This document shows, in pieces, positions 1 through 34,337 of a stretch of 34,337 bases of DNA (position 1 is the stretch's first letter; every line of letters begins with the position of its first letter). Both the position numbers and the translations under genes were made by a program. Below the pieces are notes generated by a model. That model ran no database searches, was not told the origin of the DNA, and was given only the letters and a program-made list of their open reading frames with translations. The stretch is taken from assembly GCA_017618275.1 (NCBI GenBank), contig JAFZUS010000106.1, positions 1 through 34,337 on the forward strand, written 5' to 3'. This DNA is from Prevotella sp. Its GTDB lineage: Bacteria > Bacteroidota > Bacteroidia > Bacteroidales > Bacteroidaceae.

Positions 1-2
1 AG

Positions 3-578
3 CATGTCACCATTGAGGCACCATCCGTCCACGACCTCGTACATCTGGCCTATCTGCCCATCGTACAGCTGCATGAGCCCAAACAGACGCTGCCTCCAGA
101 TGCCGCACAGCATCTGTCCGTGAAGATGCGCGAAATCATCGGTTATCTTCATTCCGACCACATCTATAAAGGCGAGGTGTTGCGCATGCTCTATTCCATT
201 TTCCTGCTCGACCTGCAAAACGCCCAGCAGCGCGCCATCGTGCACCGCCAAACGCCCCAGCGCGTGGAGGAAATCTTCATCGGCTTCATCCGTCTGCTGC
301 CCCGCCACTTTGCCGAGCATCACGACATCCCGTTCTATGCCGAACGGCTCCATATCTCTCCCGTCTATCTCTCCCGCGTGGTTCGTCAGGTTTCTGGCCG
401 CACCGTTGTCGACTATATTAACCAGATGCTACTGATGGAGGCCTCCTTCCTGTTGCAAACCTCCCAACTGAGCATCACCCAGATAGCCGACCATCTCCAC
501 TTCGCCGACACCCCATCTTTCAGCAAGTTTTTCTCTCGTCTGAGTGGTATGAGTCCGAAGGAATATCGGATGGGATGA
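3..578 (+). CDS. AraC-family transcriptional regulator, 5'-truncated by window edge
   Basis: The reading frame is open to the left edge of the window, so only the C-terminal part of the protein is present (about 191 residues). The last 100 residues form an AraC/XylS-type double helix-turn-helix: a first helix-turn-helix around LHISPVYLSRVVRQVSGRT, then the second at LSITQIADHLHFADTPSFSKFFSR, ending with the family's typical GMSPKEYR. The N-terminal part has no recognisable ligand domain in what is visible. An internal GTG (120) or ATG (126) could be mistaken for the start, but the upstream codons are in frame and free of stops. It lies 72 bp before the flavoprotein gene on the same strand and may control it; that is inference. 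It has no sensor or receiver domain in view and differs from the AraC domains of the two fructan regulators further right. Confidence 0.85.
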   Translation, partial: HVTIEAPSVHDLVHLAYLPIVQLHEPKQTLPPDAAQHLSVKMREIIGYLHSDHIYKGEVLRMLYSIFLLDLQNAQQRAIVHRQTPQRVEEIFIGFIRLLPRHFAEHHDIPFYAERLHISPVYLSRVVRQVSGRTVVDYINQMLLMEASFLLQTSQLSITQIADHLHFADTPSFSKFFSRLSGMSPKEYRMG

Positions 579-650
579 AGCTGAAAATGTCAGAGCAACA
601 ACGGACATATAAGTAGTCATATTTAACAAATAAATGAAATCAAAGATTAT

Positions 651-1271
651 ATGAAGGTTCTATTGTTAAACGGAAGCCCCCGTGATAATGGCAACACGTT
701 CACGGCTCTGAGTGAGGTGGCAAAAACGCTGAACAGCGAGGGTATAGAAACAGAGATTATCAGCATTGGCAAGCAGGCCGTTCAGGGTTGCATCGCCTGT
801 GGCATGTGTGGTAGGAATGGTGCAAGATGTACTTTCCATGATGGTTTATATTATAGGGTGTGGAGAACTGTGAAGGATGGTATTGATGGACTCGTAGTTG
901 GTTCGCCCGTCTATTATGGAGGTCCGAATGGTTCGCTCTGTGCCTTGCTCGATCGTGTGTTCTACTCACTGAGCGCTGAACTGCGCTTCAAGCCAGCAGC
1001 TTGCGTAGTGGTATGTAGAAGGGGTGGGGCATCGGCAGCGTTTGACCGTTTGAACAAGTACTTCACGATGTCGAACATGCCACTCGTCAGTTCGCAGTAC
1101 TGGAACATGGCATATGGTCAGACGCCAGGACAGGCCGCACAGGATGAGGAGGGTATGCAGACGATGCGAACGCTTGCCCGCAACATGGCCTGGATGATTC
1201 GCAAACTTAATGTCAGCGAGGATGGACATCCGGAATTGGAAAGTCCTATACGAACCAGTTTTATTCGATAA
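651..1271 (+). CDS. Flavodoxin-family NAD(P)H-dependent FMN oxidoreductase
   Basis: The 206-residue protein begins with the FMN-phosphate loop LNGSPRDNGNT (residues 5-15), the hallmark of the NADPH-dependent FMN reductase / iron-sulfur flavoprotein group with a flavodoxin fold. A cysteine cluster follows (GCIACGMCGRNGARC, near residues 46-60), resembling the compact cysteine motif of that group. The second FMN-contacting stretch is GSPVYYGGPNGSLCALLDR. Such proteins are soluble, cytoplasmic, usually dimeric and transfer electrons from NAD(P)H to quinones, iron or other acceptors; the substrate cannot be told from sequence. The start at 651 gives the expected short N-terminus before the first beta strand. 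No clear TAnnTTTG promoter was found just upstream. No functional link to the fructan genes is visible. Confidence 0.85.
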   Translation: MKVLLLNGSPRDNGNTFTALSEVAKTLNSEGIETEIISIGKQAVQGCIACGMCGRNGARCTFHDGLYYRVWRTVKDGIDGLVVGSPVYYGGPNGSLCALLDRVFYSLSAELRFKPAACVVVCRRGGASAAFDRLNKYFTMSNMPLVSSQYWNMAYGQTPGQAAQDEEGMQTMRTLARNMAWMIRKLNVSEDGHPELESPIRTSFIR

Positions 1272-1359
1272 TGTATTGACGGGGCCTCCGTCATCGCCTT
1301 AACTGATGATGGCTTATTTTCCCACTTTCTGTTACTAGGTCTTCCTTGGATTTGTTAAG

Positions 1360-1456
1360 AAATCGTTCATTGCATGTAAATTTGTTGCAATGAACGATTT
1401 TTGTTAGTGTTTGAAACATAATTTATTGTATGTCTCAGGTTTTTGCCGTACTTTTG
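1360..1456 (+). promoter_or_regulatory. Fructan-regulon operator and promoter A, upstream of GH32-permease-fructokinase operon
   Basis: A perfect 15-bp inverted repeat has arms at 1360-1374 and 1386-1400 (11-bp spacer). The right arm contains half-site TGAAC at 1391, and a second half-site in TTTGAAACA (TGAAAC at 1412) follows 21 bp later. The Bacteroidetes -7 element TACTTTTG is at 1449-1456, 37 bp from the second half-site. The usual -33 TTTG is missing, which suits an activator-dependent promoter. The same arrangement recurs at five more places in this window. Confidence 0.8.
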
Positions 1457-1491
1457 CGGCAGAAAGTTCAAAACAACAAATGAATAACAGA

Positions 1492-3150
1492 ATGAAAAAG
1501 GTAATGACAACAATCGTGGCTGCGGTGCTGATGACGATATCGGCTCAGGCTCAGGTGCAGCCAAAGGTGCTTGGTGAAAACCATGCGATGATACGAGTAG
1601 AGCAAGGAAAAAAATACATGCTTCTACCCGTGCAGGAGAAAGAAGAGAACGCGCATATTGCCGTGCTCGACGGAAGGAATGAAATGGTGAAGCGGCTAAA
1701 CGTAAGACTGGCTGTAGATAAGGTAGACTATTTTGTCCCCCTGGAACTTAAACAGGCGCAATTACTCGACATCACTTTCCAAGGAGATCGTCGCACGACA
1801 GGTGCTGTGAAGGACTTTGCCTGTTGGAAGGAGTTGAAATACAGCGAGACATTCGACACGACAAATCGCGAGAAGTTCCGTCCAGCCTATCACCATACGC
1901 CCCTGTATGGTTGGATGAATGATCCCAATGGCATGTTCTATAAGGATGGCATGTGGCACCTTTATTATCAGTATAATCCCTACGGCTCTCAATGGGAGAA
2001 TATGACATGGGGCCACTCCACTTCAAAAGACCTCATTTACTGGGAGGCTCAGCCCTTGGCAATCGAGTCCGACTGGTTGGGCACGATTTTCTCTGGATCA
2101 AGTGTGACTAACGGCAATGAGGTAGTGGCTTTTTATACTTCAGCCGGACAACATCAGGTGCAGTCAATGGCTGTATCAAAGGATGGCGGACAGACTTTCG
2201 AGAAATATAGCGGCAATCCCGTGTTGACAAGCGACGTACCTGACTTCCGTGATCCGAAAGCATTCTGGAATGAGGATGCCAAAGTTTGGAACCTGATTCT
2301 TGCCGCAGGTCAGGAGATGCGCATTTACTCATCGAAAGACCTGAAGGACTGGAAATACGAATCATCGTTTGGCCAGGGATATGGCAATCATGGTGGTGTA
2401 TGGGAATGTCCTGATCTGTTCAAAATTGATGGAAAATGGGTGCTGTTATGTAACATCAACCCCGGCGGACCTTTTGGAGGTTCAGCCACACAGTACTTCA
2501 TAGGCGACTTCGACGGCAAGAAGTTCACTTGCGAGTCGATGCCGAAGGTGACGAAATGGTTGGATTATGGCAAAGATCACTACGCTACGGTGTCGTTCTA
2601 TAACGCTCCAGAGAACCGCCGCGTGGTATTGGCTTGGATGTCGAACTGGCAGTACGCCAACCAAGTACCCACCAAGCAGTTCCGTAGTGCCAACTCTATT
2701 CCCCGTGACCTCGGAATCTTTAGGTACGGTGAAGAGACCTATGTGAGCGTAGTTCCCTCTAAGGAGATGTTGGCCGTGCGTGGACAAAAAGTGAAGAAGC
2801 CGACAGAAACCTGCGAGATTGTGGTAGATATGAAAGGTTCGGCTACGATTGAATTGTCGAATGCGAAGGGTGAGCAAGTCGTTTTGAACTACGATGCCCA
2901 AAAGCAGACATTCTCCATGGACCGTACGAAGAGCGGCGATGTGAGTTTCAGTGAGGCTTTTCCCTGCGTGACCACAGCCCCCACATACGGTAATATCCGT
3001 CAACTGCGACTGTTCATCGACCGCTGTAGTATCGAGGCTTTTGACAGCGACGGCAAGATGGCTATGACCAACCTTGTGTTCCCCAATGAGCCTTATAATA
3101 CTATTAAGGTGAAAGGCGGTAAGGCGACAATATTCGAAATCAACAAATAA
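1492..3150 (+). CDS. GH32 beta-fructosidase (exo-type fructanase/invertase), secreted
   Basis: This family 32 glycoside hydrolase removes fructose from fructans or sucrose. From the ATG at 1492 the protein has 552 residues and a clean signal peptide (MKKVMTTIVAAVLMTISAQA) with no lipobox cysteine, so it is probably periplasmic. All three catalytic motifs are intact: WMNDPNG with nucleophile Asp144, FRDPK with Asp254 as transition-state stabiliser, and WECPDL with acid/base Glu305. The five-bladed propeller is followed by the C-terminal beta-sandwich, including FIDRCSIEAF near the end. An N-terminal beta-rich domain of about 115 residues precedes the catalytic domain. An alternative ATG at 1480 adds four residues; upstream codons would lie inside the promoter. 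It is first in an operon with the permease (10 bp gap) and fructokinase, like the BT1757-BT1759 cluster of B. thetaiotaomicron. Exo-action is inferred from this context. Confidence 0.93.
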   Translation: MKKVMTTIVAAVLMTISAQAQVQPKVLGENHAMIRVEQGKKYMLLPVQEKEENAHIAVLDGRNEMVKRLNVRLAVDKVDYFVPLELKQAQLLDITFQGDRRTTGAVKDFACWKELKYSETFDTTNREKFRPAYHHTPLYGWMNDPNGMFYKDGMWHLYYQYNPYGSQWENMTWGHSTSKDLIYWEAQPLAIESDWLGTIFSGSSVTNGNEVVAFYTSAGQHQVQSMAVSKDGGQTFEKYSGNPVLTSDVPDFRDPKAFWNEDAKVWNLILAAGQEMRIYSSKDLKDWKYESSFGQGYGNHGGVWECPDLFKIDGKWVLLCNINPGGPFGGSATQYFIGDFDGKKFTCESMPKVTKWLDYGKDHYATVSFYNAPENRRVVLAWMSNWQYANQVPTKQFRSANSIPRDLGIFRYGEETYVSVVPSKEMLAVRGQKVKKPTETCEIVVDMKGSATIELSNAKGEQVVLNYDAQKQTFSMDRTKSGDVSFSEAFPCVTTAPTYGNIRQLRLFIDRCSIEAFDSDGKMAMTNLVFPNEPYNTIKVKGGKATIFEINK

Positions 3151-3160
3151 AAATATCATC

Positions 3161-4327
3161 ATGAGTAAAGTCAACAAACTCGCCCTCATTCCTGTGATGC
3201 TCTGCTTCTTCTGCATGGGCTTCGTGGATCTCGTGGGCATCGCTTCCAACTACGTGAAAGAAGACCTGGCACTGAATGATTCTACAGCCAACATCTTCCC
3301 CTCACTCGTGTTCTTCTGGTTCCTCATCTTCAGTGTGCCTACGGGAATGCTGATGAACAAGATCGGACGTAAGAAAACCGTGCTGCTCTCACTTGGCGTG
3401 ACAGTACTGTCGCTGCTGATTCCTCTCTTTGGCAATAACTTCGCCATCATGCTTATTTCCTTCTCTCTGTTAGGAATCGGCAATGCCCTGATGCAGACCT
3501 CGCTGAACCCGCTGGTATCAACGGTGATGGGTGGTGGAAATCTGGCCTCAACACTGACATTCGGACAGTTTATCAAGGCTATCGCCTCATTCCTGGCTCC
3601 ATATCTGGCCATGTGGGGTGCCACGCAGATGATTCCCTCTTTCGGCTACGACTGGCGCATCCTTTTTGGCATCTATTTCGTAGTGGGAATCCTTGCTACA
3701 GCCTTGTTGGGAGTAACACCTATCGATGAGCCTAAGATTGAAGGCAAGGCATCGACCTTTGCAGAGTGCTTCAAACTATTGGGCACTCCCATCGTATTGT
3801 TGTCATTCTTCGGTATTATGTGCCATGTAGGAATTGACGTGGGTACTAATACTACCGCTCCGAAGATACTGATGGAACGGCTGGGTATGACTCTCAATGA
3901 TGCAGCCTTTGCTACAAGCCTTTATTTCATCTTCCGTACCATTGGCTGTCTGACAGGGTCGTTCTTCCTCCGTGTGCTGCCCACCCGTACATTCTTCATC
4001 ATCAGTGTCGTGATGATGGCACTCTCCATGTGCGGACTCTTCTTTGGCACTGAGAAATGGATCCTTTATACCGCCATCGCCCTTGTGGGTTATGGAAACT
4101 CTAACATCTTCTCCATCTGTTTCGCAAAAGCACTGACGTCAATGCCAGAGAAACAGAATGAGGTTTCTGGTCTGATGATTATGGGACTCTTTGGAGGAAC
4201 GATATTCCCATTGCTCATGGGATTTGCCAGTGATGCCATCGGACAGGCTGGTGCTGTACTGATCATGGCTCTTGGCGTCATCTATTTATTCACTTATATC
4301 AAGCAACTTAAAACCGTAAAAGCATGA
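3161..4327 (+). CDS. MFS sugar permease (fructose:H+ symporter type)
   Basis: This 388-residue inner-membrane protein has about twelve hydrophobic segments and the major-facilitator loop motif after the second helix (GMLMNKIGRKKT, near residues 63-74). It resembles the FucP/FHS sugar:proton symporters that Bacteroidales use for monosaccharides, and its position between a GH32 gene and a fructokinase matches the fructose permease BT1758. It probably carries fructose released in the periplasm into the cytoplasm. The start ATG lies 10 bp after the GH32 stop and its own stop overlaps the fructokinase start (ATGA), so the three genes are translated from one message. No residues that fix fructose specificity can be identified by eye; substrate is inferred from the operon. 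Confidence 0.9.
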   Translation: MSKVNKLALIPVMLCFFCMGFVDLVGIASNYVKEDLALNDSTANIFPSLVFFWFLIFSVPTGMLMNKIGRKKTVLLSLGVTVLSLLIPLFGNNFAIMLISFSLLGIGNALMQTSLNPLVSTVMGGGNLASTLTFGQFIKAIASFLAPYLAMWGATQMIPSFGYDWRILFGIYFVVGILATALLGVTPIDEPKIEGKASTFAECFKLLGTPIVLLSFFGIMCHVGIDVGTNTTAPKILMERLGMTLNDAAFATSLYFIFRTIGCLTGSFFLRVLPTRTFFIISVVMMALSMCGLFFGTEKWILYTAIALVGYGNSNIFSICFAKALTSMPEKQNEVSGLMIMGLFGGTIFPLLMGFASDAIGQAGAVLIMALGVIYLFTYIKQLKTVKA

Positions 4328-5202
4328 AACGTTATATCGTAGGCCTCGGAGAGGCATTATGGGATGTACTTCCCGAAGGAAAGAAACTAGGTGGCGCACC
4401 TGCCAACTTCGCTTATCACGCAGGACAGTTCGGTCTTGACACCATCGCTATCAGTGCATTAGGCGAGGATGAACTCGCAGAAGAAACCATCGATGCACTG
4501 AAAGAGCATAATCTGAACTACTTGATGCCACGTGTACCTTATCCTACGGGTACGGTGCAGGTGACATTGGCCGAAGGGGGAATCCCCACATACGACATCA
4601 AGGAAGGCGTGGCCTGGGATAATATCCCCTATACCGATGAAATGGCAGAGATTGCCAAGAATGCCCGAGCCGTCTGTTTCGGTTCTCTGGCTCAACGAAA
4701 TAGAGTGTCGCGAGAAGACATCCGCAAATTCCTGGCTGACACTCCTGCCGATTGCCTGAAGATTTGCGACATCAACCTCCGTCAACAGTTCTATTCAAAG
4801 GAGATTCTTGAAGACTCTTTCCGTCTCTGCAATATCTTGAAGATTAATGATGAGGAACTGGTTGTTGTCAATCGAATGTTCGGCTATGACGGACTCGACA
4901 TGCGCCAGACCTGTGAGAAGATGGTACAGGACTATGGGCTGAAGATGCTCGTGCTGACCTGTGGCACCAATGGCTCGTATGTCTTTACCGATGATGGACT
5001 GACCTCGTTCCAGGATACGCCAAAGGTTGAGGTGGCCGATACCGTCGGTGCAGGCGACTCCTTTACAGGTTCTTTCTGTGCCTGTATCCTGAATGGCAAA
5101 CCCGTACAGGAGGCTCATAAGACTGCCGTTGCCGTCAGTGCTTTCGTCTGCACCCAGAACGGTGCCATGCCTGTTATACCGGATATATTGAAGACCACAT
5201 AA
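4324..5202 (+). CDS. Fructokinase (PfkB/ribokinase family)
   Basis: The 292-residue cytoplasmic sugar kinase of the PfkB family has the N-terminal signature GLGEALWDVLPEGKKLGGAP with GGAPANFAYH (residues 21-30) contacting sugar, and the C-terminal ATP/anion-hole motif DTVGAGDSFTGSF with catalytic base Asp245. This family subgroup phosphorylates fructose with ATP, feeding glycolysis. It overlaps the permease gene by 4 bp (ATGA), indicating translational coupling, and is the last gene of the operon: a strong terminator begins 9 bp after its stop. The combination GH32, permease and fructokinase gives a complete route from periplasmic fructan ends to fructose phosphate. Whether the product is the 6- or 1-phosphate cannot be read from sequence; this subgroup usually makes fructose-6-phosphate. 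Confidence 0.93.
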   Translation: MKRYIVGLGEALWDVLPEGKKLGGAPANFAYHAGQFGLDTIAISALGEDELAEETIDALKEHNLNYLMPRVPYPTGTVQVTLAEGGIPTYDIKEGVAWDNIPYTDEMAEIAKNARAVCFGSLAQRNRVSREDIRKFLADTPADCLKICDINLRQQFYSKEILEDSFRLCNILKINDEELVVVNRMFGYDGLDMRQTCEKMVQDYGLKMLVLTCGTNGSYVFTDDGLTSFQDTPKVEVADTVGAGDSFTGSFCACILNGKPVQEAHKTAVAVSAFVCTQNGAMPVIPDILKTT

Positions 5203-5210
5203 TCACCACT

Positions 5211-5246
5211 AAGAGGTTCAGTATTAAACTGAGCCTCTTTTTTCTT
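5211..5246 (+). terminator. Rho-independent terminator after fructokinase
   Basis: A 12-bp stem with one G-T type mismatch (5211-5222 with 5228-5239) and a 5-nt loop is followed by a run of Ts. It separates the catabolic operon from the sensor-regulator gene, which has its own promoter. Confidence 0.85.
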
Positions 5247-5268
5247 TTGTTACATTTTTCGAAAAATG

Positions 5269-5300
5269 TTTGGCAGTCTCGTAAAAAAACACTATCTTTG
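5269..5300 (+). promoter_or_regulatory. Promoter of the first sensor-regulator
   Basis: A textbook Bacteroidetes promoter: -33 TTTG at 5269-5272, a 20-bp spacer, and -7 TATCTTTG at 5293-5300. It has no copy of the fructan operator, so basal expression is expected. The promoter of the second regulator (17828-17859) has the same spacing and a similar GAAAAAT lead-in. Confidence 0.75.
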
Positions 5301-5331
5301 CCATGAGATTACTAACAATAACATTAAACCC

Positions 5332-7479
5332 ATGCGTAGGACCATACTATACCTGACCGCCCTGATAGCAGTTTTCGTTTCTTGCTCAAAGAGTGAGAAG
5401 ACCTATAAGATTGCCGTTTCGCAATGCTCAGAAGACATCTGGCGAGACAAACTGAATAATGAGTTAAAGATTGGTACATACTTCCACGATGGGGTGGAAC
5501 TGCGTTTTGCCTCTGCAGACGATAGCGACGAGAAACAGATAGAACAAATCCACCAGTTTGTCAATGATGGCATAGACCTGTTGATTGTTGCTCCGAATCA
5601 GGTGGCCACCGTCTCTCCTGCTATTGACGAAGTGTTTGATAAGGGCATCCCCGTTATTGTATTTGATCGCAAGACCAACTCAGAGAAGTTTACGGCTTAT
5701 ATTGGAGCCGACAATTTTGAAATGGGACGGCTGATGGGTGAGTATATTGCTACACGACTCAATGGCAAAGGGCGTGTATTAGAAATCATGGGATTGAAAG
5801 GCTCGTCACCAGCCATCGAACGCCATAATGGTTTCGAAAGTGCGCTGAAAGCCTATCCGAACATCACGCTTGTAGCCTCCCTGCAAGGTGACTGGACGGA
5901 AGAGAGTGCCGTCAATGCCATCAAGTCATATGCAGGGGACCTAAGTAATCTGGACTTCGTATTTGGACAGAACGACCGTATGGCCGTCGGTGCCTCAAAG
6001 GCGTTATCGTCTAAAGACACCAAATACTGTGGTATTGACGGTTTGCCAGGTGAAGGCAATGGTATAGCCTGTGTACGAGACTCCTTACTTGAAGCATCGT
6101 ATATCTATCCCACACATGGTGATGAGGTATTGCAATTGGCAATGAACATCCTCGAAGGAAAGCCTTACCAAAAGGACAATCCGCTGATGGCAGCGCTCGT
6201 AACCAGAGACAATGCCAACGTATTGCTATTGCAAAACGAAGAAATGGTACGTCAGGGAAACAATCTCGACCAACTGCATCAGCGCTCTGATGCCTATCTG
6301 CAACAACTTGGTAACCAGCGAATCGTGTTGATATTGGCTGCTGCTTTCATCTTCCTGTTGCTGATTTTGTTGGTCATCATCTATCGCTACCATTTGCAAA
6401 AAGCCCGTATTGCTGAAGAACGTACCCAGATGGAGCGTGAGCAACTGGACTTCTATACCCAAGTGAGCCACGAACTCCGCACCCCACTAACACTTATCGA
6501 AGGGCCATTGGCACAATTAGCCGAAACGAAAGATATACAAGAAGCAGGAGCAGAAGCATCAGGATTATTTGCCATCATCCGCAGGAATACAGACCAGTTG
6601 ACACAACTCATCAATAAGATGTTGAATGTTCAAGTAACAGGAAGTGTAGCATTTAATACAGATAATGTGGAGATTGCAGCCACTCCACAGAGTGATTTGA
6701 TGATGGAAACAGATACTCAACAGGAAAACGCAACTGTACTCATCGTTGATGATAATGCTGACATCCGGGCATACCTGCGTACCATCTTACAAGACAAATA
6801 TCAAGTCAACGAGGCTGCTGATGGTCAACAGGGACTCGCTATAGCCAATGAAATCGTGCCCGATCTGATTGTATCTGACGTGATGATGCCCGTCATGAAC
6901 GGTCTGGAGTTCTGTCAGCGTGTGAAGAGTGGTACAGCAACATCACATATACCTGTTATCCTGTTGACGGCACGTGCCTTGAGTCAGCATCAGATAGAAG
7001 GCTATGAGAGTGGCGCCGATGCCTATATCACCAAACCGTTCTCCGCCGATGTGCTTTTGGCTCGCATCGGTAATCTTCTGAAGAGCCGTCTCATTCTTAA
7101 GAATCTGTTTGGTGCAGTAAGTAATAGCGACAAAGAGGATACAATCGAGACACCTCAAGTCATATTAAAGGAAGATACCTTCCTTATCAAGTTCCGCGAT
7201 TTCATTGAGAAGAACTTAGCCGATAGCGATCTCAGTGTCGAGACTATTGGTGCAGAACTTGGTCTCTCTCGCGTGCAATTATATAGAAAGGTAAAAGCGC
7301 TCACAGGACAGTCGCCAGTAGAATTGCTTCGTACGGCCAGACTTCAGAAAGGCAGGGAATTGCTCCAGACTACCGGCAAGAATGTATCAGAGGTTGCCTA
7401 CGAAGTCGGCTTTACCGCACCCTCTTATTTTACCAAGTGTTTTAAGGATGAGTTTGGCGTTAGTCCCTCAGATCTTTGA
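5332..7479 (+). CDS. Hybrid two-component-like fructan sensor-regulator lacking the ATPase domain (PBP-TM-HisKA-REC-AraC)
   Basis: This 715-residue inner-membrane regulator begins at ATG 5332 with a signal/anchor ending in a lipobox-like VSC. Residues about 24-320 form a type-1 periplasmic sugar-binding domain (KIAVSQCSEDIWRD; DLLIVAPNQ; VIVFDRK; YIYPTHGDE), the kind of sensor used by the fructose-binding BT1754. A membrane helix lies near residues 331-355. A HisKA domain follows with phospho-acceptor His380 (SHELRTPLTLIEGP), then, after only a short linker, a receiver with phospho-acceptor Asp516 (VSDVMMP) and conserved TAR and KPF, and a C-terminal AraC helix-turn-helix (from about 620). 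The HATPase_c domain with its N and G boxes is absent: about 35 residues separate HisKA from the receiver instead of about 150. The frame is intact, so this is not a simple wreck. It probably controls the six operator-bearing promoters here, alone or with the second regulator. Confidence 0.9.
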   Translation: MRRTILYLTALIAVFVSCSKSEKTYKIAVSQCSEDIWRDKLNNELKIGTYFHDGVELRFASADDSDEKQIEQIHQFVNDGIDLLIVAPNQVATVSPAIDEVFDKGIPVIVFDRKTNSEKFTAYIGADNFEMGRLMGEYIATRLNGKGRVLEIMGLKGSSPAIERHNGFESALKAYPNITLVASLQGDWTEESAVNAIKSYAGDLSNLDFVFGQNDRMAVGASKALSSKDTKYCGIDGLPGEGNGIACVRDSLLEASYIYPTHGDEVLQLAMNILEGKPYQKDNPLMAALVTRDNANVLLLQNEEMVRQGNNLDQLHQRSDAYLQQLGNQRIVLILAAAFIFLLLILLVIIYRYHLQKARIAEERTQMEREQLDFYTQVSHELRTPLTLIEGPLAQLAETKDIQEAGAEASGLFAIIRRNTDQLTQLINKMLNVQVTGSVAFNTDNVEIAATPQSDLMMETDTQQENATVLIVDDNADIRAYLRTILQDKYQVNEAADGQQGLAIANEIVPDLIVSDVMMPVMNGLEFCQRVKSGTATSHIPVILLTARALSQHQIEGYESGADAYITKPFSADVLLARIGNLLKSRLILKNLFGAVSNSDKEDTIETPQVILKEDTFLIKFRDFIEKNLADSDLSVETIGAELGLSRVQLYRKVKALTGQSPVELLRTARLQKGRELLQTTGKNVSEVAYEVGFTAPSYFTKCFKDEFGVSPSDL

Positions 7480-7486
7480 TTAACAA

Positions 7487-7584
7487 AAATCGTTCATTTC
7501 ATCGCAAATATGTTACATTGAAACAAATTTGGGGTGCAATGAACGAAATTTTAAATATTACAGCCACATTAGTTTGTACTTTTG
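7487..7584 (+). promoter_or_regulatory. Fructan-regulon operator and promoter upstream of SusC1
   Basis: The upstream inverted arm (AAATCGTTCATTTCA, 7487-7501) starts 8 bp after the regulator's stop. A degenerate half-site (TTACATTGAAAC, TGAAAC at 7519) and a strong one (TGCAATGAACG, TGAAC at 7540) are 21 bp apart, and the -7 element TACTTTTG lies at 7577-7584, again 37 bp further. No -33 TTTG is present. Compared with promoter A, the strong and weak half-sites are swapped. Confidence 0.78.
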
Positions 7585-7631
7585 CAGCAGCATTTAATTC
7601 ACAAGAGTACAAACAAATAAAAGATTCAACA

Positions 7632-10600
7632 ATGGAACAACTAAAGAAAACGTTTCTGAGTTTAGCACTTCTGTTTGTAAGTACAATAATGTACGCGCAA
7701 TCAGAGATTAGTGGTACCGTAGTCGATGCAACTGGCGAAACGGTAATTGGTGCCACAGTGATGGAGAAAGGAACCTCGAACGGTACAATTACCGATTTCG
7801 ACGGAAACTTCAAGATTAAAGTCGCAGCAGGAAAGACGCTTGTCTTCTCTTATATCGGCTTTGAGACACAGGAACTGCCCGCCCAGAATGGTATGCAGGT
7901 CACAATGAAAGACAATGCCAAGGAATTGGCAGAGGTTGTGGTAACAGGTTACCAGACGCAGCGTAAGGCCGACCTGACAGGCGCTGTTGCTGTGATGGAC
8001 ATGAAAGGCCCCATCAGCGAGAGTGATCCTAACATGCTGAACTCCATGCAGGGTAAATTGGCTGGTGTGGACATCGTCACCGATGCCGCTCCTGGTGGTG
8101 GTAGTTCAACGATTCGCGTTCGTGGTATGAGTACCGTGAATGCATGTGATCCTCTTTACGTCATTGATGGAGTAGCAACCAATGAAAACCTGAATTCTCT
8201 GAATGCTGCCGACATTGAAAGTATACAGGTATTGAAGGATGCTTCTTCTGCTTCTATCTATGGTAGCCGTGCCGCTAATGGTGTGATTATCATTACAACT
8301 AAGAAAGGTAAGGAAGGTAAGATGAATATCAATATCAACTATAATGCCGCATTGCAGACTGTAGCCAAGAAGTATGATGTCCTTTCCGCAGAGCAGTGGG
8401 GTCAGGCTTATTGGCAGGCAGCAGCCAACAACGGTATTGCTCCCACAGCAGCCCAGGCTCTCTATGGTAATGGTGCAACACCTCAACTCGTAAGTTCTGT
8501 CAATGGTATCAGTACAGCAAACACCAATTGGCAGGATCAGGTGTATAGTTCAGCATGGACACAGAACCTTTCTGCCAGCATCTCGAATGCTTCTGACAAA
8601 GGCAGTTATATGTTCTCTGGTAACTATATCAATCAGAATGGACTGATGGACCAGACGTTTTATAAGCGTCTTTCTGCTCGTGTGAACTCTACCTATAACT
8701 TTAATAAGTATGTACGCGTAGGTGAGAACCTGATGATTGCCAAGTGGGAAAACCGTGGTGCTGATGTCAATGGCGACCGTGGTATTCCTTATTCTGCTAT
8801 GCGTCAGCATCCTGCCATCCCTGTATATCAGGCAGAGGGCGTTTTCACTGATCCTGTTGCGATGCTTGGATCGGATATCGACAACCCTGTACAGACGCTT
8901 TATAACATGCGCGATAATAGCAACTCATCATGGCGTATCTTTGGTAATGCATACATTGACATTATGCCTATCAAGGGCTTGACCCTGAAGAGCAACATCG
9001 GTATTGAGCATGTGCAGTATCTTAACAAGACACTTACCCGTAACGTACGTGCCACTGACGATACCGCCAACCGTGCCGTCAGCAGCGGCTACGGCGAAGG
9101 CGACACTTGGACTTGGACGAACACAGCAAACTACATGTTTGATATTAATACCCAGCACCACTTCACTGTTCTGCTTGGCTCTGAGGCTATCAAGTATGTA
9201 TTCCAAGACCTGGCAGCAACACGTAAGGACTATGCTTTCGAGGATGCAGACTATATGCAGATCGGTTCTGGTTCTGGCACAATGACCAATGGTGGCGGCA
9301 AGCAGGAGTGGGCACTCTTCTCACTTTTCGGTAAGGTTGACTACAATTTCGCTGACCGTTACCTCTTCTCTGCTACGCTGCGTCGTGACCAGACATCTCG
9401 TTTGTCAAAAAACAATAATTCTGGTATATTCCCCGCCTTCTCTGGTGCCTGGCGTCTGAGCGAGGAGAAGTTCTGGCCTAAGAACAACATCATTGATAAT
9501 GTGAAGGTACGTCTGGCCTGGGGTCAGAATGGTAACTCTGCTATATCCAACAACTATGCTGCCTTCTCAACCTACGCCTACGATTTGGGCAATGGCGCTT
9601 ATGACCTGAATGGAACTAACACCAATGTAGTAAGTGGTATCAAGGTCGCTACAACAGGTAACCCAGACCTGAAGTGGGAGACCACCACTCAGACCAACCT
9701 CGGTATCGATGCTTACCTCTTTAATGGTGCCATTAGCCTCGGTCTCGATTACTATTGGAAGAATACCAAGGACATGATCACGATTCCTCCCGTGCTCTCC
9801 GTTGCTGGTGAGAATGCAGCCAAATATATGAACACTGGTGAGATGAAGAATCACGGCTTTGAGTTGAACCTCGGTTATCACTCTCCTCAGTATGGTGATT
9901 TCTCTTGGGACGGTAACTTCAATATGTCGATGTATCGCAACGAGTTGGTTCGTCTGAATGACGAGGTCAGCGTGATAGGCGGCGACTTCCGTCTGATTGA
10001 GGGACAGCCGATGGGAGTCTACTATGGTTATGTCGTAGATGGCATCTTCCAGGATGCTGATCAGGTTTCCAATCATGCTATTCAGGAAGGAAAGGGCGTT
10101 GGTCGTCTCATCTATCGTGATATCACTGGTGACGGAGTAATCGACGAAGCCGACCGTTGTATCATCGGCGATCCAAACCCTGACTTCGGCATGGGTCTCA
10201 CGCTGACAGCCAACTATAAGAACTGGTCGTTCTCTACTTTCTTCTCTGGTGAATTCGGTTTTGATATCTACAACGGAACTCGTAAGCAGTTGGAATTCAT
10301 GACATACGGCAACCTCTATACAAACCGTGGTATTGACGTTCTGAATGCATGGACACCAGAGAATACAGGTGCTTCAATCCCTGCTCTGACAACTGTTGAT
10401 GATAATAACGAGACACGTATGTCAACATACTTTGTTGAAGACGGTTCTTATCTGAAGTGTAAGTATATCAAGTTAGGCTATAAGTTCGACCAGAGTTGGA
10501 TGAAGACAATCGGTGTTTCCTCACTCAATCTCTATGCTCAATTGGAAAATGTATTTACCATTACAAGTTACAAAGGACTTGATCCTGAAGTACCTCTCTC

Positions 10601-10679
10601 AACCTATGGTGCTCGTATTGACAACGGCCCATATCCTAGAGCACGTACATTCTCTGTTGGCTTAAACGTACAGTTCTAA
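7632..10679 (+). CDS. SusC1: TonB-dependent outer-membrane fructo-oligosaccharide transporter
   Basis: This 1015-residue SusC/RagA protein has a signal peptide (MEQLKKTFLSLALLFVSTIMYA), an N-terminal carboxypeptidase-regulatory-like beta-sandwich (residues about 24-100: EISGTVVDATGE, GTITDFDGNF, FSYIGFET), a TonB plug with the SusC signature (VLKDASSASIYGSRAANGVI), and a long beta barrel ending in a C-terminal phenylalanine (VGLNVQF). It forms the outer-membrane channel closed by the SusD partner encoded 46 bp downstream. The ATG at 7632 is chosen because it starts the signal peptide; in-frame codons before it lie inside the promoter. The first 230 bp of the coding region are nearly identical to SusC2 (19610), while the barrels diverge, suggesting duplication followed by specialisation for different fructan linkages or lengths. 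Fructan as ligand is inferred from neighbours. Confidence 0.93.
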   Translation: MEQLKKTFLSLALLFVSTIMYAQSEISGTVVDATGETVIGATVMEKGTSNGTITDFDGNFKIKVAAGKTLVFSYIGFETQELPAQNGMQVTMKDNAKELAEVVVTGYQTQRKADLTGAVAVMDMKGPISESDPNMLNSMQGKLAGVDIVTDAAPGGGSSTIRVRGMSTVNACDPLYVIDGVATNENLNSLNAADIESIQVLKDASSASIYGSRAANGVIIITTKKGKEGKMNININYNAALQTVAKKYDVLSAEQWGQAYWQAAANNGIAPTAAQALYGNGATPQLVSSVNGISTANTNWQDQVYSSAWTQNLSASISNASDKGSYMFSGNYINQNGLMDQTFYKRLSARVNSTYNFNKYVRVGENLMIAKWENRGADVNGDRGIPYSAMRQHPAIPVYQAEGVFTDPVAMLGSDIDNPVQTLYNMRDNSNSSWRIFGNAYIDIMPIKGLTLKSNIGIEHVQYLNKTLTRNVRATDDTANRAVSSGYGEGDTWTWTNTANYMFDINTQHHFTVLLGSEAIKYVFQDLAATRKDYAFEDADYMQIGSGSGTMTNGGGKQEWALFSLFGKVDYNFADRYLFSATLRRDQTSRLSKNNNSGIFPAFSGAWRLSEEKFWPKNNIIDNVKVRLAWGQNGNSAISNNYAAFSTYAYDLGNGAYDLNGTNTNVVSGIKVATTGNPDLKWETTTQTNLGIDAYLFNGAISLGLDYYWKNTKDMITIPPVLSVAGENAAKYMNTGEMKNHGFELNLGYHSPQYGDFSWDGNFNMSMYRNELVRLNDEVSVIGGDFRLIEGQPMGVYYGYVVDGIFQDADQVSNHAIQEGKGVGRLIYRDITGDGVIDEADRCIIGDPNPDFGMGLTLTANYKNWSFSTFFSGEFGFDIYNGTRKQLEFMTYGNLYTNRGIDVLNAWTPENTGASIPALTTVDDNNETRMSTYFVEDGSYLKCKYIKLGYKFDQSWMKTIGVSSLNLYAQLENVFTITSYKGLDPEVPLSTYGARIDNGPYPRARTFSVGLNVQF

Positions 10680-10698
10680 TATAGGTGAAAAGGTTAAT

Positions 10699-10723
10699 AA
10701 GTAAAAAGGTAAAAAAGTAAAAG
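10699..10723 (+). repeat. GTAAAA leader repeat before SusD1
   Basis: A tandem A-rich repeat of GTAAAAAG units lies directly before the susD start codon. A very similar tract precedes SusD2 (22720-22753). Such tracts are common in Prevotella intergenic DNA and may serve as an A-rich translation enhancer; no strong Shine-Dalgarno is present. Confidence 0.5.
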
Positions 10724-10725
10724 TT

Positions 10726-12411
10726 ATGAAAGCAATATATAAATTAGGTGTAATCTGCGCAATCTGCGGTTTCACATCATGCAACGATATGCTCGACACC
10801 GTTCCTCAGGGACAGTTCACAGCCGAGCAACTGGATGACAGCAGCGTGGAAGGTTTGGTAGCATCAGCCTATGCAGGTCTTGAGGCTCACTTCTTTGGAA
10901 ACAATGAGGCTTTTGCCGGCCCGTCAACAAACTGGATCTTTGATGTCCGCTCCGACGATGCCTACAAAGGTGGTGGCGGTACGGGAATGGAGGAGAACAT
11001 TCATCTGCTCGAAGTGAGTGAAGTAAACTCCGACAATGTCAGTTGTCTGAACAAGTGGCAGAACAACTATTATGCCATCAGCCGTGTACACAATGCAATG
11101 CTTGCTGTGCAGAATGCTTCATCTGTAAGCAATGCCGAGGCTGTGATAGGTGAACTGAAAACCCTCCGTGCCTGGTATTATTTCGACCTGATCCGTATCT
11201 TCAATCGCATTCCATATTTCGTCGAAGGTGAGGATGTGAACACAAAACCTAACGATGAGTACAGTCGTGAAGAGATATTCTCATTCATCAAGCGCGATCT
11301 CACTGAGGCTATCGAGGTGTTGCCTGCTCAGAAGAGTGCTGTAGGCCGTATCACTAAGACGACTGCTCAGGCCATCATGGCAAAGGTTTGTGCCTTCACC
11401 AGTTCTTGGGAGGATGTGAAGACTTATGCAGACGCTGTTATTAACAGTGGCCAGTACAGCCTCTATGCCAACTTCGGCGACCTGTCGAAGATCGACAAGA
11501 ACAATGGTTCTGAGTCTGTATTCGCCCTTCAGGTGTCTACTGCCAACGACAATGCCCACATCAATTGGAGCAACCTTTTGAACTGCACCTATAGCGATGG
11601 TAACCTCTATGGCACAGGCGATGACTTCTTCTATGGTTCACAGAATCTGGTAAACGCTTTCCGCACAGATCCTGCAACAGGTCTGCCCATTCTCGATGGC
11701 ACCTTCAACAAGGTGAACGTCACAGAGAACTATGCAGGGACACTCGACCCACGTCTTGATTTCACTGTAGGTCGTATCGGTCTGCCTTGGCGTGGTCATA
11801 CCTATAACGAGAAATGGTGTCGTGCCTACGATACTTATGGAGAGTTCTCTAACAAGAAGGCTTGGCCTGCTCCAGAAGTGTCTCTCGCTACATGGCCTTG
11901 GGGTTGCAATCCACTGAACTTTATGTTCATCCGCTATGCAGACATCCTGCTGCTGAAGGCTGAGGCTCTCATTGAGACCGCTACAGGTAATAATGCTGCT
12001 GAGGATGCTGGCCTCGTTGAAGCCCGTAATCTTGTGAATCAGATTCGTCAGCGTGCTGCCAATAGTGTTGATGGCAACTACTCGCCTGTGGATCTCGATC
12101 CTTCAAAGGCTGATTACTATGTTGGTCTCTATCCGACAGATTGGGATGGTAACCTCTATTGGACTAAGGAGCGTGCTCGCATGGCCCTTCGTTTTGAGCG
12201 TCGCCTGGAACTTGCCCTCGAAGGCAACCGTTGGTTCGATCTCGTACGCTGGGGCAGCGACTATCTCATCAAAACGATGAACACCTATATGACTGAGGAG
12301 AGTACCCTGCGCTCTTACTATCAGGGTCGCTCAGTAACGGATAAGGAAATCTTCTTGCCTGTTCCTCTCGCAGAGATTGACAATTCAAATGGTCTTTACA
12401 AACAATATTAA
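10726..12411 (+). CDS. SusD1: surface glycan-binding lipoprotein, partner of SusC1
   Basis: The 561-residue protein starts with a lipoprotein signal (MKAIYKLGVICAICGFTSC, lipobox Cys19) and continues as an alpha-helical SusD/RagB protein with TPR-like helices in the N-terminal half (LRAWYYFDLIRIFNRIPY, residues about 147-164) and the C-terminal SusD signature (RFERRLELALEGNRWFDLVRWG, near residues 490-510, followed by FLPVPLAEIDNS). SusD proteins sit on the cell surface as a lid over SusC and bind oligosaccharide during import. It lies 46 bp after SusC1 and 12 bp before the next gene, so the three form one operon ending at the terminator at 14464. Fructan specificity follows from the locus rather than from visible binding residues. 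Confidence 0.93.
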   Translation: MKAIYKLGVICAICGFTSCNDMLDTVPQGQFTAEQLDDSSVEGLVASAYAGLEAHFFGNNEAFAGPSTNWIFDVRSDDAYKGGGGTGMEENIHLLEVSEVNSDNVSCLNKWQNNYYAISRVHNAMLAVQNASSVSNAEAVIGELKTLRAWYYFDLIRIFNRIPYFVEGEDVNTKPNDEYSREEIFSFIKRDLTEAIEVLPAQKSAVGRITKTTAQAIMAKVCAFTSSWEDVKTYADAVINSGQYSLYANFGDLSKIDKNNGSESVFALQVSTANDNAHINWSNLLNCTYSDGNLYGTGDDFFYGSQNLVNAFRTDPATGLPILDGTFNKVNVTENYAGTLDPRLDFTVGRIGLPWRGHTYNEKWCRAYDTYGEFSNKKAWPAPEVSLATWPWGCNPLNFMFIRYADILLLKAEALIETATGNNAAEDAGLVEARNLVNQIRQRAANSVDGNYSPVDLDPSKADYYVGLYPTDWDGNLYWTKERARMALRFERRLELALEGNRWFDLVRWGSDYLIKTMNTYMTEESTLRSYYQGRSVTDKEIFLPVPLAEIDNSNGLYKQY

Positions 12412-12423
12412 TATTCGACGATT

Positions 12424-14412
12424 ATGAAAAAGATATATTTAGTCATCATAGCAGCGCTGAGCATTTTCACTGCTTGTTCCGATGTAGAATTCGAAGCTGC
12501 AAAATATAGCGAGGCTGTTACCAACCTCCAGGCAGAGTACACCCAGGGAAGCCGTCAGGTAACCCTCCGTTGGGACAATCCAACGATGAGTGGACAGACT
12601 GGCATCCAGATTATCAAGGATAATAATGACGTAATGAACATTGATGAGGTAGTAAACAGTTACTTCATCAAGAAGGCTCCGACAAATGTTGATGTGGCTT
12701 ATACCGTTAAGGCCCGCTATAGCGATGGCCGCGTCAGTGAAGGTCAGACCGTACGCTTCAACATAGCCTATGAAGTACAGAAGGGTGCATCGAAGATAGC
12801 GATGCTAGTGGCCGATGACTACACCAAGTCTGATGATGAGAAAGATGCTGTGGCCTGGTTCACTAAGAACTATGTGAATACCAACAAGGGTATCCTCATC
12901 ACCCCTTCAACCATCGACGATCTCGATATCGAGAAGCAGTCGGCCTGTTGGGTAATGTGTGACCGCATCGGTATCGACAAGGGTTGGCAGAATCTGCCTG
13001 GCAATTTGGCATCGAATGCAGCCATTGAGGCTCTGAAAGCCTTCACTGCTGATGGAGGTAACCTCTTCCTCACCAACCACGCTACTCAACTTACTGTAGC
13101 CTTAGGCCGTATCGCTGAGGCTTATGCTCCTGGCATCTATGGCAACGGCGAGGGCGGATCAAATCCTGATGTATGGGGCTCACAGCCTATCATTGGCAAT
13201 GCCGAGGGTCAGATTTACGATCACTCAGGTCATGATATCTATCGTGGCATGAACTTCACCAGTGGCCTTTATGAGCGCAGCATCTATACCTTTATTGGTA
13301 ACGGCATCAAGGGTGACCACAACTGTATGTGGGATTTGAATGCCTACGGTCTGGCTCCTAACCCAAACGTGGTAAAGACATGGGAAGAAACCACCAACTC
13401 TACCGTTCTCGGCACTTGGAATCACGTGGTTGACTACTGCTGCGCAGGCATCGTCGATTTCAATCCTACCACCACTTTCGCTGGTCGCATCCTCGCTGTA
13501 GGTCTTGCAGCCTACGAGTGGAACATCGGTGCCGAGAATATCTATCAGGATCAGTTAGAGAAGTTTACTGCCAACTGCCTCAGTTATGTTGGTACACCTT
13601 CTGAGTCGAAGGTCGCCATGCTCGTGCCCGATGACTACACCAAGTCTGACGATGAGAAGGACGCAGTGGCTTGGTTCAAGGCCAATTATGTAGATAAGGG
13701 TACGGGAATCCTTCTTACTCCTTCTACCATCGACAACCTCGACATCGAAACCAATCCGATGTGTTGGGTGATGTGCGACCGTATCGGCATCGAGAAGGGT
13801 TGGCAGAATCTGCCTGGCAGTCTCGCATCGAACGAGGTCATCACAGCCCTGAAGGCCTTCACCGCTGATGGTGGTAACCTTTTGCTCACTAACCATGCTA
13901 CCCAACTAACAGTCGGCTTGGGCCGTATCGCTGAGGCATACGCACCTGGTATCTATGGCAATGGTGAAGGTGGTCAGAATAATGACATCTGGGGCAGCCA
14001 GCCCATCATCGGCAATGCCGAGGGACAAATCTACGATCATTCCGGCCACGACATCTATTGGGGCATGGACTTCGTCAGCGGTCTCTACGAGCGTTCCATC
14101 TACTGCTTCGAGAGTGCAGGCTTCAAGGGTGACCATAACTGTATGTGGGATCTCAATGCCTACGGTCTGGCTCCAAACCCCAACGTCGTGAAGACATGGG
14201 AGGAGACCACCAACTCCACAGTTCTCGGCACATGGAACCATGTGGTTGACTACTGCTGTGCAGGTATCGTCGACTTCGCTCCTACCACCACCTTCGCTGG
14301 CCGTATCCTTGCCGTAGGTCTCGCAGCCTACGAGTGGAACATCGGCGGTGTGAACGAGAAGCAAGGTCAGTTGGAACGTTTCACTTCTAATTGCATTGGT
14401 TATCTGAAATAA
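12424..14412 (+). CDS. Surface fructan-binding lipoprotein with tandem-duplicated DUF4960-like domain
   Basis: The 662-residue protein has a lipoprotein signal (MKKIYLVIIAALSIFTAC, Cys18), an Ig/fibronectin-like domain (residues about 28-118, with VTLRWDNP), then two copies of one domain of about 270 residues that repeat exactly every 272 residues (816 bp). Both copies contain DDYTKSDDEKDAVAWF, VMCDRIGI, GWQNLPG, TADGGNL, TNHATQL, YAPGIYGNGEGG, YDHSGHDIY, GDHNCMWDLNAYGL and TTTFAGRILAVGLAAYEWNIG. The domain resembles what is annotated as DUF4960 in Bacteroidales fructan loci; that family name is from memory. A single, diverged copy is found in the SusC2 operon (24537). Position after SusD and lipidation suggest a cell-surface fructan-binding protein (SGBP). 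The GGN-TNHA part recalls a glutamine-amidotransferase/ThuA-like fold, without a clear catalytic Cys. Confidence 0.85.
   Translation: MKKIYLVIIAALSIFTACSDVEFEAAKYSEAVTNLQAEYTQGSRQVTLRWDNPTMSGQTGIQIIKDNNDVMNIDEVVNSYFIKKAPTNVDVAYTVKARYSDGRVSEGQTVRFNIAYEVQKGASKIAMLVADDYTKSDDEKDAVAWFTKNYVNTNKGILITPSTIDDLDIEKQSACWVMCDRIGIDKGWQNLPGNLASNAAIEALKAFTADGGNLFLTNHATQLTVALGRIAEAYAPGIYGNGEGGSNPDVWGSQPIIGNAEGQIYDHSGHDIYRGMNFTSGLYERSIYTFIGNGIKGDHNCMWDLNAYGLAPNPNVVKTWEETTNSTVLGTWNHVVDYCCAGIVDFNPTTTFAGRILAVGLAAYEWNIGAENIYQDQLEKFTANCLSYVGTPSESKVAMLVPDDYTKSDDEKDAVAWFKANYVDKGTGILLTPSTIDNLDIETNPMCWVMCDRIGIEKGWQNLPGSLASNEVITALKAFTADGGNLLLTNHATQLTVGLGRIAEAYAPGIYGNGEGGQNNDIWGSQPIIGNAEGQIYDHSGHDIYWGMDFVSGLYERSIYCFESAGFKGDHNCMWDLNAYGLAPNPNVVKTWEETTNSTVLGTWNHVVDYCCAGIVDFAPTTTFAGRILAVGLAAYEWNIGGVNEKQGQLERFTSNCIGYLK
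12791..14408 (+). repeat. Tandem intragenic duplication, unit 816 bp
   Basis: Two adjacent in-frame copies (about 12791-13606 and 13607-14408) encode the duplicated domain of the surface lipoprotein. Long stretches are identical at protein level, for example over the last third of each unit, and strongly similar in DNA. This indicates a recent duplication or ongoing gene conversion. Confidence 0.85.
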
Positions 14413-14463
14413 GCATAGTGATTGTAGTTGATTAATTAGTAGGTTAAAAGATTGTTTCAGGAG

Positions 14464-14500
14464 GGAGCAGAGCCACAAGCATAGGCTTTGCTCCTTTTTT
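14464..14500 (+). terminator. Rho-independent terminator after the SusC1-SusD1-SGBP operon
   Basis: An 11-bp stem with one mismatch (14464-14474 with 14484-14494), 9-nt loop, followed by six Ts. It closes the operon just before the next operator-bearing promoter. Confidence 0.88.
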
Positions 14501-14513
14501 CTTGTATTAAATA

Positions 14514-14584
14514 TGCAATGAACGATATTTTGCATCATTTGAAACAATAATTAAAGGGATAAGGGCGAAAATATTGTATTTTTG
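14514..14584 (+). promoter_or_regulatory. Fructan-regulon operator and promoter B, upstream of LamG-GH32-dockerin gene
   Basis: Half-sites TGCAATGAACG (TGAAC at 14519) and TTTGAAACA (TGAAAC at 14540) are 21 bp apart; the -7 element TATTTTTG is at 14577-14584, 37 bp after the second. The upstream inverted arm is absent, as the terminator at 14464-14500 occupies its place. No -33 TTTG is visible. Confidence 0.78.
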
Positions 14585-14607
14585 CAGCAGATTTTAAAAC
14601 CAACAGC

Positions 14608-16974
14608 ATGAAATATTGGAAATATTTGCTTGTCGCGCTGACGACAGCCCTGACGACAGGATCATTGGCACAGACTGCTGTGGCTCATTTTGATATGTCG
14701 CTCAATAATGGAAAGATCACTGAGCAAGTATCAAAATCTGAATATAAAGTAGCATCACAGTTGCCAGCGTGTGCTTTGGCGGGGATTGATGGCGAGGCCT
14801 TACGTTTCGATGGCTATTCCAATTATGTACGCGCAGGTCTGCCCAGTGGACTGAGCACAGAGATGCTTACAATCAATGTTGTGCTGGCTGCCGAAACCTA
14901 TCCGATGATGCAGGTTGATGTGGCAGAGACCACACCAACCTTTGCTACCATCTGTGGCAATCTGGATGAAGGTAGCAAGAAGGGCTTTGCCTTTGAGTTG
15001 TCATCACAGGGTGATCTGCGTTTTCGTTTTGGGTCAGCATATGCAAATGGTTTTTTGTATACGGTCAATGGGTCTGAGAAACTGCCTCGTGGACGTTGGT
15101 GTATGCTGACTGCTGTACTCGACAAGGCAAATAATGCCGCTACGCTCTACCTAAACGGGACATGCATTGGCACTAGTCGTATGAGCCGTTCGGAGGTCGT
15201 TCACTCTCATACGGACTTTTATATCGGCAAAGACGCTACAGAGAAGAAAGAAGGTCCTTTCTTGATTAACACATTCTGTGGAGCGATCGACGATATTGCC
15301 ATCTATAACGAGGTAATTATTCCTGCTACATTTACTACGCAAGTAGCCAACTTCAACTATCCAGTTGAGCGATATACGGATAATATCTGGCGTCCGCAGT
15401 TCCACGGTATGCCTTCTGGTTCATGGACAAACGAGAGTCATGGTTTAATCTATAGTGGTGGCAAGTATCATGTTTTCTTCCAAAAGAATGCCAATGGTCC
15501 ATATATGTCGCGTCTGCATTGGGGACACATCTCCAGTAAGAACCTCTACGACTGGACGGAAGAACCTATCGCCATTGGTCCTGACCAGTCGTACGATATC
15601 AAAGGTTGTTGGAGTGGTTGTGTCTATGAAGATGGGGACGACACCTATCTGTTATATACCGCTGTTGATAATGCCAAGGCAACGATTGCTCAGGCCAAGG
15701 CGAAGGATAGCGGACTTATTGAGTGGGAGAAATTGGGCGTTATCATCAATGGGCGGCCTTCAGGACTCTCTGACGATTTCCGCGATCCCTATTTCTTCAC
15801 GGCAAACGGACAGAAGTATATCATCGTCGGCACCAGCAAAAACAATGTCGGTGCCTGTACCCTCCATAAATATGAGAATGGTGCGTGGACGAACGATGGT
15901 ACTATTTTTTTCCAAGGCGGTAATGCTAACCAACATGGCACATTCTGGGAGATGCCGAATGTCACACCTATGGGTAATGGAAAATATCTCTTTACCTGCA
16001 CACCTCTGAATACAGGCGTTGGCGTGCGCACGCTCTGTTGGTTGGGTACCATCGGTGCTAATGGCAAGTTTACCCCAGACGGCGAAATGCAGTATCTCGA
16101 AATGGCTGGCATCAGCCGCGATGGCTATGGCCTGCTTTCACCATCTATCTGCCAGGAGAATGGCAAGTTTCTGCTTTTAGGTATCGTACCAGACAAACTG
16201 CCTACACAGAATAATTATGAAATGGGTTGGGCGCATAACTACTCACTGCCTCGCGAGATTTCCATCGCTGCCGATGGTTCACTTGTTCAAAAACCTTATA
16301 GCGGTTTGACTGCTATGCGCACAGAGACGGCTTTTGCTAGGGATATTGTCCTGAATGGCATTGAGCCGCTGGCTCCAGTCAGTGGTCGGCAGATAGAGTT
16401 ATTAGGCGAGTTCACTGTAGGAAGTGGAACTTGCGGTTTTAATTTCCTAAAGTCTGGCAGCAAGCAGGTATCGCTGACTTATGATGTAGATAATGGCAAA
16501 CTGACACTTGATATGACTTCGCTTAATCGTACGGTAAACGATGGCGTTTATGGTGGCATCTACACTGTTACCCTGCCAAAGAAAGTCGCTTTTGGCGAGA
16601 AACTGAAACTTCATGTTTACCTCGATGGATCAATAGCCGATATCTTCGTCAACGAAACTTGGGCCTATTCTGTACGCATATATCCGAAAGATGCATCCGC
16701 CATAGAAGCAGAAGTTTTCACCACTTCCCCTATGCAAACCAACATCAAGGCTTGGATTCTTAATGTCAAGCAGTCAGGTGGGCAAATTGTTAAGCATGGA
16801 GATGTTAATGGTGACAATATTATTAATGTGGCTGATATAGTGGCCGTCTCGAATTATATTATGGGCAGTTCTCCAGGTTTTTTCAACAATGAAGCCGCAG
16901 ATGTTAATAACGACAAAATAATAAATGCAGTAGATATAACGGAAATTGTAAAACTGATCAATAATTCAAGATAA
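14608..16974 (+). CDS. Secreted LamG-GH32-dockerin fructanase with Glu in the nucleophile position
   Basis: The 788-residue protein has a signal peptide (MKYWKYLLVALTTALTTGSLA), a concanavalin/LamG-like domain (residues about 22-235, e.g. LRFDGYSNYVRAG, WCMLTAVLDKA, LYLNGTCIG), a GH32 propeller (about 255-560), a GH32 beta-sandwich (about 580-725) and a C-terminal type-I dockerin-like pair of calcium loops (GDVNGDNIINVADI from residue 731 and ADVNNDKIINAVDI). The RDP motif (Asp393) and acid/base Glu448 (WEMP) are present, but the usual NDPNG reads NESHG: Glu276 stands where the nucleophile Asp is expected. My recollection is that some LamG-containing GH32 enzymes have NEPH-type motifs, so this may be a subgroup feature rather than inactivation. 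It has its own fructan-regulon promoter. Substrate could be levan, inulin or a fructan oligosaccharide. Confidence 0.88.
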   Translation: MKYWKYLLVALTTALTTGSLAQTAVAHFDMSLNNGKITEQVSKSEYKVASQLPACALAGIDGEALRFDGYSNYVRAGLPSGLSTEMLTINVVLAAETYPMMQVDVAETTPTFATICGNLDEGSKKGFAFELSSQGDLRFRFGSAYANGFLYTVNGSEKLPRGRWCMLTAVLDKANNAATLYLNGTCIGTSRMSRSEVVHSHTDFYIGKDATEKKEGPFLINTFCGAIDDIAIYNEVIIPATFTTQVANFNYPVERYTDNIWRPQFHGMPSGSWTNESHGLIYSGGKYHVFFQKNANGPYMSRLHWGHISSKNLYDWTEEPIAIGPDQSYDIKGCWSGCVYEDGDDTYLLYTAVDNAKATIAQAKAKDSGLIEWEKLGVIINGRPSGLSDDFRDPYFFTANGQKYIIVGTSKNNVGACTLHKYENGAWTNDGTIFFQGGNANQHGTFWEMPNVTPMGNGKYLFTCTPLNTGVGVRTLCWLGTIGANGKFTPDGEMQYLEMAGISRDGYGLLSPSICQENGKFLLLGIVPDKLPTQNNYEMGWAHNYSLPREISIAADGSLVQKPYSGLTAMRTETAFARDIVLNGIEPLAPVSGRQIELLGEFTVGSGTCGFNFLKSGSKQVSLTYDVDNGKLTLDMTSLNRTVNDGVYGGIYTVTLPKKVAFGEKLKLHVYLDGSIADIFVNETWAYSVRIYPKDASAIEAEVFTTSPMQTNIKAWILNVKQSGGQIVKHGDVNGDNIINVADIVAVSNYIMGSSPGFFNNEAADVNNDKIINAVDITEIVKLINNSR

Positions 16975-17589
16975 ATGGTAATTATAACTGATACACTTGT
17001 CGCTATCGGTCTCGCAACCATCTCCCTTGGTACAATCCAAGAGGCTAATGGTGTGCAAGAACGTACCTTCTGGTTACGTAACGACGGCACAGAGGCCGTT
17101 GCACTTGTACAGGGCTACACCTCATGCGGCTGTACCACCATCCAATTTACCAAAGACGAGCCGGTAGCCGTTGGTGATTCCACCTGTGTGGTGCTCCGCT
17201 TTAATCCCCAGGGTAAGGGAGGTGAGTTCGAAGAAACTGGTACCATCGTCTATGGACCAAACCGCAAACGTATTAATCTGTCAATGGTTGGTACATGTAT
17301 CACATCTGAGGAAACTCTTATGAAACAATTTCCTATTCGCATTTCTGACAACATCCGTCTTTCAGCCAATCGATTCGACCTCGGTATCATGCACGTTGGC
17401 GAATCCAAGGAACGAGGTGTTGTCATTCTCCATTGCGATGAAGGGAATCGACAGGAGCGCATTCCTGTCACCTTCACTGTCGATACCAATACCACAAAAG
17501 GATTACAGCATATTTCCTATCCCATCAAAACAATAGTCCAAGGCAAAGAACAAACCCTTACCATCACCCTTGATGTACTGATAAAATAG
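16975..17589 (+). CDS. DUF1573-domain protein directly abutting, in frame, the GH32-dockerin gene
   Basis: The 204-residue frame starts at the ATG immediately after the GH32 stop (TAA-ATG, zero spacing) and lies in the same reading frame. It begins inside a DUF1573-type ASH/Hydin-like beta-sandwich (LGTIQEANGVQERTFWLRN, then the conserved SCGCTT near residues 48-53), followed by a second similar sandwich (FDLGIMHVGESKERGVVILH). No signal peptide is visible, though DUF1573 proteins of Bacteroidales are normally exported. The protein could be made by termination-reinitiation, or as a readthrough extension of the enzyme; alternatively a former fusion has been split. Function is unknown; the fructan link is only positional and transcriptional. 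Operator C starts 5 bp after its stop. Confidence 0.75.
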   Translation: MVIITDTLVAIGLATISLGTIQEANGVQERTFWLRNDGTEAVALVQGYTSCGCTTIQFTKDEPVAVGDSTCVVLRFNPQGKGGEFEETGTIVYGPNRKRINLSMVGTCITSEETLMKQFPIRISDNIRLSANRFDLGIMHVGESKERGVVILHCDEGNRQERIPVTFTVDTNTTKGLQHISYPIKTIVQGKEQTLTITLDVLIK

Positions 17590-17594
17590 TCAAT

Positions 17595-17691
17595 AAATCG
17601 TTCATTGCTATCAAATATGTTGCAGTGAACGATTTTTGTTAATCTTTGAAACATAACTTATCGATGTCAAGGGTAATTTACTATACCTTTG
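17595..17691 (+). promoter_or_regulatory. Fructan-regulon operator and promoter C, driving no protein gene
   Basis: Inverted arm AAATCGTTCATTGC (17595-17608), half-sites TGCAGTGAACGATTT (TGAAC at 17626) and TTTGAAACA (TGAAAC at 17647) 21 bp apart, and -7 TACCTTTG at 17684-17691, 37 bp further. It is the full form of the operator as in promoter A. Downstream there is only a short sequence ending in a strong terminator hairpin, then the independent promoter of the second regulator. Confidence 0.8.
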
Positions 17692-17775
17692 CATCAGATT
17701 AAGATTCATACATAATTGGTTAATTGTTAGGTTAGAAAAAACGGCGCGGCTCGTGATGAGTCGCGCCGTTTTTGA
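17692..17775 (+). ncRNA. Predicted small RNA 1 of the fructan regulon
   Basis: Transcription from promoter C should start near 17697 and end in a 12-bp GC-rich hairpin (17741-17752 with 17758-17769, 5-nt loop) followed by five Ts, giving an RNA of about 75 nt. No start codon with a usable frame exists in it. The 5' part (CAGATTAAGATTCATACA) and the hairpin are shared with a second locus at 28561-28648 that has the same promoter, while the middle (around GTTAATTGTTAG) is partly conserved and single-stranded, a plausible pairing region. Alternatives are a leftover leader of a lost operon or a plain terminator; two conserved copies behind the same regulated promoter favour an RNA. Confidence 0.6.
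17741..17773 (+). terminator. GC-rich terminator hairpin of predicted small RNA 1
   Basis: Stem 17741-17752/17758-17769 with loop GTGAT, preceded by six As and followed by five Ts, so it could terminate in both directions. It also isolates the second regulator from upstream transcription. Confidence 0.85.
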
Positions 17776-17827
17776 TGTTCCCACATTGTGGATAATTCGT
17801 TCACTACAAGGATTATTTCTTGAAAAA

Positions 17828-17859
17828 TTTGGCTATCTCATAAAAAATGCATACCTTTG
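17828..17859 (+). promoter_or_regulatory. Promoter of the second sensor-regulator
   Basis: -33 TTTG at 17828-17831, 20-bp spacer, -7 TACCTTTG at 17852-17859. Preceded by GAAAAAT as in the first regulator's promoter. No fructan operator. Confidence 0.75.
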
Positions 17860-17887
17860 CCGTAATTATTGCTAATCAGGAAAAAAT

Positions 17888-19432
17888 ATGCAGAAGACCA
17901 TAATCATAGTGATGGCATTGCTAGCAATGCTGACCTCTTGCTCAGAAAAAGAGAAGACTTACAAGATTGCCATATCACAGTGTGGCTCTGGTAGATGGCG
18001 TGACAAGGTAAACAGCGAAATGCTGGCAGCCCAGCATCTATATGAGCAAAATGTGAAAGTTGATGTGGTAGAGGCTCATGATAACACAGAGAGACAAATC
18101 AGGCAGATTGATAGTCTGGCCAATACTGATATAGACCTGCTGGTGGTGGCTCCTAATGAGGCGGCTCCTGTATCAGAAGCCATCGCTAAGGTCAAGAAGA
18201 AGGGTATTCCTATAATATATTTCGACCGTAAGGCTGAGACAGAGAACTATACTGCTTTTATAGGAGGAAATAATATAGAGGCTGGAAAGGCTATGGCTTA
18301 CTATGCATTAAGTCTTATTGATGAGTTTCATGCCAGTAGACACAAGCCAAAAGTGGTGGAAATCACAGGTGCCATGTCCTCTTCTCCTGCTCAAGAGCGT
18401 CACGAGGGATTCCTCAGCGTGATGAAAGAGCATGGGAATTTGGAATACATCTACAAGGAGGCTGATTGGTCATCGGATAAAGCTTGCCTGATTACTGAGG
18501 AACAAATTGACTCTGAGCAAATGCCAGACATCATTTTCTGCCATAATGATGGTATGGCAACTGGTGTTTATAAAGCCGTTGTTGGAAAAGGCGTTGAGGG
18601 AAAGATTATGATACTTGGTATTGACGGACTGCCAGACGAAGGCATTGAATATGTGCAGTTGGGGCATCAGATAGGTTCCTATGTCTATCCTACTCATGGT
18701 GAGCGCATAGTAAAACTGGCTCTCGACATCCTGACAGGCCATCCCTACGAGCGCGATAACGAGTTGCAAGGAATGATGGTAACACCAAGAAATGCCGATC
18801 TGATGGCGCTGAACACCAATGAACTTATCAGGCAGAATAAAGATCTAATGACGATACAAGATAAGTTGGAAGCCTATTTTGGCCTTTACAACACACAACG
18901 GAAGGTGTTGATAGGTAGTTTCATCGCCATTATCTTGTTAATAGTGGCGTTTGTTATGATGTGGCGCGCCTATATTCAGACACGCAAGGTTATTCGTCAG
19001 CGCCAGACCCTGAACGAAGAAGAGACATTATTCTATACCAATGCTGATAATAGGAAGTTGCGTCAGATATTCGAGCCAACAAAAGAAAATACCCCTGCTC
19101 CCCGTTCGCAGGATACGATCTTTGCGGAAACGCTGAATGAGGCAATCCTAAAGAATATGAGTAACCCCAACCTGAAGATGGATGATCTTGGAGACGAAAT
19201 GGGTCTGAGTCGCGTGCAGTTATATAGAAAGGTAAAGGCTATCACCGGTCTTACACCCGTGGAACTGCTCAGGCAGATGCGTCTGCAACGAGGTTACGCC
19301 CTACTGCAAAGCACCAACAAAACTGTTAATGAGATAGCGTACGAAGTTGGTTTTGGTACACCAGGCTACTTCTCTACCTGTTTCAAGAAGCAATTTGGTA
19401 AATACCCCACGGATGTAAGGGCAGATATATAA
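17888..19432 (+). CDS. Minimal transmembrane sensor-regulator: periplasmic sugar-binding domain, one membrane helix, AraC DNA-binding domain
   Basis: The 514-residue protein starts with a short signal/anchor carrying a lipobox-like LTSC, then a type-1 periplasmic-binding domain (residues about 23-330; KIAISQCGSGRWRD, DLLVVAPNE, IIYFDRKAE, SPAQERHEGF, SYVYPTHGE) clearly homologous to that of the first regulator. A membrane helix lies near residues 339-361, then only about 50 residues of linker, and a C-terminal AraC domain (about 415-510). Histidine-kinase, ATPase and receiver domains are all absent, so it would act as a one-component membrane transcription factor. Its first recognition region (GLSRVQLYRKVKAITG) is identical to that of the first regulator except for one residue, so both should read the same operator. 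It has its own promoter and terminator. There is no frameshift or scar. Confidence 0.9.
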   Translation: MQKTIIIVMALLAMLTSCSEKEKTYKIAISQCGSGRWRDKVNSEMLAAQHLYEQNVKVDVVEAHDNTERQIRQIDSLANTDIDLLVVAPNEAAPVSEAIAKVKKKGIPIIYFDRKAETENYTAFIGGNNIEAGKAMAYYALSLIDEFHASRHKPKVVEITGAMSSSPAQERHEGFLSVMKEHGNLEYIYKEADWSSDKACLITEEQIDSEQMPDIIFCHNDGMATGVYKAVVGKGVEGKIMILGIDGLPDEGIEYVQLGHQIGSYVYPTHGERIVKLALDILTGHPYERDNELQGMMVTPRNADLMALNTNELIRQNKDLMTIQDKLEAYFGLYNTQRKVLIGSFIAIILLIVAFVMMWRAYIQTRKVIRQRQTLNEEETLFYTNADNRKLRQIFEPTKENTPAPRSQDTIFAETLNEAILKNMSNPNLKMDDLGDEMGLSRVQLYRKVKAITGLTPVELLRQMRLQRGYALLQSTNKTVNEIAYEVGFGTPGYFSTCFKKQFGKYPTDVRADI

Positions 19433-19449
19433 CGTCTGCCCTTTATTTA
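19417..19449 (+). terminator. Terminator overlapping the stop codon of the second regulator
   Basis: Nine-bp perfect stem (19417-19425 with 19435-19443) with the TAA stop in the loop, followed by TTTATTTAT. It ends the monocistronic regulator transcript before the SusC2 promoter. Confidence 0.8.
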
Positions 19450-19489
19450 TGCATGATGTCAACAAAATGAACATAATAGTCGAGATTTG

Positions 19490-19560
19490 TTTCATGTATC
19501 ATTTTTACTTGCCTGTGAACGATAATTTTAAGTATTAAGACTAATATAATAGTACTTTTG
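19490..19560 (+). promoter_or_regulatory. Fructan-regulon operator and promoter upstream of SusC2
   Basis: A strong proximal half-site (TGTGAACGAT, TGAAC at 19516) lies 37 bp before the -7 element TACTTTTG at 19553-19560. The distal half-site 21 bp upstream (19495) is degenerate (CATGTATCATTTTT). An additional TGAAC-like copy is at 19468. The upstream inverted arm of promoters A, C and E is not recognisable. No -33 TTTG. Confidence 0.68.
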
Positions 19561-19609
19561 CAGCAGAAAGTAATTCACAAGAGTACTAATCAAATTTAAA
19601 AGTTCAACA

Positions 19610-22600
19610 ATGGAACAACTGAAAAAACTTTTTCTAAGTTTGTTTGCTCTCCTTTCGAGTACTGTAATGTACGCGCAATCAGAGATTAGTGGTACCGTGG
19701 TCGACGCAACTGGCGAAATGGTAATTGGTGCCACGATTATGGAAAAGGGAACATCGAACGGTACGATTACTGATTTCGATGGTAACTTCAAGTTAAAGGT
19801 AGAGGCAGGAAAAAACCTCGTCATCTCTTACATCGGTTATCAGACAGTGGAACTACCTGCTGAAAATGGTATGAAAGTTACACTGAAAGAGGACTCAGAA
19901 GTGCTGCAGGAAGTGGTGGTGACTGGTTATACCACCCAACGCAAGGCCGATCTGACAGGTGCTATCTCAACGGTAAGCGTTGATGAAATGGCGAAACAGA
20001 ACGAGAACAACCCGATGAAAGCGCTTCAGGGTCGTGTGCCTGGCATGAATATTCAGGCAGATGGTAACCCTTCGGGTGCTGCAACAGTCCGTATCCGTGG
20101 TATCGGTACACTGAACGACAATGATCCGCTGTATATCATTGATGGTGTACCTACGAAGGCTGGCATGCATGAATTGAACGGAAACGACATTGAGAGCATC
20201 CAGGTGTTGAAGGATGCGGCCTCAGCCAGTATCTATGGTTCACGCGCTGCCAACGGTGTGATCATCATCACCACCAAGAAGGGTAAGGACGGCAAGGTGA
20301 AGGTGAACTTCGATGGTAGCATTGCCACCTCTTTCTATACGAATAAGATCGAGACTATGAATGCCAGCGAGTGGGGACGTGCCTACTGGCAGGCAAGCGT
20401 GAACGACGGCATAAACCCCAGCAACAATAATCTGGGCTATAACTATGACTGGAGTTACGATGCCAACGGCAATCCTGTTCTGAACAAAATGACCATGAAC
20501 ATGTTCCTTGACGAAAACGCCTCTGTACGTGCAGGTGATACCGATTGGTTTAATGAAATAACACGTACAGGTGTGGTACAGCAGTATAATGTATCTATCA
20601 GCAATGGCTCTGAAAAAGGTAGTTCATTCTTTTCTCTGGGCTACTATGACAATCAAGGTACTATCAAGGACAGTTGGTTCAATCGTCTCTCAGGTCGTGC
20701 CAATGCTGACTACAAACTATTTGATGGCAATGTGGTTATTGGGGAGAACTTCACCATCAACCGTACAAAAGGAGTCGATGCTCCCGGTGGCGTACTTGAG
20801 CACGCTCTGGAGTTCAACCCCAACTTCCCTATCTATGCCGAGAATGGTAAGTATGCTCAGGCTCTTGGTGCCTACTCTGAGCGCGAGAATCCACTGAGCA
20901 TGATAGACAATGCGAAGGATAACGAATACACCCAGTGGCGTATGTTTGGCGATGTCCACCTGAGCATCACCCCATTCAAGAACTTTATGGTTCGCACCAC
21001 CTTAGGTATGGACTATACCCAAAAGGAACAGCGCTTCTTTACCTATCCTATTGCCAATGGTAAAGTAATGCGTACAGACTCTGCTGTTGAAAGTAAGCAG
21101 GAACACACCATGCGTTGGATGTGGAACGCTATAGCCACCTATAACCTTGAGATTGGCAAGCATCGCGGAGATGCCATGATCGGTACTGAGGTTAACCGCA
21201 TGAATTATAAGATGAACAGCGCCAAGCGTTACGAACTGGCTATTCTGAATACCGACTATATGTGGCCATCGGCTGGTGCAGGCAAACAACTGGCAGAAGG
21301 CTTTGGCGAGGGATTCAGTCTCGTTTCGTTCTTCGGCAAGGTGAACTACACCTTTGATGACAAGTACTTGGCATCATTTACCATCCGTCGTGACGGTTCA
21401 AGCCGTTTTGGTTCAAGTAACCAATATGGTACATTCCCTTCTGTTTCTGCAGGATGGCGCATCTCACAGGAGAAGTTCATGGAGTCGACAAAGGGTTGGC
21501 TTGATAACTTGAAGTTGCGTTACTCATGGGGACAGACTGGTAACCAGGAGATTTCAAACACTGCACGCTATACACTTTATAAGTCTGTCGTTTCTACAGG
21601 TCTTTGGGGCAGCGGACAGGCTGGTTCCTCTTACGATATCGCTGGTAAGAATGGTGGTTACGACCTTGCTAACGGATACGTTCGCAACCAGCGTGGTAAC
21701 GATGATATTAAGTGGGAAACAACCACACAGCACAACATCGGTGTTGATTTCGCTCTTCTGAGAAATGAGATCTACGGTAGTTTCGACTGGTTCAACAAAA
21801 AGACCACAGATATTCTTCTGTTCATGGAAGGTATCGCAGCCATGGGTGAAGGCTCTGGTCAGTGGATCAACGCTGGTGAGGTCAAGAACAATGGTTGGGA
21901 ATTGACCGTTGGCTATCGTCACCGTCTGCCTAACGATTTCTCATGGGATATCAGTGGAAACATCAGTAAATATGTGAACGAGATTACCAAGTTGCCTGAG
22001 ACAGTGGCTGCTAATGGTAAGTATGGTGGCAACGGTGTCAAGAGCGTTGTAGGTCACCCCATGTTCTCACAGGTTGGTTACATCTATGATGGCATCTTCA
22101 AAAGTCAGGAAGAAGTAGACAATCACGCTACGCAGGAAGGTGCTGGCCTGGGACGTATCCGCTATAAGGACCTGAATGGTGATGGTCGCATTACAGAGGA
22201 AGATCAGGATTGGATTTACGATCCGACACCCGCATTCACATGGGGTTTGAACATCTACCTGCAGTACAAGAACTGGGACATGACCATGTTCTGGCAGGGC
22301 GTTCAGGGCGTTGATGTAGATTGTCGCGGCTATAAGTCACAGACAGACTTCTGGGCAAACTCTGCCATCAATGTTCCTTACCTGAACAAGGGTATCCGTG
22401 TGCTCGACGCTTGGAGTCCTGCTAACCCTGGTAGCGATATTCCTGCACTCACTACTTCTGATACGAATAACGAGGGGCGTGTATCTTCTTATTATATTGA
22501 GAACGGTTCCTATGCTAAGTTACGTACTATACAGTTGGGCTACAACATGCCTAAGAGTTTCACAGACAAACTTCATCTTGATCGTATCCGTCTCTATGCT

Positions 22601-22720
22601 TCGGCTCAGAACCTGCTAACCATCAAGAGCGGCAAGTTTACTGGTGCTGACCCAGAGAACCCAGGATTCAACTATCCTATCCCCCTCAATCTTACATTCG
22701 GACTGAACGTTTCGTTCTAA
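19610..22720 (+). CDS. SusC2: TonB-dependent outer-membrane fructo-oligosaccharide transporter
   Basis: The 1036-residue SusC/RagA protein has a signal peptide (MEQLKKLFLSLFALLSSTVMYA), a carboxypeptidase-regulatory-like sandwich (EISGTVVDATGEMVIG, DFDGNFKLKV), a TonB plug with VLKDAASASIYGSRAANGVI, and a barrel ending LTFGLNVSF. The N-terminal domain matches SusC1 almost residue for residue and even the leader sequence TAATTCACAAGAGTAC is shared, but the barrel loops differ widely, so the two transporters probably take different fructans or sizes. SusD2 follows after 35 bp. It heads a five-gene operon with two surface lipoproteins and a GH32 enzyme, the closest match in layout to the BT1763-BT1760 part of the B. 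thetaiotaomicron locus. Confidence 0.93.
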   Translation: MEQLKKLFLSLFALLSSTVMYAQSEISGTVVDATGEMVIGATIMEKGTSNGTITDFDGNFKLKVEAGKNLVISYIGYQTVELPAENGMKVTLKEDSEVLQEVVVTGYTTQRKADLTGAISTVSVDEMAKQNENNPMKALQGRVPGMNIQADGNPSGAATVRIRGIGTLNDNDPLYIIDGVPTKAGMHELNGNDIESIQVLKDAASASIYGSRAANGVIIITTKKGKDGKVKVNFDGSIATSFYTNKIETMNASEWGRAYWQASVNDGINPSNNNLGYNYDWSYDANGNPVLNKMTMNMFLDENASVRAGDTDWFNEITRTGVVQQYNVSISNGSEKGSSFFSLGYYDNQGTIKDSWFNRLSGRANADYKLFDGNVVIGENFTINRTKGVDAPGGVLEHALEFNPNFPIYAENGKYAQALGAYSERENPLSMIDNAKDNEYTQWRMFGDVHLSITPFKNFMVRTTLGMDYTQKEQRFFTYPIANGKVMRTDSAVESKQEHTMRWMWNAIATYNLEIGKHRGDAMIGTEVNRMNYKMNSAKRYELAILNTDYMWPSAGAGKQLAEGFGEGFSLVSFFGKVNYTFDDKYLASFTIRRDGSSRFGSSNQYGTFPSVSAGWRISQEKFMESTKGWLDNLKLRYSWGQTGNQEISNTARYTLYKSVVSTGLWGSGQAGSSYDIAGKNGGYDLANGYVRNQRGNDDIKWETTTQHNIGVDFALLRNEIYGSFDWFNKKTTDILLFMEGIAAMGEGSGQWINAGEVKNNGWELTVGYRHRLPNDFSWDISGNISKYVNEITKLPETVAANGKYGGNGVKSVVGHPMFSQVGYIYDGIFKSQEEVDNHATQEGAGLGRIRYKDLNGDGRITEEDQDWIYDPTPAFTWGLNIYLQYKNWDMTMFWQGVQGVDVDCRGYKSQTDFWANSAINVPYLNKGIRVLDAWSPANPGSDIPALTTSDTNNEGRVSSYYIENGSYAKLRTIQLGYNMPKSFTDKLHLDRIRLYASAQNLLTIKSGKFTGADPENPGFNYPIPLNLTFGLNVSF

Positions 22721-22753
22721 AAGTAAAAAGGTAAAAAAGTAAAAAGGTAAAAG
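22720..22753 (+). repeat. GTAAAA leader repeat before SusD2
   Basis: Tandem GTAAAAAG-type repeat immediately before the SusD2 start, matching the tract in front of SusD1. Likely an A-rich leader or a dispersed intergenic repeat. Confidence 0.5.
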
Positions 22754-22755
22754 AT

Positions 22756-24498
22756 ATGAAAACAAAGATCAATAAAATAGGACGTTGGATTTTGTGCGCA
22801 GCACTTCTCACCTCTTGTAGTGATTTTCTGGAGGAGCAGGTGCCACAGGCTACACTGACCCAGGACGAGGTGAAGAATCCTGAGTATATCGACAATGTGC
22901 TGATCTCAGCATACGCCGGTCTGGTTTCGATTGAAGATATGAATGCTTCGTTCTCACTTTGGAACTATGATACCCGTTCAGACGATGCCTATGTAGGCGG
23001 ATCAGATTTCTCTGATGGTGAACCATTCCACAGACTGGAGAAGAGTAGTGGTGTGATGACCACCGACTGGCCCTTCAGTTCTATCTGGAATAGATTCTAT
23101 AATTATCTTTCACGTGTCAGCCTGTCGCTCGATATTTTGGCCAGCGCTGATCAGGACAACGTTACTATTCAGCAACGTACTGCAGAGATGAAGTTCCTCC
23201 GTGCTTATGGTCACTTCCAGTTGAAGCGCCTGTTCAAGAAGATTCCGTTCGTCAACAAGCCCAATATGCAAGAAGAGGACTACAACAACCTCTCGAACAC
23301 AGAATATTCTAATGATGAAGGTTGGCAGCAGATCATTAATGACCTGGAAGATGCTTACGCAGTCCTTCCTGCCGTACAGACTGAGAAGGGTCGCCCCACA
23401 AAGGCTGCCTGCGCCGCATTCCTTGCCAAGGTATACCTCTATAAGGCCTATCGTCAGGACGATGCAAACTCTAATCAGGTTACGGCCATCAATGCTGAGG
23501 ATCTCCAGAAGGTTATAGACTATACTAATCCCGCCATTTACAATGGTTATGGTCTGGAGCCAGACTTGCACAACAACTTCCGTCCTGAAGAGCAGTATGA
23601 GAATGGTAAGGAGAGTCTTTGGGCCATCCAGTATTCAAGGAACGACGGTACAGTCTATGGCAACCTGAATTTCTCTTATCGACTGATAGTTCCTTGTATT
23701 CCAAAGGTACACGATTCTGGTTGTGATTTCTATAAGCCATCCCATAATCTAGTGGATGCTTATCGTACCAATAGCGATGGCCTGCCTATGCTTGATGACT
23801 TTGCAGCAGTTGACTACACTGTAGGAAGCAATCAGACTGTTGATCCCCGTCTGTTCGTAACGGTAGGTGTACCAGGAACGCCATATATGTTCAATCCTAG
23901 TTTTATGATGGCAGAGACCAATGCATGGAGCCGTTCAGGTGGTACATTCGGATACTTTGTATCTCTGAAACAGAATGTTGACCCCTCATTGACAGACAGT
24001 TACTTATATCTGTGCGACTCTCAGTGGGCCAGTTCAATGAATCGCATTGTGTTCCGCTATGCAGATGTTCTGCTGATGCGTGCTGAGGCTATGGCACAGT
24101 TGGGACAGACTAATGAAGCAATGGCGCAGGTTAATCTGGTTCGCAGTCGTGCAGCAGGTATGATAACCAGTAGCGTGGTTTCAAACTATCCAACCAAGTA
24201 TGGTGTACACTATGCAGTAGGCAAGTACAACGGTTCATATTCCAAGGATGAGGCTATGAAGATTATTAAGATGGAACGCCGTCTGGAGTTGGCTATGGAA
24301 AGTGAGCGTTTCTTTGATCTGGTCCGCTGGGGCGACGCAGCCACTGTGCTGAACAAGTTCTATAGTAGCGAAAGCGATAAGATGAACTTCCTGAGTGGTT
24401 CGCAGTTTACTGCCAACAAGAACGAGTATCTGCCTGTGCCATTCGAACAGATGGCAGCATCTAATGGGCATTATACGCAAAACTGCGGACAGTGGTAA
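22756..24498 (+). CDS. SusD2: surface glycan-binding lipoprotein, partner of SusC2
   Basis: The 580-residue protein has a lipoprotein signal (MKTKINKIGRWILCAALLTSC, Cys21) and a SusD/RagB body: N-terminal SAYAGL helix region, FLRAYGHFQLKRLFKKIPF (TPR-like helices), and the C-terminal signature KMERRLELAMESERFFDLVRWGD followed by YLPVPFEQMAASNG. It would close the SusC2 channel and bind incoming fructan oligosaccharide on the cell surface. It differs considerably from SusD1 outside these conserved parts, in line with the two systems having different ligands. It is separated from the next gene by 38 bp containing repeated AATTGATAATT motifs. Confidence 0.93.
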   Translation: MKTKINKIGRWILCAALLTSCSDFLEEQVPQATLTQDEVKNPEYIDNVLISAYAGLVSIEDMNASFSLWNYDTRSDDAYVGGSDFSDGEPFHRLEKSSGVMTTDWPFSSIWNRFYNYLSRVSLSLDILASADQDNVTIQQRTAEMKFLRAYGHFQLKRLFKKIPFVNKPNMQEEDYNNLSNTEYSNDEGWQQIINDLEDAYAVLPAVQTEKGRPTKAACAAFLAKVYLYKAYRQDDANSNQVTAINAEDLQKVIDYTNPAIYNGYGLEPDLHNNFRPEEQYENGKESLWAIQYSRNDGTVYGNLNFSYRLIVPCIPKVHDSGCDFYKPSHNLVDAYRTNSDGLPMLDDFAAVDYTVGSNQTVDPRLFVTVGVPGTPYMFNPSFMMAETNAWSRSGGTFGYFVSLKQNVDPSLTDSYLYLCDSQWASSMNRIVFRYADVLLMRAEAMAQLGQTNEAMAQVNLVRSRAAGMITSSVVSNYPTKYGVHYAVGKYNGSYSKDEAMKIIKMERRLELAMESERFFDLVRWGDAATVLNKFYSSESDKMNFLSGSQFTANKNEYLPVPFEQMAASNGHYTQNCGQW

Positions 24499-24536
24499 GA
24501 TTTTAATTGATAATTAATAATTGAAAATTGATAATT

Positions 24537-25928
24537 ATGAAAACAAATATATTAAGCATCATCTGTGCAATTTGCATTATCTGCGGATTCTCTGCCTGCA
24601 GTGATGATCATACGGGCAGTATCGACGTAAGCGGAGAATGCCTCGTTGAGAAGTTTGTACTGAATGGTCAGTACGAAGGTACTATCAACACAGAGAAACG
24701 GCTGGTAAAGGTCAAGGTTCCCGTGGACTTCGATCAAAAGAACAATATGGAAATAACCAGTCTCTCTGTATCGTCAGGTGCAAAGACCAATATGAAGGTT
24801 GGCGATCATATTAATTTTGATGGAGACCGTACACTGCACATTTCCAATGGAGATCTTGTTATGGACTATCAAGTAAGTGTACGTAATGACGAGGCTCTGA
24901 TGTCGCTCTTTATCCTGGAAGGTGTAAAAGGTGCTATCAACCAGCAGGACAAGACTGTCACCGTCAGTGTGATGGCAAATAGCGGTATTGACCTCAGTAA
25001 CGCAACTTTCGAGGTGGAGTACAGTGAGGACGCTACTTGTAGCCCGGCAAGTGGCACAAAGGGAAACTTCACGGAGCCATTCCAGATCACGCTGAATGAT
25101 AATACTGCAACAACAGTTTATACCGTATATGTCACTCTGATTGAGGATCCTATCGCCCTATTTGTTGGCGAGGCAGAGAACATAGAACTGCTGAACGACG
25201 AAGAGAAGGCTGCAGCCAAGTGGTTGACGGGTAACATTGCCAGTGCTGCTTACGCATCATGGAGCGATGTGGCCAGTGGCAATATCTCACTCGAAAAGTG
25301 TAAACTGGTATTCTTTCACCGTCATTGCTCATCATACGGCAACTATAACGGTTTCGCTGAGGCTGAGAGTGGTGCCATGACGGCTCTTCCGAAGATGAAG
25401 GAACTCTGGCAGCGCGGCGTAGGCTTCGTGTTAGGACGTTCGGCTGTAAACTATGCAATTGCTTTGGGTGCTATGCCTGAGGATGCTTATCCCAACAATG
25501 TCTGGGGTGGCGGAGGCGGTGAAGGCTCCGACCTGATGGGCGATGATCCTTGGCACTTCTATGCCTACGACATCACACACCCGTTGTGGAAGAACCTCAA
25601 GACCTATCCAGGTGCAGCCGATAACGCTGTTTACACACTCGATAAGGATTACACCATTTGTAACACTACATCGCAGTATGGATTCTGGGATACTTACGGT
25701 GGTGGCAAGGATGCTATGGAGGCAAAGACTGGTGCCCGTGCTCTTGGTGGCGACAATAGCGTGTCATCTTGGGAACTGAAGGGCGCAAACGGTGAGTTTG
25801 GCAAGGGTGGTATCATCTGCCTGGGTTCTGGACTCTTCGACTGGAACTCTCCTACGCCATACACATCAAACTATCACGACAATATGGGCACCATCCTGCT
25901 CAATGCATTCGATTATCTAACCAAATAA
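24537..25928 (+). CDS. Surface fructan-binding lipoprotein, single DUF4960-like domain
   Basis: From ATG 24537 the protein has 463 residues with a lipoprotein signal (lipobox FSAC). Two Ig-like domains follow (residues about 30-110 and 115-200; the latter ends VYTVYVTLIED), then a C-terminal domain of about 260 residues homologous to the duplicated domain of the SusC1-operon lipoprotein: LNDEEKAAAKWL, FFHRHCSSYGNYNG, NNVWGGGGGEGSDLMGDDPWHFYAYDI, QYGFWDTYG, ELKGANGEFGKGGIICLGSGLFDWN. By position it corresponds to the surface glycan-binding protein of a SusCD operon. The two Ig-like modules would act as a stalk holding the terminal domain away from the membrane. A start 9 bp upstream is possible only with TTG and is unlikely. 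It overlaps no neighbour; the GH32 gene begins 11 bp later. Confidence 0.85.
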   Translation: MKTNILSIICAICIICGFSACSDDHTGSIDVSGECLVEKFVLNGQYEGTINTEKRLVKVKVPVDFDQKNNMEITSLSVSSGAKTNMKVGDHINFDGDRTLHISNGDLVMDYQVSVRNDEALMSLFILEGVKGAINQQDKTVTVSVMANSGIDLSNATFEVEYSEDATCSPASGTKGNFTEPFQITLNDNTATTVYTVYVTLIEDPIALFVGEAENIELLNDEEKAAAKWLTGNIASAAYASWSDVASGNISLEKCKLVFFHRHCSSYGNYNGFAEAESGAMTALPKMKELWQRGVGFVLGRSAVNYAIALGAMPEDAYPNNVWGGGGGEGSDLMGDDPWHFYAYDITHPLWKNLKTYPGAADNAVYTLDKDYTICNTTSQYGFWDTYGGGKDAMEAKTGARALGGDNSVSSWELKGANGEFGKGGIICLGSGLFDWNSPTPYTSNYHDNMGTILLNAFDYLTK

Positions 25929-25939
25929 AACAGAAGATT

Positions 25940-27538
25940 ATGAAGACAATGATATATTCAGTATTCGCACTCATGCTGTCAGCCTCTGTGCTGACGGCGT
26001 GCAGCGACGACGAGTTCAGCGGCGACCCCGCTAAGGACTGGAACGGCACTGCCACATTCTTTGCTCCTACAGATGCTCAGAGTTTCGGTACATTCTATAA
26101 GCCCGCAGTAGGACGTGTAGGCGATCCCATGCCATTCTTCGATCAGAAAACTGACGACTTTAAGGTGCTCTACCTTCAGGAGTTCGAAAACAATATGAGC
26201 CATCGCTTCCATCCCATCTGGGGCGTATCGACCAAAGACGGAGCCAACTACGAGTCACTGGGTGAGATTTTGCCTTTCGGCAGCAATGACTATCAGCAGG
26301 ACGCTGCTCTGGGTACGGGTTGTGCTTACGAGAAAGACGGTACCTATTATATCTACTATACAGGTCACAATGGTAACTGCAAGAACCGTGAGGTGGTGAT
26401 GCGTGCTACATCTACCGATTTTAAGACCTGGACAAAGGACGAACTGTGGACGCTCAATGGTCCTGACTTCGGTTACTCTGGCAATGATTTCCGCGATCCG
26501 CAGATCTTCGTTGCTGACGACAACCTCTACCACATGGTTATCTCTACCTATCCTGTTAATGGAGGCGATCCTGTATTCGCAGAGTTCAAGTCGAGCGATA
26601 TGAAGAGCTGGGAGCACGTAGGCCGTATCCGTATGATCTGGGACCGCATGCTGGAGTGTCCTGATATCTTCAAGATGGGCAACTATTGGTATCTTGTTTA
26701 CAGCGAGAGTTTCCGCACCAGCTGGAGCCGTAAGGTAAAGTATATGGTAGCCTCTAGCTACGACGAACTGAAGAGCTGTCTTAATGATGGACCTAAGTGG
26801 CCAAATGATGGTCATGAGGGCGTGCTTGATAGCCGTGCTTTCTATGCGGCTAAGACAGCCTCTAACGGCACAGACCGTTACATCTGGGGATGGTGTCCGT
26901 TCCGTTCGGGTGCTGACATCCACGAGAAGAATATCAATGTAGGTGCAGGTGATGGTAATGAGCCTAACTGGAGTGGCGCACTGGTATGTCACAAGATTGT
27001 CCAGCATACAGATGGAACGCTTACACTTGGTGCAGTGCCTGCTATGGCTGCTAAGTATAGCAATACAACTAATGCTACTGTCATGGAGTCTAGCGGCTAT
27101 AACGGTGGCACACTGAGTGGCGACGGTGCATACGTGCTCTACAGCCGTCTGGGCAATTGCAACCATATATCATTCACCGTGAAGACCTCAAACAATTGGG
27201 ATAAATTCGGTGTTTCGTTTGTTCGTGGTACAGACTCAAAGAAATATTATACGATGGTCGTGAATCCTGAGTGGGAAGACGGTCGCAAGGTGAACTTCGA
27301 GCAGGAAGGTGAGGAAGGCAAAGGCTTTATTGAGGGTGCAGACGGTTACAACTTCCAGCGTCCTACAGACAATGTCTACAACATCGACATCTATACCGAC
27401 AACAGTGTGATGGTCATGTACATCAATGATGTCTGCGCTTATACCAATCGCATCTATGGTATACAGAAAAATTGCTGGAGTATTAACAACTATGGTGGCA
27501 GTATCACCGTCAGCGACGTAAAGGTTAATCAGTATTAA
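25940..27538 (+). CDS. Surface GH32 lipoprotein, endo-fructanase (levanase-like)
   Basis: The 532-residue protein has a lipoprotein signal (MKTMIYSVFALMLSASVLTAC, Cys21), so it is probably on the outer surface. The GH32 catalytic residues are placed in an atypical frame: VGDPMPFF with Asp62 in the nucleophile position instead of NDPNG, FRDPQ with Asp186, and LECPD with acid/base Glu239. A C-terminal beta-sandwich (about 370-532) follows. The GDPMPFF variant and lipidation agree with the endo-acting surface levanase type of B. thetaiotaomicron (BT1760), in the same operon position after the surface binding protein. It would cut the polymer into fragments for SusC2/D2. Linkage (beta-2,6 or beta-2,1) cannot be settled by eye. 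Confidence 0.87.
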   Translation: MKTMIYSVFALMLSASVLTACSDDEFSGDPAKDWNGTATFFAPTDAQSFGTFYKPAVGRVGDPMPFFDQKTDDFKVLYLQEFENNMSHRFHPIWGVSTKDGANYESLGEILPFGSNDYQQDAALGTGCAYEKDGTYYIYYTGHNGNCKNREVVMRATSTDFKTWTKDELWTLNGPDFGYSGNDFRDPQIFVADDNLYHMVISTYPVNGGDPVFAEFKSSDMKSWEHVGRIRMIWDRMLECPDIFKMGNYWYLVYSESFRTSWSRKVKYMVASSYDELKSCLNDGPKWPNDGHEGVLDSRAFYAAKTASNGTDRYIWGWCPFRSGADIHEKNINVGAGDGNEPNWSGALVCHKIVQHTDGTLTLGAVPAMAAKYSNTTNATVMESSGYNGGTLSGDGAYVLYSRLGNCNHISFTVKTSNNWDKFGVSFVRGTDSKKYYTMVVNPEWEDGRKVNFEQEGEEGKGFIEGADGYNFQRPTDNVYNIDIYTDNSVMVMYINDVCAYTNRIYGIQKNCWSINNYGGSITVSDVKVNQY

Positions 27539-27558
27539 TTATTAAAAAACAAAAGAAT

Positions 27559-28422
27559 ATGAAAAAGTTATTTTTATTCATTTTCCTGATGGCAACCACC
27601 ACTATTGTTTCTGCTACTGATCTGTGGGAAGGAACCCACGCAGTGAATTGGGACAACACACTGACTATCGAAGCCGCTAAGTTTGCTGATGCACAAGTCG
27701 GCCAGAAAATAGTCGTCGAGTTTACAAACGCTACGGGAGAGGTTATCGAACTTCATAGCAACGGAGGCATGCTGCCCGGTACACGCTACGAACACCACAT
27801 CTATGCCGACCAGAGTTCGATGGAGGTCTTCATCACCACGGGAATGCTTGCACGTCTGAAGGAATCTGGATTGGAAATCTGTGGCACTGGCTTTACGGCC
27901 ACCAAGGCATGGTATGGCGATGGTAAGGAGGGTGTAGACGACAACACAGTTTGGACAGGCTTTTTCTGGATGGACGAGTGGAGCACCTTAGAGTTGGCAA
28001 AGACCTCATTCGACGGCGTTAACTGGAGCGACTACAAGGCTATCCGTTTCTATTCAGAGGCAAATCGCACCAACTACGTCATCAATGTACTCACCAAATG
28101 GGGTGACGACGGCAAATTAGGCGACCAGAACACAATGACCATGACTAATGAGTACGCCGAACTCAGCCTTGAGAATATCGATATGGCTGCGAAACTGGCA
28201 GAAGTAGACAGGCTCATGGTTCAGTGTAACAAGGAAGACGGCGATCCTTTCAACTTTACTGCCATCGTACTCGTAAAGAAAGAAACTACAGGAATTCGTG
28301 ACCTTTCTGTTCAATCTTCATCAAGCACTGCTGATGTGGTGTACAACCTACAGGGATGTAAGGTTACAAAAGCCACTAAGGGTCTGTATATCGTCAATGG
28401 CAAAAAAATCATGATGAGATAG
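27559..28422 (+). CDS. Secreted protein of unknown function with Prevotella-type C-terminal tail
   Basis: The 287-residue protein has a signal peptide (MKKLFLFIFLMATTTIVSA) and no lipobox. Two beta-rich segments follow, roughly residues 20-115 (LWEGTHAVNWDNTLTIEA) and 125-245 (TVWTGFFWMDEWSTLELAK). They may be tandem carbohydrate-binding-like sandwiches: both start with a W-x-G or W-T-G motif. The last 40 residues (VVYNLQGCKV, ATKGLYIVNGKKIMMR) match the C-terminal tail found on many Prevotella secreted proteins, which resembles a type IX secretion sorting domain. It is last in the SusC2 operon, 20 bp after the GH32 gene. A fructan-binding or surface-attachment role is plausible but unproven. 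Confidence 0.75.
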   Translation: MKKLFLFIFLMATTTIVSATDLWEGTHAVNWDNTLTIEAAKFADAQVGQKIVVEFTNATGEVIELHSNGGMLPGTRYEHHIYADQSSMEVFITTGMLARLKESGLEICGTGFTATKAWYGDGKEGVDDNTVWTGFFWMDEWSTLELAKTSFDGVNWSDYKAIRFYSEANRTNYVINVLTKWGDDGKLGDQNTMTMTNEYAELSLENIDMAAKLAEVDRLMVQCNKEDGDPFNFTAIVLVKKETTGIRDLSVQSSSSTADVVYNLQGCKVTKATKGLYIVNGKKIMMR

Positions 28423-28463
28423 TAAGTTCATTTATCACTGAACTCATAGGAGTTGTGTGTAAG

Positions 28464-28560
28464 AAATCGTTCATTGCTAACAATTATGTTGCAGTGAACG
28501 ATTTTTATTTGTCTTTGAAACAAATCTTATCGGATGCAAATGGAAATCGTTGTATCTTTG
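28464..28560 (+). promoter_or_regulatory. Fructan-regulon operator and promoter E, driving no protein gene
   Basis: Inverted arm AAATCGTTCATTGC (28464-28477), half-sites TGCAGTGAACGATTT (TGAAC at 28495) and TTTGAAACA (TGAAAC at 28516), 21 bp apart, and -7 TATCTTTG at 28553-28560, 37 bp further. It closely matches promoter C over the operator. The next gene to the right is on the opposite strand. Confidence 0.8.
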
Positions 28561-28650
28561 CACCAGATTTAGATTCATACAAAGTTTTTGTTAATTAGTT
28601 AGTAATTGGTTTTGGCAAAGGCGCGGCTCGTAATGAGTCGCGCCTTACCT
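28561..28650 (+). ncRNA. Predicted small RNA 2 of the fructan regulon
   Basis: Downstream of promoter E lies a paralogue of small RNA 1. The 5' part (CAGATTTAGATTCATACA) differs by one base over 18, the middle keeps GTTAATTAGTTAG, and the hairpin (28618-28629 with 28635-28646) is the same except for one loop base and the outer pair. The expected RNA is about 80-85 nt. The T-run after the hairpin is poor (TTACC), so termination may be less efficient than at copy 1. No coding potential is seen. The convergent VapE gene ends at 28770, leaving no protein target for this promoter. Confidence 0.55.
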
Positions 28651-28714
28651 ATGTAAAAATTCCTCATCTCTCCCTAAATCTCTTGGAACGCCTTTGTACA
28701 ATGGGGTTGAGCAC

Positions 28715-28756
28715 GGGAGGGATATTTCCAATCCCTCCCATATCTCTCCCGTCAAC
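28715..28756. repeat. GGGAGGGAT-type inverted repeats 3' of the VapE gene
   Basis: A hairpin with 9-bp perfect arms (28715-28723 with 28731-28739) is followed by a 22-bp segment (28735-28756) whose exact reverse complement occurs at 30284-30305 on the other side of the VapE gene. Similar CATCTCTCCC is at 28665-28674. Confidence 0.7.
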
Positions 28757-28769
28757 ACTCCCGTCCGAT

Positions 28770-30044
28770 TCATGCTGCCCTGAGTGGAACCACTTTGTAA
28801 TAGGCCACGTGAGAATGCTCCTTGTGCTCAAAACCCAGAGCAGAGATCGTCTTGCCAAGCTTGACCCTGTTACCAATCGTATTCTGCAGCGTTGGATAGT
28901 CCTTCTGCATAATGCCGATCATCTGGTCGCAGTTCATCGTCTTCACCACTTCTCCTTCGTTCGGCTGACGGAAACAGGCAATGAACATCTCACCAATATC
29001 CTTCTTCTCCATGAAGTCCTGATTCAGCTGCTGGATACGGGCCACCTCGTCGTTGTTGAACCAGTAGGGTGCCTTCTGCTCCTGCAGTTCATATATGACC
29101 TGCGCATAAAGCTTTCCATAGTCGATCTCACCAGAATTGTCGATCATCTGCCCGTCAGGAATCAGGATGCAGATGTAGCGACGCGAACCTGTAACATCCT
29201 TCAACGGATGGCGATTGTTGGTAGTGGCTACGAACGATGCAAAACGTGGGCGGTCCTCCTGTGTTCGACCAAAGATGGGACGACCATTCACCTTGCTGAC
29301 AGACAAGGTCTGCTTCAGCGACGACTGCTGGGAAGGACGGATGGCCTCCAACTCGTCGAGGTTCACAAAGAGGTTGTTTGTCAGCGCCATCTCCTTGTCG
29401 AACTTGTTGGACAGGTTCAGGTGGTCCAGATAGTACTCACGCAGGTTCAAGGGCAACAGACGACGTACGAAAGTGGTCTTTCCGCAACCCTGATTGCCGA
29501 TGAATGTTGGGACGCACTCGTTGCCATGCAGCATGTCCATCTGTAGCCAGTGAGCCACAGACGAGCGCAGCCAGATGGTCAAGTAGTTCAGTTGCTCGGA
29601 GGTGATGCCGGGCAGACGTCCGAAGACCTTGGCAATATGGTTCTGGCCGTCCCATTCAGGCAGGCTCTTGAGAAAGGCCTGCACAGGATTGTGCTCAGGC
29701 ACCTCCTCTGAGGTCACATACTCCGTAATCTCCGTCTTGGGGCTTCCCTTCTCAAGCACTTCCTCGCGCTTGGCACGAATGATGATGCTGTTGAGGGCCG
29801 CCTGCGTCAGAGGACGGTAATCCAATTCAGCCTCTTTTTCTGAGGCGCACGAGAGACTGTCGATGGTTTCGACAGTGTTGCCTTCAGCCTTGTTGTCAGC
29901 CTTAGGCAGAACCGCAAACTCAACCTTTCCATTCAGGATATTCCTACGGAAACGGTAGTTCGCCATCAGGAACTGCTCGATCACAAGCGTTCCTTCCAGA
30001 GAGGCTCCTTGAGTCTCTGCTGGCATCAATGCACAATTCGTCAT
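28770..30044 (-). CDS. VapE-type P-loop ATPase (virulence-associated protein E family)
   Basis: The 424-residue protein is encoded on the minus strand, opposite to its neighbours. The central part is a VapE domain: QAFLKSLPEWDGQNHIAKVF leads in, then Walker A FIGNQGCGKTTFVRRLL and Walker B-like LFVNLDELEAI, then FASFVATTNNRHPLKDVTGSRRY. The family is related to primase-helicases of phages and mobile islands; in Bacteroidales, single-copy chromosomal genes of this type are widespread and their role is unknown. The C-terminal 90 residues (FNNDEVARIQQLNQDF to the end) match what I recall as DUF3874. The N-terminal primase-like domain sometimes fused to it is missing. A minus-strand promoter lies at 30135-30165. 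Both flanks carry related GGGAGGGAT repeats. Confidence 0.85.
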   Translation of the reverse strand: MTNCALMPAETQGASLEGTLVIEQFLMANYRFRRNILNGKVEFAVLPKADNKAEGNTVETIDSLSCASEKEAELDYRPLTQAALNSIIIRAKREEVLEKGSPKTEITEYVTSEEVPEHNPVQAFLKSLPEWDGQNHIAKVFGRLPGITSEQLNYLTIWLRSSVAHWLQMDMLHGNECVPTFIGNQGCGKTTFVRRLLPLNLREYYLDHLNLSNKFDKEMALTNNLFVNLDELEAIRPSQQSSLKQTLSVSKVNGRPIFGRTQEDRPRFASFVATTNNRHPLKDVTGSRRYICILIPDGQMIDNSGEIDYGKLYAQVIYELQEQKAPYWFNNDEVARIQQLNQDFMEKKDIGEMFIACFRQPNEGEVVKTMNCDQMIGIMQKDYPTLQNTIGNRVKLGKTISALGFEHKEHSHVAYYKVVPLRAA

Positions 30045-30134
30045 ATCTTATAATATCAATGGTTAATCCTTCTCCTTCAGGTCACTTCCTTGTAGCAATA
30101 TTGGCGCGCTTTCCACAGCGTGCTTTTCAAGGTG

Positions 30135-30165
30135 CAAAGTTAATAAAAAATACGTCATTTGCAAG
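30135..30165 (-). promoter_or_regulatory. Promoter of the VapE gene
   Basis: Read on the minus strand: TTGC (30161-30164) about 19 bp before TAACTTTG (30135-30142 on the plus strand as CAAAGTTA). The predicted leader is about 85 nt. Confidence 0.65.
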
Positions 30166-30283
30166 TTTTTCACCTTAAATTCGTGTTAAAATTCAAATGT
30201 TAACGCATAATTGGCCCTATCATATAAATAAGGTGCAAAAACCGCCTTTCCTTACGTGGAAGATGATGTGGGATAATGTGAGG

Positions 30284-30388
30284 GTTGACGGGAGAGATAT
30301 GGGAGAGATGACGGGAGGGATCAAGGGAGGGATGAAAACAACAACTTTCCTTTGTATAAAGGTGTTTCGGGAGTTTGATGGGAGGGAT
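30284..30388. repeat. GGGAGGGAT repeat cluster upstream of the VapE gene
   Basis: Direct copies of GGGAGGGAT are at 30313-30321, 30325-30333 and 30380-30388, and a related GGGAGAGAT(AT/GA) pair lies at 30290-30309. Positions 30284-30305 are the perfect reverse complement of 28735-28756. The stretch 30045-30748 has no convincing gene; it holds the VapE leader, this cluster, the periodic arrays at 30434-30582 and a promoter. Confidence 0.7.
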
Positions 30389-30433
30389 AGGAACTTTTTT
30401 GAAAAGTTCTTTTGTTTCGTTACATAGACACTC

Positions 30434-30582
30434 CTTTTGCAGAAATAGTGCCTTCTTTTGCAGAGATAGAGTCTCCTTATGGATAAATAGTGCCCACGTT
30501 TTTTCCATTAAGGGTAACAAGTATTCCCACCTTGGGAATAAAATGTTCCCACCCTGGGAACAAAACATTCCCAGCCTGGGAA
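30434..30582. repeat. Periodic intergenic array: 21-bp repeats followed by 22-bp-spaced palindromes
   Basis: Three imperfect copies of CTTTTGCAGAAATAGTG begin at 30434, 30455 and 30476 (21-bp period). They are followed, after a degenerate unit near 30502, by three 15-bp palindromes of form TTCCCANNNTGGGAA at 30524, 30546 and 30568 (exact 22-bp period). No reading frame explains it on either strand. Confidence 0.75.
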
Positions 30583-30631
30583 TAAATGCCGACCCGTAAG
30601 CTGACTGTTTCTACAGAATCTCGTCATATTT

Positions 30632-30663
30632 CTTGCTTGTTTCGAAATTATTTTCTATCTTTG
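30632..30663 (+). promoter_or_regulatory. Promoter of the secreted hypothetical gene
   Basis: -33-like CTTG at 30632-30635, 20-bp spacer, -7 TATCTTTG at 30656-30663. Confidence 0.65.
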
Positions 30664-30748
30664 CAGCAAACTTAAAAGAACATACACAACATTCACAGAC
30701 CCTGTGTGCATTAAGGAGATATCTTTGCAACTCATAACAACAACAAAT

Positions 30749-31342
30749 ATGAAGAAAACTATCGTTTCCATACTTCTTGCCTTTGTCGCAATAACAGGGC
30801 AGGCACAAGAGATTAGAACAAACGAGCCGACGTTAGACGATTATCTGCAACTGCTGAATGCCAAGGGGTACATCGCCTATAGTTTTGATACGAAGGACTT
30901 CATAGGCAAGCAGTTTGAGCCAGTCATCATGGAATATGCTAAAGGACAAGAGGCAAAAGATGTGCTTGGCTTTAGTTTCTCCTTCCCAATCGGAGAAAAA
31001 CTCGTCATTGGATTAGCCCCGTCAAGCAATGATTCAACGTATGTCTATTCCTACCAATCTGTTGGTGGTGGTGGCTTTAATGCCACGCTTAAACTCCAGC
31101 CAGTCTTTGCTCCGGAGATGCCTACGAAACAGGCTTACAGATACGAGTCGCGACCCTTCGAACTTGTTGCTCCTGTAAAAACGGGAAAGTGCATTCCCCT
31201 CGTTTTGTTCGGCTCCTATTGGTATGAACAGGATACCGGCGTTAGTCGTTTCTGTGGCGATAAACTCATCAAGCCAGACCTCTCGTCTGACATCATCAAG
31301 AGCATTCCCCATTTCTATGTCCTCGGCCTTAAAATCAATTAA
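30749..31342 (+). CDS. Secreted hypothetical protein, Bacteroidales-specific
   Basis: From ATG 30749 the protein has 197 residues with a typical Prevotella signal peptide (MKKTIVSILLAFVAITGQA). The mature part is beta-rich without membrane helices, motifs or repeats that I recognise; it contains LDDYLQLLNAKGYIAYSFDTKDF, FSFSFPIGEKLVIGLAP and a tryptophan/tyrosine-rich FGSYWYEQD near the C-terminus. An in-frame upstream ATG (30704) would bury the signal peptide 15 residues inside, so 30749 is chosen. No operon partner: the next gene has its own promoter. The function is unknown. It may belong to a small Bacteroidales domain-of-unknown-function family; I cannot name it with confidence. Confidence 0.75.
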   Translation: MKKTIVSILLAFVAITGQAQEIRTNEPTLDDYLQLLNAKGYIAYSFDTKDFIGKQFEPVIMEYAKGQEAKDVLGFSFSFPIGEKLVIGLAPSSNDSTYVYSYQSVGGGGFNATLKLQPVFAPEMPTKQAYRYESRPFELVAPVKTGKCIPLVLFGSYWYEQDTGVSRFCGDKLIKPDLSSDIIKSIPHFYVLGLKIN

Positions 31343-31401
31343 AAAAGTGAACTCAGTGGGGAGGTAAAAAAATTAGCTCTTGGCATGTAACATTTTTGGG
31401 G

Positions 31402-31437
31402 TTTGCATACTTTATTAATAGAAAAGTAGTAAATTTG
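31402..31437 (+). promoter_or_regulatory. Promoter of the Bro-N gene, giving a near-leaderless message
   Basis: TTTG at 31402-31405 and -7 TAAATTTG at 31430-31437 (24-bp spacer, longer than usual). The start codon at 31446 follows within 9 nt, so the mRNA would have almost no 5' leader. Confidence 0.45.
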
Positions 31438-31445
31438 CAGACGAA

Positions 31446-32312
31446 ATGGCAGAAAAAGAATTGATACAGCTGTTTGGAGAACAGAAGGTTCGAACAAAAT
31501 GGGACGATGTGAAGCAGAAATGGTTCTTCTCTATCGTTGACGTGTGTGGGGTGCTGACGGATCAGCCAGATGAGAAGCATGCGAGAAACTATTGGAAAGT
31601 ACTGAAACACAGACTAAAAAAGGAAGGGAATGAAACGGTTACAAATTGTAACCAGTTGAAACTTCGTGCTGCGGACGGGAAAATGCGACTAACGGATGTG
31701 GCCGACATGGAGCAGATGTTTCGCTTGATTGAGTCTATCCCTTCTAAGAAAGCTGAACCTTTCAAACAATGGATGGCTGAGGTGGCTGCTCGACGTATTG
31801 ACCAGATGCAAGATCCTGAGTTGAACTTCGAACAGGCTTATGCTGACTATCGCAGGTTGGGCTACTCTGACAAATGGATTAACCAGCGCATAAAGAGCAT
31901 TGAAGTTCGTAAAGAACTGACGGATGAATGGGATCGGGCTGGCGTAAAGGAAGGACAGCAGTATGCTTCTCTGACGGACATCATCACTCAGGCCTGGAGC
32001 GGTAAGACCACGAAGCAGTATAAGCAATACAAAGGTCTGAAGAAGGAAAGCCTACGGGATAATATGACGAACATCGAACTTGCTCTGAACATTCTTGCTG
32101 AGGCTTCGACCACAGAGATTAGCAAGGCCCAGAATCCCAAAGGATTTAAGCAGAGTGCCGCTGTGGCCCGTAAGGGTGGAAAGATTGCTGGAGATGCCAG
32201 AAAGAAACTGGAGGCTCAGACTGGCCGTTCTATTATTTCGAGGGAGAAAGCTTCTGACTACCTGCCACCAGCCGACAGGATCCAGGAATTGCCAGAGGAA
32301 ACGGAAGACTGA
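31446..32312 (+). CDS. Bro-N domain protein (phage antirepressor-like)
   Basis: The 288-residue cytoplasmic protein has an N-terminal Bro-N domain (residues about 3-105: IQLFGEQKVRTKWDDVKQKWFFSIVDV, RNYWKVLKHRLKKEG, LKLRAADGKMRLTDVADMEQMFRL). This is the DNA-binding type found in phage antirepressors and baculovirus BRO proteins. A middle region (SYDKW-type FEQAYADYRRLGYSDKWINQRIKSI) and a basic C-terminus (VARKGGKIAGDARKKLEAQTGRSIISREKA) follow, as in chromosomal Bacteroidales homologues annotated as antirepressors. No other phage gene is adjacent, so it is either a domesticated gene or a relic of a mobile element. It probably binds DNA; its target is unknown. Confidence 0.82.
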   Translation: MAEKELIQLFGEQKVRTKWDDVKQKWFFSIVDVCGVLTDQPDEKHARNYWKVLKHRLKKEGNETVTNCNQLKLRAADGKMRLTDVADMEQMFRLIESIPSKKAEPFKQWMAEVAARRIDQMQDPELNFEQAYADYRRLGYSDKWINQRIKSIEVRKELTDEWDRAGVKEGQQYASLTDIITQAWSGKTTKQYKQYKGLKKESLRDNMTNIELALNILAEASTTEISKAQNPKGFKQSAAVARKGGKIAGDARKKLEAQTGRSIISREKASDYLPPADRIQELPEETED

Positions 32313-32347
32313 GTTACTATATAACATAGGGACGGTTCGTGTGAGTT

Positions 32348-32539
32348 ATGACAACACCCGACAAGAGTGCATCCGGTCGCATCAACTACGCGCTTGGCTA
32401 AGACAACACCATCAACATCAACTATCAGTTCCGCATCAGCAATGTCTGCTACGACCACAAGCAGTACGACATGCTCAGCCAGCTGTTCGATATCTTCGCC
32501 AATCATGGTAAGGATATGCTGGTTATCAAGAAAAAGTAG
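32348..32539 (+). pseudogene. 3' remnant of a lost gene, with internal stop (DUF3857/transglutaminase-like C-terminus suspected)
   Basis: In one frame from 32348 the DNA reads MTTPDKSASGRINYALG, a TAA stop at 32399-32401, then DNTININYQFRISNVCYD and HKQYDMLSQLFDIFANHGKDMLVIKKK before the true stop at 32537-32539. The second half looks like the natural C-terminus of a larger protein and recalls the last beta strands and helix of DUF3857/DUF3858 transglutaminase-like proteins; that assignment is tentative. The upstream part is missing (stop at 32342-32344 in the same frame). A hairpin follows at about 32551-32579 (ACCCTG...CAGGGT arms), perhaps the lost gene's terminator. The rest of the 32313-32712 gap holds only the next promoter. 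Confidence 0.5.
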
Positions 32540-32612
32540 AGTAATCGAAGGCAACCCTGGCGATCATGGGCGATCACAGGGTCTCTACTGCTGATCATTT
32601 TAGCGAATATAA

Positions 32613-32644
32613 TTTGGTAGTATGAGAATATGTTAGTATCTTTG
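32613..32644 (+). promoter_or_regulatory. Promoter of the DUF4304-like gene
   Basis: -33 TTTG at 32613-32616, exactly 20-bp spacer, -7 TATCTTTG at 32637-32644; start codon about 65 nt downstream. Confidence 0.7.
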
Positions 32645-32712
32645 CGCTTAATACTACAACAAGGAATAATATGGATCAAGAACCGTCCCAAAATATCACC
32701 TAAGAAACAGTT

Positions 32713-33396
32713 ATGAGTCAGTTATTAAAAGATTTTATTAAGTCAGATATTCACCCTATGATGAAAGAATTAGGGTATCGGAAAAAGGCCAATTATTTTT
32801 GGCGTAAGAATGATGTTTTTGTTTTTACCATCAATTTTCAGTCGAGTCAGTGGAACTTCGAAGGAAGGGATGAATTTTTCATTAATTGTGGTATCTATTC
32901 CTTTGAAGTCGCAAAGGCAAATGGAGAAGAGAGTGATTTCTCAAAGCTTTCTATGAGTGACTTGTTGTTAGTTCAGTATAATGATAGACAACATTTTTTT
33001 ACAAAACACCATCATTTTTCTTCTTTTATGTTGGCAGATACATCAGATGTTTTAGAGACCGGAAAACAAGTTAGAGAAGAATTGAAAATGGTTTTGTCTT
33101 TTTTTAATTCCCTTACAGACACCAGAAAACTACTTGATTGGTTTATGAAAGAAAAAGTATGGGTGCATCATAATAAGTTTCTTATTTATGCTTTCCAACA
33201 GGGTTATTGGGATTATGTAGACTATTTTATCAAAGACAAGAAACTTAATTATGAAAATGAAGATGATAGTGATTATGAAACAGAAATGAATGGCCTGAAA
33301 ATTTGTTTTCATTCTTTTAGTATTTGGGCTCGATTAGCTAAAGAATATCGAGAACTCTGCGAAAAGTATCATCATCAATTGGATTTCGAATTGTAA
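32713..33396 (+). CDS. DUF4304-like cytoplasmic protein, AT-rich
   Basis: The 227-residue soluble protein opens with LLKDFIKSDIHPMMKELGYRKKANYFWRK, then FVFTINFQSSQWNFEGRDEFFINCGIYS, a pattern I associate with the DUF4304 family (N-terminal about 110 residues). The rest is helical and charged (KKLNYENEDDSDYETEM), with no signal peptide or membrane helix. Its DNA is visibly richer in A and T than the fructan genes, suggesting separate ancestry. It has its own canonical promoter and no operon partner. The function is unknown; relatives can be found near toxin or immunity genes in some genomes, but nothing of that kind is visible here. Confidence 0.7.
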   Translation: MSQLLKDFIKSDIHPMMKELGYRKKANYFWRKNDVFVFTINFQSSQWNFEGRDEFFINCGIYSFEVAKANGEESDFSKLSMSDLLLVQYNDRQHFFTKHHHFSSFMLADTSDVLETGKQVREELKMVLSFFNSLTDTRKLLDWFMKEKVWVHHNKFLIYAFQQGYWDYVDYFIKDKKLNYENEDDSDYETEMNGLKICFHSFSIWARLAKEYRELCEKYHHQLDFEL

Positions 33397-33544
33397 CCTT
33401 TTACCATTCCCAGTTATCAAAGTCCATCGGAAGAATTATTGCAAGTAACATCATTTGTGTGTCAATCGAGCTGAAACAATAAAACATATCCGCCTGTATT
33501 TTAGCACTTTAAGCATTTCTTTCTGTGTCAATTGCCTGCACCCT

Positions 33545-33576
33545 CTTGACAACTCTGATATTCTTTTGTATCTTTG
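33545..33576 (+). promoter_or_regulatory. Promoter of the broken serpin gene
   Basis: -33-like CTTG at 33545-33548, 20-bp spacer, -7 TATCTTTG at 33569-33576. The promoter appears intact although the gene is not. Confidence 0.65.
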
Positions 33577-33604
33577 CACAGTCAAACAACAAAAAGATGA
33601 AATT

Positions 33605-34097
33605 ATGAATAACAGGAATCTATTAAGAATGTTTATCGTTGGTGGTGCTTTCTGCCTACTAACTTCATTGGCAGGATGCAACTTCCAACAAAAGTCTTTG
33701 AAAGAAATAGCAGAAGAGACTGATGAAGATTACCAAATAAAGGGCAAACAACAGACGATTGTTCGCAACTGCAATGATTTCTCTTTCAAACTATTCAAGA
33801 AAATCGCAGAGAATGAGAAAAACAAGAATGTCTTTGTCTCAACTATAGGATTGTACTATGCACTAAACATTATTAACAACGGCGCATCAGGCGTTACACA
33901 ACATGAAATATGCAAGGCTCTGAATATTAACTCTGCAGATGTTGAGGAAATGAACAACTTGTGCCGTAGAATGATAATTGGTCAAGCCAAAGAAGAAACC
34001 CCGTGAGGCTTATTTCTATGCTGACCATCCCTTTGCCTATATCATTGAAGACCCCTTTGGCAATTACTGCTTTATGGGAACGTTTTGGGGAGATTGA
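33605..34097 (+). pseudogene. Serpin lipoprotein gene broken by internal deletion and frame change
   Basis: The 5' part (33605-34006) encodes a lipoprotein signal (MNNRNLLRMFIVGGAFCLL, lipobox LAGC) and the N-terminal serpin region (NDFSFKLFKKIAENEKNKNVFVSTIGLYYALNIINNGASG, about residues 56-100), then stops after QAKEETP. In another frame directly overlapping this end, from about 33987 to the TGA at 34095-34097, the DNA encodes the natural serpin C-terminus: PKKKPREAYFYADHPFAYI and IEDPFGNYCFMGTFWGD, the hinge-distal FxADHPFxxxI signature. About 230-250 residues of a normal serpin of some 380-400 residues, including most of the inhibitory fold and the reactive-centre loop, are missing. The gene is therefore a deletion pseudogene; the N-terminal fragment alone could not work as an inhibitor. 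Confidence 0.8.
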
Positions 34098-34337
34098 ATT
34101 AAGGATCATGGGGTAGGTTCTTCGACCTAAAGGTGCGATTGCTGAGCCACACTTTGACCTCGGTCAAAGAAGTATTGCGAAGCTATCTCCTCGCCTGCGT
34201 AAGTTCAATTAAGAAATGCAACTTTTGGAGAAAATAACAAGGAACTGAAAAGAGAAATCTTTTTTCAGGAGAAAGAGGGAAAATCCCTCTCTCCCTGATG
34301 GAAAAATTGGTATCTTTGCAGCCCCTTCCAAAAGTTA
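34098..34337. other. Intergenic end region with palindromes and a possible promoter
   Basis: No gene is seen. It holds a palindrome with 8-bp perfect arms CTTTGACC/GGTCAAAG (34152-34159 and 34162-34169), an imperfect hairpin at 34266-34298 (TCAGG...CCTGA, GAGGGA...TCCCTC) and a TATCTTTG -7 element at 34311-34318 that probably serves a gene beyond the right edge. No clear -33 partner. Confidence 0.5.

Follow-up and report, generated by a model that had tools for sequence, protein, structure and literature searches.

SrcF of Segatella copri, reportedly described by El Mouali et al. in 2024 as a colonization sRNA, is said to be expressed under the control of fructan and to regulate nutrient-uptake genes. 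According to a review (PMC11814227), nutrient-uptake genes, PULs among them, are disrupted when SrcF is lost. A second source (PMC11697453) describes FopS, a paralogous sRNA family of B. thetaiotaomicron that acts on the start regions of susC; GibS of the same species, which is induced by GlcNAc-containing glycans and represses a glycoside hydrolase mRNA via start-region pairing; and DonS of Bacteroides fragilis, an sRNA encoded at a PUL and divergent to it.

Here, we analyzed a contig of Prevotella sp. (GCA_017618275.1, contig JAFZUS010000106.1, positions 1-34,337, forward strand); "the window" denotes this whole stretch of 34,337 nucleotides, and the home assembly to which it belongs comprises 3.6 Mb and is 92% complete. 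Its fructan locus carries two elements (17595-17773 and 28464-28646) that have in common an inverted-repeat operator, a Bacteroidota promoter box, the 5' end, a linker with almost no C, and a hairpin of 25 nt. An earlier note had postulated such twin RNA elements from the letters of the window, and our analysis confirms them. The data support a conserved, structured, and non-coding RNA gene behind an operator of fructan genes, predicted in two copies in some genomes.

FopS resembles the twins in being short, in having a single-stranded 5' part and a 3' terminator hairpin (in copy 2 without a T-run), in occurring as several paralogues per genome, and in a AGAUUUAAG-like stretch; pairing with susC start regions is shown for FopS and predicted for the twins. 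However, the 5' sequence conserved in FopS, including its R1 seed, is absent from the twins, only an AGAUU(U)AAG-like stretch being shared: the twins begin with CAGAUU.AGAUUCAUACA, FopS instead with GUGUUUUUCAUAGUAUUAGAUUUAAGGUUAA. The twin promoters, unlike those of FopS, contain the fructan operator. FopS is bound by the RRM protein RbpB; no RRM_1 gene was found in the home genome (92% complete). The home genome has three separate FopS genes, but FopS (RF04319, gathering cut-off 56 bits) had no match in the window and none in the loci of the twins (L002 and L004) at E values up to 5, and identity with FopS was therefore rejected. No Rfam family reached its gathering score in the window, and matches below that score in relatives (Thr_leader, STnc40, STnc250, mir-278, and mir-3167) were discarded as chance. 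GibS, compared by description, shares glycan induction and start-region pairing with what is predicted for the twins, although its inducers, GlcNAc-containing glycans, differ. DonS is likewise encoded at a PUL, but the twins are neither divergent nor antisense to a PUL target; both occupy intergenic space between operons on the plus strand, which is also that of the PUL genes, without overlap with any called gene.

It is possible, if rather doubtful, that the twins are SrcF or its direct orthologues. The likeness, drawn from description only, lies in an sRNA of a related species with reported control by fructan and an effect on nutrient-uptake and PUL genes. On the other hand, a promoter-type scan of one named genome per species (84,980 species) returned no record titled Segatella copri, although its exact pattern could miss one. 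This identity would be compatible with the antisense repression proposed below and would lower its novelty. Among the papers listed by literature searches, none had a title or abstract opening on an operator-driven fructan sRNA in Prevotella. Nevertheless, to call a pair of this kind unfamiliar, as the earlier note did, was too strong, given the action of FopS on susC starts and the reported fructan control of SrcF.

Architecture of the twin elements

The full inverted repeat, AAATCGTTCATTGC-N13-GCArTGAACGATTT, is present upstream of both RNAs (Table 1) and was not found in shuffled sequences. It recurs with 3 mismatches to the search pattern before the GH32a-MFS-fructokinase operon, and in other genomes it also precedes GH32/SusC genes. 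The "six operator-bearing promoters" of the earlier note thus comprise two or three full operators; the sites at ~7481-7555 and those beginning at 14514 and 19490 are half, split, or degenerate copies, and the number six is right only if these are counted.

Table 1. Positions of the twin RNA elements and related features in the window
Feature	Positions	Strand	Description or basis
Operator before GH32a-MFS-fructokinase operon	1360..1400	+	repeat search
Hybrid two-component regulator	5266..7479	+	periplasmic sugar-binding domain, HisKA, response regulator, AraC-type DNA-binding domain
Fructan SusC 1	7476..10679	+	start probably at ATGGAACAA, downstream of 7476; not among the predicted targets
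Operator 1	17595..17635	+	AAATCGTTCATTGC-N13-GCAGTGAACGATTT; probably bound by the fructan hybrid two-component regulator
sRNA 1 promoter −7 box	17684..17691	+	TACCTTTG
sRNA 1	17694..17773	+	~80 nt from an estimated start; 5' end CAGATTAAGATTCATACA, then linker and terminator hairpin (T5)
sRNA 1 terminator hairpin	17736..17773	+	hairpin search, fold, covariation
Periplasmic-binding-protein/AraC fusion regulator	17888..19432	+	downstream of sRNA 1; own TAnnTTTG box
Fructan SusC 2	19610..22720	+	not a predicted target
Operator 2	28464..28504	+	inverted repeat AAATCGTTCATTGC-N13-GCAGTGAACGATTT
sRNA 2 promoter −7 box	28553..28560	+	TATCTTTG
sRNA 2	28563..28646	+	at least ~84 nt from an estimated start; 5' end CAGATTTAGATTCATACA, then linker GTTAATTAGTTAGTAATTGG and hairpin (no T-run)
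sRNA 2 hairpin	28617..28646	+	hairpin search, fold, covariation

Both −7 boxes match TAnnTTTG, the Bacteroidota promoter box. At 50 of 51 sites, the −7 box ends 65 nt from the GAACGAT arm of the operator, in a pattern that permitted just 5 values for part of this spacing. The promoter-type scan returned 50 stretches, of which 45 stand before a non-coding RNA of twin design, 4 before GH32 genes (L113, L120, L122, and L143), and 1 is truncated; since the pattern was chosen for separating RNA-type from gene-type promoters, the ratio 45/50 does not tell what proportion of operators stand before an RNA. Among 54 operator sites in loci retrieved via similarity to copy 1, ~20 were judged RNA-type by eye. 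The four GH32 promoters have the repeat at the same distance, and the idea that it is a mere terminator of the upstream operon was rejected on this ground. The hybrid two-component regulator of the locus is probably the activator that acts on these operators, as suggested by its position and by BT1754, the fructan regulator. The operator repeat with its T-run could additionally terminate transcription.

The sequence AGATTCATACA of the shared 5' end has two exact sites in the window, which start at 17702 and 28571. The motif is weak by itself, since 9 sites with up to 2 mismatches were found where 13.9 are expected, and is meaningful because of its position; the sharing claimed by the earlier note stands, the motif alone does not carry it. 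Other details of that note were recovered as described: GTTAATT(A)GTTAG is kept in the otherwise variable linkers of both copies, the 3' hairpin GGCGCGGCTCGTnATGAGTCGCGCC occurs twice in the window and never in shuffles, and copy 1 ends in five Ts (17769-17773), a run that copy 2 lacks. Allowing up to 3 mismatches, the promoter-plus-5'-end pattern has no third copy in the home assembly, and the 19-nt hairpin core has there, besides the twin sites, one non-palindromic site with 3 mismatches. With its close form present only twice, a general terminator repeat was rejected for this assembly. Similar hairpins are found at other places in other genomes (G013:C86 and G025:C58:18788), and the hairpin alone is therefore not diagnostic.

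A covariance model (R1) built from 7 sequences, both twins included, scored sRNA 1 with 87.7 bits and sRNA 2 with 87.2 bits. In the hairpin alignment, 12 of 13 pairs changed on both sides, and double-change cells numbered 91 compared to 18.6 in shuffles (reached by 0/500). A strict test for a hairpin followed immediately by four Ts was passed by 20/45 RNAs. The linkers have 1.1% C and 3.4 TTAG per RNA (38 RNAs), and GTTAG or TTAGTTA is present in 35/36 distinct RNAs; linker length is highly variable while the motif recurs. The longest ATG frame has at most 39 codons in 44 of 47 loci and 49, 61, and 80 codons in the remaining three, the latter two (L100 and L141) beginning at the hairpin. The RNAs are without any shared long frame, and a small protein was rejected for this reason.

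Distribution of the family and the genes downstream

The 47 RNA loci are the twins and 45 others, many of them near-copies among close relatives. The twin arrangement is not unique to the home genome: RUG12938, RUG116, RUG473, RUG10713, and RUG14503 of the named scan have two RNA copies each, although L129 (in RUG473) and L138 (in RUG14503) are leader-like, and the remaining RUG14503 copy (L145) has a broken hairpin. The RNA gene is also present in strains titled Prevotella ruminicola KHT3 and Xylanibacter ruminicola D31d and Ga6B6. The family is patchy, with matches of at least 46 bits in 26/398 genomes of the genus. R1 matches passing an E value of 0.01 occur in 158/398 genomes, many weak ones being TTAG-rich stretches before unrelated hairpins. 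An operator was found by script at 15/29 inspected loci and by eye, partly from one arm or a variant, at 6 more (L081, L083, L084, L085, L090, and L094); the remaining 8 were not counted as family.

Could the elements instead act in cis, as 5' leaders or attenuators of the gene that follows, with a hairpin that stops or stalls transcription absent a signal? The genes concerned would be the AraC-fusion regulator for copy 1 and MFS or GH32 genes for other copies. Consistent with this, copy 1, L116, L128, and L146 all lie upstream of the same AraC-fusion regulator, the RNA of G138 precedes a gene whose first residues match it, and in L129 and L138 an MFS gene follows the hairpin after 36 to 38 nt with no promoter box between. 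However, the AraC-fusion gene in the window comes with a separate TAnnTTTG box, copy 2 and 15/45 others face an ORF on the opposite strand, and the gene downstream of the RNA is of many kinds. In the window, the nearest Pfam-supported genes after the twins begin at 17888 (plus strand) and lie at 28770-30044 (minus strand). Of the 47 loci, 16 are followed by an opposite-strand ORF and 22 by a same-strand ORF with an intervening TAnnTTTG box; in 3 the next ORF lies off the contig, and 6 are of other kinds. A conserved same-strand gene without its own promoter did not emerge, and 2/47 loci (L129 and L138) are leader-like. The earlier note had allowed that comparative genomes might expose degraded leaders of protein-coding operons. 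For the most part this was not borne out; L129, L138, and L029 look like leaders of MFS genes. Because the hairpin covaries and the downstream neighbor changes, the elements are most likely RNA genes rather than degraded leaders, and we consider control of the next gene in cis unlikely.

Complementarity to SusC start regions

Candidate targets of the RNA genes were searched in a home background of 378 kb chosen to include SusC contigs, together with the window (269 genes); duplex energies ignore target structure, and p-values are uncorrected. Start-region binding was better than in 40/40 self-shuffles for copy 1 and better than in 35/40 for copy 2. For 14 SusC/TonB starts compared to the rest, the mean z was −1.47 versus −0.46 (p 0.009) and −1.52 versus −0.18 (p 0.002) for the two copies, with SusC 1 of the window, called with another start, counted among the non-SusC genes; the FopS 5' end, used as a control in this comparison, gave a p of 0.37. 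In the home genome, the effect was absent on the antisense strand and inside genes.

The best predicted target is the SusC of a GH43 locus (−23.0 and −33.2 kcal/mol), matched by 1/1000 and 0/1000 sRNA shuffles. As the best pick of 269, it has to be read against the 15/40 shuffles of copy 1 and 2/40 of copy 2 that found some equally good target. By contrast, the fructan SusCs of the home genome reached −7 to −12, values matched by 501 to 933 of 1000 shuffles; in G221 and G018, fructan SusC energies were −20.7 and thus weak only relative to shuffles.

In four other genomes (68 SusC/TonB starts), the observed mean was reached by 0 of 100, 100, 100, and 40 shuffles, although the antisense control in G018 (6 starts) likewise outperformed each of 60 shuffles. 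A SusC with the same N-terminus (MWNFKSLQKPL), apparently the orthologue of the home GH43-locus SusC, had z values of −2.8 in G221, −3.7 in G018, and −2.6 in G269; it was not among the 7 starts of G315. The home genome and the four others thus support, at the level of computed pairing, a complementarity of the single-stranded part to SusC start regions.

Proposed function and its alternatives

We lean toward the view that the twins are paralogues of one fructan-regulon sRNA family of rumen-type Prevotella/Xylanibacter and act as a fructan-induced antisense repressor of competing loci. In our model, a fructan-sensing hybrid two-component regulator would bind the inverted repeat at its fixed upstream distance and give rise to a short transcript of ~80 to 190 nt, with a single-stranded, almost C-free part behind the 5' end and a 3' hairpin that probably terminates and stabilizes it. 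Through its 5' half, the RNA would pair in trans with regions of translation initiation: the UUCAUAC element would contact GUAUGAA at the start codon, and the element GUUAGUUAAUU a UUAACUAAC-type leader just upstream. Pairing would block translation of SusC-type uptake genes from other polysaccharide loci, foremost the GH43 locus, and the fructan susC genes would escape for want of good pairing sites. More tentatively, we suggest that a PUL regulator here directly drives a dedicated family of antisense RNAs with hardly any C, which imitate the complement of a SusC translation start region and thereby silence competing PULs while sparing their own.

Glycan ranking in gut and rumen Bacteroidota is understood chiefly at the level of transcription. 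A fructan-regulon sRNA acting on other SusC messages, if true, would be a simple wiring for such a ranking, in favor of fructan, and glycan priority would be carried out by an sRNA located within the preferred locus. The case offers a specific candidate target, two copies of the gene, and cultured hosts that carry it; further genomes can be screened for the family with the covariance model and the operator pattern.

The same transcript might instead bind a protein (an RNA chaperone or translation factor) or another sRNA and serve as a fructan-induced sponge without pairing to mRNA. C-poor, repetitive linkers of widely varying length in which the motif repeats would suit a single-strand-binding protein, and FopS binds RbpB (PMC11697453). 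However, no RRM_1 gene was detected in the 92%-complete home genome and 3/60 genus genomes have one, although another protein could serve, and the complementarity prefers the sense strand, start regions, and SusC; we regard a sponge as improbable. Pairing of the twins with FopS was set aside on composition alone, because both RNAs are C-poor. That operator, promoter, and terminator are leftovers of fructan operons that lost their protein genes and yield a functionless short transcript, as the missing T-run of copy 2, the broken hairpin of L145, and a linker-and-hairpin remnant without its own leader in G119:C110 might suggest, is very unlikely, since 36 distinct RNAs keep the design, hairpin changes are compensatory, the operator spacing is nearly constant, and several genomes have two copies.

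A second type of RNA (model R2) gave 15 matches in 5/150 genomes, including the 5 from which the model was built, and none in the home genome. These type-2 RNAs resemble the twins in a similar ATCAGATTTAAGATTCATACA 5' end in most copies and in a TTAG-rich linker but have another hairpin and another promoter (GTCGC motifs in 8/10 examined). If the more tentative reading above holds, they would represent the same mechanism under the control of a different signal.

RNA elements in the fructan locus

The window is a fructan polysaccharide-utilisation locus (PUL), and comparison of its sequence with that of related genomes gives good support for a putative pair of conserved, structured, non-coding RNA genes wired to the fructan operator, the inverted repeat that also precedes the fructan GH32 genes. 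The earlier note had described twin elements of common design behind such operators, and this was borne out: both copies have, in the same order, the inverted-repeat operator, a TAnnTTTG box (the -7 box of Bacteroidota promoters), the 5' end CAGATT.AGATTCATACA, a linker containing GTTAATT(A)GTTAG, and a GGCGCGGCTCGTnATGAGTCGCGCC hairpin. Copy 1 is closed by five Ts (T5), as had been claimed, and copy 2 is without a T-run. The home assembly (3.6 Mb, 92% complete), from which the window derives, yielded no third close copy of the hairpin or of the 5' end, and neither a tRNA nor an Rfam family reaching its gathering score was found in the window.

Coordinates of the RNA elements, of the fructan locus genes in the window, and of a second small RNA (sRNA) type in fetched loci (L)
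Feature	Position	Strand	Remark
RNA element copy 1	17595-17773	+	same build as copy 2
RNA element copy 2	28464-28646	+	same build as copy 1
GH32, MFS, PfkB genes	1411-5202		
Hybrid two-component regulator	5266-7479		
SusC/D system 1	7476-12411		
SusC/D system 2	19610-24498		
Two further GH32 enzymes	14608; 25940		
AraC-fusion regulator	17888-19432		between sRNA 1 and SusC 2
Second sRNA type	L041:1212-1355; L042:1770-1915; L047:1671-1805; L284-L293		
Second sRNA type	L045:1787-1894; L048:215-353	-	

The AraC-fusion regulator has neither a kinase nor a receiver domain and is a fusion of a periplasmic sugar-binding domain with an AraC-type DNA-binding domain. In the GH32 enzyme at 14608-16974, a concanavalin-like lectin domain is accompanied by a C-terminal type I dockerin repeat. 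At 28701-30393 and 31446-32312, a VapE-domain gene flanked by direct and inverted GGGAGGGAT-type repeats and a BRO-N gene farther out are signs of a mobile element adjoining the fructan locus.

Distribution of the family and the leader alternative

With copy 1 as a DNA query, 47 of the 150 genus genomes searched gave matches, usually to the operator part and at times to the 5' end or hairpin alone. Operators also precede GH32 and SusC genes in many fetched loci, and about 20 of 54 listed operator sites, which come from loci fetched by their similarity to copy 1, were judged by eye to be RNA-type. The covariance-model search that had been suggested was run with a model built from seven copies: out of 398 genus genomes, 158 had matches at E 0.01 and 26 reached at least 46 bits. 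At the family level, 4 of 201 genomes matched at E 1e-5, home genome counted, in 3 of 30 genera. In the 29 best model loci read, the operator was recognized by script in 15 and by eye in 6 more.

A pattern of operator arm plus TTATC element, chosen from the fetched loci as separating RNA-type from gene-type promoters, yielded 50 stretches over 84,980 species (one named genome each). Their titles are Prevotella, Xylanibacter, or uncultured Prevotellaceae, Bacteroidaceae or Bacteroidales, with three cultured strains (P. ruminicola KHT3, X. ruminicola D31d, and X. ruminicola Ga6B6). All were read: 45 lead to a non-coding RNA of the twins' build (L140 with a different and L145 with a broken hairpin), four to GH32 genes (L113, L120, L122, L143), and one (L136) is truncated. 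The proportion of 45 of 50 shows the predicted RNA family to be real and widespread; since the pattern favoured RNA-type promoters by design, it gives no estimate of the share of operators with an RNA behind them. With the window copies added, there are 47 loci with 36 distinct RNAs, and 20 of the 45 RNAs pass a strict test for a hairpin plus four Ts. At 50 of 51 sites, the -7 box ends 65 nt from the operator arm; one part of this spacing was restricted by the pattern to five values, and the other could vary freely within 60 nt.

As an alternative, the earlier note had considered that such elements might be degraded leaders of protein-coding operons. The comparison makes RNA genes the more likely reading. 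At the 47 RNA loci, the next ORF (at least 90 codons) lies on the opposite strand in 16; in 22 it shares the strand of the RNA but has a promoter-like box before it; 3 are off the contig and 6 are others. The 16 opposite-strand loci, several of them near-copies of each other, are the stronger evidence, because a TAnnTTTG box may arise by chance. Three loci are leader-like: in L129 and L138, an MFS gene begins 36-38 nt past the hairpin with no promoter box between, and L029 has a GTTAG-rich leader without a terminator ahead of MFS and a single operator arm. These TTAG-rich leaders behind the operator and directly before an MFS sugar transporter (L029:1500-1800, L129, L138), in none of which a promoter box intervenes, are possible cis-acting relatives of the sRNA.

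Returning to the RNA genes, 12 of 13 hairpin pairs are altered on both sides, with 91 double-change cells versus 18.6 in shuffles, in an alignment of 77 matches that were fitted to the model, reverse-strand and weak ones included, and that therefore leans towards structure. The linker consists of 1.1% C, 23% G, 47% T, and 30% A in the 38 RNAs in which it can be delimited. In another genome (G138, locus L277), a variant operator (TCAATG at about 1501), a TTAG-rich RNA, a promoter box, and a regulator-like gene follow each other in the order seen at copy 1; the hairpin of this RNA is unrelated to that of the twins, and the downstream gene, whose first residues match the AraC-fusion regulator, apparently encodes such a regulator too.

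Predicted targets

The best reading of the twins is that they would repress other PULs in trans, for which the support is repeated and purely computed. Read in reverse complement, the 5' half resembles a Bacteroidota start region (..CTAACTAATTAAC..GTATGAATCT..). Intermolecular folding was run on the start regions (-50 to +25) of 269 genes, which came from the window and from a 378-kb sample of the home genome selected so that contigs with SusC were included. Predicted start-region binding beat 40 of 40 own dinucleotide shuffles for copy 1 and 35 of 40 for copy 2, and the 14 SusC/TonB starts had better predicted binding than other starts (p 0.009 and 0.002, uncorrected), with SusC 1 of the window, called with another start, counted among the non-SusC/TonB genes. 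A FopS 5' end showed no SusC/TonB preference by the same procedure (p 0.37), and the home-genome effect disappeared in antisense and gene-internal controls, where 23, 9, 20, and 22 of 24 shuffles attained the observed mean.

For copy 2 the top predicted target, and for copy 1 the third, is a SusC whose locus also holds two GH43 enzymes and a Reg_prop hybrid regulator; the predicted binding energies are -33.2 kcal/mol (copy 2) and -23.0 kcal/mol (copy 1), with 0 and 1 of 1000 sRNA shuffles as good. As a single target it is suggestive, not proven, because it was picked as the best of 269 and 2 of 40 copy 2 shuffles reach some equally good target. Predicted binding of the two fructan SusC starts in the window was no better than that of shuffles.

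Four other genomes were taken each with its own RNAs, the comparison being made among SusC/TonB starts alone, and from the best-scoring matches in G315 and G018. Predicted binding of the starts was better than with all shuffles, the observed mean being attained by 0 of 100 in G221 (27 starts), G018 (6), and G315 (7) and by 0 of 40 in G269 (28). These 68 starts were left from 70 fetched loci, with 157 matches in the four genomes. The antisense control covered G221, G315, and G018 and was clean in the first two (8/60 and 27/60 shuffles) and not clean in the six starts of G018 (0/60). A SusC sharing the MWNFKSLQKPL N-terminus with the GH43-locus SusC was again a predicted target in G221, G018, and G269 and is absent from the 7 G315 starts. 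For the sRNA-adjacent SusC, z (binding score relative to shuffles, more negative being better) was -0.8, -1.1, -0.2, and +1.4 in the four genomes, although in G221 and G018 its predicted energy was -20.7 kcal/mol. CTAAC occurs in 16 of 68 SusC/TonB leaders versus 14 of 269 home-sample genes.

Relation to known small RNAs

As putative regulators the twins are of a known kind; what is new is that they are wired to the operator, that they are duplicated, and that their cognate SusC apparently escapes. In Bacteroides thetaiotaomicron, FopS (RF04319) is a set of 14 paralogous sRNAs that have a terminator and a single-stranded seed and act as repressors of susC translation; the RRM-domain protein RbpB antagonises this effect (PMC11697453). 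The twins do not match RF04319, and three separate FopS genes are present in the home genome (contigs C118:115164-115229, C47:1021-1087, and C12:17772-17844). A gene for RRM_1, the RbpB domain, was not found in the 92%-complete home genome. Among 60 genus genomes, FopS is present in 56 and RRM_1 proteins in 3, and FopS thus mostly occurs without its known partner in the genus.

Segatella copri has an sRNA, SrcF, that is reportedly under fructan control, and SrcF and the twins may belong to the same family. The inulin locus of S. copri DSM 18205 comprises SusC/D, GH32, MFS, and fructokinase (PMC11784079). Most copies of the second sRNA type resemble the twins at the 5' end (ATCAGATTTAAGATTCATACA), but the hairpin is of the GGGCTCGCAGGGATGCGGGCCC type, with GTCGC motifs upstream in 8 of 10 copies read and a TTTTTCAT stretch inside in 9 of 10; it gave 15 matches in 5 of 150 genomes, at most four per genome, its 5 model sequences counted.
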